Part shown: positions 1 through 64,000 of the stretch, in pieces
Layout of the letters: each line of letters starts with the position of its first letter
How positions within the stretch are numbered: the first letter of the stretch is position 1
From: Cnuella takakiae
GTDB lineage: Bacteria > Bacteroidota > Bacteroidia > Chitinophagales > Chitinophagaceae
Assembly: GCF_001953305.1 (NCBI RefSeq)
Contig: NZ_MTFE01000010.1
Location: 4,473,803-4,537,802, forward strand
DNA length: 64,000 nt
Direction of reading: 5' to 3'
Notes under the pieces: generated by a model
The model's input: the letters and a program-made list of their open reading frames with translations, nothing else
Databases searched by the model: none
Told to the model about the DNA's origin: nothing
Made by a program: the position numbers and the translations under genes

Positions 1-198
1 TTTATAAACAGACCTTACTTCCGGATCACTGTTTTTAAAATAGCCACATCCCGCATAAAACACCGAAATACCTACTGTTGGGTATATCACCAGCCGGCAA
101 TTACTGCGATGTTTGTAGCCCATCCCGCCCTTTGGTAATCACCAATGATTGCTTCCAAAATGCCTTTTTATTTACTCATCAACCAATACTAACTGTTT

Positions 199-1050
199 AT
201 GAAATGCACTACCCTGATCATCGCGTTACTTTTGGGCACCACCCTGTCAGCCCAAAACGATTCTGCAGTTGCACAGCAGTACAACACGGAATTGACTTCG
301 CCGGCAGTTGAAGCCCCGCAGCCTGTTGCTGCAACTGACAACAAAATGGCCGCCTATCGCAAAAACCTCGTAAAAATCAATGTAGGGTCTTTGCTGCTTT
401 TCCAGAACTATAACCTAACAATTGAACGGGCACTGACCCGCAAGATTTCAGCCTCGGTTGGCTACCGGAGCTTGCCACGAACGGAGGTGAGCAAAATGAA
501 CGCGTTCAAAAAAGTTTATGATCTTACCGGATCAGATGCAGCAGGCCTGGAAGAGGATTGGGGCGGTACGATGGCGTCCAGCAAGGCTTACACTGCCGAA
601 ATCCGTTTTTATGGCGGCCGCAAACCCGGGCCAAGGGGTTTTTACCTGGGGCTGTATGGCCGTTATGCCAGCTTTGATGTGGATTATAATTACAACTATG
701 AAACAAACACCACCAACTATAATATTCCTATTTCCGCAACAGCCAAAGGAATAGGTGGCGGCCTTTACATAGGCGTGCAATGGTTAATTGCAAAACGGGT
801 AGCACTTGACTGGCAAATACTCGGTGGCCATTGGGGCAAACTGACCGGCAATGGCGCCGGGTTGGCAAATCTTAGCGGCTTATCCACCGATGAACAGCAG
901 GATATACAATACGATCTTGAAGAACTGATTCCAACAATAGGCAACAAAAACCCCGTGGCAGCAACGGTAAACAATACAGGGGTGCAATTGAAATTGGATG
1001 GCCCTTTCGCCGGGTTGCGGTCGGGCATCAGCCTGGGTATTGCTTTTTGA
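199..1050 (+). CDS. Outer-membrane beta-barrel protein, DUF3575-like
   Basis: The 283-residue product starts with a clear signal peptide (MKCTTLIIALLLGTTLSAQ, cleavage near residue 18). A Pro/Ala-rich linker follows to about residue 48, and the rest is alternating polar/hydrophobic segments ending in Phe (GISLGIAF), the usual C-terminal signature of an outer-membrane barrel. The pieces RGFYLGLYGRYASF and VALDWQILGGHWG resemble the DUF3575 family of small Bacteroidota barrels, whose substrate is unknown. The gene is monocistronic: a hairpin with a T tract follows about 110 bp downstream. The ATG at 199 is preferred because it gives the signal peptide directly. The barrel assignment is fairly safe; the exact family is by recollection of motif pattern. 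Confidence 0.75.
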   Translation: MKCTTLIIALLLGTTLSAQNDSAVAQQYNTELTSPAVEAPQPVAATDNKMAAYRKNLVKINVGSLLLFQNYNLTIERALTRKISASVGYRSLPRTEVSKMNAFKKVYDLTGSDAAGLEEDWGGTMASSKAYTAEIRFYGGRKPGPRGFYLGLYGRYASFDVDYNYNYETNTTNYNIPISATAKGIGGGLYIGVQWLIAKRVALDWQILGGHWGKLTGNGAGLANLSGLSTDEQQDIQYDLEELIPTIGNKNPVAATVNNTGVQLKLDGPFAGLRSGISLGIAF

Positions 1051-1157
1051 AAAAGCTTACCGTTTACTTACAGGCAATTCCAAGGTCAGCAAAGTTGCAT
1101 GCTATCCCTACCGGCATTATGGGTTACAAAAACCGGGTGTGCAATGCAGGCAACCAT

Positions 1158-1208
1158 ACAAAAACGACGGGTTATACCAGGACAATGGTTATCCCGTCGT
1201 TTTTTGTA
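1158..1208 (+). terminator. Rho-independent terminator after the barrel gene
   Basis: The arms ACGACGGG and CCCGTCGT enclose a further imperfect inner stem (TATACCA against TGGTTAT) and are followed by a T tract (TTTTTTGT). A matching A-rich 5' flank makes it potentially bidirectional. It lies 107 bp after the stop of the barrel gene. The rest of the 1051-1353 gap holds only a short GGTCCAGGTCGATGG-type repeat near 1216-1260 and the promoter element at 1342. Confidence 0.7.
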
Positions 1209-1341
1209 TGCATATCCTGGTCCAGGTCGATGGTCCATAGTCGATGTACGATGTTCCATCCTCCCCAACTGCTCTCTTTATCTTTAACATCCGCCACCTT
1301 TTCCTTTGCAAATATTTTTAGCAAGCTCCCCTGCGCTTTGG

Positions 1342-1349
1342 TAAATTTG
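1342..1349 (+). promoter_or_regulatory. TAnnTTTG -7 element almost touching the start codon
   Basis: TAAATTTG matches the Bacteroidota housekeeping -7 consensus TAnnTTTG. Only CACC separates it from the ATG at 1354, so the transcript of the lipoprotein gene would be leaderless or nearly so. No convincing TTG -33 box is visible at the expected distance. Confidence 0.45.
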
Positions 1350-1353
1350 CACC

Positions 1354-1935
1354 ATGAAAACCGGGTATTACACGATACTCATATGTAGCCTTTGGGCAGC
1401 CTGCAAACAAAAAGATCCCAACCAGGAGGCAGCAGGTGCTTTTTTCCCTGCCCGTTCTTTTTTGCAAAGCCAGGTAAAACAGATCGATACATCGCTGTTG
1501 CCGCTGCGTAAGATTAGCCGTGTGGCAGGCCGTTCTGATACTGCATTCATCCCCCGGGAGCAGTTCAGGAAGGAAGCCGCGCCTTTCCTTGATATGGAAG
1601 ATATTGCCGGCAGCAAATGGCGCGACGATTATACCGAAAGCCGCATGTTTGACGAAGTGCTGAAGAGGGCGGTATTTACCTACACGCCCAAAGATGAAGA
1701 TGCACCCATCCTCCGGCAGGACATCACCATTGAACCCGGCGCCGGAGGAAACGATGCGGTGAAAACCATTTTTATCAACCGCTTAAAAGAGGCGGGCGAC
1801 AGTACGGTTCAGCAAAAAATGTTGTGGGAAGTGAACCGTCGCTTCCAGGTGATCACCACCATCAGCCGCTCCGGCCGCCCCGATGTAAACCGTACGGTAG
1901 AATTGTGGTGGGCTCCATTTGATGCGGCAGAATAA
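1354..1935 (+). CDS. Putative lipoprotein of unknown function
   Basis: The 193-residue product has a lipoprotein signal (MKTGYYTILICSLWAACKQK); the Cys at residue 17 after LWAA would be the acylated residue. The mature part is mixed alpha/beta with many charged residues and no motif I recognise. The segment around residues 145-185 (QQKMLWEVNRRFQVITT) is strongly amphipathic and could be a short strand-rich domain. It stands alone between a terminator and uvrC, with its own promoter element at 1342. Expected location is the periplasmic face of a membrane. I do not assign a function. Confidence 0.7.
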   Translation: MKTGYYTILICSLWAACKQKDPNQEAAGAFFPARSFLQSQVKQIDTSLLPLRKISRVAGRSDTAFIPREQFRKEAAPFLDMEDIAGSKWRDDYTESRMFDEVLKRAVFTYTPKDEDAPILRQDITIEPGAGGNDAVKTIFINRLKEAGDSTVQQKMLWEVNRRFQVITTISRSGRPDVNRTVELWWAPFDAAE

Positions 1936-2081
1936 TTGAAGCAATGATGAAAGCTTCAGGTGTTTGAAAGGTTTCTTAAGTTCAATCAGTTTAAGCCTGA
2001 ATTGAAACGACAGATAAATGAACACCTGGAACCGCTTATACCGATTATATCTATGACCCCTCATATCCCGTGTAAACGAAC

Positions 2082-3908
2082 ATGACGCAGACCGAATTTC
2101 AAACCATTGCGCCTACCCTGCCACAGGCACCCGGCATTTACAAATACTTCAATGCCGTAGGTGAGCTGCTGTATGTGGGTAAGGCAAAAAATATACGCAA
2201 AAGGGTAAGCTCCTATTTCAATAAGACCTACACTTCCTACAAAACCCATGAACTGGTAAAACGCATTGCCCGCATTGAGTTCACCATTGTAGGAACCGAA
2301 CAGGATGCATTCCTGCTGGAAAACTCGCTCATCAAGCAGTTCCAGCCCATGTTCAATATCAACCTCAAGGACGATAAGACCTATCCCTATATCGTAATCA
2401 AAAACGAGGAATTTCCAAGGGTTTACCTTACCCGCCAGAAGCTGGATGATGGTGCCCAATATTTTGGGCCCTATACTTCGGTAGGCAAGGTGCGCGACCT
2501 GCTTAATTTCATCAAGCAAACCATCCCGCTGCGTACCTGCTCCCTTCCGCTTACGCCAAGGAATATCGAGAAAGGCCGCTTCAAGGTTTGCCTGGAATAC
2601 CACCTGGGCAATTGCAAGGGTCCTTGTGAGGACAGGCAGTCATTGGAGGATTATGATGAAAACATACAGCAGGTAAAAAACCTGTTGCGTGGCAATCTGA
2701 ACCCCGTAATCCAGCATTTTAAACAAGAGATGAAAGGCCATGCCCAGAACCTGGAGTTTGAAAAGGCAGAGCAAACGCTAAAAAAGATCAGCTACCTCGA
2801 AAACTACCAGGCCCGCTCCATCGTGGTGAGCACCAGCTACGAAGAACTGGATGTGTTCTCCATCCGTAAAGACGAGAGCATTGCTTATGTCAACTACCTG
2901 ATGGTACGCAATGGCGCCATCATCCAGACCAAGACCCTGAAGCTGGAATCGCAACTCGACGAAACTGAAGAAGAGCTGCTGACCTTTGCCGTAGTGCAGT
3001 TGCGCGAAACATTTGGTTCCGAAGCCAGAGAAATAGTGCTGCCGATAGAACTGGAGTTTGAAATTCCGGATGTGACCCTTACCATTCCAAAAGCCGGTGA
3101 TAAAAAGAAGCTGCTGGAACTGTCGGAGAAGAACGTGCAATACTTCATCGACGAACTAAAGAACAAGGAAAGGCTGAAGCTGCAACCCAAGGCAGCCGAC
3201 AAAACGCCCATCTTGGAGATGATCCAGCGCGATTTGCAGCTGACCGACCTGCCCATCCACATCGAGTGCTTTGACAACTCCAACTTCCAGGGCAGCTACC
3301 CGGTATCGGCCATGGTATGTTTCAAATACGGCGATCCCAGTAAAATGGACTACCGGCACTTCAATATCAAAACGGTACAAGGCATCAACGACTTTGCCTC
3401 GATGAAAGAAGCCGTTTTCAGACGCTATAAGCGCCTGAAAGCCGAAGGACGCACCTTTCCGCAATTGGTGATCATTGATGGCGGCAAAGGGCAGCTAAAC
3501 GCCGCACAGGAAGCCATTGAAGAACTGGAACTGGAAGGTGCCATGACCCTGGTAGGGCTTGCCAAGAACGAGGAAGAACTTTTCTTTGTAGGCGACCAGC
3601 AATCGCTGAAACTTCCCTTTGATAGTCCCAGCCATAAACTGATCCGCCGCATCCGCGACGAGGTGCACAACTATGGCCTAACCTTTCACCGCAACAAGCG
3701 CAGCAAGGGCACTTTTAAAAACGAACTGGAAGAGATCAAAGGCATCGGCAAAAACACCGCCAGCCAGTTGCTCAAAACTTTCCGCTCGGTGAAGAAGGTA
3801 AAGGAACAATCTTTGGACGAACTGAGTGCCGTTGTAGGCCGCAGCAAGGCCCTGATGATCCGGGAATATTTTGATGGAGCGGAGCGTCCGCAAGTGAATG
3901 GTGATTAG
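2082..3908 (+). CDS. uvrC: UvrABC excinuclease subunit C
   Basis: UvrC makes the dual incisions around a DNA lesion in nucleotide excision repair after loading by UvrA/UvrB. The 608-residue protein has the full family layout: a GIY-YIG nuclease domain at the N-terminus (PGIYKYFNAVGELLYVGKA, residues 17-36), a Cys-rich segment (CLEYHLGNCKGPC, about 172-184), a UVR/UvrB-binding helix pair (about 205-240), an RNase H-like endonuclease domain (IECFDNSNFQG and VIIDGGKGQL, about 390-470), and C-terminal helix-hairpin-helix motifs (EIKGIGKNTASQLLKTF, about 550-570). Length is normal for the family. It is monocistronic, with a terminator at 3936. Confidence 0.98.
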   Translation: MTQTEFQTIAPTLPQAPGIYKYFNAVGELLYVGKAKNIRKRVSSYFNKTYTSYKTHELVKRIARIEFTIVGTEQDAFLLENSLIKQFQPMFNINLKDDKTYPYIVIKNEEFPRVYLTRQKLDDGAQYFGPYTSVGKVRDLLNFIKQTIPLRTCSLPLTPRNIEKGRFKVCLEYHLGNCKGPCEDRQSLEDYDENIQQVKNLLRGNLNPVIQHFKQEMKGHAQNLEFEKAEQTLKKISYLENYQARSIVVSTSYEELDVFSIRKDESIAYVNYLMVRNGAIIQTKTLKLESQLDETEEELLTFAVVQLRETFGSEAREIVLPIELEFEIPDVTLTIPKAGDKKKLLELSEKNVQYFIDELKNKERLKLQPKAADKTPILEMIQRDLQLTDLPIHIECFDNSNFQGSYPVSAMVCFKYGDPSKMDYRHFNIKTVQGINDFASMKEAVFRRYKRLKAEGRTFPQLVIIDGGKGQLNAAQEAIEELELEGAMTLVGLAKNEEELFFVGDQQSLKLPFDSPSHKLIRRIRDEVHNYGLTFHRNKRSKGTFKNELEEIKGIGKNTASQLLKTFRSVKKVKEQSLDELSAVVGRSKALMIREYFDGAERPQVNGD

Positions 3909-3935
3909 TGATTGGGTATTGGTGACTAGGTATGA

Positions 3936-3960
3936 AGGCGTCCTGTGGGCGCTTTTTTTT
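3936..3960 (+). terminator. Rho-independent terminator after uvrC
   Basis: The stem AGGCGTCC / GGGCGCTT (with G-T wobble pairs) closes on a TGT loop and runs into eight T residues. It lies 28 bp after the uvrC stop. A short GTGATTAGTGATTGG-type repeat sits between stop and hairpin. Confidence 0.75.
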
Positions 3961-4086
3961 GGCACTGTAAAGCCGCGTAAACCTTTTAAATCTTGACTAG
4001 ATAATTTGCTTACAAACTCCGACGACCTATGAAAGATTCCCATTTTGATTCATAGGAATCATTTCCAATCATACAAATCCGTGGTT

Positions 4087-4120
4087 AAAAAAAATAGGGC
4101 CTGGGTAGAAACCCGGGCCC
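4087..4120 (-). terminator. Second minus-strand terminator beyond gldN
   Basis: On the minus strand GGGCCCGGGT pairs with ACCCAGGCCC across a 4-base loop and is followed by TATTTTTTTT. It lies about 290 bp past the gldN stop and beyond gldN's own terminator. It may be a back-up, or may end a small untranslated RNA from the 4121-4355 stretch, where I see a 9-bp inverted pair (CCAATGCCA / TGGCATTGG) but no credible gene. Confidence 0.6.
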
Positions 4121-4354
4121 GTTTAAAATCCAATATCCTATGAAAAACCGATGTAAAAATATAGGAAAGCACGGGATTACACATACGTAGTTTCCGCATT
4201 TTTTGAAATTGTTTTCCACATGAGCCTGTTCAAAACTTAGTACTGAACCTATGAAAACAGACAGGGCGACCAATGCCAACCTGCGCTTTTACCGAGCGGC
4301 ATCCTGGCATTGGCTAGCGGTTCACAAGTTGCTCATCTTTCTGCATAAGGTGTA

Positions 4355-4395
4355 CCCAAAAACAAAAGCCCGCTGCTTTTGCAAACAGCGGGCTT
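4355..4395 (-). terminator. Rho-independent terminator of the gld operon
   Basis: Minus-strand AAGCCCGCTG pairs with CAGCGGGCTT across a 10-base loop and is followed by TTTGTTTTTG. It sits about 20 bp after the gldN stop and ends the gldK-L-M-N cluster. Confidence 0.8.
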
Positions 4396-4413
4396 GAGGT
4401 ATAAACTTTCACC

Positions 4414-5460
4414 TTAGTACGACCAGAGGTCCTGCTCGTAGTTGAAGATGCGTTCTTTGATGTTTTCGCCTTCCAGCAGGGCAAGGATCGGGTCCTTGAT
4501 CATCTGGCGGATAGATCGGTTACCGGGGTTATCCAGTGTGCTCCTGATGATGTAGGAGCTGAACATGCGGGCTTCAAACAGCTCTTCCCAGGTCATGCGG
4601 TGCATACCCATGTTCTTGGGATTGTACACTTCAAACTTAGCCAGTGTTGGACGCAGGTCGGGGTAATAAACCCAGAACATGGGCGAAGAGCCACGCTCCT
4701 GGCCATTGGGCAGGTATTCCGTTTTCAGCGGGGCAATACCGATGATGCGTACAAACATACGGCTGGCCTCGCGGTCGAAAACCCACTCTTCCTTGATCCG
4801 GAACTTCATCACCGAGTTCGGGTCGAAAGAGCGCTGGGTAACGGTATATTTTACAATCTTCTCAGGATCGTTGATATCCCGAACCGGAACAGTATCGGCA
4901 CCACCACCCGAGGTAAGGTTTACAATACTCACGCTATCCAAGGGACTGGTAAACCGGTCATTGCTGGGATCAAAAGCGGTAACCTCACCATTGCGTACGG
5001 CACGCAACAGGATTTCGATAAAGGTTTGGCTGCCGTTATCATCCACACCCTGGTAGCGGAAAGGCATGTTCATCTTTTCGCGCAGGTCAATTTCACGCCA
5101 CACCTTTTCTGCAAAAAGGGCATCATCGTAGCGCAGGTGCTCGTAAGGCAGCGGTGTACGCTCGTTGATGGAACTTTTATCTACGGCGCCATCCTGGCGA
5201 AGGGAGCGGGAGGCACTGTCGTTGTACACAGAGCTCTTATCCACTTCGATGGGAATATTACCGTAGGGGTTGTAACCCGAAGGTGCGGGATTGTTGTTTT
5301 GCTGGGTAGCCTGTCCCTGGCCGGCATCCTGCTGTGCAGGAGGATTGCCGGTATTGCCACCGGCGGCACGGCGGCGGCTGGTACGCTGCGCATCGGCATC
5401 GCCAGCCAGCAGGGCGAAGGTCAACAGAAACAAACTAGCTTTTATCAGGTGGCGTTTCAT
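4414..5460 (-). CDS. gldN: Gliding motility / type IX secretion protein GldN
   Basis: GldN is a periplasmic part of the type IX secretion system; with GldK it forms the ring under the outer membrane. The 348-residue protein has a signal peptide (MKRHLIKASLFLLTFALLAGDADAQ), then a low-complexity Gly/Asn/Gln/Pro linker (about 25-70), then the conserved GldN domain (EKVWREIDLREKMNMPFRYQ near 118-138; WVYYPDLRPTLAKFEVYNPKN near 263-283; TWEELFEARMFSSYI near 288-303). It is the last gene of the cluster, 9 bp after gldM, with its own terminator. Length and context fit well. Confidence 0.95.
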   Translation of the reverse strand: MKRHLIKASLFLLTFALLAGDADAQRTSRRRAAGGNTGNPPAQQDAGQGQATQQNNNPAPSGYNPYGNIPIEVDKSSVYNDSASRSLRQDGAVDKSSINERTPLPYEHLRYDDALFAEKVWREIDLREKMNMPFRYQGVDDNGSQTFIEILLRAVRNGEVTAFDPSNDRFTSPLDSVSIVNLTSGGGADTVPVRDINDPEKIVKYTVTQRSFDPNSVMKFRIKEEWVFDREASRMFVRIIGIAPLKTEYLPNGQERGSSPMFWVYYPDLRPTLAKFEVYNPKNMGMHRMTWEELFEARMFSSYIIRSTLDNPGNRSIRQMIKDPILALLEGENIKERIFNYEQDLWSY

Positions 5461-5469
5461 ACGCTTTGA

Positions 5470-7008
5470 TTATTTGATATAGTAAACAAGAGAAGGCAGG
5501 GTACGGGTACGGCCATCAGGACCCGCAGCCTTGATATTATCGATGGTAACAACCTTATCACGGCTCAACCCACGGATAACGTTTTGCGCCTGCGAGCTCC
5601 AGGTGTTGCCGCTAACGTTTACCGATACGATATCGCCATCATCCGTGTCAGCTGCCAGTGTAAAGCTGGTAACCTGGTACTTCAGATCAAAGGGGAAACC
5701 TTTGATATAAGCAGCTACGCCGGCCTGGGCCTTGAAGGCACCTGCAGGTACGTTGCTACCCGAAGCAAAACCACCAACTTCTGCAATCGGATCGGGAATG
5801 TTGCGGGTGCGGAAGGTAGAAGCACCTACCACTTTGCCATCCACCGATACCGAAATGCGGGTATCATCACTCTGGCTGTTCACACGGGCGATGTATTTAC
5901 CATTGCCTACACGTGTTAACGAACCACCACCACCTGTTATTGTGGCCTGTATTTTATCGTCGCCGCCACCCGAAGCCGCAATGGTTACGGGGTTGTCCAC
6001 GCCAATGTACAGAACGTTCATTTTATCAAGCGCAATGGAGGCGTTGGCCTGGCCAACTGTGTACTCGATGCTCTTGGTAATGGTTTTCGGGTTGCCGTCC
6101 TGGTCAACATAACGGATGGTAACCGGAACGCTGTTGGTACCCATGTTGGAAACATTGGTAGTATAAACAGCCATACCATCTTCGTTGATGGGAACCGTAG
6201 CACCGCCAATCTGGATGGTAGGCTTGGCCTCCGTGCTGAAAGCACCCACACCGGCGTTGATGGTCAGCGCCTGTCCGGGCATCAGGTAATTGGAGCTCTG
6301 ACCCACGATGGCAGCAAACTGGTTAAAGCGCACTTTAACCTGGCCCACCTGCTCGTGAAACAGGGCTACTACACGGTTCTCGGTAGTCTTGATATCGTTC
6401 TGAAACTTGCTCAGCATGGTGATAGCGGCAACGGTGGGCACCATATGAAAGTAGGTACCTTCCCAGCTGCGGGTGCTGCTGTTGCGTGAAGGCGGCGTGC
6501 TCAGGTCGATTTGGCGGAGGTAACCATTTACCTGGTTGGCCAGTTCGGGCGATACTGCTGCAACCTGCTGCTTGTATTGCTGCAGGCGGCTGTACAGCTC
6601 TTTGCCCTTACCTTCTTCCACCATGATGCGGGTAGCCACATCCTGGTTGTCTTCCTTGAAAGTAGAATCACCGTTCTTGGCGGGGTCGAAACCGGCACCT
6701 TTGAGGATGTCCTGTTTCAGGCCGTTGATATAAGCGTTGAGCGAAGTGGTGGCATCCACCACCTGCTTGGCCTTGGGCATCCATAATTCGGCCTTGGCCC
6801 TGCTTTCCGGCTCAGCCATCTTTTCTTCAAAAGAAGCCATGATGGTGCCGGTTGAATTATTGATCGTTGTATTGGTAGTAGTTAAACTCCGGTCTACGGT
6901 TTTAAAGGCATTGAGGATCTCTGCCGATACGTTGAGGGCCAGCATGGCCGTCAGTACCAGGTACATCAGGTTGATCATCTTCTGCCTAGGCTCTGCGGGT
7001 AGTGCCAT
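5470..7008 (-). CDS. gldM: Gliding motility / type IX secretion motor protein GldM
   Basis: GldM spans the inner membrane once and fills the periplasm; with GldL it forms the proton-driven motor that powers type IX secretion and gliding. The 512-residue protein shows the expected N-terminal membrane helix right after a short cytoplasmic start (PRQKMINLMYLVLTAMLALNVSAEIL, given as residues 8-33; the second half is the helix), a helical region, and then several beta-sandwich periplasmic domains to the C-terminus (GVDNPVTIAASGGG, VVGASTFRTRNIPDP). The start at 7008 is the one that places the helix near the N-terminus as in other GldM proteins. The gap to gldL is 100 bp. Confidence 0.95.
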   Translation of the reverse strand: MALPAEPRQKMINLMYLVLTAMLALNVSAEILNAFKTVDRSLTTTNTTINNSTGTIMASFEEKMAEPESRAKAELWMPKAKQVVDATTSLNAYINGLKQDILKGAGFDPAKNGDSTFKEDNQDVATRIMVEEGKGKELYSRLQQYKQQVAAVSPELANQVNGYLRQIDLSTPPSRNSSTRSWEGTYFHMVPTVAAITMLSKFQNDIKTTENRVVALFHEQVGQVKVRFNQFAAIVGQSSNYLMPGQALTINAGVGAFSTEAKPTIQIGGATVPINEDGMAVYTTNVSNMGTNSVPVTIRYVDQDGNPKTITKSIEYTVGQANASIALDKMNVLYIGVDNPVTIAASGGGDDKIQATITGGGGSLTRVGNGKYIARVNSQSDDTRISVSVDGKVVGASTFRTRNIPDPIAEVGGFASGSNVPAGAFKAQAGVAAYIKGFPFDLKYQVTSFTLAADTDDGDIVSVNVSGNTWSSQAQNVIRGLSRDKVVTIDNIKAAGPDGRTRTLPSLVYYIK

Positions 7009-7108
7009 GGTATGTTATCGATTGTCTCGTTTTTGGATTTGTGGTTTTTCGGAACTGGATCTTACAGTATTAAAAAGCTATTCTCCTGTAAAACCAAACT
7101 AATACGGC

Positions 7109-7870
7109 TTAGCGGCCCTGCATGGCACTCAGCATATTGCCATAGATGCTGTTGAGGCGACCCAGGTTATTGGCCAGCGCGCCAATCTGGGCCTGTACCT
7201 GCTTGGCATCTTCAGCCGAAGAGAGCATGGCATTGCTGGTTTCAGCCAGGCGACCGTAGAAAGAGTTCAGGGTTTTCAGGTGGTTATTGCTTTCCTGTAA
7301 TTCCAGTTCATAAATGGTGTTGAGCGAAGACAGGTTCTTGGTAAGCACCTGCACCTGGTCGTGGAAAACTTTGGCGCCTTCGGAAGCGCTGTTGAAAGCA
7401 CCTACAGAGTTGGCTGCACCTACATAAGCGTCTTTCACCTGGGCCAGGGCCGCGGTTACTTCACGGGTTTTGGTGGTGTAGTCGCCGGTAGCTGCTACCA
7501 CGTCGGAGATATTGCTCATATTGCTCACGGTGGTGTTCAGCTTTTTGAAGTTCTCGCTCAGGCGGGTCAGGTTGGCAGGGGTGATGTCCGCATCTACCAG
7601 GGCCTTGTCCAGTGCACCGGTGGCGTTGGGTACCGGGGCAGCTGCTTTGAGGGCAGGAGCATGGTTGTCGCCAACAGCAGGATACATGAGGTACAAAACA
7701 CCATATACCAGGAATACCAGGGCTTCGGTGGTCAAACCAATCTTCAGCCAGATATCGGCGCTGGGTGCATGCAGAATCTTCTGCAGGGCGCCATAAATAA
7801 CAATCGCCGCAGCGATGGATACAAATACGTCTACGATTTTACTTACACGAGGAGGAATAGCTGCTGCCAT
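7109..7870 (-). CDS. gldL: Gliding motility / type IX secretion motor protein GldL
   Basis: GldL is the inner-membrane stator-like partner of GldM. The 253-residue protein has two membrane helices close to the N-terminus (VFVSIAAAIVIYGALQKIL, about 14-32, and TEALVFLVYGVLYLMYP, about 48-64); the second carries the conserved Glu (E49) in the family that is linked to proton flow. The long remainder is a predicted cytoplasmic helical/coiled-coil region. It is preceded by a strong hairpin in the gldK-gldL gap, which may set the ratio of the two products. Confidence 0.95.
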   Translation of the reverse strand: MAAAIPPRVSKIVDVFVSIAAAIVIYGALQKILHAPSADIWLKIGLTTEALVFLVYGVLYLMYPAVGDNHAPALKAAAPVPNATGALDKALVDADITPANLTRLSENFKKLNTTVSNMSNISDVVAATGDYTTKTREVTAALAQVKDAYVGAANSVGAFNSASEGAKVFHDQVQVLTKNLSSLNTIYELELQESNNHLKTLNSFYGRLAETSNAMLSSAEDAKQVQAQIGALANNLGRLNSIYGNMLSAMQGR

Positions 7871-7929
7871 TGTTCTGTGATTTTAAGGATGGGTTGGGTT
7901 TACAATTTTGTTTGGTTGGAAACTTATAG

Positions 7930-7974
7930 ACAAACAAAAGGCAACCTCTGTAGCAGAAGTTGTCTTTTGTTTGT
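7930..7974 (-). promoter_or_regulatory. Long hairpin between gldK and gldL
   Basis: Two 16-base arms (7930-7945 and 7959-7974) are complementary except for one position, with a 13-base loop. On the minus strand the 3' arm ends in TTTTGTTTG, so it can act as a leaky terminator or an RNA stabiliser within the gldK-L-M-N transcript. Position 28 bp after the gldK stop supports attenuation. Confidence 0.55.
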
Positions 7975-8002
7975 ATGAAAGATCATTGAAATTGAGCAAG
8001 AA

Positions 8003-9298
8003 TTAGCGAGAGGAAGAAGCGGGGAGGTCGATTACAGTACGGAAACCAACATAGCTCTTGGTAGAATCCTGGTACTCGTAAGTACGGCTGCCGGTTTGCA
8101 GGTAGTAACCCACGTCTTTCCAGCTACCGCCACGCAGCACTTTACGCTTCATCTTGGGAGGATCGGTGTCTTTGGCATTCCAGCGAACATCAGGGTTCAT
8201 ATCGTGCTGGAACGTGTAACCACCTTCGTAATAGATAGAAGAGGTCCATTCGGCTACGTTACCGCTCATGCAGTACAGGCCAAAATCGTTGGGCCAGTAA
8301 GCATCGGCACGCACGGTGTAGAAACCACCATCTTCGGGATAGTTGCCCCGGCCGGGTTTGAAGTTGGCCAGCAAACAACCTTTTTTATTACGCAGGTAGT
8401 AGTTACCCCAGGGGAACATCGACTGTGAGCGGCCGCCACGGGCTGCATACTCCCACTGCGCTTCGGTAGGCAGGCGGAAATCCGACTCCTGGGAACGCTT
8501 CTTGCCTTCCAGCCAGGAGTTGAGGTAATGCGTACGCCATTCGCAGAAAGCCGTTGCCTGGTGCCAGTTCACACCTACCACAGGGTAGTTGCCAAAAGCA
8601 GGGTGCGAAAAATACCGCTTGGTCATCGGCTCATTGTAGCTGTACGAGAAGTCGCGCATCCACACCAGGGTATCGGGATAAATGCGAACGTCTTTTTTTA
8701 CAATAAACTGAGAACGGGGCTTGCCGGCGTTTTCACGCTTGGCAGCTTCTTTCAGGTCAAACGTTTCGCTGTGATACACCAGTTTGGAAGCATCAATTTC
8801 CTTACGACCCATGATGCGGTCTTCAGGAGAAAGAATCAGGTCGGTAGAGCTCAGTTGCTCGATCGACTTGGGATCGTTCCACTTGAAGTTCTTCATCTTC
8901 TGCTGATCCACGTATTCAATACCATCGGAGCCGGTTTTTACAAAACCCAGCTTCTTGGCAATGGTGGAGTCGCGCACCCAGTGTACAAACTGGCGATACT
9001 CGTTGTTGGTAATTTCGGTAGCATCCATCCAGAAACCGCTGATGGAAACAGAACGGTTGCGGGCACTGAATGCATAAGAAGGGTCCTCATCGGAAGGGCC
9101 CATGTGGAAGGTACCCTGTGGTATGTACACCATACCAGGTGGCTTAGGTAATACGTAACGGCCTCCGGGAGCGATGCCGTGCAGCTGACCATCGTTGGCA
9201 AGCGCACCGCCTTTATCCTTTTTTCCCATAACGCCGCAGCTGGCAAGCGAGAGGGCCGCTAGCGCAACAAGCGTGTAGTAATGGCTCTTCATCTTCAT
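8003..9298 (-). CDS. gldK: Gliding motility / type IX secretion lipoprotein GldK
   Basis: GldK is an outer-membrane-anchored lipoprotein that forms the periplasmic ring of the type IX secretion system with GldN. The ATG at 9298 gives a lipoprotein signal (ALAALSLASC, acylated Cys at residue 21); an upstream start at 9361 would add 21 residues before the signal and is unlikely, especially as a TAnnTTTG element lies at 9315-9322. The body is a formylglycine-generating-enzyme-like (FGE-sulfatase) fold: MVYIPQGTFHMGPSDEDP, WMDATEITNNEYRQFV, VNWHQATAFCEWR, RLPTEAQWEYAARGG, LRGGSWKD and VGFRTV appear in family order. The protein is about 431 residues, normal for GldK. It leads the operon. Confidence 0.95.
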   Translation of the reverse strand: MKMKSHYYTLVALAALSLASCGVMGKKDKGGALANDGQLHGIAPGGRYVLPKPPGMVYIPQGTFHMGPSDEDPSYAFSARNRSVSISGFWMDATEITNNEYRQFVHWVRDSTIAKKLGFVKTGSDGIEYVDQQKMKNFKWNDPKSIEQLSSTDLILSPEDRIMGRKEIDASKLVYHSETFDLKEAAKRENAGKPRSQFIVKKDVRIYPDTLVWMRDFSYSYNEPMTKRYFSHPAFGNYPVVGVNWHQATAFCEWRTHYLNSWLEGKKRSQESDFRLPTEAQWEYAARGGRSQSMFPWGNYYLRNKKGCLLANFKPGRGNYPEDGGFYTVRADAYWPNDFGLYCMSGNVAEWTSSIYYEGGYTFQHDMNPDVRWNAKDTDPPKMKRKVLRGGSWKDVGYYLQTGSRTYEYQDSTKSYVGFRTVIDLPASSSR

Positions 9299-9314
9299 AC
9301 TCAAGGGTATTGGG

Positions 9315-9322
9315 CAAATATA
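9315..9322 (-). promoter_or_regulatory. TAnnTTTG -7 element for the gld operon
   Basis: On the minus strand TATATTTG matches the Bacteroidota -7 consensus, 16 bp upstream of the ATG at 9298. It supports that start and implies a very short leader. The -33 position is only weakly T-rich. The rest of the 9299-9628 gap holds no gene that I can support. Confidence 0.5.
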
Positions 9323-9628
9323 ATGTTTTGAAAACTGTAGAAACCTATTAATTTTTCTCATTTTGCACCGCCTTTATCTCAGGCTTAACAACAAAAACGA
9401 CACTTATTTTCAATTATTGTTTGCCCTTTTGAAATAAAAGTTAAACCCACAAGTAAGCAGCAGCCAACTTTACGACAGTACCGTTTTCCTGCCGGGAAAA
9501 ATGCAGGGTTTTGTTGGAACAATACCCTTTTACCCTCAGCCCGGCACCCCGGAAAACCTTTAGCAACAGCTACCCAATTTTATTGCTTACACAAAACGGG
9601 GCTTGCAACAGTGCAATAAAAAGCTTAC

Positions 9629-9655
9629 AAAAAAAATCCCACCACGTGGGCGGGA
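9629..9655 (-). terminator. Terminator after hemD
   Basis: Minus-strand TCCCGCC pairs with GGTGGGA (one wobble/mismatch) around CACGT and is followed by eight T residues. It lies 19 bp after the hemD stop. Confidence 0.7.
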
Positions 9656-9674
9656 CCAGGTATAAGTTGGTGGC

Positions 9675-10466
9675 TTATTTCTTTTTCAACTCTGCTGCCA
9701 GGAACTGATCCAGCGCAGCCACCATGGAAGGTGTTTGCGGCTGAGGGGCCTTAATTCCCAGGGTCAACCCCATTTCTTCAACGGCTTTTGAGGTGTTGGA
9801 ACCAAAAGCACCAATCACGGTACCATTTTGCTGGAAGGCCGGGGCATTGTCAAAAAGGCTTTTTACACCGCTGGGAGTAAAAAAGCAAATCACATCGTAT
9901 TCGTTTTCCGCAAGCACCTCTTTTACATCAGAGCTCTGGGTGCGGTACATAAAGGCAAGGGAAAAATCGCAGTTAGCCTTCAGCCAGCCGGTGATTTCGC
10001 TGTCCTGCTGGTTTTCGGAACATACGTACAGGAACTTCTCGTTGTTCTTGTGCTTGTTGATCACGTCCAGCAGGCTTTTATTGCTGCCATCAGCGCCGTA
10101 AAACACCTTGCGCTTGCGGTACAGAATAAATTTCTGGAGGTAAAGTGCCACCGCCTCGGTAATACAGAAATATTTCGTTTCCTGTGATACCGACACTTTC
10201 ATTTCATCGCACATGCGAAAGAAGTGGTCGATTGCGTTGCGGCTGGTGAAAATTACAGCGGTATGCTGGAGGAGGTCGATCTTTTGCTTCCGGAACTCCT
10301 TGGCAGGAATAGGCGCAAGCTGGATAAAAGGGTGAAAGTCGAGCGATACATCATACTTCCTACCCAGTTCAAAGTAGGGAGATTTGTCGCTTTCAGGCCT
10401 CGGCTGTGTAATCAGGATCTTTTTTTTGGTATTGCTAGCCGCCTTTTGTTCGCCGTTTTTTGACAT
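9675..10466 (-). CDS. hemD: Uroporphyrinogen-III synthase
   Basis: The enzyme closes hydroxymethylbilane to uroporphyrinogen III, the branch point to haem, sirohaem and B12. The 263-residue product shows the two-domain HemD pattern: KKILITQPRP at the start, VIFTSRNAIDHFF near 70-83, VCSENQQDSEI near 145-155, CFFTPSGVKSLF near 195-206, and IGAFGSNTSKAVEEMGL near 218-235. The start at 10466 (MSKNGEQ) is preferred to an in-frame one at 10508 because the latter overlaps the end of the upstream DUF4271 gene. The 25-bp gap suggests co-transcription with that gene. Confidence 0.9.
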   Translation of the reverse strand: MSKNGEQKAASNTKKKILITQPRPESDKSPYFELGRKYDVSLDFHPFIQLAPIPAKEFRKQKIDLLQHTAVIFTSRNAIDHFFRMCDEMKVSVSQETKYFCITEAVALYLQKFILYRKRKVFYGADGSNKSLLDVINKHKNNEKFLYVCSENQQDSEITGWLKANCDFSLAFMYRTQSSDVKEVLAENEYDVICFFTPSGVKSLFDNAPAFQQNGTVIGAFGSNTSKAVEEMGLTLGIKAPQPQTPSMVAALDQFLAAELKKK

Positions 10467-10491
10467 ATTTGGTTCGGAAGTTGGCGCAAAG

Positions 10492-11466
10492 TTAAGGTGT
10501 TTGGGCAAAAAACTGCACCAACAGTTTGTTAATCAGCAATAGCGGCGCCAACTCGAACCCGCAGAAGTATAAAAGGAAATGGAAGAGGTTGATTTGTATT
10601 AACTTCTGAACGGTTACAAAAGAGAGATAAAAGCGGTACAAAAACAATCCGCCTACCAGCACCAGGGACAGCGCATAGAAAACCTGGTAGGTATCCCCGG
10701 CCGTAAAGGCAAGACCCAGCACCACGGGCAACAACAGGATGCCCATGATTTTGTTGGTGGTAAAAACCACGAAGATGTACGTGTCTGTAGCTTCCCGGGC
10801 ATGCAGCAACCAGCCAAACACTTTAAGCACCACGAACTTTACCCCGTACATCAACGCTAAAGCAGCCAGGCTGTACAAAAAGAGCATCCAGAAAGGATAA
10901 TCCAGCCCCATTTGGAAATGCCGCAACAACAGCACGACCAGCAGTGCGCCAATCAGCAGGAACAACAGGTTAAACAGCAGCGAAGGCAGGGGTGCATTGG
11001 CCACCTGCTCTTTGATCAGCCTTTGGCGTAACGTTGTGCGGAAATAAGTGCGGAACAGGTCGGCGAGGTAGCGGGCAAAGGCATTGCGCAACAGGCCAAA
11101 AATGAGCACCAGGGCTACAATACCATAAAACAATCCTTCCTTTCCTTCCCACCTGCGCACCTGGGAAATCCGGATTTCCGGCTTTGTAAAACGGTAATAA
11201 GGATGGTTGTTGTAGCGGCTGGTATCCGTCAGGTGTACAAAGCGGATCAATTCTACCTGGCGGATAGAATCCCGCACTGCAAGTACCCGAAGTGAATCCT
11301 GGACGGCAGCCTTCCGGATAGAATCCTGCCGTGCCCGGGCAGCCAGGTTCCGGGCAATGGCTGCCGAGTCGGGCCGGGGTTTGCGGGGCACCAAAATACT
11401 ATCGCCTTGCTGGGCCGCAGCCAGCAGGGAAGTCAATAAGATTAGTATGGAAAATAGGATGCGCAC
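10492..11466 (-). CDS. DUF4271 family integral membrane protein
   Basis: The product is about 324 residues from a GTG start at 11466, which places a signal peptide (VRILFSILILLTSLLAAAQ) at the N-terminus; an in-frame ATG at 11514 would put 16 unlikely residues before it. An Arg/Ala/Asp-rich coiled-coil segment with repeated QDSIR/RDSIR follows (about 35-75), then six or more membrane helices (LFYGIVALVLIFGLL, LLFNLLFLLIGALLVVLLL, IMGILLLPVVLGLAF, YALSLVLVGGLFLY, LFHFLLYFCGFELAPLLL). DUF4271 proteins are typical of Bacteroidota and commonly sit next to hemD as here, but their role is unknown; a haem or envelope role is only a context guess. Confidence 0.8.
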   Translation of the reverse strand: MRILFSILILLTSLLAAAQQGDSILVPRKPRPDSAAIARNLAARARQDSIRKAAVQDSLRVLAVRDSIRQVELIRFVHLTDTSRYNNHPYYRFTKPEIRISQVRRWEGKEGLFYGIVALVLIFGLLRNAFARYLADLFRTYFRTTLRQRLIKEQVANAPLPSLLFNLLFLLIGALLVVLLLRHFQMGLDYPFWMLFLYSLAALALMYGVKFVVLKVFGWLLHAREATDTYIFVVFTTNKIMGILLLPVVLGLAFTAGDTYQVFYALSLVLVGGLFLYRFYLSFVTVQKLIQINLFHFLLYFCGFELAPLLLINKLLVQFFAQTP

Positions 11467-11669
11467 CTGATCAGGGCACGAATATATCCCATGTACCGCA
11501 CAGGCAACGCACATTACCGGATATAGAGTTGGGAGAATAGGTGATTGCCTGTAGGCTGAGGTGCTGAGTTCTTAGCAGGCCTTAGGGCTATACCCCTCAA
11601 ACCAAAGGACTGCTCTAAATAAAATGGCAATTGATTTCCCTTTGCCATTTGAATGATAGCCCCTCCAGC

Positions 11670-13430
11670 TTAAAACCTGTTTACCAGCCCCAGGTGCAAC
11701 TTCGACTGGCGCAGGTTGAAACGGGTATCGCTGCTTTTACCTGCCGCCCACACCAGGTTAAATATACCCGCCCGGGTACCCAGGGCAAGACCTGCCCCTG
11801 TGCCGAGGTAAGTTTTAATGGGCTGTTTCAATGCTGCATTTTTACCCATGCCGCCATCCACAAAACCCATAAAATAAGACTGCTCGCCAATGCGGTAGCG
11901 GTACTCCAGCGTTCCCAGCAGGTAATGGGACATAAAAAGGCTTTCCTCGGAAAAGCCCCGCAGCATGCGAAAGCCGCCCACTTGGAACAGTTCGTTGACA
12001 TAATAATTGCTGCTCTGTAAAATTCCCAGTTGTATTCCCTGCTTCAGCACCGACATCCGGCCAAGTGCCTGGTAATGGGCAGCGCTTCCCTGCACCCGGA
12101 GCTGGTAGGTGCGGGATTGGACCGTATCGTACAGGCGGGCAAAGTCAAAGCCGCCATCCTTCAAATCCAGCACCTGGCTGTTTGGCCGCAACTTTCTTAA
12201 ACCACCGCTGCCCGAAAAATGTAGCGCCCATCCATGTATTGGAAAAGGATCTGGGTTATCAATACCCAGGTTTATGCCCAGGTTTTGCGCACCCATGTCA
12301 GCTGCTGCAGGCAGGCTCCGGCTTCGGCGTAGCCGCAAGGTATCTACCGAGCCAAGAATCGTTTGGCGGTGCGCCCAGAAAAACCCGATCCATTTAGTTC
12401 CCTCCTGCTTTAGGCGTCCGCCCAGGTGCATGTGCAGGTTCAGCCAGGAACTGTCGCGGCGCAGCAGGTCAAATCGAAGGTCGAGCGATACAGGGCTGCC
12501 CAGCAGGTAAGGATGTTCGTACTGCAATTGCAGTCTTGGCGATGCCACCTGCAACCTTTGCCAGTTGAAGCCGATGGTCTCCCCCATTCCCAGGCTGTTT
12601 TGCAAGAGCAAACGGGCCTCGCCGGTAAGCTGGTTACGGCTTTTACCCCCAACCGTGGCAGGTTGCATCCCTACCAGAGCCTGCACCTGGCTGCTGCGCT
12701 TGGGTTTGAGGTACAGCTGCACTACCGCACCGGTGGCCAACATCTTTACTGCTGGCGGCCTCTGTACCGACAGGTAAGGCAAAGCGGCCATTTTCGCCCC
12801 GATGGCATCAAGCTTCCGCCGGTCAAAAGGCGTACGCGGCAGTAAATCCAGCATCCTCGCCAACACAGCAGGCCGCAGCCGCACACCGCCTTCAATGTGG
12901 ATGCTGTCAAACAGGTACAAGGGCCCGGGACTTATTGCCAGCAATACAGCAAGGGTATCCTGCCGCAACTGGATAGAGTCGAACCACACTTTACCAAAAG
13001 GATGACCGCGCTGCTCGAGATGGGTAAGTATACGCTGCAGCAGGGAATCGGGCAAGGCCGGTTGCCAGGGTTGACAATTTGCGTTAGCCGGCCAGCCAAC
13101 GGCATCCAAAACCGCCCTGTGCACCGGTGTATTGCGAATGTGCACCCACCGGCACCTGGGACCCGGGTACAGCCAAACCTCCGCAGCCTGTGTACCTGCA
13201 TGTACCGAATCTGTGGCGGCGGCCACAAAGCCTGCAGCTTGCAGCAGGTCTGGCAGCTTGTTAATAAATATTTTGGCAGCCTGCCGGTCGTTAAATTTGC
13301 GTGGCCAATCAGCCATTACCTTTTCCGCTGCCGTATCGGCGCCATGGTATTGCACCCTGTACTCCTGCCCCATGGCAGGACAGAAAGCCAGCAAAAACAG
13401 CAGCAACAGGTAATGGGTTACGGTTGGCAC
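11670..13430 (-). CDS. BamA/TamA-type outer-membrane protein with POTRA-like region
   Basis: The product is about 586 residues. A GTG at 13430 gives a hydrophobic export signal (THYLLLLFLLAFCPAMGQ); a TTG at 13457 would add nine residues and cannot be excluded. The N-terminal 250 residues look like POTRA domains (FDSIHIEGGVRLRPAVLARML followed by PFDRRKLDAIGAKMAALPYL). The rest is a surface-antigen (D15-type) barrel with QVGGFRMLRGFSEESLF, YLLGTLEYRYRIGEQSYFMGFVDGG and a C-terminal ...KLHLGLVNRF ending in Phe. Short length suggests a TamA-like or patatin-less accessory rather than the essential BamA. It is divergent from hemW with under 50 bp between the starts. Confidence 0.8.
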   Translation of the reverse strand: MPTVTHYLLLLFLLAFCPAMGQEYRVQYHGADTAAEKVMADWPRKFNDRQAAKIFINKLPDLLQAAGFVAAATDSVHAGTQAAEVWLYPGPRCRWVHIRNTPVHRAVLDAVGWPANANCQPWQPALPDSLLQRILTHLEQRGHPFGKVWFDSIQLRQDTLAVLLAISPGPLYLFDSIHIEGGVRLRPAVLARMLDLLPRTPFDRRKLDAIGAKMAALPYLSVQRPPAVKMLATGAVVQLYLKPKRSSQVQALVGMQPATVGGKSRNQLTGEARLLLQNSLGMGETIGFNWQRLQVASPRLQLQYEHPYLLGSPVSLDLRFDLLRRDSSWLNLHMHLGGRLKQEGTKWIGFFWAHRQTILGSVDTLRLRRSRSLPAAADMGAQNLGINLGIDNPDPFPIHGWALHFSGSGGLRKLRPNSQVLDLKDGGFDFARLYDTVQSRTYQLRVQGSAAHYQALGRMSVLKQGIQLGILQSSNYYVNELFQVGGFRMLRGFSEESLFMSHYLLGTLEYRYRIGEQSYFMGFVDGGMGKNAALKQPIKTYLGTGAGLALGTRAGIFNLVWAAGKSSDTRFNLRQSKLHLGLVNRF

Positions 13431-13475
13431 AATCGGTAAAACTATTCCCAACCCCAACAGCAGCTCCTATTCATT

Positions 13476-14600
13476 TTGGCAGGAATTTATCTCCATATAC
13501 CCTTTTGTAAACAGGCATGCGCCTATTGTAATTTCCACTTTGCCACCTCGCTGCGGTACAAAGAACCCATGGTGGCTGCCATTGCGAGGGAAGCGGAACT
13601 GCAAAAGCCTTATCTCGGCAACCAGCCCATTGCCACCATATATTTCGGTGGCGGCACACCCAGCCTGCTGGATGCGGGGGAAATAGCCCATTTGCTCCAC
13701 ACCATCCGCCAGCACTATACCGTGTTGCCCGATGCGGAAATCACCCTCGAAGCCAATCCCGATGATATCAACACCGAAAAGCTGGAAGCATGGAAAGAAG
13801 GCGGCATCAACCGGCTGAGCATCGGTATCCAAAGCTTTTTCGAGTCCGACCTCCGATGGATGAACCGGGCCCACAATGCAGGACAGGCACGCCGGTGCAT
13901 TGAACTGGCACAGGCGGCAGGCTTTCATAATATCAGCATAGACCTGATATACGGCACACCCGGCCTGAGCGATGAAGCCTGGCGGCAAAACGTGGAAACG
14001 GCGCTGGCGCTCCGCATTCCACACCTCTCCTGTTATGCCCTGACGGTGGAAGAAAAAACGCCCCTGCACAAGCAGATAGCGCAAAAGCAAAAAACAGATG
14101 TAGACAACGAGCAGCAGGCCCGCCAGTTCACCCTGCTGATGGAGTGGCTGCGCGGGGCAGGCTACGAGCACTACGAGGTATCCAATTTTGCCCTGCCCGG
14201 CTGGCGCAGCCGGCACAACTCCTCTTACTGGCGGGGCGAAAAATACCTGGGCCTCGGCCCTTCGGCGCACTCCTTTGATGGCGAAAGCCGGCAGTGGAAT
14301 GTGGCCAACAACAATATCTATTTGCAGGAAATTGAAAAGGGCATACTGCCTTTTGAAAAAGAAGTGCTCACCCCGGAGCAAAGGCTTAACGAGCATATTA
14401 TGATTGGGCTACGCACCATGGAGGGACTTGATTTGGCAAGTATCGAAGCGCAATGGGGCGAGCCAGCAAAGACGGCACTCACGGCGGAAGCTAAACGCTT
14501 TGAGCAGGCAGGCTTTTTATCTATAGGAAAAAATAACATCTGCCTTACGGACGAAGGCATGTTGCGGGCCGACGGCATCGCAGCAGAACTCTTCGTGTGA
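13476..14600 (+). CDS. hemW: HemW-like radical SAM protein (haem chaperone)
   Basis: HemW-type proteins bind a 4Fe-4S cluster and SAM and deliver haem; many are annotated as oxygen-independent coproporphyrinogen oxidase, which they are not. The 374-residue product begins GIYLHIPFC and carries the cluster motif CxxxCxYC (CKQACAYC, residues 11-18). The motifs IYFGGGTPSLL (about 49-59), EANPD, GGINRLSIGIQSF (about 113-125) and LGLGPSAHSF (about 252-261) follow in order, and the HemW C-terminal winged helix is present (LNEHIMIGLRTMEGL). The start is a TTG at 13476, directly before the first conserved residues; no ATG fits. The upstream gene is divergent. Confidence 0.92.
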   Translation: MAGIYLHIPFCKQACAYCNFHFATSLRYKEPMVAAIAREAELQKPYLGNQPIATIYFGGGTPSLLDAGEIAHLLHTIRQHYTVLPDAEITLEANPDDINTEKLEAWKEGGINRLSIGIQSFFESDLRWMNRAHNAGQARRCIELAQAAGFHNISIDLIYGTPGLSDEAWRQNVETALALRIPHLSCYALTVEEKTPLHKQIAQKQKTDVDNEQQARQFTLLMEWLRGAGYEHYEVSNFALPGWRSRHNSSYWRGEKYLGLGPSAHSFDGESRQWNVANNNIYLQEIEKGILPFEKEVLTPEQRLNEHIMIGLRTMEGLDLASIEAQWGEPAKTALTAEAKRFEQAGFLSIGKNNICLTDEGMLRADGIAAELFV

Positions 14601-14689
14601 TGCAAGGCTGCAAAAGCAATCATTACGTTAAAGCAAGGCTGTTAGCAAGGCAATGATGAACCATTCATGATGGGTGCGGTTATAGAGGC

Positions 14690-15094
14690 ATGAAAAATTT
14701 ACTCTTTACCATGCTGCTTTTGCTTGGAACCCTCCTGGTTCAGGGGCAGGAGCAAACCTACCAGTTATCCACCCATATCCTGGACATCGCACAGGGACAG
14801 CCAGCTACAGGGGTAACCATTCGCCTGGAAAAGTGGGACAGTGCCGCAAAAGCATGGACTAAGCTAACCGAAAAGCAAACCGATAGTAATGGCCGCATCA
14901 AGGATTTGTTACCCGGCAATAATAACCCCGGGGTATACAAACTCACGTTTTACACAAAGGGGTATTTTGAAAAACAGCAAAAAACTTCCTTCTATCCATT
15001 CATTGAAGTTGCATTTGAAATAAAAGATAACAGTCACTACCACGTTCCCATCACCCTCTCCGCTTTCGGCTATTCGACCTACAGGGGCAATTGA
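14690..15094 (+). CDS. uraH: Exported 5-hydroxyisourate hydrolase (transthyretin-like)
   Basis: The enzyme hydrolyses 5-hydroxyisourate, the product of urate oxidation, to OHCU. The 134-residue protein has a signal peptide (MKNLLFTMLLLLGTLLVQGQ), so it should act in the periplasm. The conserved HIU-hydrolase features are STHILD (His at about 29), GRIKDLLPG (Arg at about 69) and HYHVPITLSAFGYSTYRGN at the C-terminus. The family normally ends YRGS; here it ends YRGN. No urate oxidase or OHCU decarboxylase gene is near, so it may serve another uptake-linked purine route. It stands alone between hemW and a convergent gpsA. Confidence 0.88.
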   Translation: MKNLLFTMLLLLGTLLVQGQEQTYQLSTHILDIAQGQPATGVTIRLEKWDSAAKAWTKLTEKQTDSNGRIKDLLPGNNNPGVYKLTFYTKGYFEKQQKTSFYPFIEVAFEIKDNSHYHVPITLSAFGYSTYRGN

Positions 15095-15126
15095 TTGAAC
15101 GGGAAAGTTTGTATACCATGTATACC

Positions 15127-15165
15127 TAACAGTAATGCAGGTCACAAGTACCTGCATTACTGTTA
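15127..15165. terminator. Perfect 16-bp hairpin between convergent genes
   Basis: Arms 15127-15142 and 15150-15165 are perfectly complementary with a 7-base loop. The element lies between the stops of the hydroxyisourate hydrolase gene (+) and gpsA (-), the place for a shared terminator. There is no real T tract on either side, so it may work as a transcript-end stabiliser. Confidence 0.55.
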
Positions 15166-15212
15166 TCAAATAGATTCTGGAAAACCGGGGTTAACAAAGC
15201 ACTATTGCTTGA

Positions 15213-16247
15213 TCAGTTCATCACCTTTTCAATCTCGGCAAAACCTTTTTTAGGCCTTACCCTTTCCCAAAGAATACGGTAAATAGTGGATGCAATGGGC
15301 ATATCGGCACCAATGGCTTTATTGATATTGAACATACACTTGGCGGCATTATAGCCTTCTGCCACCATGTTCATTTCCAACTGGGCGCTCTGCACGGTAT
15401 ATCCCTTTCCGATCATGTTGCCGAAGGTGCGGTTGCGGCTGTAAGGCGAATAGCAGGTTACCAGCAGGTCGCCGAGGTATACGGAAGCCGCGTAGTTGAG
15501 GTCGCGCTGCTGGGTTATTGGGTCGGTATGGTGCTCGCCCACCACGATGTGCTCGGCACCCACGGTGCGCAGGAAGGAAGCCATCTCATCGGCGCTGTTC
15601 GCAATGTACACGCTTAAAAAATTATCTCCATACTCCAGGCCATGCGCCATACCTGCACCAAGGGCATAGATATTTTTCAACACTGCGGCATATTGCACCC
15701 CCAGTATATCATTATTGATGATGGTATTGATATAAGGCGTTTTGAAAGCTGCTGCAATTTGCGCCGCCATTTCCATGTCCACACCCGAGAAGGTGAGGTA
15801 AGACAACTTTTCGGAAGCCACTTCTTCGGCATGGCAGGGACCTAATAAAGTAAAATAATCCTGGAGGGGAAAATCAAAACGCTGCTGGAGGTAGTCGTTG
15901 AGCAGCAGGTCGGGGCCGGGCACCAGGCCTTTGATGGCGGAGAGTACTTTTTTGCCTTTCAGCAATTCGGAATCCACCTGATCCATCACGTCGCAGATAT
16001 AGGCCGAAGGCACTACCAGCACCACCACATCGGAAGCAGCAATAACGGCGTTCACATCTTCCCGCATCTGCAATTGCTGCACGTCAAAATAGGCCGAAGC
16101 AAGATAGTGCGGGTTGTGGCGCCGCCGCTGGATGTACTCAATTGTTTCGGGGCTGCGTACCCACCAGTTCACCGACTGTCCGTGGTCGGTGAGCATTTTT
16201 ACCAGGGCTGTTGCCCAACTGCCGCTGCCTATAACGCCAAACTTCAT
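15213..16247 (-). CDS. gpsA: NAD(P)-dependent glycerol-3-phosphate dehydrogenase
   Basis: The enzyme reduces dihydroxyacetone phosphate to sn-glycerol 3-phosphate for phospholipid synthesis. The start at 16247 gives MKFGVIGSGSWATALVKML, the GxGxWxTA dinucleotide-binding signature right at the N-terminus; a longer in-frame reading to 16421 lacks homology-like sequence and contains the promoter element at 16269. Further family motifs are VVLVVPSAYI, LSAIKGL (with the catalytic-region Lys), LLGPCHAEEV, VQYAAVLKNIYALGAG and YSRNRTFG, all in order. The 344-residue length is typical. It is transcribed separately from the efflux genes, which end at a terminator just upstream. Confidence 0.95.
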   Translation of the reverse strand: MKFGVIGSGSWATALVKMLTDHGQSVNWWVRSPETIEYIQRRRHNPHYLASAYFDVQQLQMREDVNAVIAASDVVVLVVPSAYICDVMDQVDSELLKGKKVLSAIKGLVPGPDLLLNDYLQQRFDFPLQDYFTLLGPCHAEEVASEKLSYLTFSGVDMEMAAQIAAAFKTPYINTIINNDILGVQYAAVLKNIYALGAGMAHGLEYGDNFLSVYIANSADEMASFLRTVGAEHIVVGEHHTDPITQQRDLNYAASVYLGDLLVTCYSPYSRNRTFGNMIGKGYTVQSAQLEMNMVAEGYNAAKCMFNINKAIGADMPIASTIYRILWERVRPKKGFAEIEKVMN

Positions 16248-16268
16248 TCCCGTTACATTTTCGATGGG

Positions 16269-16276
16269 CAAATGTA
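16269..16276 (-). promoter_or_regulatory. TAnnTTTG -7 element for gpsA
   Basis: On the minus strand TACATTTG fits the Bacteroidota -7 consensus, 21 bp upstream of the gpsA ATG. It implies a leader of about 15 bases and supports the shorter gpsA start. Confidence 0.5.
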
Positions 16277-16376
16277 GCGGTTTTGCTTTGTAGGCTATCC
16301 CGCACGGCAAAGGCCGGATTGGTCCAAGCCGTTTAGTAAGTACCAAGACTGCTATCCTGCCGGATGCGATGGGCAT

Positions 16377-16413
16377 AAAAAAGCGGCTGTCCTGGAAACA
16401 GCCGCATTTTTTA
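16377..16413 (-). terminator. Terminator after the efflux adaptor gene
   Basis: GCGGCTGT (16383-16390) pairs with ACAGCCGC (16398-16405) across a 7-base loop, with A tracts on the left and T tracts on the right, so it can work in both directions. It lies 10 bp past the adaptor stop and separates that operon from gpsA. Confidence 0.85.
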
Positions 16414-16422
16414 TATAGCACC

Positions 16423-17796
16423 TTACTTTTTCTTTTCGAACAATTCTTCCTTACTCACCACTTTCACCTTATCACCCGGCTTCAGGGTTTTGGAAATGGC
16501 GTTGTAGGGAGCAGTCACCACTTTTTCACCCGGCTTGATGCCTGTTGTGATTTCAATAAAGTTGATGTCCTGTATACCGGTGGTCACCACTCTTTTTTCA
16601 ACGGTATTATCTGCCTTCAGCACAAATACCACTTCTTCCAGGTCGTCGCCGGCAGCGGCAGATACCATTTCCGCATCCGCGTCATCTTCCCCTTTTTTCT
16701 CGGCTTCCTTCTTTTTGTCATCCAGCGTTGCATCGCTGCCCTTCACCCTTGCTGCCACCGCAGTAATGGGAACGGCCAGCACACCGGCCTTGGTATTGGT
16801 CTTGATGTCGGCGCTGGCATTCATACCCGGACGGAAAGGAAATTTCTTGGGTTGCTTTGGATCAATCAGGTCGGCATAGCCAGCAGGGTCGAGGCGGATG
16901 CGTACTTCAAAATTGGTCACATCGTTGGTGGCGGCCTGCGCACCGGCAGTCTTGGTACTGCTGGCAATCTGGGTAACCACGCCCTTAAACTTGCGGTTGT
17001 TATAAGCATCCACTTCCACATCGGCAGAGTCGCCGATGCTTACTTTCACGATGTCGTTTTCACCTACATCCACCCGCACTTCCATGGTGCTGAGGTCGGC
17101 GACACGCATCATTTCGGTACCGGCCATCTGGGCTGTACCCACCACGCGTTCGCCTTCTTTTACGTTCAGCAGGCTCACCACGCCATCCATGGGCGCTACA
17201 ATGGTGGTGCGGCCCAGGTTTTTGTTGGCAGCCACCAGTCCTGTTTGAGCACTTTGCACACCCGCCGAAAGGCTGCGGATATTTTGCAGGGCCGCATTGT
17301 ACTGGGCCTGCGAAGAGCGGAACTTGGTCTCGGCCTGTTCGTACTCCGAACGGCTGATCACCTTATCGTCAAAAAGCTGTTTGTTGCGGTTAAACTGCTG
17401 GCGGTCCAGCTCCACCTGTGCTTTCAGCGACTCCAATGCGGCAGTGCTGTTGGCCACCGTAGCCTGGCTTTGCGATACCCGGGCAGCAGCCTCATCGCGC
17501 TGCGATGAATAGATATCGGCATAGATACGCGCCAGCACCTGTCCGCGGCGCACGCTGTCGCCTTCTTCTACGTTCAGCTCGGTGATCTCTCCCGACACGT
17601 CGGGGCTCACCTTTACTTCTACCACCGGGTATACCTTACCACTGGCATTAACGGTTTCCACGATGGTGCGCTGTCCCACCGCTTCGCTATTCACCTTGGT
17701 ACCTGAATCATCCTTGCCGGCAACGGCTTTGTAAGTAATAAGACCGGCAATAACTATCGCCAGTCCGATCAGGATCCATTTAACTGTCTTGTTCAT
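16423..17796 (-). CDS. Periplasmic adaptor subunit of an efflux pump (MacA/HlyD type)
   Basis: Adaptors of this kind bridge an inner-membrane RND or ABC transporter to TolC. The 457-residue protein has an N-terminal membrane anchor (WILIGLAIVIAGLITYKAVAG, about 7-27), a lipoyl half-motif (VSPDVSGEITELNVEEGDSVRRGQVLARI, noted as residues 63-91), a long coiled-coil hairpin rich in Gln/Ala (about 95-190), the second lipoyl half (TIVAPMDGVVSLLNVKEGERV, about 198-218), a beta-barrel domain, and a membrane-proximal domain. A highly charged insert (KKKEAEKKGEDDADAE, about 360-375) is unusual. The upstream gene, 68 bp away, encodes the TolC-like partner; no pump gene is present in the window. Confidence 0.9.
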   Translation of the reverse strand: MNKTVKWILIGLAIVIAGLITYKAVAGKDDSGTKVNSEAVGQRTIVETVNASGKVYPVVEVKVSPDVSGEITELNVEEGDSVRRGQVLARIYADIYSSQRDEAAARVSQSQATVANSTAALESLKAQVELDRQQFNRNKQLFDDKVISRSEYEQAETKFRSSQAQYNAALQNIRSLSAGVQSAQTGLVAANKNLGRTTIVAPMDGVVSLLNVKEGERVVGTAQMAGTEMMRVADLSTMEVRVDVGENDIVKVSIGDSADVEVDAYNNRKFKGVVTQIASSTKTAGAQAATNDVTNFEVRIRLDPAGYADLIDPKQPKKFPFRPGMNASADIKTNTKAGVLAVPITAVAARVKGSDATLDDKKKEAEKKGEDDADAEMVSAAAGDDLEEVVFVLKADNTVEKRVVTTGIQDINFIEITTGIKPGEKVVTAPYNAISKTLKPGDKVKVVSKEELFEKKK

Positions 17797-17864
17797 AAAT
17801 ATGGTGGCTTTGAAAGGAACATTTTAAATAGCAGTACGATACTAACCAATGGCAAAATCAGGCC

Positions 17865-19310
17865 TTACAACCGGAGGCCTTCGCCCTGGTAAAACTCCAG
17901 CAACTTGATGCGGAATACATATTCGTATTGGGCAGCAGCGGCATCCAGCCTGCGGCGAAACAGGTTGTTTTGGTTGGTTGTCAGTTCAATGGTTTGCAAC
18001 AGGCCCACATCAAATCTTTTCTGCGAGAAGTTGAATGCCTTTTCTGCTGCATCCACAGCTTTCTGGGCCGCACGGTACCGGGCCATGGCATTCACCGCAT
18101 CGGTGTGAGCCCGGTAAATATCCTGTTGCAGGGTCAGGTTGTCCTGGTTCAGTTGGAGCTTTATGTTTTCCGCATCCAGCCTGGAGCGCTCCCACTGGGT
18201 ACGCAGCTGCCGGTTGGAGCCTATGGGCACATTCAGGCTCAAACCTACTGCCTGGCTCAGGTTTACATTAAACAGCTGCTTAAAGAAAGGCGTATTGGGC
18301 AGGTTCACGTCAAAGCCCGGGCGCAGGGCCGGCAGGATCACACCCGGCGACAACTGCACATAACCGATGGTATCGAACTTATTGTTGGGCGTAACGGCAG
18401 CACGGGTTTGATCGGGGAAGAGGCTGGAGTAACGCGTGGTTATACTGCCAAAAGCCGAAAGGGTGGGGTTCATGGCCGCCCTTGCCGCTTTGATATTGCG
18501 TTCGGCAGCCTGGTACCGCAACTGGTTGGCCTTTTGCTGCGGCAGGTTTTGCAGGGCCTTCTGGTACACCACGGCGGGTTGCAGGTTGCCGATATTTTCT
18601 ACCGGAATGGTGGATACATCGGGGGTGGCAATAGCAAAGGGCGTGGCCATATCCAGGTTCAACAAGGCCATCAGCTGGATGGTATTGCCCTGGTAGGTGG
18701 CCTGGTTGGTGATAAAAGCCGAACTATCGGCAGCCAGCTGCGCCTCCAGTTCTACAGCATTGAGCTCGGGCAAGGAACCGGCCGACACCTGCTTGCGGAT
18801 GTTTTGCAGCTGGGTGGTGGTTTGCGCAATTTGCACCTTGCTGATCTCTGTTTGCTCGTAGGCAAGCAGGGCCTGCAGGTAAGCCACGGCCACGTTCAGG
18901 GCCACATCGTTGCGGGCCTTGTCAACAGCAGCCCTTGCCGCCTCGGCACTCAGCTGGCTGGCTTCTTTATTGTACCGGTTCGCAAACCAGTTGAACAGCG
19001 TAATGCCACCCTGCAACTGGAAATTGCCAAAGCGAATGGACTGATTGGCAAAGGTGTTGGTGGCGGGGTTGATAGAGCGACCAAAGTTGTACCCACCCGA
19101 GGCACCGAAATTAGCATTAGGGAGTTGCTGGGCCCGGGCAAATTGCACCTGCAGGTTGGCGATGCGGGCCTGCACATCGGATTGTTTTACCGAAATATTA
19201 TTGGCAAGGGCATATGCCACGCAACGTTGCAGGTCCCACTTTTCCTGGGCAAAAGCAAAGGAACCGCCCAAGAATAAGGTACATAAGCAGGAAAGGAGCA
19301 GCCTTTTCAT
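17865..19310 (-). CDS. TolC family outer-membrane efflux protein
   Basis: This would form the outer-membrane channel of the tripartite pump whose adaptor gene follows. The ATG at 19310 gives a signal peptide (MKRLLLSCLCTLFLGGSFAFAQ); a reading to 19400 adds 30 residues ahead of it and is rejected. The 481-residue product shows the two outer-membrane-efflux repeats: WDLQRCVAYALANNISVKQSD near 24-44, YNFGRSINPATN, and long heptad-like helices around 120-200 and 380-450 (SQKRFDVGLLQTIELTTNQNN is the second-repeat signature). It ends ...YQGEGLRL. Confidence 0.92.
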   Translation of the reverse strand: MKRLLLSCLCTLFLGGSFAFAQEKWDLQRCVAYALANNISVKQSDVQARIANLQVQFARAQQLPNANFGASGGYNFGRSINPATNTFANQSIRFGNFQLQGGITLFNWFANRYNKEASQLSAEAARAAVDKARNDVALNVAVAYLQALLAYEQTEISKVQIAQTTTQLQNIRKQVSAGSLPELNAVELEAQLAADSSAFITNQATYQGNTIQLMALLNLDMATPFAIATPDVSTIPVENIGNLQPAVVYQKALQNLPQQKANQLRYQAAERNIKAARAAMNPTLSAFGSITTRYSSLFPDQTRAAVTPNNKFDTIGYVQLSPGVILPALRPGFDVNLPNTPFFKQLFNVNLSQAVGLSLNVPIGSNRQLRTQWERSRLDAENIKLQLNQDNLTLQQDIYRAHTDAVNAMARYRAAQKAVDAAEKAFNFSQKRFDVGLLQTIELTTNQNNLFRRRLDAAAAQYEYVFRIKLLEFYQGEGLRL

Positions 19311-19415
19311 ATTGGGTAAAAATAAAGGAATAATGACAGGCAACCTTCTATTGAGGCTGAACGGCTTTTTTCCGTTTCGGGTGGTTGACCAACACCTCAC
19401 AGGTCTTAAAGACTG

Positions 19416-20588
19416 TTAGGTGTTAATCGCATTCAGCGCCTGCTCCAGGTCTTCAATCAGGTACTCAGGTTCCTCCAGCCCCACATACACCCGGATCCAC
19501 TGGTGCTCCGGGTTAGCTGCATCGAAGTTGCCTTCGGGCAGACCAGCGCACTTGGGGATCACCAGGCTTTCGTGGCCACCCCAGCTCACGGCCATGAGAA
19601 AACGCTTCAGGCTTTCGCAAAAGCGGATGATTTTTTCTTCGGTGCCCCCTGTCAACGAAATGGTGATGAGTCCGCAGGCGCCCTGCATCTGCTCCCTGGC
19701 CAATGCATATTGCGGGAAACTGGGATCGAGCGGGAACAGGAAGCTATCTATTGCCGGGTGCTGTTTAAAAAAATGGAGCACCTTCTGGGTGGAGCGGGTA
19801 ATGCGGTCGATGCGCGCAGGCAGGGTACGCAGCCCGCGCAGCAGTAGCCAGGCGTTAAAAGGCTGTATGCCGCTGCCAATGTTCAGGTACTCACTGTCGA
19901 AGATTTGCTTGATGCGGCTGTGCGAGCCCGTAAGTAGTCCACCCAAAGTATCGCTGTGCCCGCTTATATACTTAGTGGCGGTTTGCATCACCAGATCAAT
20001 GCCCAGCTCAATGGGTCTCTGGTACAGCGGGGAGCAATAACTGTTATCAATAAGCGTGGTAATGTTGTGTTGCTTTGCCAGCTGGGCCACCTGGGCCAAA
20101 GGCTGTATGGCATAGTTCCAGGAATTGGGCGACTCCAGGTAAATAAAGCTGGTATTGGGTTGGCGGGCAGCCTCGAAGCTTTCAAGGGTACGGCCATCCA
20201 CATAGGTGGTGGTTACGCCAAAGCGGGGCAACACCACGTCAAACATTTTCTGCGCCCAGGAGTAGGGCTTTTCTACCGAAATAATATGGTCGCCGCTTTT
20301 TACAAAGGCCAGCACGCCGGCAAAGATGGCCGCCGCCCCGCTGTTGAACACCAGGCAGTCTTCAGCGCCATCAAGGGCTGCCAGCTTCTTGCGCAGGATA
20401 TCAACGGTGGGGTTGAGCCCACGGCTGTATACATATTCCGACATCTCGTCCTGGAACACGTTGCGCATTTCGGCAACGGTCTTAAAGGCAAAATTGGAGG
20501 TTTGTACTATGGGCGGGGCAACGGCACCAAAATACAGTTCGCGGTCTTCGCCAAGATGGGTGAGTATGTAAGAAAGGTCGGGTTGCAT
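19416..20588 (-). CDS. Cys/Met metabolism PLP-dependent enzyme
   Basis: This is a trans-sulfuration family member (cystathionine gamma-synthase / beta-lyase / methionine gamma-lyase), a PLP enzyme of fold type I acting on sulfur amino acids. The 390-residue product has the cofactor-binding YSRGLNPT region (about 53-60), GAAAIFAGVLAF (about 84-95), YLESPNSW (about 150-157), LIDNSYCSPLYQRPIELG (about 178-195) and the Schiff-base lysine in SATKYISGHSDTLGG (Lys at about 206). Which reaction it catalyses cannot be told from these residues. An imperfect hairpin overlaps its 3' end (19391-19424). The tolC gene follows on the same strand after about 105 bp. Confidence 0.88.
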   Translation of the reverse strand: MQPDLSYILTHLGEDRELYFGAVAPPIVQTSNFAFKTVAEMRNVFQDEMSEYVYSRGLNPTVDILRKKLAALDGAEDCLVFNSGAAAIFAGVLAFVKSGDHIISVEKPYSWAQKMFDVVLPRFGVTTTYVDGRTLESFEAARQPNTSFIYLESPNSWNYAIQPLAQVAQLAKQHNITTLIDNSYCSPLYQRPIELGIDLVMQTATKYISGHSDTLGGLLTGSHSRIKQIFDSEYLNIGSGIQPFNAWLLLRGLRTLPARIDRITRSTQKVLHFFKQHPAIDSFLFPLDPSFPQYALAREQMQGACGLITISLTGGTEEKIIRFCESLKRFLMAVSWGGHESLVIPKCAGLPEGNFDAANPEHQWIRVYVGLEEPEYLIEDLEQALNAINT

Positions 20589-20620
20589 GCGGGCAATTTA
20601 CGATGAGGGATTGGAGGGCG

Positions 20621-20770
20621 CACAGATGGCACAGATAACACGGATATTTTTCAAGGGAGTAGAAGCTTGTGTACTATCAAAAAAACATTTCTACCAAAGG
20701 CTCTTTCCATGTTGAAGAGCTCCTGCCACCTGAATACCTATCTGAGCCATTCGTGGCATCTGTGCGCAAA
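20621..20770. repeat. Facing pair of CACAGATGGCAC-type repeats
   Basis: CACAGATGGCACAGATAACA at 20621-20640 faces an inverted, partly matching copy (TGGCATCTGTGCG) at 20754-20766. The same family appears as an inverted pair at 61264-61290 and 61423-61451. Between the arms I see no gene. The element fills the gap between the PLP enzyme and the permease. Confidence 0.6.
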
Positions 20771-20771
20771 A

Positions 20772-22088
20772 TTATTTTCTTCCTTTTACCAGGAAGTACA
20801 ACACCAGGAAGGCGGCAAACACCGCAATGGCCGTCCATGCCAGTTCAGGCGTGCTGATCCATATGGAAATACCCACAAAAAGATAGGCGGCAATAAAGAT
20901 CAGCGGCATGATGGGATAGGCTTTCATCTGGTAGATACCGGTGCCGTCGAGGTGCTTTGTACGCTTGCGCAAAATAAAGATGGTGGCCGCCGATGTGGCC
21001 ATGCCAATACAGTCCAGAAAAATGGTAAAGCCCAAGATGCGGTCGAAGGTTTTGGCAAAGAACAACACAATGATGCCGATGGCTGCAAATGCGGTGAGGC
21101 TGGTGGTGAGTACATCCTTCTGGATATTGCGTTTAGCAAAAGCCTGCGGCAAAATACCATCCGTGCTCATGGCATACATCACCCTTGGGTTGGACAGCAG
21201 CAGCACGTTTACATAAGCCAGCACGGCAAAAAAGAGCAGGAAGGAAAATATGGTATTGCCCGTAGGGCCCAGCATGCGGCCGGCAACAATGGCGGCAATG
21301 CCCCGGGAAGTTTTCAGCTCTTCGAAACCAATGGCGCGGTAATAGGCGAAGTTCACCAGCAGGTAAAGGCCGATGATGCATACAATTCCGATGAATATAC
21401 CCCGGGGAATGGTGCGGCGGGGCTCGCGCACTTCATCACCAAAATTGATGGTTTGCTGGTAGCCGCCATAAGTAAAGGACACGGCAATGAGGGCCACACC
21501 AAAGCTTTTGATATAATCCAGTGCAGTAAAACGCTGGCCCGTAACCGCCGCAGGCGCATCCGCTGCCGGTAGCACAAACAGGGAGGAGATCAGCAGCACC
21601 AACATCCCGATCTTGATCATCATGAGCACATTCTGCGTTTTGCTGCTCATACGCAGCCCCAGCAGGTTAACGCCATAAAAAAGGGCTATGGCACCCATTG
21701 CCAGGAAGGACTTGAAAGTGTCGGAAGCCGCTTCATGAAAAAAGGCCTGTGCAAAATACTCTGCCCCTATCAGCGCCACCCCCGACATGGAGGCAGCATT
21801 GGAAATAAGGATGATGCAGTTGATGGCAAAGGCAATGGACGGATGGTAGCACTCGGCAAATACCTTGTAATACCCGCCCGTGATGGGAAAGCGCGACCCG
21901 ATCTCGGCATAGGTAAGGGCACCGCAAAGGGCTACCAGGCCACCACCGATCCAGGCGGCGAAAAATACGGAAGGGGTAATGGCTGCGGATGCAGCATCGG
22001 AAGCAGTACGGAAAATGCCCATCCCGATCACCAGGCCGATAACGATCATGGTGAGGTCGAAGAGGCCCAGTTGCGGACGTTGACTCAT
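20772..22088 (-). CDS. APC superfamily amino-acid permease
   Basis: The 438-residue product is a 12-helix transporter of the APC superfamily that would import amino acids across the inner membrane by proton or sodium symport. The first helix carries the family substrate-binding signature (MIVIGLVIGMGIFRTAS, about 14-30); FAAWIGGGLVALCGALTYAEIGSRFPITGGYY (noted at 43-74) is the second conserved block with the GGxxAL and GGYY hallmarks. SFTYGGYQQTINFGDEV near 200-216 matches the helix 6 region of LAT-like permeases. Substrate is not predictable. A G-rich repeat lies immediately upstream of its start. Confidence 0.9.
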   Translation of the reverse strand: MSQRPQLGLFDLTMIVIGLVIGMGIFRTASDAASAAITPSVFFAAWIGGGLVALCGALTYAEIGSRFPITGGYYKVFAECYHPSIAFAINCIILISNAASMSGVALIGAEYFAQAFFHEAASDTFKSFLAMGAIALFYGVNLLGLRMSSKTQNVLMMIKIGMLVLLISSLFVLPAADAPAAVTGQRFTALDYIKSFGVALIAVSFTYGGYQQTINFGDEVREPRRTIPRGIFIGIVCIIGLYLLVNFAYYRAIGFEELKTSRGIAAIVAGRMLGPTGNTIFSFLLFFAVLAYVNVLLLSNPRVMYAMSTDGILPQAFAKRNIQKDVLTTSLTAFAAIGIIVLFFAKTFDRILGFTIFLDCIGMATSAATIFILRKRTKHLDGTGIYQMKAYPIMPLIFIAAYLFVGISIWISTPELAWTAIAVFAAFLVLYFLVKGRK

Positions 22089-22105
22089 GGGTGGAAGATA
22101 GGAAA

Positions 22106-22157
22106 GGGTTGGGAGTTTGGGGTTGGGAGTTTGGGGTTTGGGGTTTGGGGTTAAGGG
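22106..22157 (+). repeat. G-rich heptamer repeat with quadruplex-forming pattern
   Basis: The + strand has a run of units of the form GGGGTTT / GGGAGTTT with at least seven G3-4 runs spaced by 2-5 bases, which fits a G-quadruplex motif. A C-rich complementary stretch lies at 22289-22328, so the two could also form a long imperfect hairpin. The intervening 22158-22288 bases contain no gene I can support. Confidence 0.75.
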
Positions 22158-22288
22158 CTAGGCGTTTCTGGTTTCTGGTTTTTGATTTTTGGACCAGGCA
22201 CCAAACATGTTGATAAAAAATAAAGTAAGGGCTGCAAGCCGCTGCCAGCAACCTTTCTGTTTATACACAGGAGCCTGTGAATTACCAA

Positions 22289-22328
22289 CACCAAACCCTA
22301 AACTCCAAACCCATAACCCCCAACTCCC
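22289..22328 (+). repeat. C-rich arm complementary to the 22106 repeat
   Basis: Units CCAAACCCTAAACTCC and CCCATAACCCCCAACTCC are inverted relatives of the G-rich repeat at 22106-22157. This arm ends right at the -7 element and riboswitch of the B12 operon. Confidence 0.65.
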
Positions 22329-22336
22329 TATTTTTG
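22329..22336 (+). promoter_or_regulatory. TAnnTTTG -7 element for the B12 operon
   Basis: TATTTTTG fits the Bacteroidota -7 consensus and ends just before the P1 stem of the cobalamin riboswitch at 22339, as expected for its promoter. No TTG -33 box is seen; the upstream bases belong to the C-rich repeat. Confidence 0.45.
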
Positions 22337-22338
22337 CG

Positions 22339-22571
22339 GCGTAAGCGGTTCCCGGAGGCTCAAGTCTGCCCGAGGGATTAAAAGGGAAGTCCGGTGCGAA
22401 ACCGGCGCTATCCCCGTAGCTGTAAGCTGTAGCGTTTCGCCCCCAGCGAGACACTGACCGATCTTCAGACCACTGGGTCAAAAAGACCTTCCAGCTCTTA
22501 AAGAGATGGAAGGTCTAAAAACCCGGGAAGGTATCGGCCAGCCAGCAAGCCAGAAGACCTGCCGGTTACGC
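22339..22571 (+). ncRNA. Cobalamin riboswitch
   Basis: Characteristic core sequences of the adenosylcobalamin aptamer are present in order: GGGAAGTCCGGTGCGAAACC (22383-22402), the GCTATCCCCGTAGCTGTAAG block (22407-22426), ACACTGACCG (22451-22460), and the B12 box GCCAGAAGACCTGCC near 22550-22564. The outer stem P1 is visible: GCGTAAGCGG at 22339-22348 pairs with CCGGTTACGC at 22562-22571 at nine of ten positions. A peripheral arm forms from AGACCTTCCA and TGGAAGGTCT near 22485-22516. It lies about 108 bp before the receptor gene, so high B12 should shut off uptake and salvage. Confidence 0.96.
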
Positions 22572-22679
22572 AATTTCCATTTAATGCTTTCGGGTGAAGG
22601 GCATGAAATGTAAACGTCGCGTACGGGCATTTATATTTCTATCTTTTTTTTCGGGAGCAGTCACAACTTTCCAACAGCA

Positions 22680-24533
22680 ATGAAAAAGCACCTTTTTCTT
22701 GTGACTGCAGTAGCTTTCGGCAGTATCGCACAAGCACAGCGCGACACCACAGCGCTCGACGAAGTAGTAGTAACCGCCAACCGCTTTGCCCAAAAGCAAA
22801 GCAATACCGGCAAGGTGGTATCGGTGATCACCACGCAGCAGCTCCAGCGCAGCGGCGGCAAGGACCTGGCCCAGCTCCTCAGCGAGCAGGCAGGCATCAC
22901 CCTCAACAGCGCCAATGCCAACCCAGGCAAGGACAAGTCCCTGTTTCTCCAGGGCGCTTCCTCCAACTATACGCTGATCCTGCTGGATGGCGTAGCGGTA
23001 AACGACCCTTCGGCAACCGGCGGCACCTTCGACCTCCGACTCCTGCCCATCGACCAGATCGAACGGATTGAAATCTTGAAAGGCAGCCAGAGCACCCTCT
23101 ATGGCTCCAACGCCATTGCCGGTGTGCTCAATATCATTACCAAAAAAGCAACCAGCACCACGCCAACCATCAATGGACTGCTGGCCTATGGCAGCTACAA
23201 CACCTTCCGCGGCAATGCCAATGTGAGCCGCAAGGGAAAAGTGCTGGATTATAGCGTCAACTACGAGCGCTACAGCACCGACGGCATCTCGGAAGCGCTT
23301 GACACGACCGGCAAAGCAGGTTTTGATAAAGATGGTTTCCAGCGCAACGCCCTCCAGGCCAACCTCGGTATCAATATCACCGATAAGATCAAGCTCTCGC
23401 CTTTCTACCGCTATACCGAGTACAAAGGCAATTACGATGCAGATGCCTTTACCGATGGCGCCAACCGCTATGATGCCCGCTTGCAGAACGTGGGTTTGAA
23501 TGGCACTGCTACCTATGGCACCGGCACCCTCCACGTAAACTTTGGCCATAATTATGTGCTCCGCAACTACAATGGATTGCCGTTCAGGGGAACCTTCAAC
23601 CAGGCCGAGGCTTATGTAAACCAAACCCTCAACAGCAAACTGCAATTGCTGGCAGGCGTTAACTTCCAAACCTACCGGATGCCTAGCATCGATACGGTAA
23701 ATAACCTGTTCAGCCTGTATAGTTCCTTGTATTTCAAACCGGGTAAAAAGTTCAATGCCGAATTGGGTGGCCGCTACAACCACCACAACCAGTACGGCGA
23801 CAATTTTACCTACAGCATCAACCCTTCCATTCTGCTGACCAGCCAGGTGAAGCTTTTTGCCAACCTGAGCACTGGCTTCCGTGCCCCCGGCATCAGCGAA
23901 CTCTTTGGACCTTTTGGCGCCAATGCGACATTAAAGCCTGAAACATCACAATCTTTCCAGGGTGGCGTGCAAACCTGGCTGGCCGATGGCAAGCTTTCCG
24001 TTCGTGCCAACTACTTTGACCGTACTATAAAAAACGTGATCATTTACGACTGGCGCCAGGGATACCAGAACCGCGACAAGCAACACGACAAGGGTGCCGA
24101 ACTGGAACTGCAGTACCAACCCAACCAGCAGTGGAACTTCCGCGCCAACTATACTTTTGTTGATGGCGCCATCACCCAGAAGCTGCAAACAAAGGACACC
24201 AGCTTTTACAACCTGCTGCGCCGCCCCAAGAACACGTTCAACCTGTTTGCAGGGTACCAGGTCAGCAAGGCCTTTTTTGTGAGCGCCTCGCTCCAGTACC
24301 TGGGCAAAAGGGATGATGTGTTTTTCAACCCGGCCAATTTCTGGACGGCAGAAAACAAGTCCCTGGAAGCCTATGCCCTGGTGCATGCCTATGCCGAGTA
24401 CCAGCTGGTAAACCAGCGCCTGCGCATCTTTGCTGATGTACGCAACCTGGCCAACAAGAAGGACTACTCCGAAGTGTATGGCTACAGTGTACAGGGTCGC
24501 AACGCACAACTGGGTATCCGGTTTACATTGTAA
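22680..24533 (+). CDS. btuB: TonB-dependent vitamin B12 receptor, BtuB-like
   Basis: The protein would carry cobalamin or cobinamide across the outer membrane using TonB energy. The 617-residue product has a signal peptide (MKKHLFLVTAVAFGSIAQA), a TonB-box-like start of the mature part (TTALDEVVVTANR, residues 23-35), and a plug domain with the motifs VVSVITTQQLQRSGG, LLLDGVAVNDPS and ILKGSQSTLYGSNAIAGVLNIITKK (noted at 135-159). A 22-strand barrel follows, ending in GRNAQLGIRFTL. The BtuB assignment rests on the cobalamin riboswitch directly upstream and the B12 genes downstream; the receptor sequence itself only shows the family. A strong terminator follows 7 bp after the stop. Confidence 0.93.
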   Translation: MKKHLFLVTAVAFGSIAQAQRDTTALDEVVVTANRFAQKQSNTGKVVSVITTQQLQRSGGKDLAQLLSEQAGITLNSANANPGKDKSLFLQGASSNYTLILLDGVAVNDPSATGGTFDLRLLPIDQIERIEILKGSQSTLYGSNAIAGVLNIITKKATSTTPTINGLLAYGSYNTFRGNANVSRKGKVLDYSVNYERYSTDGISEALDTTGKAGFDKDGFQRNALQANLGINITDKIKLSPFYRYTEYKGNYDADAFTDGANRYDARLQNVGLNGTATYGTGTLHVNFGHNYVLRNYNGLPFRGTFNQAEAYVNQTLNSKLQLLAGVNFQTYRMPSIDTVNNLFSLYSSLYFKPGKKFNAELGGRYNHHNQYGDNFTYSINPSILLTSQVKLFANLSTGFRAPGISELFGPFGANATLKPETSQSFQGGVQTWLADGKLSVRANYFDRTIKNVIIYDWRQGYQNRDKQHDKGAELELQYQPNQQWNFRANYTFVDGAITQKLQTKDTSFYNLLRRPKNTFNLFAGYQVSKAFFVSASLQYLGKRDDVFFNPANFWTAENKSLEAYALVHAYAEYQLVNQRLRIFADVRNLANKKDYSEVYGYSVQGRNAQLGIRFTL

Positions 24534-24540
24534 TCTTCCG

Positions 24541-24571
24541 GAGCAGGGCAGCCATGCCCTGCTCTTTTTTT
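24541..24571 (+). terminator. Perfect terminator between btuB and the next B12 gene
   Basis: GAGCAGGGCA pairs perfectly with TGCCCTGCTC across a GCCA loop and is followed by seven T residues. It lies between the receptor and the DUF6580 gene, so the downstream salvage genes are either expressed by read-through or from another start. It also rules out the in-frame start at 24554, which lies inside the hairpin. Confidence 0.9.
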
Positions 24572-24592
24572 ACCAACGATAAAACCTGCAAC

Positions 24593-25171
24593 ATGTCATT
24601 ACCCAAATTCAATCCCCGCAACACGACACTCTTCCTGTTCATTGCGCTGACAGGCGCACTGCGTGTCCTGTTCAACTTCAGCAGCGAGCTGTCGCCGCTC
24701 ACCAACTTTACACCCCTGGGCGCCATGGCTCTTTTTGGCGGCGCCTACTTCAGCCAGCGCGGCAAGGCGGTGGGCTTTCCCCTGCTCACCCTCCTGGTAA
24801 GTGATATCGTATTGCAGCAAACCGTGTTCAGCCAGTACAGCAGCGGGCTGCTGTATAGCGGCTGGTACTGGGTTTATGGCGCCTTTGCACTGATGGCCAT
24901 CACCGGCCGCCTGCTGATCAAAAAGGTTTCCGCCAGCTCTGTATTGCTGTCGGCTTTTGTATGCACCCTGATCCACTGGATCGTTACTGATTTTGGTGTT
25001 TGGCTGGGCAGTTCTATTTACCCCCAAACAGCCGCTGGTTTCGGCGCCTGCCTCGTAGCTGCCATCCCTTTCGAGCTGAACTTCATTGCCGGCACCCTGG
25101 TGTACAGCGGCATTATGTTTGGCGCATTTGAATGGCTGCAGCAAAGGAATAAGCAGTTGCAGGTAGCATAG
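24593..25171 (+). CDS. DUF6580 family membrane protein, candidate corrinoid transporter component
   Basis: The 192-residue product from the ATG at 24593 has five or six membrane helices (TLFLFIALTGALRVLFNF, TPLGAMALFGGAYF, FPLLTLLVSDIVLQ, GWYWVYGAFALMAITGRLLI, SSVLLSAFVCTLIHWIVTDFGVW, LNFIAGTLVYSGIMFGAFEWL). The size and topology resemble ECF-type S components, which bind vitamins within the membrane. Its place right after the B12 receptor and before a BtuF-like gene suggests inner-membrane corrinoid uptake. No ATPase or T component and no btuC/btuD are in the window, so this is inference. An earlier in-frame ATG at 24554 lies in a terminator and is rejected. Confidence 0.8.
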   Translation: MSLPKFNPRNTTLFLFIALTGALRVLFNFSSELSPLTNFTPLGAMALFGGAYFSQRGKAVGFPLLTLLVSDIVLQQTVFSQYSSGLLYSGWYWVYGAFALMAITGRLLIKKVSASSVLLSAFVCTLIHWIVTDFGVWLGSSIYPQTAAGFGACLVAAIPFELNFIAGTLVYSGIMFGAFEWLQQRNKQLQVA

Positions 25172-25173
25172 GA

Positions 25174-25305
25174 TGTAATTGGTGCGTAGTGATTGGTGAT
25201 TACAATAGGGCAACTATCATTTTACTGGTAGAAAAATGTACCTAGCGAATGATGCACCAATCACCAATTACTAATCACAAATCACCAATCACTAATCTCC
25301 CCCAT
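25174..25305. repeat. Facing inverted pair of GTGATTGGTGATTA-type repeats
   Basis: TAGTGATTGGTGATTAC at 25186-25202 faces several copies of the inverted motif (CACCAATCACCAATTACTAATC...) at 25254-25297. The period is about seven bases. A related short copy follows uvrC at 3896-3930, and ATTCACCATTCACTA-type units occur at 26562-26580. The function is unknown. Confidence 0.6.
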
Positions 25306-25310
25306 TCACC

Positions 25311-26246
25311 ATGAAAATCTGCTCCTTTCTCCCCGCAGCTACCCAGATGATCTACGACATGGGCCTGCAGCATCTTTTGCACGGCGTCACCTTCGAGTGC
25401 CCGCAACAGGCCCTTGCCGAAAAGCCCAAAGTGGTGCGCTGTGTACTGGAGGACAAACAATACAGTTCCGCAGAGATCGACCGCATCTTTTCGGCATCCA
25501 AGGCACAGGGCAAAAGCCTCTATTATGTGGACGAATCCCTGCTCCAGCAAATAGCCCCCGACATCATCTTTACGCAGGACGTGTGCGAGGTATGCCAGAT
25601 CGATACCGCCTGCACCGCCAATGCCGTTGCCAAACTGGAAAAGCAACCCTTGCTTATTCCCCTCACGCCCCAAAGCCTGGAGGATGTGTTTCAAACAGCA
25701 GTGACCATTGCCAGGGCTGCGGGAGCGGAAGAAAAAGCCTACCGCTACCTCGCCGGCCTGCAGGCACGCACCCAGGACATACTGGACACTTTGCGCAAGC
25801 ACCGCATGCCCCTGAAAAGGGTGAGCCTGCTGGAATGGATCGAACCCATTTACAACTGTGGCCATTGGATACCCTTCCAGGTGGCGCAGGCCGGCGGCAT
25901 CGATATGCTCGCCAGCCCTGCCGGCGACAGCATTGTAACACCCTGGGAGAAGATTGTAAAGTATAACCCCGAAGTACTGGTAATTGCACCCTGTGGTTTC
26001 CACATCGGCAGGGCCGCCGAAGAACTGCACCTGCTGGCGCAAAAGCCGGGATGGCAGGACCTGGAAGCGGTTAAAAACGGCCAGGTTTACCTGGTAGATT
26101 TTGACCGCTTCACCCAGCCCAGCGCTGGCACCCTGGTAGATGGTATTGAGATCCTGGCAGCACTTTTCCACCCCGAACTTTTTGCCGTGCCGGCGCACCT
26201 GCAACACAAGTACTGCAATGCAGCGGAAGTGAAAGTATTGGCATAA
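25311..26246 (+). CDS. Cobalamin-binding protein, BtuF-like, without a signal peptide
   Basis: The 311-residue product has the class III solute-binding (BtuF/FhuD-like) two-lobe fold: ICSFLPAATQMIYDMGLQHLL at the start, then PDIIFTQDVCEVCQID (about 83-98), LLEWIEPIYNCGHWIPFQVAQAGGIDML (noted at 175-202), EVLVIAPCGFHIG and VYLVDFDRFTQPS. Unlike true BtuF there is no signal peptide or lipobox; it begins directly with the fold at residue 2. Either it works in the cytoplasm, or the export signal is missing. A CxxC pair (VCEVC) is a feature of this subgroup. Its position in the riboswitch-led cluster supports a corrinoid ligand. Confidence 0.8.
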   Translation: MKICSFLPAATQMIYDMGLQHLLHGVTFECPQQALAEKPKVVRCVLEDKQYSSAEIDRIFSASKAQGKSLYYVDESLLQQIAPDIIFTQDVCEVCQIDTACTANAVAKLEKQPLLIPLTPQSLEDVFQTAVTIARAAGAEEKAYRYLAGLQARTQDILDTLRKHRMPLKRVSLLEWIEPIYNCGHWIPFQVAQAGGIDMLASPAGDSIVTPWEKIVKYNPEVLVIAPCGFHIGRAAEELHLLAQKPGWQDLEAVKNGQVYLVDFDRFTQPSAGTLVDGIEILAALFHPELFAVPAHLQHKYCNAAEVKVLA

Positions 26247-26251
26247 CAAGA

Positions 26252-26515
26252 CATGTAGATGCTGTCATGTCGTTTCGCCCCAGGCGAGGTCGGCATCCAC
26301 TTCGGTACACAGGTACTCCGAAGATGGCAGGGGATGCTGACATTCGTCAGCATGACAGTGTCTGTAGGAGCTGTCATGCCGAGCTCGTCTCGGCATCCCC
26401 TTCTGTAAACAGGTACTCCGAAGTAAGCAGGAGATGCTGAAACAAGTTCAACATGACGGAGAACTCGGGTACTGTCATGCTGAACTTGTTTCAGCATCCC
26501 CTTCCTTAATCGGGT
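26252..26515. repeat. REP-like palindromic repeat cluster, about three units
   Basis: The units have the form GTCATGCnGAnCTnGTnTC followed by nGCATCCCC, a spacer with AGGTACTCCGAAGTAAGCAG, and an inverted GATGCTGA...CATGAC end. Three units lie between the BtuF-like gene and cobU. Close relatives occur at 28960-29129 and 62346-62480. The intergenic stretch holds no gene I can support. Confidence 0.8.
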
Positions 26516-26591
26516 ACGCCGATCAGGGAGAAAACCTTAACGCTAGCACGCCCATTCACTATTCACCATTCACCATTCACTAACCCCCGGC

Positions 26592-27101
26592 ATGATCCAT
26601 TTCATCACAGGCGGTGCCCGCAGCGGCAAAAGCAGGTATGCACAGGAGCTGGCTCTCGGGTTATCGCAAAACCCCGTTTACCTGGCTACCGCGAAGCAGC
26701 CCCAAAACGATGCTGAATTCAGCGAACGCATTCACCGCCACCAGGCGGACCGCGACGAGCGCTGGACCACCCTTGAAGAGCCGTTGTACCCATCGCAACA
26801 AGCGCTGCAGGGTAAGGTGGTGGTGATCGACTGCGTGACCCTTTGGCTCACCAATATCGGTGGCCGGCATCGCTACAATGCGGCTCCTACCCTTTCCGAT
26901 TTGCAAAAAGAGGTAGACGCACTGGCTGCCCTGGAGGGGCATTTCTTTATCATCAGCAACGAGCTGGGTATGGGCCTCCATGCCAATACGGAGATCGGCC
27001 GCAGGTTTACCGACCTCCAGGGCTGGGCCAACCAATACATCGCGGCAAAAGCCGATAAGGTCAGCTTTATGGTAAGCGGGCTGCCCCTGCACCTTAAATA
27101 A
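26592..27101 (+). CDS. cobU: Adenosylcobinamide kinase / adenosylcobinamide-phosphate guanylyltransferase
   Basis: CobU phosphorylates adenosylcobinamide and then transfers GMP to it, giving adenosyl-GDP-cobinamide for the nucleotide-loop assembly. The 169-residue product starts with the P-loop (FITGGARSGKSRYAQ, residues 4-18). The guanylylated histidine lies in RIHRHQADRDERW (about 47-59), and VVVIDCVTLWLTNI (about 78-91) is the Walker B region. FIISNELGMGLHANTEIGRRF (noted at 118-138) is the conserved C-terminal block. It is short compared with the usual 180 residues but complete. It is 9 bp upstream of the PP-loop ATPase gene. Confidence 0.96.
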   Translation: MIHFITGGARSGKSRYAQELALGLSQNPVYLATAKQPQNDAEFSERIHRHQADRDERWTTLEEPLYPSQQALQGKVVVIDCVTLWLTNIGGRHRYNAAPTLSDLQKEVDALAALEGHFFIISNELGMGLHANTEIGRRFTDLQGWANQYIAAKADKVSFMVSGLPLHLK

Positions 27102-27109
27102 CCCAACCC

Positions 27110-27829
27110 ATGAAAACATACTTCAACTGGAGCGGCGGTAAGGATTCATCTCTAGCCCTTCATTACGTCTTACAAAACCCGGCACTGCAGGTAAGCGCCC
27201 TGTACACCAGCGTGAATGCCGCCCACAACAGGGTATCCATGCATGGTGTGCGCAGGGAGTTGCTGGAAGCACAGGCCCGTTCCATCGGGCTGCCTTTGCA
27301 CACTGCCGAACTGCCCGAAATGCCCGGCATGAGCGACTATGAGCGCATCATGGAAAAAGGCGTTTCACAACTGCGTGCCGAAGGTTTTGAGGCAGCCATC
27401 TTTGGTGATATTTTTCTGGAAGACCTGAAGCGCTACCGAGAGGAACAGCTGGCCAGGCTATCCATGCCCTGCCTCTTTCCCCTGTGGCAAAAAGACACCC
27501 GCGAGTTGATAGCTGAGTTTATCGGGCTCGGGTTCAAAGCCGTGATTGTTTGCGTCAACGGCAGGCACCTCGACGAAAGCTTTTGCGGCCGTATCATCGA
27601 CGAAAGCTTCCTGGCCGACTTACCCGACAGCGTTGATCCCTGCGGCGAGAATGGCGAGTACCACAGCTTTGTTTTTGATGGCCCAATTTTCCAACAACCC
27701 ATTGCTTTTACAGTGGGTGAAAAAGTGTACCGGGAATATGCCGCACCCAAAGATGAAAAAAACCAGTGCTTCAGCCCTACGCCCCAACCGCCCAGCGGCT
27801 TTTATTTTCTTGACCTCCTACCCGCTTAA
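27110..27829 (+). CDS. DUF71/COG2102 ATP pyrophosphatase (Dph6-like) in a B12 operon
   Basis: The 239-residue product is an adenine-nucleotide alpha-hydrolase of the diphthine-ammonia-ligase family. It has the PP-loop SGGKDSSLAL at residues 8-17, VSMHGVRRELLEAQARSIGLPL near 44-65, AAIFGDIFLEDLKRYRE near 102-118, VCVNGRHLDESFCGR near 147-161 and DPCGENGEYHSFVFDGP near 175-191, the family's substrate-site motif. Bacteria do not make diphthamide; comparative genomics of this family has proposed a role of bacterial members in B12 salvage, and the position between cobU and cobT fits that. The exact reaction, perhaps an amidation of a corrinoid side chain, is not shown. Confidence 0.85.
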   Translation: MKTYFNWSGGKDSSLALHYVLQNPALQVSALYTSVNAAHNRVSMHGVRRELLEAQARSIGLPLHTAELPEMPGMSDYERIMEKGVSQLRAEGFEAAIFGDIFLEDLKRYREEQLARLSMPCLFPLWQKDTRELIAEFIGLGFKAVIVCVNGRHLDESFCGRIIDESFLADLPDSVDPCGENGEYHSFVFDGPIFQQPIAFTVGEKVYREYAAPKDEKNQCFSPTPQPPSGFYFLDLLPA

Positions 27830-27832
27830 AAT

Positions 27833-28861
27833 ATGCTCCGACAGGAACTCCAACAGATCATTGACCAGAAAACAAAACCATTAGGTGCACTCGGCCAGCT
27901 GGAAGCCATTGCGCTACAGGTGGGCCTGGTACAAAACACCAGCAAGCCAACCATCAGCAAACCCCACATCGTGGTATTTGCCGCCGACCATGGCATTGCC
28001 ACTACCGGCCTGGTTAACCCTTACCCGCAGGCAGTAACGGCGCAAATGGTCCTTAACTTCCTGGGGGGCGGTGCTGCCATCAATGTTTTTTGCCGGCAAC
28101 ATCACATCGGCCTTTCCATCGTGGATGCCGGTGTGGCCTGCCAATGGGAGGAACCGTTATTACAGGACACCCGTTTGCTGCAACACAAAATAGCCGCAGG
28201 CACGGCCAACTACCTGGAAGGGCCTGCAATGACAGCGGAGCAGTGTGCCACTGCCCTGCACAAGGGCCGTGAAGTGGTGCAGCAATTATCCGCTGCCGGT
28301 TGCAATACCATTGGATTTGGCGAGATGGGTATTGGCAATACTTCCAGTGCCGCCCTGATCATGAGCAGCCTGCTGCAGCTGCCCGTTTCCGAATGCGTGG
28401 GCAGGGGCACCGGTGCCGATGATGCGCAACTGCGAACAAAGATCAGCACGCTGGAAACAGTATCCAGGCTGCACCAAATTGAAGCCCTGCACCAAAAGCC
28501 GTTGGAACTGCTGCAAGTGATTGGCGGTTTTGAAATAGCCATGATGACCGGCGCCTACCTGGAAGCTTGTGCACAGGGCCTGGTGATGGTTGTGGATGGC
28601 TTTATTACTACCGCGGCCCTGCTGCTGGCAAGGGCTATCGTTCCTGCGGTGGTCAACAACTGTATTTTTGCCCATTGCAGCGGCGAACAGGGCCACCAGA
28701 AAATGCTGGAAGCCCTGGGTGCAAAACCCCTGCTCCATTTGGACATGCGCCTGGGTGAGGGCACCGGTGCCGCACTGGCCATCCCGCTGGTGCAATCGGC
28801 GGTTTTGTTTGTACATGAAATGGCTTCGTTTGCCAGTGCGGGGGTTTCAGAAAAGCAGTAG
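27833..28861 (+). CDS. cobT: Nicotinate-nucleotide-dimethylbenzimidazole phosphoribosyltransferase
   Basis: CobT makes alpha-ribazole phosphate from the lower-ligand base and nicotinate mononucleotide. The 342-residue product has FAADHGIATTGLVNPYPQAV (noted at 46-65), FLGGGAAINVF (about 72-82), GFGEMGIGNTSSAA (about 162-175), GRGTGADDAQL (about 190-200) and the C-terminal LLHLDMRLGEGTGAALAIP with the catalytic Glu (about 313). It starts 3 bp after the preceding stop, so the two are co-translated. Length is close to the family norm. Confidence 0.97.
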   Translation: MLRQELQQIIDQKTKPLGALGQLEAIALQVGLVQNTSKPTISKPHIVVFAADHGIATTGLVNPYPQAVTAQMVLNFLGGGAAINVFCRQHHIGLSIVDAGVACQWEEPLLQDTRLLQHKIAAGTANYLEGPAMTAEQCATALHKGREVVQQLSAAGCNTIGFGEMGIGNTSSAALIMSSLLQLPVSECVGRGTGADDAQLRTKISTLETVSRLHQIEALHQKPLELLQVIGGFEIAMMTGAYLEACAQGLVMVVDGFITTAALLLARAIVPAVVNNCIFAHCSGEQGHQKMLEALGAKPLLHLDMRLGEGTGAALAIPLVQSAVLFVHEMASFASAGVSEKQ

Positions 28862-28959
28862 TTATCAAATCTGCAATCCCCCTTTTATTTGCATGTATTA
28901 AAGCAGCAGGAAATGCCGATCTCGCCTAACGCGAGACGATACGACATTAACTAAGGACA

Positions 28960-29129
28960 CTGTCTTGCCGGGCTCGTCTCGGCATCCCTTTCGAATACAG
29001 GTACTCCGAAGTAAGCAGGAGATGCTGCCATACGTCGGCATGACAGAGCCTTCAAACACGGCCATGCCGAACTTGTTTCGGCATCCCCATCTGTAAAGAG
29101 GTACGCCGAAGTAAGAAGGAGATGCCGAC
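28960..29129. repeat. REP-like palindromic repeat, two units
   Basis: Two copies of the same GTC(A/T)TGCCG..CTCGTCTCGGCATC family as at 26252, including AGGTACTCCGAAGTAAGCAG at 28997-29016. The element fills the cobT-cobS gap and reaches the in-frame ATG at 29130 of cobS. Confidence 0.8.
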
Positions 29130-29183
29130 ATGCGAAGACAAGACGAAAACACATCAAACCAACATTCAAGTAATACCACCACC

Positions 29184-29981
29184 TTGAAAAAAGAACTCCG
29201 CATTTTCTTTACCGCCCTGATGTTTCTGACCCGCCTGCCGGTGCCCCGGATGACGGACCACTCGCCTGAGTACCTGGAAAAATCCTCCCGCTACTTTCCT
29301 TTAATTGGCTGGATCGTTGGCGGCATCAGTGCAGGGGTTTTGTTGTTGGCGCTGCAAGTCCTGTCGGTGGAACTGGCCGTGCTGGCCATGATGATTGCCA
29401 GTGTGCTCACCACCGGCGCTTTTCATGAAGACGGCTTTGCCGATGTATGTGATGGTTTTGGCGGCGGCTGGACCAAGCAAAATATCCTCGACATCATGAA
29501 AGACAGCCGCCTGGGCACTTATGGCACCATTGGCCTCATCAGCATACTGGCGGCCAAGTTCCTTTTGCTGCGCGAGCTGCTGCCCCTTATGGAGTACCAC
29601 TCCGGCAAAAGTATTTACCTGCTGGCACCCGTTACCCTGCTGGCCGTGCATGGCATCAGCCGCATGATGGCCGTGATCAGCATCCAGTTTTATCCCTATG
29701 TGACGCCTGATGATGTGAGCAAATCGAAACCTTCCGCAGCCCAAAAGCTTAGCCCAGGTTCCTTTATCGTTGCGCTGATTTTTGCCCTGCTGCCTTTTCT
29801 CTTTCTGCCGCTTTCCTTTTTGGGTCTTATCTTCCCGGTATTGCTGTTGGGTACGGTATTGATGAATCGCTATTTCAAGAAATGGATCGGCGGCCATACC
29901 GGCGACTGCCTGGGCAGCATCCAACAAACCAGCGAAATCATTTGTTACCTGACCATGCTGATACTATGGAAGTTTACCTGA
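29184..29981 (+). CDS. cobS: Adenosylcobinamide-GDP ribazoletransferase (cobalamin synthase)
   Basis: CobS joins adenosyl-GDP-cobinamide and alpha-ribazole (phosphate) in the inner membrane. The Mg-binding acidic motif FHEDGFADVCDGFGGGW is intact (about 81-97 of the form starting at 29184), followed by MKDSRLGTYGTIGL and several membrane helices (IVGGISAGVLLLAL, VLAMMIASVLTTGAF, LIFALLPFLFLPLSFLGLIF). I prefer the TTG at 29184, because KKELRIFFTALMFLTRLPVP is where this family starts. The ATG at 29130 would add 18 residues derived from the edge of a REP-like repeat. The 3' end overlaps the phosphatase gene by 16 bp. Confidence 0.93.
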   Translation: MKKELRIFFTALMFLTRLPVPRMTDHSPEYLEKSSRYFPLIGWIVGGISAGVLLLALQVLSVELAVLAMMIASVLTTGAFHEDGFADVCDGFGGGWTKQNILDIMKDSRLGTYGTIGLISILAAKFLLLRELLPLMEYHSGKSIYLLAPVTLLAVHGISRMMAVISIQFYPYVTPDDVSKSKPSAAQKLSPGSFIVALIFALLPFLFLPLSFLGLIFPVLLLGTVLMNRYFKKWIGGHTGDCLGSIQQTSEIICYLTMLILWKFT

Positions 29982-30565
29982 TCCGCCACACCACACCCGA
30001 CATTAAAAAAGGCCAGTGCTATGGCCAGGCCGACCTCGACATCACCGAAAGCTTCGAGCAGGAAGCACAGTGCATCCGGCCACACCTTCCCCAACATATC
30101 AGCCATGTCTTCAGCAGCCCGCTGCAACGCTGCCGCAAGCTGGCCGAATTCCTTTTCCCCAACCATGCCATCAGGTTTGAAGACCGCCTGAAAGAAATCA
30201 ACTGCGGCGACTGGGAGCTCAAGCTCTGGGACGAAATTGAACCCGACTACCTCAAGCGCTGGATGGATGACTTTGTAAACGTGTGTATTCCCGGCGGTGA
30301 AAGTTACCTGCAGCTATACGACCGCGTCGTTTCTTTTTTTGAAACCCTGCCCCGCAAAGGCGCTGTTGCAGTAGTGGCGCATGGCGGTGTGATCCGCAGC
30401 ATCCTTTCGCATGTGGAACAGGTTGCACTCCACGAATCTTTCAATGTGTTTTCGCTCCGTTATGGCTGCGTGGTACGGGTACACCTCGATAATGAAACCC
30501 TCACCCACTCCGTGCTCCACAACCCGCCAGCGGAGAAAGAACAACACCGGCCAACGAAGATCTAA
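29966..30565 (+). CDS. cobC: Alpha-ribazole phosphatase-like histidine phosphatase (CobC)
   Basis: CobC removes phosphate from alpha-ribazole 5'-phosphate or from cobalamin phosphate, the last steps of the loop assembly. The 199-residue product from the ATG at 29966 starts MEVYLIRHTTPDIKKGQCYG with the phosphohistidine in LIRHTTP (residue 8). It has SSPLQRCRKLAEFLF (about 49-63), EINCGDWE (about 76-83, with the usual Glu) and VVAHGGVIRSIL with the second catalytic His (about 143). The start at 29882 is rejected because the start at 29966 gives the family N-terminus and a normal overlap with cobS. Confidence 0.92.
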   Translation: MEVYLIRHTTPDIKKGQCYGQADLDITESFEQEAQCIRPHLPQHISHVFSSPLQRCRKLAEFLFPNHAIRFEDRLKEINCGDWELKLWDEIEPDYLKRWMDDFVNVCIPGGESYLQLYDRVVSFFETLPRKGAVAVVAHGGVIRSILSHVEQVALHESFNVFSLRYGCVVRVHLDNETLTHSVLHNPPAEKEQHRPTKI

Positions 30566-30702
30566 GGATCGCGGATTTAGGTATTACCCGAAAACATTGA
30601 ATGTACTATGCTAATCAGTCTTCGCATATCCAAGGTCTGAAATCGCACATTCCAGATCCGGGATCCGAAATGACACATCCGAAATCAGCGACCCCTTCCC
30701 GC

Positions 30703-30710
30703 TATCTTTG
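30703..30710 (+). promoter_or_regulatory. TAnnTTTG -7 element for marC
   Basis: TATCTTTG matches the Bacteroidota -7 consensus 15 bp before the ATG at 30726, implying a leader under 12 bases. The upstream gap (30613-30690) carries several ATCCGAAAT-type short repeats instead of a clear -33 box. Confidence 0.5.
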
Positions 30711-30725
30711 CCCCAAACCACCCGC

Positions 30726-31304
30726 ATGCCCATCAACATAAAAGAACTCCTCACGGTAACTTTCACCCTATTTGCCATCATCGATATCATTGGAAGCATT
30801 CCCATCCTGATATCCCTAAAGGGCAAACTGGGCGAGATCCGCGAGGCAAGGGCAACCCTGATCTCGGGTGGATTGATGGTATTGTTTCTTTTTATCGGGC
30901 AGCCATTTCTCAACCTGCTGGGCCTGGATGTACGCTCCTTTGCCGTGGGCGGCTCTATCGTGATCTTTATCCTGGGGCTGGAAATGGTACTGGGCCACGA
31001 GCTGTTTAAAAGCGAACCGGATATCAGGGCATCCACAGTGGTGCCGATTGCCTTTCCGCTCATTGCCGGCTCTGGTACCCTTACCACCATTATTTCGCTT
31101 AAAGCCAACTACGACCAAACCACGCTCCTGCTCGGTATCCTGCTCAACCTGATCATCGTGTACGTGGTGTTGAAATCGCTGGCATTTATCGAAAGGCTGC
31201 TGGGTCCAGCCGGACTGATCGCCGTCCGAAAATTCTTTGGCGTCATCCTTTTGGCCATTGCGGTAAAGATTTTTGCTACCAATGCGCAGGGTTTGTTCAA
31301 GTAA
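30726..31304 (+). CDS. MarC family integral membrane protein
   Basis: The 192-residue product is a six-helix membrane protein of the MarC/YchE family (LLTVTFTLFAIIDIIGSIPIL at the start; LISGGLMVLFLFIGQPFL; FAVGGSIVIFILGLEMVLG; VVPIAFPLIAGSGTLTTII; LLGILLNLIIVYVVL; FGVILLAIAVKIF). The PIAFPLIAGSGTLTTI block is the family signature. The biochemical role is not established; earlier links to antibiotic resistance did not hold. A TTG at 30708 is rejected because it lies in the -7 element. Confidence 0.92.
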   Translation: MPINIKELLTVTFTLFAIIDIIGSIPILISLKGKLGEIREARATLISGGLMVLFLFIGQPFLNLLGLDVRSFAVGGSIVIFILGLEMVLGHELFKSEPDIRASTVVPIAFPLIAGSGTLTTIISLKANYDQTTLLLGILLNLIIVYVVLKSLAFIERLLGPAGLIAVRKFFGVILLAIAVKIFATNAQGLFK

Positions 31305-31325
31305 CTTATCTTGCAGCCCCTATCC

Positions 31326-31397
31326 GGCCACGTAGTACAATGGATAGTATAAGGGTCTCCGAAGCCTTTGATCCGCGTTCGATTCGCGGCGTGGCCA
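31326..31397 (+). tRNA. tRNA-Arg (anticodon CCG)
   Basis: The cloverleaf folds by eye: acceptor stem GGCCACG / CGTGGCC is perfect, D arm GTAC/GTAT, anticodon arm AGGGT-CTCCGAA-GCCTT giving anticodon CCG (reads CGG, Arg), variable loop TGAT, T arm CCGCG-TTCGATT-CGCGG, discriminator A. CCA is not encoded. It sits between marC and the 3' end of the polysaccharide locus, with a strong terminator 24 bp downstream. Confidence 0.95.
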
Positions 31398-31420
31398 CTT
31401 CCTACATCAACACCGTTGAT

Positions 31421-31468
31421 ACAATAAAAATCCCCGCAGCGGAATACGCCTGCGGGGATTTTTATTGT
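31421..31468 (+). terminator. Strong terminator after tRNA-Arg
   Basis: The arms 31421-31439 and 31450-31468 are a perfect 19-bp inverted repeat (core TCCCCGCAG / CTGCGGGGA) flanked by A and T tracts, so it can serve both directions. It ends the tRNA transcript. Confidence 0.9.
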
Positions 31469-31532
31469 ACTATTTGAAGAACGATGATGAAAATATCACC
31501 AGCAAGCATCACGGTGACCTGCGAAGTGGCAA

Positions 31533-32405
31533 CTATGTAGTTTCTGACGGAGGGCTTTGGGGTTCATACCAGGTGCCGATATCGCTCCAGCCAAAAGATC
31601 CAGGTATCACATAAATTTTTTCCGACTTACAAAAGGCCTCTGTATCAAAATTAGCAGCGGGGCTGGAGGCATAAGCAAGTTGTAAAGCAGCTTCTTCTGA
31701 TGCGCTGTTAAAAGAAAGGGCAGCGTTTTTAAAGCACCGGAACAAAGTGGGGAGCAGCCGCCTGATTGCGCCAAGCAGGTCGGTCACTTTCCAGATATAA
31801 ATGCCCGTATGCCATAAATACCGGTCCTCAGGGTGAAAAGAAGGGTACTGGACAGTAGTATGTTCCAGGAATTGTTCGACCCGGAACACTCCCTCATCCA
31901 CACATTTTGCACTCCTCTTGATGTACCGGTAATATTGGTTGACATGGGTGGGCTGAACGCCAAGCACAACCACCCCACCCCTGCTGTTTACAACGCCGAT
32001 GGCATGGCTGCAAACATGCAGGAATGCATGGTTTTGCAACACCAGGTGGTCGGCAGGGGCAACAATCAGGGAAACACCGGAATCCTGCTGCGGCAGTTTA
32101 AAAGCAAGATGGGCAAGAATCGCTGCAGGTGATTTACTGACCGGAACACCCATAACCTGGCCTGGATGAATTAAGGGCAACTGCTCCATTGCAAGTGCCC
32201 GGTATACTGCCGCGGTAACGATGATGATGTGCTCGGAAGGAACATGCGGAACAAACCGTTCAAAGGTCTGCTGAAGCAGGGTTTTTCCCGTACCCAAAAA
32301 ATCGGTGAAGGCTCTTGGCAGGAAGGTTTCTTCCGGCCCGCTGAGGGATGCTTCAAATCTGTGGGTGATAATGGCTACAAAAGTTTTATTAATCTGGAGG
32401 GACAT
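31533..32405 (-). CDS. Degenerate mannose-1-phosphate guanylyltransferase homologue
   Basis: The 290-residue product aligns by motif with ManC/GMP-type sugar nucleotidyltransferases: FLGTGKTLLQQTFERF (about 37-52), PADHLVLQNHAF (about 128-139), FHPEDRYLWHTGIYIWK (about 198-214) and FGWSDIGTWYE (about 276-286). The nucleotide-binding signature that should be near residue 8-25 (GGxGxRLWPxSRxxxPK) is replaced by ITHRFEASLSGPEETFLPR, without the Gly-rich loop, Arg or Lys. The protein also stops soon after GWSDIGTW, so the C-terminal 50-60 residues are missing. It is the last gene of the locus. It may be non-catalytic, regulatory or decaying, so GDP-mannose for gmd would have to come from elsewhere. 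Confidence 0.7.
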   Translation of the reverse strand: MSLQINKTFVAIITHRFEASLSGPEETFLPRAFTDFLGTGKTLLQQTFERFVPHVPSEHIIIVTAAVYRALAMEQLPLIHPGQVMGVPVSKSPAAILAHLAFKLPQQDSGVSLIVAPADHLVLQNHAFLHVCSHAIGVVNSRGGVVVLGVQPTHVNQYYRYIKRSAKCVDEGVFRVEQFLEHTTVQYPSFHPEDRYLWHTGIYIWKVTDLLGAIRRLLPTLFRCFKNAALSFNSASEEAALQLAYASSPAANFDTEAFCKSEKIYVIPGSFGWSDIGTWYEPQSPPSETT

Positions 32406-32451
32406 GGCATGTAGATCTAACTGATACAACTAAAGAGCAGACACCAAGCGG

Positions 32452-33021
32452 TCAGACTGATTTTACCTTCTGGTCCGGCACACGGGAGAAAAGGTAGATC
32501 AGGAGAAAAATAAACAGGTAAGTAATAACATTGAACGTTTCATGGTGATCCATAAACCTGTTTACCTGCCAGTTCTGGTGGAGGGCATACAGGAGCACGC
32601 AAATACGGATGCTGTTTAAAACAAAAAATCCTATTAGGCCTGCAAGGGTCCACATCATCATTTTGCGCAGGCCTACCCTGGAGGCCCAAACAAAGGCAAA
32701 CCAAAAACTCAGCACGCCAAACCCCAAACAGGCAAAATTTACATTAACCCAACTGCCATTATTGGTTTGCAGGGTTTTGAGGCCCTTGATTTCAGTAACC
32801 AACCCGAGCGTTGCCGAAGCTGCCTTTGCAGTATGCACAATGAGGGAGGTCCACCAGTTGATATAATTGAAGTGAAGATCGAGGAAGGAGCTATAAACGG
32901 TGCCATCGGGCGTGGTTAGGCCCCAATAGAAAAGATGGAAATAATATAGCACGGCAAAAAGCCCGAGGAACTTGAAGGTAAATGAAAGGTCAAGTGCGGT
33001 GGAAAGCTTTTTCAAATACAT
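32452..33021 (-). CDS. Exosortase/archaeosortase family cysteine protease-transpeptidase
   Basis: Exosortases are membrane enzymes that recognise a C-terminal sorting tail, cut it and probably attach the protein to another molecule; in bacteria they go with exopolysaccharide loci. The 189-residue product has about six membrane helices, and the expected catalytic triad is visible: Cys98 in NFACLGF, Arg139 in LNSIRI (NxxR), and His160 in MDHHETFN. The size fits the short Bacteroidota exosortases (XrtF/XrtY-like). Its likely substrate gene lies 204 bp upstream on the same strand. The exact Xrt subclass is not certain from sequence reading alone. Confidence 0.85.
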   Translation of the reverse strand: MYLKKLSTALDLSFTFKFLGLFAVLYYFHLFYWGLTTPDGTVYSSFLDLHFNYINWWTSLIVHTAKAASATLGLVTEIKGLKTLQTNNGSWVNVNFACLGFGVLSFWFAFVWASRVGLRKMMMWTLAGLIGFFVLNSIRICVLLYALHQNWQVNRFMDHHETFNVITYLFIFLLIYLFSRVPDQKVKSV

Positions 33022-33225
33022 GTATCGTGCAGGTTCTGGTAGGGGGAAAGAACAAGGCCGGCAGCAGAGCGCAAGCGGCCTTGTTTGAAAAGCAAAAGCA
33101 GGAATAAGCTGCTATGTCCATATCCATCGTCAGGCAGCAGGCCATCGGGCCACAACAGTCCAACAACAAAGAGCAGGAACTTCAGTTTTGTGCTTGTTTG
33201 TAGGTTCAGGCTTTACACTACAGCG

Positions 33226-33459
33226 CTAGTCTGCAGCGCCTTCCTGCAACTTTGCCTTTCTTTTGTCATAAGCTTTCTTGGCCCCGGCGCCAATGCCTGC
33301 AGCCAGCAACAACGACAAGCCGCCATCGATCGGCGCATCATGGCCATTGGCATTGCCATGGCTATTACCATTATTGCCTCGCTGTGCATGCACCATAGAA
33401 GGTGCAGAACAAAGGCTAGCCAATAAAACCATTGAAAAAAACATGGACTTTTTCTTCAT
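33226..33459 (-). CDS. PID-CTERM-type small exosortase substrate
   Basis: The 77-residue product has three parts: a signal peptide (MKKKSMFFSMVLLASLC..., cleavage near VHA-Q, residue 25), a short Gly/Asn/His linker (RGNNGNSHGNANGHD), and a C-terminal sorting signal made of the motif PIDGG (43-47), a hydrophobic stretch (LSLLLAAGIGAGA) and a basic tail (KKAYDKRKAK). This tripartite tail matches the PID-CTERM signal known in Bacteroidota. After removal of both ends only about 20 residues would remain. The ATG at 33459 is chosen because it starts the signal peptide; an upstream start at 33510 is rejected. The exosortase gene follows directly. Confidence 0.82.
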   Translation of the reverse strand: MKKKSMFFSMVLLASLCSAPSMVHAQRGNNGNSHGNANGHDAPIDGGLSLLLAAGIGAGAKKAYDKRKAKLQEGAAD

Positions 33460-33809
33460 GACTGTTTGTTTTTTGTGAATAAAAAAGGACTTGCAACAAT
33501 TTCCGGACACACAACTTATTCAGTTGAATATTCCAGGTATGGTTTGCAGGGCAAAAAGCCGGTCGTTGTACTCCTTCTACAAAACGGTTGTAATGCAGCA
33601 GTTAAACCGGCATCATCATTTATAGTAAGACAGGCTGAATTTGTGTACAAAAGCAAGGGCATAACAGGCTAATTGGATCTGTTCACCCAATCCTATTTAC
33701 GAATCACTCGCATCTCAATACATTGCTAATATTAAGTGGGCATATCCTGAGCTTTGGCCCACTCAATGCCAATTACCTCACTGGCCAGCAGGGTTACACA
33801 GGGTGACTA
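33460..33809. other. Intergenic stretch upstream of the PID-CTERM gene
   Basis: This gap of about 350 bp lies between the WcaI-like transferase stop and the PID-CTERM start, both on the minus strand. A 68-codon + strand reading frame (33466-33672) has no recognisable features. I see no clear TAnnTTTG element and no T-tract hairpin. The length suggests a separate promoter for the substrate and exosortase genes. Confidence 0.4.
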
Positions 33810-35108
33810 TCAATTTAGCTCCAGCTGGTCGCGGGCCACAAGCACTACGCGTTCTTTTTCCGGGCTGGCAATCAGTTGCACCTGTGTAAAGTAGCGGTGC
33901 ATGATCCGATTCATGGTCAGGAACTCTTCAGCATAAAGGCGTGCATGTTGTTTTACCTTTTCGTACGGGTGTTCTATCAATTGATGAATTGCATCTACCA
34001 GTGCCTGCCCGTTCTCCGGCTCAATAGCTACGCCAATGCCGTTTTGCGACACAAGGCTATGCAGGCTGGAGTTGGCCGATGCGGTAACCAGTGCAAGACC
34101 ACCAACAGATAGTATGGAAGTAAGCTTTGATGGCATCACCAGATCATCAGCCTTAGCCTTCTGCAGCACCAGGTGCACATCTGCCATATTTAAAAACTCG
34201 TTGAAGCGCTCCTTTGGTTGTACCGGCATGAAATGCACATTGGACAGTCCTGCATCCGCGGCCATGGCCTTCAGCTTCTCTTTGTATGGTCCGGTACCAC
34301 AAATAACAAACTGCAGGTGCGGCCCATTTACCTGTCCTGCTATCTGTATGATGGATTCAAGTCCCTGCTTTTCGCCTACTGCGCCGGAGTACAGGATGAT
34401 CTTGTCTTTGGGCGAAAACCCGAATTCCTTTTTCAGCAATTCTTTGTTGGGAATCGGGAAAAAGAATTCCGTATCCACCCAGTTGGGAAAAAACAGGATC
34501 GGCTTACTGCACTTTTCTTCAATGCGTTGCATCATGCCATTGGAGATGCTGCTGACATGGTCGGCCCGGTGCAGGATAAATCGTTCAATGGCAAACATGA
34601 TGTTGAGCAACCACCGCGACTTGATCATACCCAGCTCTTTAGCCGCATCTATCTGCAGGTCCTGCACATGAAAGATCAGGGTTGCCTTTCTAACCCATTT
34701 GTACAACACACCCAGCAAACCCAATTGAAAAGGCGGCACTACGGTGATCACATAATCATACCGCTTGCCAAAAAGCAATACCAACAACTGCAGGAATGCA
34801 CTGATAAAAAAACTAAGGTCAGAGAGGATCCGCTTCATACCCGATGGCTGCCGGGACACATAGTGCGGACAGCGGTATACTTTTATCTTCTCGCCTTCAC
34901 TTATTCTTTCCTCGCGGCGAAACCAGGATGCTCCCAGGCCATAAGGCTCCTGCACTTTCCAGAAAGGGTAATAAGGATAGGTAGTAACCACGGCACATTC
35001 GTGACCCTGGCTGGCCAGCCAATCCAACATTTCGGCATTGTATTTACCAATACCGGTAGGCTCGGGAAAATAGTTTCCCCCGATAAGCAGAATTCTTGGT
35101 TTTCGCAT
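33810..35108 (-). CDS. WcaI-like glycosyltransferase (GT4)
   Basis: The 432-residue product has the N-terminal acceptor domain of WcaI-type transferases (RILLIGGNYFPEPTGIGKYNAEMLDWL, noted as residues 4-30, then VVTTYPYYPFWKV) and a GT-B donor domain with ILYSGAVGEKQGLESII (about 235-251), FVICGTGPYKEKL, VHFMPVQPKERFNEFLNMADVHLVLQ and MPSKLTSILSVGGLALVTA. It would transfer a sugar to the lipid-linked repeat unit at the cytoplasmic face of the inner membrane. An in-frame GTG precedes the ATG at 35108 by one codon; ATG is preferred. The subfamily is by motif only; donor and acceptor are unknown. Confidence 0.88.
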   Translation of the reverse strand: MRKPRILLIGGNYFPEPTGIGKYNAEMLDWLASQGHECAVVTTYPYYPFWKVQEPYGLGASWFRREERISEGEKIKVYRCPHYVSRQPSGMKRILSDLSFFISAFLQLLVLLFGKRYDYVITVVPPFQLGLLGVLYKWVRKATLIFHVQDLQIDAAKELGMIKSRWLLNIMFAIERFILHRADHVSSISNGMMQRIEEKCSKPILFFPNWVDTEFFFPIPNKELLKKEFGFSPKDKIILYSGAVGEKQGLESIIQIAGQVNGPHLQFVICGTGPYKEKLKAMAADAGLSNVHFMPVQPKERFNEFLNMADVHLVLQKAKADDLVMPSKLTSILSVGGLALVTASANSSLHSLVSQNGIGVAIEPENGQALVDAIHQLIEHPYEKVKQHARLYAEEFLTMNRIMHRYFTQVQLIASPEKERVVLVARDQLELN

Positions 35109-35551
35109 CACTTAGGAATTAATTAAATATTCAGGAGTTAAAGGCCCGTCAGGCAGGGAGCAGTAAGGCTATAGGGTACCAACAAAAATTGGATCGGGAA
35201 CAAGGGAGAATTGGCAAACGATGTTGTGATGGAAAGGGCAGTAAAGAACAGGTTCGTTGTAGTTAATAAACAGTACCACAACAGAAAATCATTATATAAA
35301 AACCAGGTAGGCAGCGGTAGTTAATACCATTGAAAAAAATGCATAGTTGCTACATCATGCAACTGCAACATGATGTAGACATTGCCGGCGATACTACTAG
35401 AAAGAAAACTTAATGAGGGCTTTGCTAACCCAGGAAACATGGGAGTTCTGCTAGCGGAAAAAGGCAATTCCGGTTTCTGGCTAACAATAGCTGAACACTA
35501 CTAAAAACAATACCTGATGGTACCAGCCAAGCCAGTTGCCTTTTACAAAAG
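35109..35551. other. Intergenic stretch with a perfect 10-bp hairpin
   Basis: There is no credible reading frame in this gap of about 440 bp upstream of the WcaI-like gene. CTACATCATG at 35350-35359 is perfectly complementary to CATGATGTAG at 35369-35378 (9-base loop), without a T tract. It could be the end of the SGNH transcript or an operator; the sequence does not decide. Confidence 0.45.
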
Positions 35552-36468
35552 TTACAGGATGGTATCTTTTAATATCCTGAATATATAGTCCTGCCCGGCA
35601 TCGTTTGGGTGGATAACATCCCGGTAAGCTGAAGCGGGCATTTCATAATCCAGCTCTTTAATGATGGGCAGGTTGTGCTGCTTACAAAAATTGATAATTT
35701 CGACACCCTGTGCATTGTATTTGCCAGCGATCCGCTCTTCTTTTTCGGCGTGCAGGTATACCAGGAGTGGAATATTGTGGCTGCGGCAAAAGGATAGAAA
35801 ATTGCCAAAACCGGAATTGAACACGGAGTTTCTTTCCTTTTTGTTAATGGCCAGCATTCGTTCAGGTGTTTCCGTCTTCTTATTGGTAGCTGGCATTAGA
35901 TAGCGGTCTACCAATTCCATAATGGCAAGCGGAAATTGTTTGGAGGAATAAGCTGGCAATACATCAACAGTAGGAACAAAGTTCATGTTGTCGTAAGCAT
36001 CATGTGAGCTTACCAGCAACAGGAATTTTTGTGCACCAAAGGTTCCATACTTTTCCAGGTAAGCATAACAATTATCCGGTCCCCAGGAACCATAGCTAAT
36101 GTTGAGCACCTTCACTGGCTTCCTGAATTTCCGGGACAGGTACCTGCTCAATTTTGTTGTAGCCAAACTATCCTGATCAGACTGGGTACCACCGTTGATA
36201 ACGGAATCACCAAACCCGGCCACAACGATTGAATCCCCGGCAGATACAGCTTCATTGCGCTGGGAAAAAGCATTGTAAATATCCGGTTGCCAAAACGTTT
36301 CCGGTCCTGGTTGGGCTGGGCAACATATTCAAAGTCCTTATCGGCCTGCGTCAGCACCGCATCACAAAAGCCAAACTTATAGCGAAGAACCCATTCAAGG
36401 GCAACTACACCCAGTAGTACGGCTACCCCCAAAAGCAGTAACCCCTTTTTATAATGCAACCTGATCAT
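35552..36468 (-). pseudogene. SGNH/GDSL-like hydrolase gene broken by a frameshift
   Basis: The N-terminal part (start ATG at 36468, MIRLHYKKGLLLLGVAVLLG membrane anchor, then PNQDRKRFGNRIF) and the C-terminal part (YNAFSQRNEAVSAGDSIVV, then GFGDSVINGG with the GDS nucleophile motif, and a C-terminal DVIHPNDAGQDYI with the Asp-x-x-His pair) lie in different minus-strand frames. Joining them across a short T run at about 36277-36279 by one added base restores one frame of roughly 305 residues. The intact protein would be a membrane-anchored SGNH hydrolase, a family that adds or removes acyl groups from polysaccharides. A sequencing error at the homopolymer is an alternative. Confidence 0.75.
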
Positions 36469-36751
36469 GTAATAGTAATTAAAACAAGTGATAAGCACAT
36501 CCCAGTAATGCTCCAAAGTTGTTGGACAGTGGGCCAAGGTCAAGGAACAATAGAAGGTATCATTTGCATGTGCTGCAGTAGCAGGAAAACACTTGGTATG
36601 AATAAAACCGAATTGAAAAAAGCCCAGAAATCATATAAGATTGAAGGTTCTCCATACATTAGGAAGCAATTCCAAAATGTTAGGATCGTCTTTGGTTTAC
36701 ATATCTTGGCCGGATATTAGAAATCGTACCATGCTGGAGTACCTAGAGGGC

Positions 36752-38365
36752 CTATGGCCTGAGTAAAGACTTACGGAGACTTATACTTACTCCGGTAGCA
36801 TTATTGAGCAGTTTACCAGAGTCATTAGCCAAAGAAAAATGAACACTGGTTTCCTTTTTCAGTTGACGACCCACATCGAAAAACACCGATACCTGATTTA
36901 CTTTTGGAAAAATGCCATCATACGGCACAAAAGGTCTTCTTTCACCATTGAACCAAAAAAAAGTGCTGTTACTGGTATAATAAGTTCCGTAATTCTGAGA
37001 ATAGGATAGTAATGCTTTGTAACGCCACTTCATCACACTACCAATGGCACCCATATGCACTAAAAAAAGTCTGTTATTTATAAAGAAATCAGCCGGGGAA
37101 GATGGGAGGCCTTTTCTGCTATATTTTTTCTCTGTAATAAAGGGTGAACCAATGCCGGTTTGTTTAAAACTATAACCTTCCGAATAGATACCATGATTGT
37201 AATATTGCTCAGGACCGGAAGGAGTTTCCTTAGACCATTGTTCACCGGCCTGGTTCTTAGTGTACACCACTTCAAGTAAGACCTTATTAAGCCGAACCTT
37301 GTGTTTATCTGACTCTCTGAATTCGACACTAAAGCCAGTCAATCCATCTGCTACATTGGCCAGGTAAGCCAAGGCACCTTTATCATAAATGAATTGTCGG
37401 TACACGGATATTCGGCCTTCATAAAAGTTAAAGTCAAATCCCATATCAAGGGTTCCGAGGTGGTTTCCTACTTTGGAAATGTTTTGGGATGCATTTTTGC
37501 TTCCACCAATCAATACCTGAATGATACTTTCAAAAGGTTTGAGATGGAACTCAGGTCCGAATATTTGCTTTTCATGGCCCCAGGTAACCTGGTGATTGAT
37601 GCCAGCAGTTAAAAATAGCCGGCCGTTTGGCTTACCCAAGCGGCCATATATTGCTTTGTGATGAAAATAGCTTTTTACGGAACTAACCCTTTCATACTGA
37701 TACGGATTATGAACATAGTTAACAGGGAGATCACCAATCCAGCCATGTTCGAAGCTGCCTTTAAAACTTATTAGCTTGCCTAAGAAAGGCAGGTGAACAA
37801 AATCGGGAATGGAAACCTGAATTGATGGAATAGGATTTGCATTTCCGGAAATAGCCAGCGACCCTGAAGACAAACTTGAATCAACCAGGCCTTTAAACTC
37901 GCGATACAACCCTGCCTTCAGTTGAAAAAGGCTCCATTTAGCTTTAGCGTATGCTTCCACTAGATGCAGTTCCTTTTGTGCACCCACATTGATGCGGGCC
38001 ATTACACCACCACCCCAGTCCACGCCTTTAATCTTAGTATACTCTCTATAAAGGTCCCCTATTATACTTAATGACTCATTCGGAACAGGAACATTGCCAC
38101 CTTTATTGGCGCGGAACCAAAAGGGAACAGCACCTTCCATATAGGTCAATTGTGTTTCTATTGCTGAACGCCATTTTTCAGGGAGTTCGGCAATATTGGT
38201 GTCTTGTATGTATTGCAACGATTTATCCTTACCAACCACTTGAGCAGCATCCGACCCTTTAATCATAAACCCCTCTGCTACTGGATAGTCATTCTGCTGT
38301 CCATTTACCTGAATACACACAACCAGTAAAAATCCCAGACCAGCACATGTTTTTCGAAAGGCCAT
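36752..38365 (-). CDS. Wzi-like capsule/exopolysaccharide assembly protein
   Basis: Wzi-type proteins are outer-membrane barrels that hold or organise the polysaccharide at the cell surface. The 537-residue product has a signal peptide from the ATG at 38365 (MAFRKTCAGLGFLLVVCIQVNGQ) and a short helical start (QDTNIAELPEKWRSAI), followed by many amphipathic beta segments with aromatic ends (WGGGVMARINVG, SLFQLKAGLYREF, FKGSFEHGWIGD, GRLFLTAGINHQVTWG). An upstream start at 38401 adds a Cys-rich tail and is rejected. The acetyltransferase gene upstream ends 41 bp before. Confidence 0.82.
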   Translation of the reverse strand: MAFRKTCAGLGFLLVVCIQVNGQQNDYPVAEGFMIKGSDAAQVVGKDKSLQYIQDTNIAELPEKWRSAIETQLTYMEGAVPFWFRANKGGNVPVPNESLSIIGDLYREYTKIKGVDWGGGVMARINVGAQKELHLVEAYAKAKWSLFQLKAGLYREFKGLVDSSLSSGSLAISGNANPIPSIQVSIPDFVHLPFLGKLISFKGSFEHGWIGDLPVNYVHNPYQYERVSSVKSYFHHKAIYGRLGKPNGRLFLTAGINHQVTWGHEKQIFGPEFHLKPFESIIQVLIGGSKNASQNISKVGNHLGTLDMGFDFNFYEGRISVYRQFIYDKGALAYLANVADGLTGFSVEFRESDKHKVRLNKVLLEVVYTKNQAGEQWSKETPSGPEQYYNHGIYSEGYSFKQTGIGSPFITEKKYSRKGLPSSPADFFINNRLFLVHMGAIGSVMKWRYKALLSYSQNYGTYYTSNSTFFWFNGERRPFVPYDGIFPKVNQVSVFFDVGRQLKKETSVHFSLANDSGKLLNNATGVSISLRKSLLRP

Positions 38366-38405
38366 AATAAAGCAATTACAGTATCTGCACCGTGAACACA
38401 ATCAT

Positions 38406-38990
38406 TTAAACCAGGGCAGGGTCTTTAAGCATGTAAGATTCTTCGGCAATCCGCTTTTTGATAGGTTGTGCTGGGCTTCCTATACATACCATTCCGCTAG
38501 GAAGATCTTTAAAAACGCTACTTCTTGCGCCTACAATTGATCCTCGACCAACGGTTACACCCGGTGCCAGATAAACATCGGTAGCAATCCAGCATTCATC
38601 CTCCACTACAATTGGCAATCCGTAAATAGGGAAATCCGGCTCCTTATAATTGTGTGTACCAGCGCACAAATAACTTTTTTGGGAGACCACCACATTATTT
38701 CCAATATGAATTTGATCCAGGCTGTATAAAACCACATCATCACCAATCCAAGTATTATCGCCAATGCTAACTTTCCAGGGGAACTGTGTCTTTACTGTAG
38801 GTCGCAGGATGACGTTACGCCCAACTTTAGCACCAAATAATCGTAGTAACAACCTACGCCATCCATACATAAATTGGGGGGAAGGCCGGAACAGCAACTG
38901 TTCGACAATCCACCACAACTGGACATACCAACCCGGCTTCCCTCGAAAACCTTGCGGCAGTTCGAAACTTTCCAAAGTTTGAAATTTCAT
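38406..38990 (-). CDS. WcaF-like hexapeptide acetyltransferase
   Basis: The 194-residue product is a left-handed beta-helix O-acetyltransferase: repeated hexapeptide turns run from about residue 60 (VGRNVILRPTVKTQFPWKVSIGDNTWIGDDVVLYS, noted by position only, with IHIGNNVVVSQ next), then the active-site loop with catalytic His in LCAGTHNYKEPDFPI (about 120-134), ECWIATDVYLAPGVTVGRG, and GSPAQPIKKR. It would acetylate a sugar of the repeat unit. The ATG at 38990 (MKFQTLESFELPQGFRGKP) is preferred to 39020 since the former gives the WcaF-type N-terminus. Confidence 0.9.
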   Translation of the reverse strand: MKFQTLESFELPQGFRGKPGWYVQLWWIVEQLLFRPSPQFMYGWRRLLLRLFGAKVGRNVILRPTVKTQFPWKVSIGDNTWIGDDVVLYSLDQIHIGNNVVVSQKSYLCAGTHNYKEPDFPIYGLPIVVEDECWIATDVYLAPGVTVGRGSIVGARSSVFKDLPSGMVCIGSPAQPIKKRIAEESYMLKDPALV

Positions 38991-39089
38991 CTTTGCATTA
39001 TACTTGAAGCCAAGTGGCACTATCTATAAGCTGGTAATTTCTGAAACTGAAACAAGAAGAGCAGCGTGTGCTGTCAAAATCCGTTCTCC

Positions 39090-40271
39090 CTAAAAGAGCG
39101 CTTGTTTCATTCTGTATGCAACAGGCTGCATAGAAAAATGGGTGTCAACACATGACCTTGCATTCTTTCCCATTACTTTTATTTGTTCAGGGGAAAGTGC
39201 AATCCATTGTTTGAATATGCGTTTAACTCCTTCTATTGTATCGGCTTCAACTAGACCAGCATCAGCAGCCTTTATTTCCTCCCATATATTAACCTGGTCA
39301 GAAATAAGTACCGGCTTGCCACAAGCCATTGCTTCAACAATGGAGATACCAAAATTTTCCTGGTGGCTGGGCAATACAAAAGCGGTACAGTCGTAAAAAG
39401 CGCCCCACTTGGCCTTTCCAAGCAGCAAACCAGGAAAATGCACTTGATGTTGTATCCCCAATTCATGCACCATTTCAAAAACCTTACTCCCAAAGGCAGA
39501 ATCCAAACCGGGACCTGCAACCACCAGATGCGGTAATTGCGCTGTATGCTGCAACGCATGGTGATAAGCATTTATCAATAACATCAAACCTTTCTTTTCA
39601 TGAATCCTGCTTAAGAACAAAAAGAATGGTTCGTTTTTCAAAGCAGGCACATGAGAACGGAAGGCTGTTATCATGTCTTTGCAGAGCGCCGGAGGTAAAT
39701 TAATGCCATAGCCTATATTATGCTCCTGTACTGGTTTGTAGGGCCGGAAAGGCTGCCTAGCCAGTTTCATTTCGGCCATACAGGTAAACAAAAGACCGTT
39801 AGCATTATTAATATTTTCACCTTCTATCAACTTGTAATACAACCAGTTTCGGATAGCTTTTACTCTTCTACCACTCGCCTTTTGAAAATAGGGATCCAGC
39901 ATACCGTGCGGCATGATAAATATCCTTGGTACTGCACCAGTACCACGCTCCTTTTTTAATACTTCCGCGGCTTTTCTAACTGCATACCCGGCATATTGCC
40001 ACATACCATGTACCACCACAACGTCGAAATGAGTCATGTTGGTAAGTAGCCATGGCAGAAGTGCTTTGCTGTAAGCCCAGGATGTTTTGCGGCCACCAAG
40101 TGCATGTATTTTAAAAACATCATTGCGCAGGTAATCAGCCCCAGGTTCATCAACACAAACAACCTCATTTAAAACATTCAAATTAGTCAGTTCCGGAATT
40201 GAATTTCGTAAGCCCTGACAGGTACCCCCATAAGCAGGGTCCATGGAACTAATAACATTCAATACTTTCAT
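39090..40271 (-). CDS. GT4 family glycosyltransferase
   Basis: The 393-residue product has the GT-B pattern of family 4: KVLNVISSMDPAYGGTCQGLRN at the start, FIMPHGMLDPYF (about 133-144), a C-terminal half with FFLFLSRIHEKKGLMLLINAYH (about 225-246), HLVVAGPGLDSAFG, VHFPGLLLGKAKWGAFYDCTAFVLPSHQENFGISIVEAMACGKPVL (noted by position, about 287-332) and the E-x7-E donor-site motif within it (ENFGISIVE). The start at 40271 begins the beta strand of the N-terminal fold. The sugar donor is not predictable. Confidence 0.9.
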   Translation of the reverse strand: MKVLNVISSMDPAYGGTCQGLRNSIPELTNLNVLNEVVCVDEPGADYLRNDVFKIHALGGRKTSWAYSKALLPWLLTNMTHFDVVVVHGMWQYAGYAVRKAAEVLKKERGTGAVPRIFIMPHGMLDPYFQKASGRRVKAIRNWLYYKLIEGENINNANGLLFTCMAEMKLARQPFRPYKPVQEHNIGYGINLPPALCKDMITAFRSHVPALKNEPFFLFLSRIHEKKGLMLLINAYHHALQHTAQLPHLVVAGPGLDSAFGSKVFEMVHELGIQHQVHFPGLLLGKAKWGAFYDCTAFVLPSHQENFGISIVEAMACGKPVLISDQVNIWEEIKAADAGLVEADTIEGVKRIFKQWIALSPEQIKVMGKNARSCVDTHFSMQPVAYRMKQALF

Positions 40272-40358
40272 ATTCCTATCAATTTTGACAGCCTTCAACT
40301 AAACAGTAGCGTGGGAAGATTTTGGAAAGGTGTGAAAGCTAAAAAGATGAGTAAAAGC

Positions 40359-40619
40359 TTATCCTTTATTGGAATGCTCTAAAATGCTGTGATAAATAGT
40401 CTCTAATTTATCTAATGTCACTTGCAGATTGAACCGATCGGAGTTCCTACGACCCCTTTGAACATACAGCGCACGTTCATAATCTGATAGTCGAACAATT
40501 TTATGTACCACTTCAGCAGCATGACAAGCCCAGAAATCAGCTGATCCCAGTACAGAAGGGCGCCGGGGATAAAAAAAAGCGGCTTCTCCGTCACCCCAGG
40601 CCATTGTAGCTTGCCTCAC
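40359..40619 (-). pseudogene. C-terminal remnant of a glycosyltransferase
   Basis: The 86 codons read GEAAFFYPRRP followed by LSDYERALYVQRGRRNSDRFNLQVTLDKLETIYHSIL (named by position, about residues 43-80), which is the C-terminal tail of a GT4 transferase. More than 250 N-terminal residues that should precede it are absent; upstream bases (40620-40709) are non-coding. It starts at a GTG without merit. It looks like a leftover from a deletion or replacement in the locus. Confidence 0.75.
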
Positions 40620-40709
40620 AAAGGATTAAAAAAATGGACCGAAATAACAAACTAAATGTGATTGCATCTCATCAAAAACAGAATTGCAATTCAGCATAAC
40701 CGGGTGAGA

Positions 40710-41879
40710 TCAGGTACGGACCAGATTTTTCAGTTCTTTTACAATAACAGAGTAATCGTACCTTCTGATGATTTGGCGGGAAGTTGTGCTCCAGTTTAGC
40801 CGCTTATCAATCAATACCTGCCGTAGCGTTCTTGTTAAAGCTTCCACATTCCCGGTAGGAAATACATAGCCGTTTACTCCAGGCTCGACCAAGTCAGCCG
40901 AACACCCCGTTAAGTCCGAAACTATCACCGGCAAGTCAAAGTTCATTGCCTCGTTTACAGATAATCCCCAAGTTTCCCCTATTGTGGAGCACATAACAAA
41001 GACATCACCGATTGCATAATAGGCTGGAATCTCAGATTGATTGACAAAGCCGGTCAAAACAACATTTTGAACTTTATGCTTAAGGATGAACTGTTCGATT
41101 TCAATCCTTAGTTCTCCTTCGCCAATCATGATCAACCAGCAGTTCGGATGGTTCAACTTAGAAAAGGCCTGCATCAGATCAAGAGGCCGCTTTTTATCAA
41201 TGTATTTACCTGAAAAAAGAATTACCTGGGCATTATTTGGGATACCAAACCTGGAACGTATTTCCAACCTTTGACCGGCGATTCGTTCAAATGCTTCTAA
41301 AAAGCGGCTATTGTCTACAGCATAGGGGCAAAATACCAGCTGCTCTTCTGGTATGCCGTAATTTTTATAAAGTTGATGATTTTCTTTGCCGATATACAGA
41401 AAGTAGTTTACCCTGGGAAAAACTACATGCTTCAACAGCATGCGTCTTAGCTTTTGCTTTTTTGATTTCTTCAATTGCTCCTGACTGTTGGGCACTTCAA
41501 AACGAAGACAAACTGTATGTCCGGCAAGTTGAGCCAGAAGTAAGATGCACAGGTGTGTAAAGAAGTGATATCCATGGACAACAAGAATGGATTTTGGCTG
41601 GCGAAATAAGGTGATCAACATACCAAAGTTGACCAAACTGAAAAACCCGACAGACAGAGAAGGTCTAGCAGCATAATTTTTGAAAAACCGGTAATCATAG
41701 CCATCCAGCAATGGAATGTCCCATTTGACTCTGACGCCGAACTCCTTATCAACAGCACCATGAAGCATACCTTCGGTACAATACCACACCTTTGTTTGCA
41801 ATCCTTGCTCGTTCATGTACTTATACAGTGGAGCGAAATACTGTATGGGATGGGAATTTACGAAAATGATTTCCTTCAT
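40710..41879 (-). CDS. GT4 family glycosyltransferase
   Basis: The 389-residue product starts MKEIIFVNSHPIQYFAPLYKYM, a form seen in transferases of exopolysaccharide loci. It carries the GT4 donor-domain motifs VILFSGKYIDKKRPLDLMQAF (about 207-227), WLIMIGEGELRIEIE, VLTGFVNQSEIPAYY, and the E-x7-E block STIGETWGLSVNEAMNFDLPVIVSD (noted by position, about 296-320). Its ATG overlaps the stop of the preceding gene by 4 bases (ATGA), so the two are translationally coupled. Confidence 0.9.
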   Translation of the reverse strand: MKEIIFVNSHPIQYFAPLYKYMNEQGLQTKVWYCTEGMLHGAVDKEFGVRVKWDIPLLDGYDYRFFKNYAARPSLSVGFFSLVNFGMLITLFRQPKSILVVHGYHFFTHLCILLLAQLAGHTVCLRFEVPNSQEQLKKSKKQKLRRMLLKHVVFPRVNYFLYIGKENHQLYKNYGIPEEQLVFCPYAVDNSRFLEAFERIAGQRLEIRSRFGIPNNAQVILFSGKYIDKKRPLDLMQAFSKLNHPNCWLIMIGEGELRIEIEQFILKHKVQNVVLTGFVNQSEIPAYYAIGDVFVMCSTIGETWGLSVNEAMNFDLPVIVSDLTGCSADLVEPGVNGYVFPTGNVEALTRTLRQVLIDKRLNWSTTSRQIIRRYDYSVIVKELKNLVRT

Positions 41880-42952
41880 TTAATTACTGGGTTGTAAGCC
41901 GTTTGATCCACTTTACTGAATATTGCCTGAATGACTTTCTTGCAAACCTCTTCATTGCCAACGCCTAAAGAAATAACACGATCAAAGCCAGCTTTACGGA
42001 TCCGCTCCCTTAAGGTATCATCACCTAACAACTGCTTACAAACTGCTGCACATTCAGATGCATCTTCCCAAAACACAGCTTCCTCACCTTCCAAATACAT
42101 AGCATTATGTTCGGTTGTTCTTTTGGCACAAAACAACCCGCCTGCATAAGGAATTTCTAAAGATCGCTGAGTGTGCAAATCACGATTGCCCTTCGACAAC
42201 ATTCCAATACATATTTTAGAACTCCGGATTGCGGCAACATAGTCTCTTCCATATATTGACTTGCCACGAATGCATGGCTTTAATTGCATATAATATTTGC
42301 TCTTGTGCCAGCCATTTCCCCAAATGCTTAAAGGAATATTTTGTTTAATGAGTTCAATCAAGAATTCATCTCTTCCTTCATGCGGCATCCAGGTTCCAAT
42401 GAAAGCAACTTCCGATTGAAAAGCTAATAATGCATTCAAATCCAGATTATCACTCGAATGGGCAACTTCATCATAACTTCTAAACACCCTAAGCACTTTC
42501 CTCGCACCAAGTTCATAACACTCACGCTCGGTTTCATTTCGCACAACAACAATCAAATCATAAAAGGGCATTGATTTCTTAAGCGAATCAAACCTTTTGC
42601 CATCTCTTGAACCAGTTGGATCATCAACATTGTACAAAACCAATTTGGATGTTAGAGATTTAATCAACTTCAAACTCTTAACACCAAACAATTCACCACT
42701 ATCAATCCATACTAAATCATAGTTTGATGTATTACAAAGGTTTTCTTGCACCCATTTCACCACCGCTCTTTGTAACCACACAAAACCAGTTTTGTAGTGA
42801 AATGCCCCAGAAAATTTCCCATTTAAGGAGCTATTTAATCCAACATAAGGATTTTGGATAGACACCGAATGGCCAAGACGCTCCAGTGCCTTAGCTCTAT
42901 GCGCAGAAGTAGATCCGGTATTATCATCACCTATGTACAATATAGTTGCCAT
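41876..42952 (-). CDS. CgeB-like glycosyltransferase (GT-B fold)
   Basis: The 358-residue product begins MATILYIGDDNTGSTSAHRAKALERLGHSV (noted as positions 1-30), a start seen in CgeB/DUF3880-type GT-B proteins. VLYNVDDPTGSRDG near 107-120, VAFIGTWMPHEGRDEFL near 186-202, LSIWGNGWHKSKYYMQL near 212-228 and SLEIPYAGGLFCAKRTTEHNAMYLEGEEAVFW (noted by position, about 270-301) form the family's C-terminal domain. It probably adds a sugar to the repeat unit. It shares a 4-base ATGA overlap with the next gene. Its AT-rich composition differs from flanking genes. Confidence 0.82.
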   Translation of the reverse strand: MATILYIGDDNTGSTSAHRAKALERLGHSVSIQNPYVGLNSSLNGKFSGAFHYKTGFVWLQRAVVKWVQENLCNTSNYDLVWIDSGELFGVKSLKLIKSLTSKLVLYNVDDPTGSRDGKRFDSLKKSMPFYDLIVVVRNETERECYELGARKVLRVFRSYDEVAHSSDNLDLNALLAFQSEVAFIGTWMPHEGRDEFLIELIKQNIPLSIWGNGWHKSKYYMQLKPCIRGKSIYGRDYVAAIRSSKICIGMLSKGNRDLHTQRSLEIPYAGGLFCAKRTTEHNAMYLEGEEAVFWEDASECAAVCKQLLGDDTLRERIRKAGFDRVISLGVGNEEVCKKVIQAIFSKVDQTAYNPVIK

Positions 42953-43110
42953 AATTAAAATATTATTTACCGCTTTTTACAGACGCGGAGAAATAAAATG
43001 GTCGATAAAAATTTGCAAAACTCCATTTAAGTGTAAGTAAGAAAATACAAGCACCTGCGACACATTTCCAAGGTGAAGAATCCACTTCCACAACAAGCAA
43101 AAACAATAAA

Positions 43111-44331
43111 TTAAATGAATTTGGAAGAAGGTGTTCCGATAGGCAATGTCGTTGTATTCAACTTTCCTTTATTCACAACTTTTAGATAAATAGATTCAAA
43201 GTCATCAATGATTACTTTTGAACTAAATCTCATACAATTCTGGTAGCCATTTAGCAAATGAGCCTCACGCTCCAATGCAGAGCAATTCAACACCTTACTG
43301 ATTACTTCAGCCGAAATGGAAGCCCATTGATCTTGTAAACTCTTTTCGAGAGGTTTTCTCGGAATATAGAAGGCAGCACTACCTCCCACTTCATTCATTG
43401 GCGCTTCACCTGTTGTAACTACAGGGCATCCACACTCCATTGCTTCAATAATGGGCCAACCAAACCCTTCTGCATAGGAAGGAAACAAAAGCAAGCTAGC
43501 CCCACAATAAGCTTTATTTACTTCTTCATCGGGCAAACCAGTCACAAAATGTATATCAGCTTTATATTTAGAAATTTCTTTCTTTTCCAGCAAGCATTTG
43601 CTGGGCTGCTCACCTACAAGTATTAAAGGCAACCTATTATCAGAATTAGCACGCCAAGATTCATAAATCTCGATAACTCCTTCTCTATTTTTATACCACA
43701 GATTTCCACCGACATGGAGCATATATCCGGCCTTTAAATTGACACCGATATAATTCGATAACTGGAACCTTGCTTCTTCAACTTTAAATTTTATAAGGGG
43801 CCTGTTCTGTGTATTATAAACCACCTCACTTACTACTACCTCTTTGTTGATAAAATAATGCAAATCATGTTTTGTCTTTAAAGAAGCTGAGATAAAGTAT
43901 TGCGCTTGTGAGTACCCCCATCTTATCAACCTTTGATACAATCTACCACTCCATCCAGTTGTATACTGTTCAATTTTGCCGACTGCTGATAACTGAGCTA
44001 AAAAATCGTGGCAATGAACTATATGTGGAAGCTTTCTGACCATTGGAACCCAGGGACCTAAAGCGTGATCAGTAATAACAAAAAGAGTATTCTCCGGAAA
44101 GCTTCGACGGCGCCTTAGGAATTGGACAGGAAAAATCAAGAATTGATCAATATAGCCCAACCACTTACCCAAAAACTTGTTGTTACCAGACAATTTAAAA
44201 AAAAGGGGTTTGGGAACTAAAATTTCTATTGTATGCCCTTTACGCTGCATGCCATTGGCAAGCATATTAAGATACCGCGGCATACTTTGGTGATTCAAAA
44301 ACAAAGGGTGGCTAAAGAAAACAATGTTCAC
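43111..44331 (-). CDS. GT4 family glycosyltransferase
   Basis: A GTG at 44331 starts the fold directly (VNIVFFSHPLFLNHQSMPRYLNML); the reading frame is open to a TTG at 44370 but the extra residues look non-native. The 406-residue product has VHCHDFLAQLSAVGKI (about 117-132), GYMLHVGGNLWYKNREGVIEIYE (about 210-232), LILVGEQPSK, and VNKAYCGASLLLFPSYAEGFGWPIIEAMECGCPVVTT (noted by position, about 285-321) with the E-x7-E motif EGFGWPIIE. Strongly AT-rich. It is likely to act on the nascent repeat unit. Confidence 0.88.
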   Translation of the reverse strand: MNIVFFSHPLFLNHQSMPRYLNMLANGMQRKGHTIEILVPKPLFFKLSGNNKFLGKWLGYIDQFLIFPVQFLRRRRSFPENTLFVITDHALGPWVPMVRKLPHIVHCHDFLAQLSAVGKIEQYTTGWSGRLYQRLIRWGYSQAQYFISASLKTKHDLHYFINKEVVVSEVVYNTQNRPLIKFKVEEARFQLSNYIGVNLKAGYMLHVGGNLWYKNREGVIEIYESWRANSDNRLPLILVGEQPSKCLLEKKEISKYKADIHFVTGLPDEEVNKAYCGASLLLFPSYAEGFGWPIIEAMECGCPVVTTGEAPMNEVGGSAAFYIPRKPLEKSLQDQWASISAEVISKVLNCSALEREAHLLNGYQNCMRFSSKVIIDDFESIYLKVVNKGKLNTTTLPIGTPSSKFI

Positions 44332-44651
44332 AGGAAGGTTTGACAAATTGATGTTAAGAAATAAATCCAACAGGGGAATACTTGCATTTGAAATGCTTTA
44401 TTTCTTTCTGGGATGAAGTTCAAACTATAATTACCTAGCTTCGCCCTACAAGAACATTCAACTACAAGTTTTTTCTTTGGCTCAATTATATGTTGACATT
44501 TTTTTTAAAGTAGCAAGAGCTATGTTATTAATGAGGTCATAAGCAGCCAAACATTTACCAACAACAACAAATTCAGGGTAAACACTAAAAACAAGCATGT
44601 GGTACTTTTTGGTTCAAACGCTATACCCAATGTCCAGATTTAGTTGAAGCA
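44332..44651. other. AT-rich intergenic stretch
   Basis: This gap of about 320 bp between the Wzy-like gene and the GT4 gene has no reading frame of note, no T-tract hairpin and no TAnnTTTG element I can support. Short poly-A/T runs are scattered through it. I see nothing else in it. Confidence 0.4.
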
Positions 44652-46316
44652 TTATCCGTTTTGAGCTAGCGAATACTTACCATGGTAATTTATATATCCT
44701 CTTTTTATGAACAAAGAAGATATTATTAGCGTGAATTGAAAAATCACAAAGTAAAGCAGCACTGTTTGCGGCCACTCCCTTAAGGTAAAAACCACAGCAT
44801 TGATAACACTTTCTGTAGGCAAAAACGAAAATGTCGAAGTGATTGAGAGGAGGCCACATAAACTAAATTTAAAGCTAGATGCAGTACCCTTGCCTAACAC
44901 CAAAACAAAAGCATCAACAAGATAATAGACAGGAATGATTGAAATGCCCAAGACTAGTAAGTACCACCATCCGAATGTAGCCATTCCTGTTCCACAGAAA
45001 TGACCTGTACGAAACCAACCCATCGCATAAGGATCACCTGTTGTAATATAGTATAGGTAATCACCTATTGAAGAAGATACTATCTCCTCCTTTTTCACAT
45101 CAATATTTAAAAGTTTCAATACAGGGCTAGGAAAAGAACTATAGAACCTGTTAACAGAAAATTCAAACATTTTAGGGTTACCCGCTCCCATTCCTCTTGC
45201 CTGGATAAGGCTTAAATCATTAAACTTGAGGTTACAAAAGCGTGCGAGAAATATATTATCAAGGTAGTTTTCATCCCAATCTGGATTTGTTACCTTAGCT
45301 AACTTTTTGTATTCGGCAATCGCTCTTGAATCTTCGTAAACTTCCAAGGTTTTGGAAATAAGTGCAACCCTAGAGACATCTTCTCTAGCACCTCTAACCA
45401 TTACCATAGCAACGCCAATATCCTGAATTGGTCCAGTAAAGAGCCATAAAGCAGCCCCGAACCCAACAATTATTTTGAGATTGATCTTGGGCATTTGAAA
45501 TCGCTTCAGCAAATAACCCAAGATAAAGGAGTACCCCAAAGCTGTAAAACTGTACATAAACGCTCCACGGCTATTTGCACCAATACTTACAACAAAAATT
45601 AGCATTCCATAAAAAAGCAGTTGAAATTTCAACCTTTTGGAAACGATCTGAACCTTACCAAACAACAAGGAGAATGGTATAAAGAATGGCGCATAGGCGA
45701 ATGGTATAAAACTTCTAATGATATTGTTTCCTGTTTCCTTTTCATCATATGAAGTAGAGGTGAAGAAATGGATAAAAAACATCGAAAAAAGACCCAAAAA
45801 ACCCATGAACCATATCTGGAAGTTATTTGGTGCAACAAAAAACTTAAGTCGTTGTAACACTTGCTGTGCCGCTGTTAAACTCCGGTTGCTGGAACTTGCC
45901 TTTCTTCGATATAAAAGATGAGCAATCAATAAAATAATCAAGGAAAATAAAGCATGCAAAAAGACCTCATTTGGCAATTCAAGGTTATGAATCAAACTTT
46001 TCCCTTCAATTGACATAAAAACTACTGGAAAGTAAATTTGAGTAAGAGCATAACCCAAAATTAAAAAAGTTGAAAAAGGATGCCGCGCAAACGAATTCGT
46101 AAGAAAGAGTGCTTTTACAACGAGCGCCCACCCTACTACCACACATGATAACGCAAAAATGTTTTTCATGTCGGTATGAACTAACACTTGATAACCAACC
46201 GCAATCAGCATAATCAACCAAGAAAAATCAATCATTCTACCATAGGTTTTCTTTGCATCCGCCTTATTTGAATAATTGGTTAACTGACTGTTCTGTACTT
46301 GCTTGTTCACCTTCAT
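44652..46316 (-). CDS. Wzy-like polysaccharide polymerase (O-antigen polymerase type)
   Basis: The 554-residue protein has at least eleven membrane helices with a larger extracytoplasmic loop at about 330-420, the topology of Wzy polymerases, which link repeat units in the periplasm. Helices include MIDFSWLIMLIAVGYQVLV, FALSCVVVGWALVVKAL, FLHALFSLIILLIAHLLY, QIWFMGFLGLFSMFFIHFF and WWYLLVLGISIIPVYYLVDAFVLVL. Sequence identity between Wzy proteins is low, so the call rests on topology and position between glycosyltransferases. It may belong to the Wzy-like proteins found with Bacteroidota exosortases, but I cannot confirm that from reading. Confidence 0.78.
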   Translation of the reverse strand: MKVNKQVQNSQLTNYSNKADAKKTYGRMIDFSWLIMLIAVGYQVLVHTDMKNIFALSCVVVGWALVVKALFLTNSFARHPFSTFLILGYALTQIYFPVVFMSIEGKSLIHNLELPNEVFLHALFSLIILLIAHLLYRRKASSSNRSLTAAQQVLQRLKFFVAPNNFQIWFMGFLGLFSMFFIHFFTSTSYDEKETGNNIIRSFIPFAYAPFFIPFSLLFGKVQIVSKRLKFQLLFYGMLIFVVSIGANSRGAFMYSFTALGYSFILGYLLKRFQMPKINLKIIVGFGAALWLFTGPIQDIGVAMVMVRGAREDVSRVALISKTLEVYEDSRAIAEYKKLAKVTNPDWDENYLDNIFLARFCNLKFNDLSLIQARGMGAGNPKMFEFSVNRFYSSFPSPVLKLLNIDVKKEEIVSSSIGDYLYYITTGDPYAMGWFRTGHFCGTGMATFGWWYLLVLGISIIPVYYLVDAFVLVLGKGTASSFKFSLCGLLSITSTFSFLPTESVINAVVFTLREWPQTVLLYFVIFQFTLIISSLFIKRGYINYHGKYSLAQNG

Positions 46317-46391
46317 AATAAGGTTTATTGTTGTCCTGCAGTTACTATACTAGAATGAGAAAGGCACATCATGAATAGATTCCTATAACTC

Positions 46392-47441
46392 TTAATGTGC
46401 TTGACTCATCTTCAATACTGCAGCATGAACTTTGCTTTTAAGGATTTCTTCTTGATGCTGCTCCATTTTTCGATGCAGGTATTTGGCCGAGAGCATCAAA
46501 CCAAACTTTCCGCCAGCAGAAATAATAAATACACACCATTTCAAAATCCTTGACAGCATAAACTCTGAGTCCTGATGTGCTTGTAAGAAAAGATAGTATG
46601 CTGGCCGACCTTTCAAGAGGTATTTTAGCCCAATTTGTCTGTAGTATGAATCATAACTGAGTGTCGCATGCAATTTTAAAAAGAATAATAATGAAGGATA
46701 TTTTTCTTTTAATTTCAAGTAAAGCCAAAGGATGATTTTTTCTTTTTCGGCAATCTCCTCACCTTTTACATTCAAATAAACAGATGCAGTGTTCGCATGT
46801 CTGCGTATATGGGTTAGAACATTCTTAAGTACTCCCATGCCAAAATTTTCCGATGCCCTAGCCCAAAATTCATAATCAAGGGCACTTCTAAAATCGGTGG
46901 CAAAAAAGCCACAACTATCCAGTATACTGGTCCGTAAAGAAACATTAGACAGATTTCCTGGAATATTTCCAAACAAGAAAAAATGTTCACAACTTGAACC
47001 GACTGGATAAAAATCCAGCAAGCATTTCCGTTCAAACCTCATAAGGGAACTATGTGCTCCTTCATTTAGTGCAAATGCAAAACCTAAGTCACTTGGAGCT
47101 GACTGCCAATAAGCCAAAATAGTCGAAAGGCTGGCTTCATTTATAAAGTAATCATCAGCGCAAAGTATCTGACAAATAGGCGCTTTTGCCCTTTTAAAAA
47201 GAAAGTTCAGATTTCCGGAAATACCTAAATTACTTTCATGATTGAAGATGCTTACCCGGCAATCACTTAAGGATGCCAGGTACTCTCTTGTTCCGTCAGT
47301 TGAACCATTGTCGCCAATTAAAACCTCCCACTGAGCAGAGGTTTGACGAAATACGGACTCCAAGCATTCTTTGATAAAAGGCAGTCCATTGCGAACGGGA
47401 ATAATAATTGATATTTCAGGGCAGGAATAAGATTGCATCAT
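46392..47441 (-). CDS. GT2 family glycosyltransferase
   Basis: The 349-residue product has the GT-A fold: PEISIIIPVRNGLPFIKECLES (about 8-29), WEVLIGDNGSTDGTREYLAS (about 37-56, containing the first Asp), SNLGISGNLNFLFKRAKAPICQILCADDYFI (noted by position, about 69-99, with the D-x-D-like ADD). A helical C-terminal segment follows. The neighbouring gene on the same strand (47479) is a close relative with the same layout, so the pair looks like a duplication. Confidence 0.9.
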   Translation of the reverse strand: MMQSYSCPEISIIIPVRNGLPFIKECLESVFRQTSAQWEVLIGDNGSTDGTREYLASLSDCRVSIFNHESNLGISGNLNFLFKRAKAPICQILCADDYFINEASLSTILAYWQSAPSDLGFAFALNEGAHSSLMRFERKCLLDFYPVGSSCEHFFLFGNIPGNLSNVSLRTSILDSCGFFATDFRSALDYEFWARASENFGMGVLKNVLTHIRRHANTASVYLNVKGEEIAEKEKIILWLYLKLKEKYPSLLFFLKLHATLSYDSYYRQIGLKYLLKGRPAYYLFLQAHQDSEFMLSRILKWCVFIISAGGKFGLMLSAKYLHRKMEQHQEEILKSKVHAAVLKMSQAH

Positions 47442-47478
47442 GCTGATGATGAATTAGGGTATTATCTAAAAGTTTTCA

Positions 47479-48471
47479 CTATATGGCATTTGAACCAACC
47501 TGAAAAGCCTGCAACAAACGCTTGGCAGAATAAACCCGGCCGATTCTCCCACCCAATGAAATAAAGAAAATGGCCCATTTAAAATTTTTACGAATACACT
47601 CGCTATGTGCAGCGTGTTTGTTCACCTCCTTTAAATATTCCTTATTTCCTTTTAGTAAAAATTTTACAGCTAAGTACCTATCCAGGGCATCATACTGAAG
47701 CGTTCCATGAAATTTCAGTCTTCGCATCAGATGCGGGTGTGACGCTATAAGGCCACGGTACATCTTATTGGCAATCTTAATTTTTTGTTCCACCAGTTCA
47801 CCTTTTAAGTTCAGGTAATTGGAAGCCTGATTTTTATGAACTCTTACTTGAACGATCACTTCACTCTGTACACCCACATCGTATTTTTTGGAGGCACGGT
47901 GCCAAAATTCGAAATCTCCTGCAAACGGAAGCGATTGATCAAACATGCCGACACTGCTTACTACCCTGGTGCGTAAGGATACATTTGAAAGATTGCCCGG
48001 AAAGTTTCCAAAAACATAAAACCATAGATCAGCATGACCCGCCTTTATAGTTTTAGGCAGTACCTTCTTTTCATATTTGACTAGCCGGTTTGAATCACTT
48101 TCATTCTGATGATTGAACCGCACAAAACCCAAAGCAGAATCGGCTTTTTCCCAAAAATTCAGCAGTATGTTCAAAGAGCGGGCAGATACAAAGAAATCAT
48201 CCTGGCAGAGAATCTGGGAAACTGGAGCTTGTGCTTTTGAAAATAAAAAATTAAGGTTATTGAAAATACCCAGGTTCTGTTCCTGCTCAAAAACTCAAAT
48301 TCTAGGATCATTTATTGATCTCAGGTATGCCCTTGACCCATCGGTTGACCCATCATCACTTATCAATAATTCCCAGGTACTTATCTCCTGTTTCAGAATA
48401 GATTCTATACAGTCCTCCAAATAAGGCATTCCATTGTATACAATGGTTATAATTGAAATAGTTGGAAACAT
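47479..48471 (-). pseudogene. GT2 glycosyltransferase gene interrupted by an in-frame TGA
   Basis: Reading the minus strand from the ATG at 48471 gives a normal GT2 start (PTISIITIVYNGMPYLEDC, then WELLISDDGSTDGSRAYL). The codon at 48297-48295 is TGA where the family has a residue such as Arg (ATT-TGA-GTT-TTT). After it the same frame continues intact (EQEQNLGIFNNLNFLF, ILCQDDFFVSA) to the stop at 47479. The full frame would be 330 residues, like the sister gene 46392-47441. A single base change (CGA to TGA) explains the stop. Either a point mutation or a sequencing error is possible. Confidence 0.85.
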
Positions 48472-48477
48472 ATTAAT

Positions 48478-50001
48478 TTATCGTCCACGCAACAATTCAA
48501 AATATTTGCGGCCCCTATTCTTAATAATAGCGCCCATTTCAATTGGGGCTACTTTTAAGTATCTGATAGCATTCATTAACAAAATGACTAAAGAAGCAAA
48601 CAAAATCATCAACTTAAAACCTGGAGCTACATGCATTATAAAAAACGCAACAGCAGTTATGAATACAGAAAACGAAGCCATTTTAGCTAAGCTCCTTGGC
48701 CACTTAACACTATTGCCTTCAAGCCATATTTGTGCATAATGATTATAGAAAATAGCAACGAAGATCTCAACCATTAATAAAGCAGCACTTGCTCCTTTGA
48801 TTCCAACTGGAGGGACAAAAAGAAGGAGTAAAATTATTAGGAGCACAGAAGATGACGTTGTTATAACAAATTGTGGCTTTAAGAGATTATTACCTACAAC
48901 AATTGATATGGATGGTTGTGCGTATGCGTATACAAGTACAGTCATTGACAATAAGCCAAAAACAGTAGGATCAAAAGCAATTTTCCCTATTGTCCATATG
49001 GTAAACAATGGCGCTACATATGCCTGAAGCAAAAGCGCACCTGGCGCAAGCACTAACATTAACATCAACCATACCACACTAAATGTTAACGCAACTTTTT
49101 TCTGATCCCTGGCTAATAAAAACTTCATCAACTCCGGCATCATTGGATTAGTGATGGTTCCCAAGCCTTGGAGCATGGTATTAGCCCCAGTGCGCATGGT
49201 TGCAAAGTCAACCAAGGCTTTTGATCCCACCATCGGCGCTAATATTAATCGTACCCCCTGCTGTCTAAGCAACTCCATTACTGCCTTGTATGATAAAACA
49301 GAAGATTTATAAAGATTTATCCAACCAATACCTGTACTAGGCCTAACGAAGGGTAACGCTATTTTCCTTAACTGTTTTTTGATATCCCAAAACATCATTA
49401 AGTAATAGAAAAGGGTAGCTCCAGCCAGAGCAGCGCCAGCCTCCAGAAGGCCTGCACCTTGAATAACTGCTAACAAAGGGGCAACTGATGTGAGAATAGT
49501 AAATGCAATCCCCCACCACCCCATCCTCGGCAAATAGCCAAAAGAGTAAAGTGCCCGCACCAGTAAACCACCTGGACTTCCTGTAACACACCAGGTAATA
49601 CCTTGAATTAATAACACGCTTCCAGCATCTTCAATCAGGCCCCTATCAACATCCTTAAAAATATCCGAAATGAAGTTTGCTTCAATCAGCACATATATAA
49701 GCAGGAGCTGAAGTAAGCCCAAAAGAATACTGATCAGTAATCCAGAGCTTAGAAACTGTGCAAACTGTACTTTATCAGTACCAGCCAATTTATAAAATTC
49801 ATACTCCAAAAAATTATGGTGCCCCATATCTAGTATCTGCAACAAGGTTAATAGGGAGGTGATACCAATCCAAACGCCATAAATTTCAGCACTCCAGTAT
49901 GATAGATAAAAGGGTACTAATACCAATTGGGTCATGAAGGTTAATATGATTTTCAACCACGATGTTGCGCTACCTTCTAGTATCCTTTTCCTTGTAGACA
50001 T
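48478..50001 (-). CDS. Wzx-like polysaccharide flippase
   Basis: The 507-residue product is a multi-helix protein of the MATE/Wzx flippase type (ILEGSATSWLKIILTFMTQLVLVPFYLSYW at the start, noted by position, and WIGITSLLTLLQILDMG). Twelve to fourteen membrane helices are visible. It would flip the lipid-linked repeat unit to the periplasmic side for the Wzy-like polymerase. It follows gmd after a gap of about 160 bp. The coding sequence is AT-rich like the downstream transferases. Confidence 0.9.
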   Translation of the reverse strand: MSTRKRILEGSATSWLKIILTFMTQLVLVPFYLSYWSAEIYGVWIGITSLLTLLQILDMGHHNFLEYEFYKLAGTDKVQFAQFLSSGLLISILLGLLQLLLIYVLIEANFISDIFKDVDRGLIEDAGSVLLIQGITWCVTGSPGGLLVRALYSFGYLPRMGWWGIAFTILTSVAPLLAVIQGAGLLEAGAALAGATLFYYLMMFWDIKKQLRKIALPFVRPSTGIGWINLYKSSVLSYKAVMELLRQQGVRLILAPMVGSKALVDFATMRTGANTMLQGLGTITNPMMPELMKFLLARDQKKVALTFSVVWLMLMLVLAPGALLLQAYVAPLFTIWTIGKIAFDPTVFGLLSMTVLVYAYAQPSISIVVGNNLLKPQFVITTSSSVLLIILLLLFVPPVGIKGASAALLMVEIFVAIFYNHYAQIWLEGNSVKWPRSLAKMASFSVFITAVAFFIMHVAPGFKLMILFASLVILLMNAIRYLKVAPIEMGAIIKNRGRKYFELLRGR

Positions 50002-50164
50002 ATGCTAAACCACCTTTTCACAATCCTTTTGAACTTAAAGGGATATTCACAATTTCTCGCTGCTTCAAACCTCTAAATCCCGTTTAATAACGCAGCTATC
50101 ATGATCCCGCACCGAATTGTTCCTTTAATACCGGCCGGTAATTATAACAACCATAACCTTTAAC

Positions 50165-51268
50165 CTATCTATACAACAAATGGTTTTGGGAAGTTTGTGC
50201 CTCTTTTCCAGACAAAATTTTCAGATCATTTTCCATCATTTCCTTTACCAAAGCAGCCAAACTGTATTTTGGCTTCCAACCAAGCTGCTGCATTGCCTTT
50301 GAAGCATCGCCAATCAGCAGGTCTACTTCGGTATGGCGGAAATAAGCAGGGTCGATAGCCAGTACCATTTTTCCGGGTTCCAAATGGAAGTCGGGGTGGT
50401 TACAGGAAACGACATATCCTTTCTCATCAACCCCTTTACCCTGAAAGGCGAGCTCAATACCTACTTCTTCAAAGGCCATCCGGATAAAATCACGAACCCT
50501 GGTTGTGATGCCGGTAGCGATTACAAAGTCTTCAGGAGTATCCTGCTGGAGCATCCGCCACATGGCTTCCACGTAATCTTTGGCATGGCCCCAGTCGCGT
50601 TGCGCATCGATATTACCCATGTACAGGCAATCCTGCAACCCGAGAGCGATGGCGGCAATGCCACGGGTAATCTTGCGGGTAACAAAGGTTTCACCCCGCA
50701 GCGGGCTCTCGTGGTTAAAGAGAATACCATTACAGGCATACATGCCATATGCCTCGCGGTAGTTCACTGTAATCCAGTAAGCATAAAGCTTGGCTACGGC
50801 ATAAGGGCTGCGCGGGTAGAAAGGCGTGGTTTCGCGTTGCGGCACTTCCTGCACCAATCCATACAGTTCGGAAGTGGAGGCCTGGTACAACCGGGTCTTC
50901 TTTTCCATTCCCAGTATGCGAATGGCTTCCAGCAGGCGCAGGGTACCAATGCCATCTGCATTGGCGGTGTACTCGGGGGTATCAAAAGAAACTTTCACAT
51001 GGCTCATAGCAGCCAGGTTGTAAATTTCATCGGGTTGTGTTTCCTGTATGATCTTTACCAGGTTCATGCTGTCGGTCATATCGCCGTAATGGAGCGTAAA
51101 GCGTACATCCGCTTCGTGCCGATCCTGGTACAAGTGATCGATCCGACTGGTATTAATCAGTGAAGCACGGCGCTTGATGCCATGCACCCTATATCCCTTC
51201 TCTAGAAGCAATTCGGCCAGGTAGGCCCCGTCTTGTCCTGTAATTCCGGTGATTAATGCTGTTTTCAT
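50165..51268 (-). CDS. gmd: GDP-mannose 4,6-dehydratase
   Basis: Gmd converts GDP-mannose to GDP-4-keto-6-deoxymannose, the precursor of fucose, rhamnose-D, perosamine and related sugars. The 367-residue product starts [21 protein letters not shown] with the NADP-binding GxxGxxG (residues 8-14), [16 protein letters not shown] (about 31-46), [15 protein letters not shown] (about 85-99), and the catalytic YxxxK ([10 protein letters not shown], about 157-166) with [15 protein letters not shown] following. The start at 51328 is rejected; the one at 51268 gives the family N-terminus. No fcl/rmd-type reductase or aminotransferase is beside it. Confidence 0.96.
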
Positions 51269-51458
51269 GTAAAGCTGAATTCGGTTAGGGGGGAAATACC
51301 AAAGGAATACTGTGGCACTGTGAAGCAATATGTTTTTTACTTGTTTGCGCTGTTACAAATTTCCATTGCAGGCAATCTGCAGATGGTATTTACATTGCTG
51401 TTAGCAGTTCAGTTTATTACTGGCAAGTGCCATATACTTATACAAACCGATTAGAGGA

Positions 51459-51998
51459 TCAGGCAGAGATTTTATTTGCCAGCCCACTTTGCGATGGCGG
51501 TTGTATTACCACAAGGTTGGTACGGGCCACTTCTGCTACCAGTGCATAACCCAGTGAAGGGATAGACACTTTTACAGTATTCGCCGACACCTGAACCACC
51601 TTGCCTTCCATGTTGGCCAATGGACCATCTGCAATACGCACCAAATCACTGGTGCGTAAGGAAACTTTCTCGAGCTGCACATTGCGGTGCTTGGTTAAGA
51701 AATCCCTGATGGCGTCTATTTCCGATTGCTTAACTACTGCGGCTTTTCCCAGCCAGCTAATAAAACTGAGCACCCCAGGCACTTCCCGGATATAAGAGTG
51801 CTGCTTTAGCGAGGTTTGCACAAAAACGTAAGAAGGAAAGAGCGGTTCATCTACCCACTTCTTTCGATCGTGCCATTGTTTATGCACTTTGTTCAACGGG
51901 CAGTAGTTTGTTATTTCCATGCGTGCCAATTGCCCGGCCACTTTCTTTTCCCATTTGGGTCTGGTGTACAGCACATACCAGTTGGTTTCAGCAGTCAT
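51459..51998 (-). CDS. UpxY-like transcription antiterminator (NusG paralogue)
   Basis: NusG paralogues of this kind travel with RNA polymerase and allow transcription through long polysaccharide operons. The 179-residue product has the NusG N-terminal domain (WYVLYTRPKWEKKVAGQLAR, residues 7-26; PLFPSYVFVQTSL near 52-64; VPGVLSFISWLGKAAVV) and a C-terminal KOW domain (SDLVRIADGPLANMEGKVVQVSANTVKVSI, noted at 117-146). It stands just before gmd on the same strand. Expected effect is to favour this operon over others. Confidence 0.93.
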   Translation of the reverse strand: MTAETNWYVLYTRPKWEKKVAGQLARMEITNYCPLNKVHKQWHDRKKWVDEPLFPSYVFVQTSLKQHSYIREVPGVLSFISWLGKAAVVKQSEIDAIRDFLTKHRNVQLEKVSLRTSDLVRIADGPLANMEGKVVQVSANTVKVSIPSLGYALVAEVARTNLVVIQPPSQSGLANKISA

Positions 51999-52135
51999 GG
52001 TATTCTCTGTTTGTTAGCTTTTGCAAGCAGGCAGGGCTTCGCCTATCCCGGTAACATCCTGTTCCCGGGTCAGTTGGTTTTGCCTGACTTGATTTGATTG
52101 AAACTTCTGTGTAACTGATAGATTGCGGCGGGTCC

Positions 52136-54493
52136 TTAGCCTACGAGCTTTTTACGCTTGGGCTGCTTGTCGCCTTCTTCGTTGTAGGCATAGCCATTAC
52201 CATATGCATGGCCATAACCATATCCATAATTACCGTAACCACGGTTCTTAACACCATTGAAGATGATGGCCATATTATTCAACCCGTTCATCCTGATCTG
52301 TTCATCTAATTTTCTGACAAACATCCGGGGTGTATATCCATGCCGTACCATGTATAGGGTAGCATCGCACATGGGTGAAAGGATATAGGCATCGGTTACT
52401 GGGCTAATGGGTGCTGTATCTACCAGGATATAATCAAAATGCTGCTCCAGGTAGGCAAACAATTCACCCAACTGCCCATTTCCTATCAACTCCGATGGAT
52501 TTGGAGGAATGGGTCCGCTAGGTACCACAAAAAGATTGGTATTGATAGCAGTAGGCTTTATGATCTCTTCTGCATCTTTTTCACTGATCAGGAAATTAGT
52601 AACCCCTGTTAAGCGGGCAACCCCCAGAAGGCTGGCTAGGCGTGGCTTACGCAGATCCAGTTCCAGCATTACCACCTTCTTACCCATCAGCGCAAGGCTG
52701 ATACCCAGGTTGGCAGTGACAAAGCTTTTGCCTTCCCCTGATATGGAAGAAGTAATCAGTATTTTCTTTTTACGTGAGTTGATACCCAGGTATCCCAGTG
52801 AAGTGCGTAGGTGCCTGAACTGCTCGGCCTGAATGGTTCGTTTTCCTTCGCCTACCACTAAAGGGTTCTTGTCCGAGCTATAGGCCACCTCACCCAGGAT
52901 CGGGACAGCAGAAAGCTGTTCAATCTCGGTGCGAAACATAATGTTCCGGTTAAGTACTTCCTTGATGGTAACAAAGCCAATACCGGCACCTATTGCAGCC
53001 ACAATGGCCATCAGGTAAACCATCTTGGGAACAGGGCTTACAGGTTTGGGAAAAGACTGGGCAACATCTACCAGCCGGCTATCGGAAACTGTGGAAGCAA
53101 AAGATAGCGCTGTTTCCTCACGCTTTTGCAGAAGGAAGGTGTAGATGTTATTCTTAATGGCCTGCTGCCTGCTGATGCTCAAAAGCTCACGCTCCTTCTC
53201 GGGAAGGCTATAAAGAATGGAGTTGAACTTATTGCTGGCAGCATATACATCACTCCTACCAGCCTCCAGGTTGTTACGCTGGCTGCGTACGTTTTCCAGG
53301 ATACCGGGACGTATTTTATCAATCTGCTCGGCCAGCGACACCATCATAGGATGGTTTTCCGCCGTGGTCTTGCGAAGCCTTTCATACTGCATCTCGGCCT
53401 CGTACAACCGCTGGAGCAATTGAGTGAGTACAGGGTCGGTAACACCAAGGGTAGCTGGCACAATGCCTTCCTTATTGTTCTTCGACAACACATAACGCTC
53501 TACCTGGTCGAGTACAGAAAGTTGCATGGTTACCTCTGTAAGGCGCTGATCGTTAGCACCCACGTTATCCAGGAACATTTTACCCTGGCTGCTGATGTCC
53601 ACGATCTTGTTTTGGGTGCGGAAGCGCTCCAGTTGCTGTTCTACAGAGTCCAACTCCTTAACTACATAATGCAGGCGTTCCTGTACAAATTTCAGGGTAT
53701 TGGCTGCCAGTACATTTTTATCGTTGATAGCAGCCCTTTCGTAAGCGGCAATCAGTTCGTTGAGCATGTCCTCCCCTCTTACCGGCTCTTCATCCTGAAT
53801 TTCCAGGTTCAGCACCGAAGACTGTTTGCTGGTAGCATTTACCGACAGGTTGTTCAACATATTGCCTGCGGCAGTGCGCAGGTCCACCAGGGAGAAGTAC
53901 AAAGGCTTTTGCACACCGGACGCACCAGCGTAGTACTTGTTGCGGCGGAACTGCAAGACGCCATAAGGCGTTTGGTGCCAGGTGTTCAGGCTATACTTTT
54001 TTCCATCAATAGCCACTGAAGCAGAGCTGGAATCAAAGGTGAAATAGACCTTGTCCCACTCTTTTAGGTGCTCCGGATCTTTATGTTCGATGGTGATGGG
54101 AGCGGTAGTGTAGGCCGACCGGTCGTTGAACTTGCCTTCAACAGTTGTAGGTGCGTACAGTTTCAGGTTACGGGCCACCTCCTTTGCAAGGGTGCGCGAA
54201 CGGATTACTTCTATCTCATTCTCTACAATCTTGCTGGCACCAAACAAGTTCATGGATTGCAGTATCTCCGACTGGTCCCAAATACCCTTATTCTCATCCT
54301 TGATGAGCACGGTGGCAGAAGCCAGGTAAGCCGGGTTCTTATACCGCAAATAAGTCCATGCAGCAGCCGTACTCATCAGGAGTAATACAAGGAATAATGG
54401 CCAGTAAGGAAGGTACTTGGCAAGCATATCCTGCAGCAGGTTATCGTCCCGGTCTTGTATGCCGGAGTACTGTTTTGGTTCCTGGGTTTGCAT
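52136..54493 (-). CDS. Polysaccharide tyrosine autokinase with Wzz domain (Wzc-like)
   Basis: The 785-residue product joins a chain-length determinant with a BY-kinase and would control polymer length and export with the Wza-like protein. An N-terminal helix (YWPLFLVLLLMSTAAAWTYL, about 29-48) and Wzz domain are followed by a long coiled coil, a GNVR-like segment before the second helix (MVYLMAIVAAIGAGIGFVTI, about 490-509), then the kinase: Walker A SSISGEGKS (about 578-586), A' LELDLRKPRL, Walker B YILVDTAPI. The C-terminal tail has at least nine Tyr in a Gly/Tyr cluster (GNYGYGYGHAYGNGYAY), the phosphorylation cluster. It is followed by a gap of about 140 bp and upxY. Confidence 0.95.
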   Translation of the reverse strand: MQTQEPKQYSGIQDRDDNLLQDMLAKYLPYWPLFLVLLLMSTAAAWTYLRYKNPAYLASATVLIKDENKGIWDQSEILQSMNLFGASKIVENEIEVIRSRTLAKEVARNLKLYAPTTVEGKFNDRSAYTTAPITIEHKDPEHLKEWDKVYFTFDSSSASVAIDGKKYSLNTWHQTPYGVLQFRRNKYYAGASGVQKPLYFSLVDLRTAAGNMLNNLSVNATSKQSSVLNLEIQDEEPVRGEDMLNELIAAYERAAINDKNVLAANTLKFVQERLHYVVKELDSVEQQLERFRTQNKIVDISSQGKMFLDNVGANDQRLTEVTMQLSVLDQVERYVLSKNNKEGIVPATLGVTDPVLTQLLQRLYEAEMQYERLRKTTAENHPMMVSLAEQIDKIRPGILENVRSQRNNLEAGRSDVYAASNKFNSILYSLPEKERELLSISRQQAIKNNIYTFLLQKREETALSFASTVSDSRLVDVAQSFPKPVSPVPKMVYLMAIVAAIGAGIGFVTIKEVLNRNIMFRTEIEQLSAVPILGEVAYSSDKNPLVVGEGKRTIQAEQFRHLRTSLGYLGINSRKKKILITSSISGEGKSFVTANLGISLALMGKKVVMLELDLRKPRLASLLGVARLTGVTNFLISEKDAEEIIKPTAINTNLFVVPSGPIPPNPSELIGNGQLGELFAYLEQHFDYILVDTAPISPVTDAYILSPMCDATLYMVRHGYTPRMFVRKLDEQIRMNGLNNMAIIFNGVKNRGYGNYGYGYGHAYGNGYAYNEEGDKQPKRKKLVG

Positions 54494-54513
54494 AAAGGGT
54501 AAAGGCTGGTATT

Positions 54514-55290
54514 TTAATTAATTAATCGGTCGAGTACGATTACTGCTACGGAAAGACCACTTAATATTAGGGGCAAAATTTGCCGGCCCTGGCTGGTGCT
54601 GGAAACTTTTGCATTGTTGGGTTCCGCGTAAATAATATCGTTTGATTTCAACTGGTAATAAGGAGCGGTGAGCACATCGCTCTTATTGAGGTTGATACGT
54701 CTGATGATCTTTTTCCCTGCTTCTTCCCTGATCAACAAAATATTATCCCGTTTAGCATAAATGGTGAGGTCGCCTGCAAGGCCTAAGGCCTCCATGATAT
54801 TGATCTTTTCGTTGGGCACAGTTATAGATGCCGGACGGCCTACTTCACCCAAAACGGTAACATGAAAGTTCAACTGGCGAACAGTGATTACCGGATCGGA
54901 TAATAGTTTGCGATCGGTTAGCTGTTGTACCAGCTGGCGGGTAAATTCTTTTTTAGTAATACCGGCAGCTTTGATTTGCCCCAGTACCGGAAACTGAATG
55001 TAACCATCCTGGTCAACCAGGTAACCTGCAGCCTGCCCAAGCATATTGGAAGTACCGGTGGTAATAGCGCCAGGCATATTGGGTAAGTTGAAGATAATGC
55101 TTGCCTCGGGGTTAAGGCTGCTTACAGAAATACTAAGAATGTCGTTCTTGGAAATTACAGGATCCAGGTTGGCCTCTTGCTCCATCAGATCGGCATCGGT
55201 CAGACCGTTGAAATAAACAGCTTTCTTAGCGTTCACGCATGAAAATAGTAGGGGTAGGATCAATAAACAGATCGAATAAAACTTTCTCAT
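54514..55290 (-). CDS. Polysaccharide export lipoprotein (Wza/OPX family)
   Basis: The 258-residue protein is an outer-membrane polysaccharide export protein. It has a lipoprotein signal (MRKFYSICLLILPLLFSC, acylated Cys at 18), the poly-export domain (SKNDILSISVSSLNPEASIIFN, noted at 48-69, then YLVDQDGYIQFPVLGQIKAAG near 105-125) and an SLBB segment (FHVTVLGEVGRPASITVPNEKINIMEALGLAGDLTIYAKRD, by position, about 147-187). A C-terminal membrane helix is present (LPLILSGLSVAVIVLDRLI), a feature of Bacteroidota members. Wzc-like gene starts 20 bp downstream. Confidence 0.94.
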   Translation of the reverse strand: MRKFYSICLLILPLLFSCVNAKKAVYFNGLTDADLMEQEANLDPVISKNDILSISVSSLNPEASIIFNLPNMPGAITTGTSNMLGQAAGYLVDQDGYIQFPVLGQIKAAGITKKEFTRQLVQQLTDRKLLSDPVITVRQLNFHVTVLGEVGRPASITVPNEKINIMEALGLAGDLTIYAKRDNILLIREEAGKKIIRRINLNKSDVLTAPYYQLKSNDIIYAEPNNAKVSSTSQGRQILPLILSGLSVAVIVLDRLIN

Positions 55291-55469
55291 CCTTTGGTTT
55301 TGGCGTTGGTGTGGTGGCTGCAGTTAGTTGATCAAGGAGGATATAAGAAATTAGCTGTGCAAACAGTTAAAGGGTGTGAGTTAGTAGTTGGTTTTGGTTA
55401 AGTCACTTTACAGCGGTTGCGCCTCACAGTAACAATTGGTTCGTAAAAGTTCTGTTCGCATATCAATAA

Positions 55470-55498
55470 CTACTTAAAAGTAGATGAGTACAAGTACT
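55470..55498 (-). promoter_or_regulatory. Two adjacent palindromes upstream of the export gene
   Basis: CTACTTAAAAGTAG (55470-55483) and AGTACAAGTACT (55487-55498) are perfect palindromes (each around an AA centre) three bases apart, about 180 bp upstream of the Wza-like start. The rest of the 55291-55557 gap holds no gene. They resemble an operator pair for a dimeric regulator, but no binding protein is shown. Confidence 0.4.
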
Positions 55499-55557
55499 TA
55501 ATACTGTTCAGTTTTGTTCAGAAAAATTCGACTAATCAAAAGCATTAATACGTTTCA

Positions 55558-56736
55558 CTAAAGTTGCGGCTCCAGTTGCGCTAACTTTTTGAACCCTGTT
55601 TCCTTAACTAAAAAGTCAAGTTGCTCGCAGGGCAGCTTTGTTCGGTTTACCTTGGCCGATAGATACAGGTAAAATATAGTGAGGTACTGTTTGGATAAAA
55701 AATAAAACGCACCGGGATCTATTCGTTCAAATAGTTCTTTTGCCTTTTTAATATCTCCTGACTGGGCAAGTGCATAGGCCTGGTAAAGAAATAAAGCATG
55801 GAACAGCGAATGATTATGGATGGCAGTTTCCTGTGATTTCAGTTGGGCCACACCATTGCTTGCATAAAAAAAAGCTTCATCAAAATTGCCTGTAAGCATG
55901 AGTGCTTCGGCGATGATCAGCTGAAAACAGGGGTAATGCCGGTAATGGTCTTGGGTAGGTATTAGGTTTTTAAATGCTACAGAAGCTTCTTTGATAATAA
56001 GGGAAGGATCGGCATCAACGGAATGGGCATACAATAGCCGGGTTGCAAAATGACGCCCCTTAACAAAGGAATGTAGCCCGGGATGTAAAGGATACTGAAG
56101 CACCTCCTGGTAATGCTTTTCCAGTGCTGCTTCATGATGCAACAGCCAGGACCTGAGGGCAAGTAATGAGTGTCCGAAAATCTGGGCCTCAGCGGTTCTT
56201 TTCTCATGAAGAAAATAGCGAAGGCCGTCGCCATAGTAGCTGGCAAGGCGGTCAATATTAACAGCCTCCTCGAAGTAATAATCCTGCCCGCTCTTGGTTC
56301 GTGCCAGCTCCTTTTGCAGGGGATAAATAATCTGAGGCTCGTATTTGTAGTAGCGAATAACAGTTTGGATCAACTTCATGGCCGTAGCATCATTCTTCTG
56401 CTCAATTTCCAAAGCCTTGAATAAGTAGATCAGGTATTTGAGCAGGCTTTTACTGGCTTCCGGCTCCTGTGCTTTTGCACTCGACTTGTATTGCACAAAT
56501 TCATCAAACGAAGAAAATCCGGTGTACCGCGCAAGAATATTAACCGTTGTGATCGAAGGCGGGTAAGTGGATTTAACCAATCCAAAACAACGGCGCAAAG
56601 TATTACTATTAAGCTTGAAACCTGTCTTGTTCAGGATTTCTTCACTCAACTGAATACAATCTGAAGCAATAAGGATTTTGCGTGTGAAGGTTTGCTCCAC
56701 CTCTGACAATAGCAGGGCTAGATTATTTTCCTTCAT
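55558..56736 (-). CDS. Possible regulator: HTH-like N-terminus with helical repeats
   Basis: The 392-residue product is not one I recognise. Residues about 25-80 look like a helix-turn-helix segment (LSEEILNKTGFKLNSNTLRRCFGL, TTVNILARYTGFSSFDEFVQYKSS, both noted by position), similar to the DNA-binding start of some phage-like repressors. The rest is almost entirely helical, with repeats of helix pairs resembling TPR (AEALMLTGNFDEAFFYASNGVAQLK; YQAYALAQSGDIKKAKELFERI, about 275-345). No signal peptide or membrane helix. It lies directly upstream of the polysaccharide operon on the same strand, so regulation of that operon is a reasonable guess but unproven. Palindromes lie in the gap. Confidence 0.6.
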   Translation of the reverse strand: MKENNLALLLSEVEQTFTRKILIASDCIQLSEEILNKTGFKLNSNTLRRCFGLVKSTYPPSITTVNILARYTGFSSFDEFVQYKSSAKAQEPEASKSLLKYLIYLFKALEIEQKNDATAMKLIQTVIRYYKYEPQIIYPLQKELARTKSGQDYYFEEAVNIDRLASYYGDGLRYFLHEKRTAEAQIFGHSLLALRSWLLHHEAALEKHYQEVLQYPLHPGLHSFVKGRHFATRLLYAHSVDADPSLIIKEASVAFKNLIPTQDHYRHYPCFQLIIAEALMLTGNFDEAFFYASNGVAQLKSQETAIHNHSLFHALFLYQAYALAQSGDIKKAKELFERIDPGAFYFLSKQYLTIFYLYLSAKVNRTKLPCEQLDFLVKETGFKKLAQLEPQL

Positions 56737-57221
56737 CTTTCAAATTCTTCTTTTATGTTTTGCCCCTTCCTAATTTCCAGCTTACAGTTTCGCTTCTACT
56801 GGCAAAAAATAGTTATGAATAAGCAGGTTGCCACCAAGATAAAAGCCCTGATGATAGCATATTATGCTACCAACTTCTCCAATCCGGTGCAGCCAAATTT
56901 ATATTAGTCCGTACAGCAATGAAGTAGTATTAATCATACAAAATTTAACAAGCAACTGCAAGAGAATACATTAATGCTTTTTATCAATCACAATCAAAGC
57001 AATTGCTTCGCAGAGTTCTTCAAATACTATACAGTTTATAACAGTGCAGCAAGTAAACGGGTCACTTAAGCATTGAATACAGCATACATTTAAACAACAA
57101 ACCCCGCCAATGGGGGCCGGGTTTGTTGTTCGAGCAAATTTCACGTTGGCTTTAATAAATTGTTTCTTTGAAAGTCAACTGCTTTGCAGTTAGCTTAAAA
57201 ACAAACCAGGTGTAGCAGGTA
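56737..57221. other. Intergenic region with terminator and small palindrome
   Basis: This 485-bp gap between GH92 and the HTH-like gene carries the GH92 terminator (57093-57130) and a short palindrome TAGCATATTATGCTA at 56855-56869, which lies about 120 bp upstream of the HTH-like gene start. No reading frame or RNA gene is visible to me. Confidence 0.4.
57093..57130 (-). terminator. Terminator downstream of GH92
   Basis: AACAACAAACCC (57093-57104) is complementary to GGGTTTGTTGTT (57119-57130), with an inner GC-rich segment. Minus-strand reading ends in a T/G-rich tail. It lies 90 bp past the GH92 stop. Confidence 0.7.
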
Positions 57222-59507
57222 TCAATGTTGCACTGAAAACGAATAAGGTGCTGCCTCCTTCCCTACTCCTCTTTGTGTATTGGGTTTGCTGCCCATGATA
57301 AAGCGGATCAGTCCGCCCTGGAGCAAAGCGGGATGGCTTATCCAGTTGTTGTTGTAGGTTTTACCATTCCATTGCACACTTTGAATATACTTGTTGGCAC
57401 TGCTGCTTTGCGGCGCTTCGATCACCAGCTTTTTGCCGTTTTCCAACGATAGCTCCAGCTTTTGAAACAAGGGCGTGCCCAACACGTACTGGTCGGTGCC
57501 GGGACAAACCGGGTAAAAGCCCATGGCCGAAAACACGTACCAGGCCGAGGTCTGCCCATTGTCTTCATCGCCGCAATACCCATCGGGTGTGGGCTTGTAC
57601 AACTGCTCCATAATGCGGCGTACCCAGTACTGCGTTTTCCAGGGCTGGCTTGTAAAGCCATAGAGGTAAGGCATGTGCTGGATGGGCTGGTTGCCGTGTG
57701 CATACTGCCCCATGTTCATGATCTGCATCTCCCTGATCTCGTGGATCACTTGGCCGTAGTACGACTCGTCGTATACCGGCGGCATTTTGAAAACAGAATC
57801 AAGCATTTGCACAAAAGCTGCATCGCCACCCATCAGTTGCTTGAGTCCTTCGATATCATGAAAAACGCTCCAGCTGTAATGCCAGCTGTTGCCCTCGGTA
57901 AATGCATCGCCCCACTTAAAAGGGTTGAAGGGCGACTGGAATTTACCGTCCTTGTTCCTGCCCCGCATCAGTTTAGTGGACGGGTCAAAGAGGTTGCGGT
58001 AGTTTTGGCTTCGTTTAGCATAAAGGTCTATTTCGGCCTGCGGTCTTTTAAGTGCTTTTGCCAGCTGGTAAATGGTAAAATCATCATAGGCGTACTCCAG
58101 GGTGCGGGCTGCATTTTCGTTGATCTTAACATCATAGGGCACATAGCCCAGGGTATTGTAATACTGCACGCCATCGCGGCCCACCGCCGACATAGGACCC
58201 TGGGTATTGGTACCATGTTGCAAAGCCTCATACAGGGTGTTGATATCGTAGCCACGCAGGCCTTTGATGTAGGCATCGGCAACCACGGAAGCCGAGTTGT
58301 TGCCAATCATTACATTGCGAAAACCGGGACTTGACCACTCGGGCAGGAATCCACCCGCTTTGTAGGCGCTTACAAGACCTTCCTGCATCTCTTTGTTGAT
58401 CACAGGGTACACCAGGTTCAAAAAAGGATAGAGCGCCCTGAAAGTGTCCCAGAATCCCGTTCCGGCAAACAGGCGGCCCGGCTCCACCTTGCTGCTGTAA
58501 GGACTGTAGTGTACCACCTTCTCCTGGGCATCCAGCTCGTACTGCTTTTGCGGAAACTGGAGCATGCGGTACAAACAGGAGTAAAAGGTGCGTACCTGTT
58601 CTTCCGTTCCGCCCGACACCAGCAGGCGCGACATCTGTTTGTTCCAGGCCGTCTTTGCCTTGCTCTTTGTGGTTTCGAAATCATCAGCCGCCAGTTCGCG
58701 CCGGAGGTTCAGTTCTGCCTGCGCGGGGCTGATAAAAGAAGAGGATACCCGCAGGTGCACCTGCTCGCCTTTTTGCGTAGCAAAACCCACTACCGCACCG
58801 GCATGGTTGGCCTGCTGCTCCAGTTTCCCGGAAGCCAGCACGCTGTCGTGCCAGGTATGCGCGATGGTGAATGGTTTATCAGCATAGATGACAAAGTAGT
58901 TTTTGAAATTGCTGCCCACCCCGCCGCTGTTGCGGGTGGTATAGCCCACAATCTTTCGTTGCTCCGGGAAAATCTGTACAAAAGAACCTTTGTCAAACGC
59001 ATCCACTACGATAAAGGAACTATCGCGCCTGGGAAAGGTAAAGCGAAACTGTGCGGCTCTTTCCGTTGGTGCTATTTCAGTGGTTACATCATGATCGGCT
59101 AGGTACACACTGTAGTAGTAAGGTTTTACCACTTCGGCCTTGTGCGAAAACCAACTGGCGCGGTCGTTCTGCCTGAAGCGCATACCGGTGGTAACCGGCA
59201 TGATGGCAAACTGTCCATAGTCGTTCATCCAGGGCGAGGGCTGGTGGGTTTGCTTGAAGCCACGGATCTTGTCGGCGCCGTACTGGTACTGCCAGCCATC
59301 ACCCATCTGACCGGTTTGGGGCGTCCAGAAGTTCATCCCCCAGGGCACGGCAATAGCAGGGTAGGTATTGCCATTGGAAAGGCTAAACTTGGAATCGGTA
59401 CCCATCAAAGGGTAGACCCACTCCACGGGGTCGGTTACGCGGCTAACCAGCTGGCCTTTTGCTGTATACAAGGCAAAAAAGGCCAGGCAGAAGAGGAAGA
59501 ATTTCAT
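57222..59507 (-). CDS. GH92 family alpha-mannosidase
   Basis: GH92 enzymes are calcium-dependent exo-alpha-mannosidases that trim high-mannose N-glycans, mostly alpha-1,2 links. The 761-residue product has a signal peptide (MKFFLFCLAFFALYTAKGQ) and the family blocks VYPLMGTDSKFSLSNGNTYPAIAVPWGM (noted at 30-57), LFAGTGFWDTFRALYPFLNLV (about 355-375), GGFLPEWSSPGFRNVMIGNNSASVVADAYIKG (noted by position), and CGDEDNGQTSAWYVFSAMGFYPVCPGTDQYVLGTPLF (noted by position, about 640-676) with the acidic residues of the site. It is transcribed after the GH125 gene, with a repeat-filled gap of about 220 bp. Confidence 0.96.
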   Translation of the reverse strand: MKFFLFCLAFFALYTAKGQLVSRVTDPVEWVYPLMGTDSKFSLSNGNTYPAIAVPWGMNFWTPQTGQMGDGWQYQYGADKIRGFKQTHQPSPWMNDYGQFAIMPVTTGMRFRQNDRASWFSHKAEVVKPYYYSVYLADHDVTTEIAPTERAAQFRFTFPRRDSSFIVVDAFDKGSFVQIFPEQRKIVGYTTRNSGGVGSNFKNYFVIYADKPFTIAHTWHDSVLASGKLEQQANHAGAVVGFATQKGEQVHLRVSSSFISPAQAELNLRRELAADDFETTKSKAKTAWNKQMSRLLVSGGTEEQVRTFYSCLYRMLQFPQKQYELDAQEKVVHYSPYSSKVEPGRLFAGTGFWDTFRALYPFLNLVYPVINKEMQEGLVSAYKAGGFLPEWSSPGFRNVMIGNNSASVVADAYIKGLRGYDINTLYEALQHGTNTQGPMSAVGRDGVQYYNTLGYVPYDVKINENAARTLEYAYDDFTIYQLAKALKRPQAEIDLYAKRSQNYRNLFDPSTKLMRGRNKDGKFQSPFNPFKWGDAFTEGNSWHYSWSVFHDIEGLKQLMGGDAAFVQMLDSVFKMPPVYDESYYGQVIHEIREMQIMNMGQYAHGNQPIQHMPYLYGFTSQPWKTQYWVRRIMEQLYKPTPDGYCGDEDNGQTSAWYVFSAMGFYPVCPGTDQYVLGTPLFQKLELSLENGKKLVIEAPQSSSANKYIQSVQWNGKTYNNNWISHPALLQGGLIRFIMGSKPNTQRGVGKEAAPYSFSVQH

Positions 59508-59535
59508 GAAGAAAACATTGAGAAAAAAGTGAGTA

Positions 59536-59735
59536 GTTGTGACGATAGACCATGGACGATGGGATGGCAGAGAATGACAAAAGACAACGGACGACTGACT
59601 ACGGAAGACAAGTACAGCATTACAATACTCTATAAGTGCTTACAAACAATTCACACTGTCGTCCGTAGTCCGTAGTCTGTCGTCCCACCATGGTCCACCA
59701 TCTATGGTCCATCATCCATCGTCCATCCCCTATCC
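59536..59735. repeat. Facing inverted pair of GACCATGGACGAT-type repeats
   Basis: GACCATGGACGATGGGATGG (59548-59567) and GACAACGGACGACTGACTACG (59582-59602) on the left face inverted relatives at 59658-59735 (GTCGTCCGTAGTCCGTAGTC, CCATGGTCCACCATCTATGG). The spacing is near seven bases. Short copies of the same type occur near 1216-1260. No gene is in this region. Confidence 0.65.
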
Positions 59736-61151
59736 CAGCAGCTGCGGCTTCTCCCGGTATACTTTCCACAACAGTTCACCAAACAGGGTATTGGCCCAGG
59801 CAAACCATTTACGGGTAAAGTTTTTGGGATCGTCTTTATGAAACGACTCGTGCATGAAGCCGGTGCCGCCATGGTTTTGCTGCAGCAGTTTGATGCAGTT
59901 GCGGATCTCCGCATCGTTGGTGCTGGTGAGGGCCTGCATGGTGATGCTGATGGGCCAGATCATGTCGAGCCCGGTATGGGGGCTGCCGATGCCGGAACCA
60001 CTGCGGCCGCTGAAGTAAAATGGATTGTTGCCCGACAGCAGGAGCTTGCGGGTGTTCTGGTAAATAGGATCGAAAGTTTTAACCGCACCCAGGTAAGGCA
60101 GGGCCAGCAGGCTGGGTACATTGGCATCGTCCATCAGGTTGAAAGAGCCAAAACCGTTCACTTCATAAGCATAGACTTTGCCTGCCTGCGGATGGTTGAT
60201 GATGGCATGTTGCTGCAAGGCCTTATCCACCTCGTTGGCCAGGGCGGTCAGCTGTCCGGCTAGCTGGTTGTTCTTGCGCAGCGCCGTCACCATTTCGGCA
60301 GCCTGGCGCAGGCTGGCCACGGCAAAGAAGTTGGAGGGCACCAGGAAAGGATAGATGGTGGCATCATCGCTGGGGCGGAACATAGAGCAAATGAGCCCTA
60401 CGGGTTTAACGGGGTAACCATAACCCGCCAGCGGTACACCATCGGTAGCCCAGGAGGTCTTGCGCTGGAAGGAATAAGGGCCCTTGCCGTTCTTGCGTTG
60501 TTGCTCACGGAAGGTATGCAGCACGGCAGCCACGCTTTTCTCCCAGGTGGCATCAAAGGGCGCGGCATCGCCGGTGCGCTTCCAGTAGTGATAAGCCAGC
60601 CGGATTGGATAACAAAGTGAATCGATCTCCCACTTGCGTTCGTGGATGCCCGCCTGCATATCAGTAATATCGGTTTCCTTCCATTCGCTCACCTTGCTTT
60701 CATCTTTGAAAAAAGCATTGGCATAAGGGTCTTTCAAAATGCATTTTACCTGCCGGTTGATCACACCGGCAATGAGCTGCTGCAGGGGCTTGTCCCCCCC
60801 TGCCAGCTGCAGGTAAGGCCATACCTGCGCCGTACTGTCGCGGAGCCACATAGCATCGATATCGCCGGTGATCACGTAGGTATCGGGACGGCCCCCTTCC
60901 ATCGAAAAATCAACAGTGGTATCAAGGGTATTGGGAAAGCAGTTGTTGAACAGCCAGGCCAGTTCCTTGTTGGATACGCTTTGCCCGAATTTGCTGATAG
61001 CGGCCTCAACGGCACTGCTGGTAAACCTACGCTGGCCGGCTGCTACCCGTACTACGGGGAATGTATCTGAAATGGCAGCAAAGGAAAACTTATGCAGCGC
61101 GGCACCTGTGGAGAGCAGGGCCATATTCTTAATAAAACCGGATCTGTTCAT
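59730..61151 (-). CDS. GH125 family exo-alpha-1,6-mannosidase
   Basis: GH125 enzymes remove alpha-1,6-linked mannose, completing N-glycan core trimming after GH92. The 473-residue product has an N-terminal export-like segment (GFIKNMALLSTGAALHKFSFA) and the family blocks NCFPNTLDTTVDF (about 70-82), TYVITGDIDAMWLRDSTAQVWPYLQLAGG (noted by position, about 90-118, containing the catalytic Asp), GYPVKPVGLICSMFRPSDDATIYPFLVPSNFFA (noted by position), GSGIGSPHTGLDMIWPISITMQALTS and MHESFHKDDPKNFTRKWFAWANTLFGELLWK (noted by position). It was annotated for years as DUF1237. Its neighbours argue for glycoprotein catabolism. Confidence 0.95.
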   Translation of the reverse strand: MNRSGFIKNMALLSTGAALHKFSFAAISDTFPVVRVAAGQRRFTSSAVEAAISKFGQSVSNKELAWLFNNCFPNTLDTTVDFSMEGGRPDTYVITGDIDAMWLRDSTAQVWPYLQLAGGDKPLQQLIAGVINRQVKCILKDPYANAFFKDESKVSEWKETDITDMQAGIHERKWEIDSLCYPIRLAYHYWKRTGDAAPFDATWEKSVAAVLHTFREQQRKNGKGPYSFQRKTSWATDGVPLAGYGYPVKPVGLICSMFRPSDDATIYPFLVPSNFFAVASLRQAAEMVTALRKNNQLAGQLTALANEVDKALQQHAIINHPQAGKVYAYEVNGFGSFNLMDDANVPSLLALPYLGAVKTFDPIYQNTRKLLLSGNNPFYFSGRSGSGIGSPHTGLDMIWPISITMQALTSTNDAEIRNCIKLLQQNHGGTGFMHESFHKDDPKNFTRKWFAWANTLFGELLWKVYREKPQLLG

Positions 61152-61263
61152 GGATGAAGGTTATGATGGTAAGATGGGTTGGTGCGCAGGGCGCAACGTT
61201 ATGTAATAGGGACAAGGATAAAGTGCAGTTGTACCAAGAGCTGTACTGGGTTAATAAATTTTC

Positions 61264-61451
61264 TCACAGATGGCACGGATAGCACGGATTTATTTTGTGG
61301 GTAATGCAGGCATTTTTCAGCTGCAAGCCCCTGGCTACAAGCTGCAAGGAAGGCAGGTGCAGGCCCATTTTTTATCCATTTGCTTTAATCAAGTTTACAG
61401 TTCGCTCACTGTTACCCAACAATATCCGTGTTATCTGTGGCATCTGTGAGC
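61264..61451. repeat. Facing CACAGATGGCAC-type repeats, right arm inside cutC
   Basis: CACAGATGGCACGGATAGCA (61264-61283) faces ATCCGTGTTATCTGTGGCAT (61423-61442), an inverted copy. The right arm lies inside the 3' end of cutC and encodes its last residues. The same family is at 20621-20770. Confidence 0.7.
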
Positions 61452-62188
61452 ACCAAACCCAAATTACGCCTGGCTTCCCGCACATCTGCATCCTTAATTA
61501 CAGAAACAACATAATCATCCGGAACGGCCGCAAAGGATGGGTGCTTGTACTGCATGGCGCTGGGTGCCACGCTGCGCATCGATGAATGAAACTCAGTAGC
61601 ACCGGTTTGGGTAGCAAGCGCTGAAATATTTTCAGGGCGTACACCGCTACCCGGCATGATGCTGATGCGGCCGGCAGCTGCTTTTACCAGATCAGCAATC
61701 AACCGGGCACCATCAGGTGCAGCCAGCTGCTGCCCAGAGGTAAGGATGCGTTTGCAACCCGCTGTAATAATGACTTCCAATGCCGCAAACGGATTGACAC
61801 AGCGATCAAATGCCCGGTGAAAGGTGACTTCCATGGGTGCTGCAAGGACGCAAAAGCGTTCCGTCTTTTCCTGGTCAACACTGCCATCGGCATTCAGGAA
61901 GCCAACCACCACGCCCTTGCAGCCCAGCTCCTTGCAAAGGATCAGGTCGGAAACCATGATTTCGAATTCAGCATTAGTGTACAGGAAATCACCACTCCGC
62001 GGACGGATGATGGGAAAAATAGGGATGGTAAAATCCTGCAGGCATTTGCGGATCAGGCCAAAGGAAGGCGTTAGACCGCCTTCGGAAAGGGCATTGCACA
62101 ATTCAATGCGGTCGGCACCACCGGCGGCGGCTGCCGCAGCACCGGGGTAGTCGTTTACCGCAATTTCCAGGGTATAGTTATGCGCCAT
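61412..62188 (-). CDS. cutC: CutC family protein
   Basis: The 258-residue product has the CutC TIM-barrel pattern: LEIAVNDYPGAAAAAAGGADRIELCNALSEGGLTPS (noted at 7-42), IFPIIRPRSGDFLYTNAEFE (about 55-74), GVVVGFLNADGSVD (about 89-102), VTFHRAFDRCVNPF (about 119-132), ILTSGQQLAAPDGA (about 145-158), ISIMPGSGVRPENI (about 171-184) and FHSSMRS. The role once given, copper homeostasis, is doubtful; the true substrate is unknown to me. The last residues (LTDATDNTDIVG) are encoded by an intergenic-type repeat. It shares the strand with the mannosidases and glycosylasparaginase. Confidence 0.93.
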   Translation of the reverse strand: MAHNYTLEIAVNDYPGAAAAAAGGADRIELCNALSEGGLTPSFGLIRKCLQDFTIPIFPIIRPRSGDFLYTNAEFEIMVSDLILCKELGCKGVVVGFLNADGSVDQEKTERFCVLAAPMEVTFHRAFDRCVNPFAALEVIITAGCKRILTSGQQLAAPDGARLIADLVKAAAGRISIMPGSGVRPENISALATQTGATEFHSSMRSVAPSAMQYKHPSFAAVPDDYVVSVIKDADVREARRNLGLVLTDATDNTDIVG

Positions 62189-62345
62189 AAGGAAGGCTGT
62201 CTGTAATTAAGAGTAAGGACAAAATGCAGGGCGTTACACGTATTATTGATTAATTAAACGCGATATCGGCAAGCGCAAAAAGCACTTGGTGTGATGAAAC
62301 ATGGGTTCTGCTGCCATTGTTTGCCGCCGAGTGCCCGATTATGGA

Positions 62346-62480
62346 TGGGGATGCCGAAACAAGTTCGGCATGACAGTGTCTAAGGGTTCTGTCATGCCGA
62401 ACTTGTTTCGGCATCTCCTGCTGCTGTAGTACACTCCATTATCTGTGGGGATACCGGGACGGGCCCGGCATGACATATCA
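62346..62480. repeat. REP-like palindrome with perfect 26-bp arms
   Basis: The arms 62350-62375 and 62390-62415 are perfect inverted complements (core GATGCCGAAACAAGTTCGGC) with a 14-base loop; a partial third copy follows to 62480. It is of the same family as 26252 and 28960. It lies in the gap between cutC and the glycosylasparaginase gene (62189-62518) and I see no gene there. Confidence 0.85.
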
Positions 62481-62518
62481 AGAGTCAACCCGATACATGC
62501 AACCATCCCCGGCGCACG

Positions 62519-63532
62519 TTAGAAATAATGTTTTCCTTTTACCAAAAAGTTCTTGTCATCCGCATAACACACCGCGTAGCTAAAGCCTTCCTGCAGGCAA
62601 TAGCCGCCGTACTGGCCCTGCTTGTTGATGGCGATAAACCCAACCTGGTTGGCCTTGGCCCTTGCCGGGTTCTTTTTTACAATTCTTTCCACTGCTTTTT
62701 TACAGGCTGCTTCGGGCGAGAGACCCTGCCGCATGAACTCCACTACCAGGTGGGTACCGCACACGCGGATCACTTCTTCACCCATACCGGTGGCCGTTGC
62801 CGCCCCCACTTCATTGTCCACAAAAAGACCCGCACCAATAATGGGTGAGTCGCCCAAGCGGCCCCGCATCTTGAAACCCATACCGCTGGTGGTGCAACTG
62901 CCACTCAGGTTTCCTGAAGCATCCATGGCAATCATGCCGATGGTGTCGTGGTTCCACTCCCCATTGTCGAAGCGGTTGGGCGCAAAAGGCCCATGGCCCT
63001 TATTTTCAATATTAATCACCGGTTTGTATTCCGACTTCTTCAGCCACTCGCGGTAGGTACGCTCCGCATCGGCCGAAAGCTTCTGCGGCTCCAGAGCAAA
63101 CCCTTCGGCCACGGCAAAGCGTTGGGCACCTTCGCCTACCAGCATCACATGCGGTGTTTTTTCCATCACCCTTCGGGCAACGGATATGGGATGTTTGATG
63201 CGCTCCAGGGCGCCCACACTGCCGCAGTTGCCCTGCTCGTCCATGATGCAGGCATCGAGGGTAACGATGCCATCGCGGTCGGGGTTGGCACCCAAGCCCA
63301 CGCAGCAGTTCTGTTCGGCCTCCGTCACCATCACACCGGCTTCCACGGCATCCAGGGCACGGCCGCCCTTGCCCAGAATTTCCCAGGCACGGCGGTTGGC
63401 CGCAATACCGGCATCCCAAGTGGAAATCACAATGGGGCGGAGGGGTTTGGACGATGCGGCAAACAACTTATTGGAAAAAATACCGGCGGCACCAAGGGAG
63501 CCCAGTTGCAAAAAATTTCTTCGGTTCAGCAT
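62519..63532 (-). CDS. Tat-exported glycosylasparaginase (N4-GlcNAc-asparaginase)
   Basis: The enzyme cuts the N4-GlcNAc-Asn link between glycan and peptide, or acts as an isoaspartyl peptidase. The 337-residue product starts with a Tat-like signal (RRNFLQLGSLGAAGIFSNKLFA, twin Arg). The Ntn-hydrolase autoprocessing site is HDTIGMIAMD (about 194-203), where the Thr becomes the N-terminal nucleophile, followed by GSCTTSGMGFKMRGRLGDSPIIGAG (noted by position) and GEEVIRVCGTHLVVEFM. The start at 63532 is preferred to 63595 because it gives the signal directly. Grouped with GH92 and GH125, it suggests N-glycoprotein breakdown. Confidence 0.94.
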   Translation of the reverse strand: MLNRRNFLQLGSLGAAGIFSNKLFAASSKPLRPIVISTWDAGIAANRRAWEILGKGGRALDAVEAGVMVTEAEQNCCVGLGANPDRDGIVTLDACIMDEQGNCGSVGALERIKHPISVARRVMEKTPHVMLVGEGAQRFAVAEGFALEPQKLSADAERTYREWLKKSEYKPVINIENKGHGPFAPNRFDNGEWNHDTIGMIAMDASGNLSGSCTTSGMGFKMRGRLGDSPIIGAGLFVDNEVGAATATGMGEEVIRVCGTHLVVEFMRQGLSPEAACKKAVERIVKKNPARAKANQVGFIAINKQGQYGGYCLQEGFSYAVCYADDKNFLVKGKHYF

Positions 63533-63596
63533 GTGAAAAGCATAACGGTTTAGGGCGTCAAGGTAAGACAGATCAGCTTTTGTGGCGCACATCAAA

Positions 63597-63971
63597 TTAA
63601 CCGATATCCGTGATCCGGATCACCTTATCGCCAGCAAACCGGAAAATGGATTGCCCTTCCAATTCAATGGCATCGCCTGCTTTAAGCCCGTTGGGCAGGT
63701 CCATGGCAGCAATGGCGGTATAGGCAACAGCTACTTCAACGCGGTCGGCTGCCTCGGTGATGGATGTAATGGATTGCTTTCTTTGATTGAAAAACCGGAC
63801 AGCCTGCTCTGCCTGCCGGCGAAAGGCTTCCAATCCTTCCAGGGATAGCACCACTTCGCCATTGGTGATATGTTCAAAAACAATATCGTTGTGTAAGTTG
63901 GCCGTCATGCCGGCCACATCATAAGCATTGTAAGCATTGATGTAGTTGCGGATAAGATCGAGGTGGTTCAT
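63597..63971 (-). CDS. NTF2-like / SnoaL-like small protein
   Basis: The 124-residue product has the NTF2 fold pattern (IRNYINAYNAYDVAGMTANLHNDIVFEHI, noted by position, and EGLEAFRRQAEQAVRFF near 45-61, and GQSIFRFAGDKVIRI at the end). It has no signal peptide. Members include isomerases and ligand-binding proteins, and the sequence does not say which. It lies upstream of the glycosylasparaginase gene on the same strand, 64 bp away. The window ends just beyond its start. Confidence 0.75.
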   Translation of the reverse strand: MNHLDLIRNYINAYNAYDVAGMTANLHNDIVFEHITNGEVVLSLEGLEAFRRQAEQAVRFFNQRKQSITSITEAADRVEVAVAYTAIAAMDLPNGLKAGDAIELEGQSIFRFAGDKVIRITDIG

Positions 63972-64000
63972 TAAATACTGTTGGGAAATTTGAAGGATAA

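Follow-up and report, generated by a model that had tools for sequence, protein, structure and literature searches.

A divergent XrtY-like exosortase and its tiny putative PID-CTERM substrate in a polysaccharide setting of Cnuella takakiae

A 64-kb stretch of the Cnuella takakiae genome, to which as a whole we refer as the window, contains a real and well-formed exosortase/substrate pair, a divergent XrtY-like variant in which the enzyme is accompanied by a solo and very small PID-CTERM protein. Directly visible are the two genes, the conserved residues of the enzyme, the family of the substrate tail, the co-occurrence of both families across genomes, the one-to-one number and the adjacency of the genes in C. 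takakiae, together with the polysaccharide setting. The pair represents a solo variant within a wider system: the majority of the PID-CTERM genes that we examined accompany cargo genes of the type IX secretion system (T9SS). This association is a more surprising result than the pair itself, and the mostly cargo-adjacent position of PID-CTERM genes hints that two systems of protein sorting are connected.

The exosortase and its putative substrate

We used profile searches to classify the 189-residue protein encoded at 32452..33021 (this and all other window features given here lie on the minus strand), which a first-pass annotation had read as an exosortase. That reading was borne out by a score of 31.8 bits against the superfamily model TIGR04178 (cut-off 23). 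The best-scoring specific model is exosortase Y (XrtY, NF046083), with 120.7 bits against a cut-off of 160; the scores for XrtX (NF046081; 37.4 bits, cut-off 170) and XrtF (TIGR04128; 29 bits, cut-off 90) are lower. Pfam gave nothing for the protein up to E 1, and no relative was found among solved structures, the best hit there (E 0.023) being an unrelated surface-layer protein. A simple hydropathy scan alone indicates four clear membrane segments. A plasmid search returned zero matches at E 1e-5, and promoter and terminator scans at the locus stayed at chance level.

The catalytic triad proposed for the enzyme, Cys98, Arg139 and His160, stands up to comparison with relatives. Cys98, the presumed nucleophile (codon 32728..32730), and Arg139 (codon 32605..32607), both with verified codons, are each conserved in 91/91 of the relatives that have a residue in those alignment columns. 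His160 (codon 32542..32544) is kept in 36/36 XrtY-like and 5/5 canonical XrtY rows and is invariant in a separate alignment (39/39 rows). XrtX-like rows keep the neighbouring His159 instead (47/47), a residue that is absent from 5/36 XrtY-like rows. Judged from these alignments, the window protein carries the conserved Cys, Arg and His of the exosortase/archaeosortase superfamily.

A midpoint-rooted tree of 90 proteins divides into two sides with 100/99 support each. The side that includes the window protein has 40 rows, 35 XrtY-like and five canonical XrtY, the latter from another family; the other side comprises 46 XrtX-like and four further proteins. The closest row to the window exosortase is 41% identical. 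With the root at the midpoint, the enzyme is placed with canonical XrtY and against XrtX. We name it XrtY-like rather than XrtY because its score is under the XrtY cut-off, although it falls within the XrtY side of the tree. The same holds more widely in its family: among 147 genomes, the XrtY model matched in 52 and the XrtX model in 53, with neither cut-off reached anywhere, and the scores fall into two groups. Scores above the XrtY cut-off were found in 5/247 genomes of the phylum sample, all from family f3, and in 0/147 of the window's own family.

The small gene (33226..33459, with its ATG start at 33459) encodes a 77-residue PID-CTERM precursor, a putative exosortase substrate. The first-pass annotation had described a same-strand upstream gene with a PIDGG-hydrophobic-basic tail, and the PID_CTERM model (NF046080) recognizes this tail with 37.2 bits (cut-off 26) over residues 43-66 of 77; a 94-residue form of the protein scores 36.6 bits. 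A likely signal peptide spans residues 1-25 (33385..33459), with hydrophobic residues at 5-19 and a probable cleavage site, judged by eye, after VHA. It is followed by a 17-residue stretch rich in Asn, Gly and His (33334..33384), which would be set free or handed on, and by the tail (33229..33333) with its PIDGG motif, hydrophobic helix and Lys/Arg-rich end. The small size is typical: 74 distinct PID-CTERM-like proteins have a median length of 69 residues, and the linker between signal peptide and tail has a median of 15 residues (71/74 measurable), by hydropathy rules and rough rules for starts and cleavage sites that place several of the 74 visibly off. Two genes at other loci (L104:8955-9332 and L107:8855-9433) carry long Asp/Asn-rich repeats, possibly calcium-binding, ahead of the PID-CTERM tail. 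At contig ends, PID-CTERM genes with equal coordinates and scores occur in two genomes (G044:C4:68-142 and G044:C180:68-142; G250:C3:13-87 and G250:C9:13-87), which suggests repeated copies that break assemblies.

With regard to the earlier remark that the working of this short Bacteroidota version was not described, the families concerned, XrtX, XrtY and PID_CTERM, are already in NCBIfam and so known to a database, though a literature search, mostly outside subscription journals, found no paper on them. The window pair shares with exosortase Y/PID-CTERM its best exosortase model, its clade and its tail family, and differs in that the enzyme scores 40 bits below the XrtY cut-off. Exosortase X belongs to the same superfamily, and genomes with XrtX-like enzymes only also have PID-CTERM genes, but XrtX forms the separate, 100/99-supported clade, and the window protein reaches only 37 bits of its cut-off of 170.

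The general model of exosortase substrates and polysaccharide loci is that of PEP-CTERM and EpsH (XrtA; PMC1569441), as set out in the accessible text of that paper. Signal peptide (a likely one in the window precursor), motif-helix-basic tail, Cys/Arg/His enzyme and polysaccharide locus are common to both systems. There, however, up to 65 PEP-CTERM proteins occur per genome (PMC1569441), whereas the C. takakiae genome has two PID_CTERM sites and two enzymes, one substrate per enzyme, and the window substrate has only 77 residues; EpsH has eight membrane segments (PMC1569441), compared with the four clear by hydropathy in the 189-residue window enzyme. XrtF of Flavobacterium johnsoniae is likewise a Bacteroidota exosortase, although the window protein reaches only 29 bits of the TIGR04128 cut-off of 90. 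Its deletion harms colonization and biofilm formation, and the accessible part of that study leaves its substrates to future work (PMC10936215). For archaeosortase A of Haloferax volcanii, a thioester and a transfer to lipid have been proposed (PMC7157517, from the text available), which resembles the mechanism considered here; that enzyme is archaeal and acts on the S-layer glycoprotein.

Genomic setting and co-occurrence

The exosortase and PID-CTERM genes are 204 nt apart, with the PID-CTERM gene upstream. Starting 22 nt past the exosortase stop is a sugar nucleotidyltransferase gene (31533..32429), with a match to PF00483 above cut-off and a likeness to mannose-1-phosphate guanylyltransferase (TIGR01479, 105 bits, below the cut-off of 373). 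The gene upstream of the PID-CTERM gene encodes a glycosyltransferase, and profile matches from Pfam and NCBIfam across 33810..56736 identify glycosyltransferases, a Wzi-like protein, a WcaF-family acetyltransferase, a GDP-mannose dehydratase, an UpxY antiterminator, a Wzc-like kinase and an export-protein-like gene. The product of the last (54514-55290) is under every NCBIfam cut-off, and 55558-56736 has no profile match. Polysaccharide genes flank the pair on both sides, in agreement with the polysaccharide locus first described. At 35552-36543, two ORFs overlap in different frames; the longer one weakly matches GDSL/SGNH lipases, and together they resemble a single gene that is apparently frameshifted.

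The C. takakiae genome encodes two exosortases, found by protein search and also with the XrtY and XrtX models, which are 34% identical over the matched part, and PID_CTERM exceeds its cut-off at two sites. In both pairs the PID-CTERM gene is directly upstream of the exosortase gene on the same strand, and the second pair borders an apparent group of polysaccharide genes, an assignment made from the ORF list rather than from profiles. We also used the glycosyltransferases, kinase, export protein and Wzi of the window as queries in the neighbourhoods of other exosortases. Relatives were present within about 10 kb at 15/34 other XrtY-like loci, 4/5 canonical XrtY loci, 7/47 XrtX-like loci and 1/20 control regions; these counts are minimum values, since this approach missed even the second pair of the window genome. 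Among 35 XrtY-like loci, no conserved neighbour other than the exosortase occurs in more than 12, and that top family consists of glycosyltransferases.

Across genomes, the two families go together, a co-occurrence that the first-pass annotation had proposed to look for in Chitinophagaceae. In the 147 family genomes, both were found in 48, PID-CTERM only in five, an exosortase only in four and neither in 90 (Fisher p 4e-28). The corresponding numbers for 247 genomes of the phylum are 42, 0, 31 and 174 (p 7e-28), all 42 PID-CTERM genomes falling within the 73 that have an XrtY-model match. The tables were compared by hand and the tests treat genomes as independent, just as paralogues and related genomes enter all our counts as independent. 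In two genomes (G061 and G143) an XrtY-like gene occurs and PID matches are absent at E 0.01. Five family genomes have PID matches and no exosortase-model match (G001, G017, G024, G046 and G092); two of the five are incomplete (79% and 60%), and two have weak PID matches only.

Adjacency is less regular than co-occurrence. A PID-CTERM-like gene lies within about 500 bp of 13/35 XrtY-like and 13/47 XrtX-like genes, tails being counted from 8 bits with a custom model so that weak ones are included (L098 13.8, L105 12.0 and L124 15.9 bits), and a profile search of genome contigs placed a PID gene within the same distance of 4/43 loci, three of these four apparently again in survey genomes. The closest enzyme found belongs to Segetibacter aerophilus (L223) and has a PID gene as its neighbour. 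We rejected the notion of an adjacent substrate for each XrtY-like gene, since 22/35 and 39/43 have no PID neighbour. As a correction to the first-pass annotation, adjacency is a minority arrangement; both pairs of this genome show it. Three metagenome records labelled Williamsia or Streptomyces griseus (L222, L224 and L258) carry XrtY-like loci, which are otherwise from Chitinophagaceae, and are probably mislabelled bins.

PID-CTERM genes and T9SS cargo genes

The family has at least 148 PID sites; 133 were covered, 118 of them with at least 700 nt of upstream sequence. (Among 79 of the sites, six were too near the contig start and the rest made up 69 merged regions, the nine lowest-scoring being left out.) Among the matches listed, 94/118 sites are directly 3' of a same-strand gene with a T9SS sorting domain, in 35/42 genomes. 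The domain was present in only 2/340 control genes (two to three over model iterations) and on the downstream side of 3/118 PID sites. The controls came from 20 regions hand-picked in survey genomes, one of which (L219) is short and itself holds a PID site; it supplied 5/340 control genes and neither of the positives. Because the custom T9SS model used for these counts was trained on one cluster near exosortases and then iterated, a count with TIGR04183 is the safer figure: at E 0.01 this model matched 89/104 distinct upstream ORFs, chosen without the custom model as the longest same-strand ORF of at least 140 residues ending within 700 nt upstream of each site (again among the matches listed, with 11/118 sites having no upstream ORF of 140 residues). 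On full-length examples of the cargo proteins, TIGR04183 was over its cut-off in 6/7, the seventh scoring 19.7 bits of 23.

The two genes are close together. Among the matches listed, 80/96 gaps, a set that includes sites with shorter upstream sequence, are below 100 nt and 24 are negative, as measured to the open-frame start of the small ORF rather than to its start codon. In ten of the cargo proteins, Pfam found no common domain except the sorting tail, which was matched in 8/10 at E 0.001 and over the Pfam cut-off in four. At one locus (L082:6532-16898), three cargo genes are each followed by a tiny PID-CTERM gene, the third weak, and an exosortase gene comes after the first.

We extended the comparison to the phylum with one locus each for 30/42 PID genomes. 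There was room upstream at 29, of which the custom model matched 22 and TIGR04183 one more. Outside the window's family, 22/28 sites are cargo-linked, with 18/20 in family f23 and 4/8 in five other families; both sites of family f5 are negative for upstream cargo. Two families thus show the pattern strongly, and it is less certain in the others. A literature search for a T9SS–PID link, which would miss reports under other wording, found none.

Both pairs of the window genome belong to the rarer, solo class, with no cargo gene upstream. An exosortase lies within 1.2 kb of 10/94 cargo-linked and 13/24 solo PID sites (p 1.4e-5, among the matches listed). For the 93/94 cargo-linked and 22/24 solo sites where the linker could be measured, as it could in all but three proteins, the solo class has longer linkers with more Asn and His (p 2e-4), and the linkers of the cargo-linked class contain more Pro, Asp and Glu (p 0.0014), both among the matches listed. 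The window genome has 40 TIGR04183 matches. Neither TIGR04183 nor the custom model found a sorting domain within the 64-kb window, and 30/40 cargo genes were inspected without any small ORF with the motif and tail appearing behind them. Elsewhere, cargo-linked PID genes occur, among the matches listed, in 9/10 genomes with XrtY-like enzymes only, 14/19 with XrtX-like enzymes only and 10/11 with both, so that either exosortase clade may serve them; they are also present in 2/2 genomes without an exosortase match (G017 and G024).

Some XrtX-like loci contain T9SS components. The order porU, porV, ispF, xrtX, with gldJ diverging, was found in 4/47 (L129, L132, L141 and L143), and at a fifth (L116) porV precedes ispF and xrtX, two small ORFs lying in between. 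These names come from NCBIfam for PorU and GldJ on L129 (GldJ below cut-off) and for PorV and IspF on L116, and from sequence clustering for the others. In F. johnsoniae, deletions of xrtF, Fjoh_1449, porU and porZ share an identical phenotype row in Table 2 of PMC10936215, whose accessible text draws no exosortase–T9SS link itself. The match is weak support for such a link, because the Fjoh_0334 and Fjoh_0651 mutants share the row too.

Possible roles of the pair

We consider it probable that the two genes specify a dedicated exosortase and its tiny substrate, which would be exported and cut near PIDGG, its peptide being passed to an acceptor that is likely saccharide- or lipid-linked. The 77-residue precursor would be exported by Sec, lose its signal peptide and remain anchored in the inner membrane by the helix at its C-terminus, the PID motif lying on the outer side. 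Its tail would then dock in the exosortase, where Cys98, of the triad with Arg139 and His160, would attack near PIDGG and the enzyme would hold the short Asn/Gly/His-rich peptide as a thioester. The peptide would subsequently pass to an acceptor, which the adjoining polysaccharide pathway would most likely provide as a saccharide or a lipid-linked intermediate. We infer that the small protein is cut by the window exosortase, and we take cutting, thioester and transfer from the exosortase/archaeosortase model. The identity of the acceptor is a guess. A glycan is the natural one because polysaccharide genes adjoin; counting against it, EpsH disruption in Methylobacillus left polysaccharide production itself unaffected, according to the accessible text of PMC1569441. 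Given so short a peptide, a folded protein is an improbable product; the peptide would instead serve as a tag attached to a glycan or lipid, or as a short linker.

Several observations weigh against this explanation: the missed XrtY cut-off, the lack of a PID neighbour at most XrtY-like genes and of any PID match in G061 and G143, the five family genomes with PID matches and no exosortase-model match, and the four clear membrane segments compared with eight in EpsH. The chief alternative, which we regard as possible though somewhat doubtful, is that the PID-CTERM/exosortase system is in origin a T9SS accessory in which each tiny protein serves the upstream cargo. Processing would then make a peptide-bearing component for attachment of cargo to the surface, and the window pair would serve unlinked T9SS cargo rather than polysaccharide. 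The high frequency of cargo linkage in the family (94/118 sites among the matches listed against 2/340 controls; 89/104 with TIGR04183) and outside it (22/28), the porU-porV-ispF-xrtX order at four XrtX-like loci and porV-ispF-xrtX at a fifth, the 40 TIGR04183 matches of the window genome and the shared phenotype row of the xrtF, Fjoh_1449, porU and porZ deletions (PMC10936215, as far as its accessible text goes) all speak for such an origin. However, neither pair of the window genome has an upstream cargo gene, 0/40 TIGR04183 matches fall within the window and none of the 30/40 inspected has a PID-type small ORF behind it. The solo peptides also differ in composition from the cargo-linked ones, cargo-linked PID genes occur in two genomes (G017 and G024) where no exosortase was matched, and outside the window's family the pattern depends mainly on one family (18/20, against 4/8 in five others).

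The remaining alternatives concern the small protein itself. It might stay uncut and act as a small membrane subunit or regulator whose helix binds the exosortase or the machinery for polysaccharide; proteins with so little outside the membrane (a median of 15 residues in the 71/74 measurable) would suit such a role, which is nevertheless improbable given that motif, helix and basic end form the known layout of an exosortase substrate (described in the available text of PMC1569441) and that the catalytic residues of the enzyme are kept in all relatives with those columns. That the genes are chance neighbours or mis-called ORFs could be argued from the mere 77 residues of the small ORF and from the 204-nt gap. 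We give this almost no credence: both proteins score over the general cut-offs, two such pairs are present in the genome, and the strong co-occurrence refutes the idea in practice.

More speculatively, and with rather low confidence, XrtX and XrtY of Bacteroidota would be second sortases working with T9SS. Every cargo of this type would be produced along with a tiny PID-CTERM precursor, which the exosortase would convert into a peptide joined to an anchor molecule, and this product would allow the cargo to be fixed on the cell surface or released from it. The solo pairs, the window pair among them, would be a branch redirected to polysaccharide. A Bacteroidota exosortase pair of one enzyme and one 77-residue substrate is close to the smallest conceivable test system, and the position of PID-CTERM genes behind T9SS cargo genes, which ties two surface-sorting systems together, predicts T9SS-type defects in exosortase mutants.

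A membrane protein of about 137 residues follows the xrtX-like gene at one locus (L105:10227-10628), and relatives of it occur in 21/47 XrtX-like loci. The L105 protein has no NCBIfam match above a cut-off, and it may resemble the XrtF-associated protein of F. johnsoniae.
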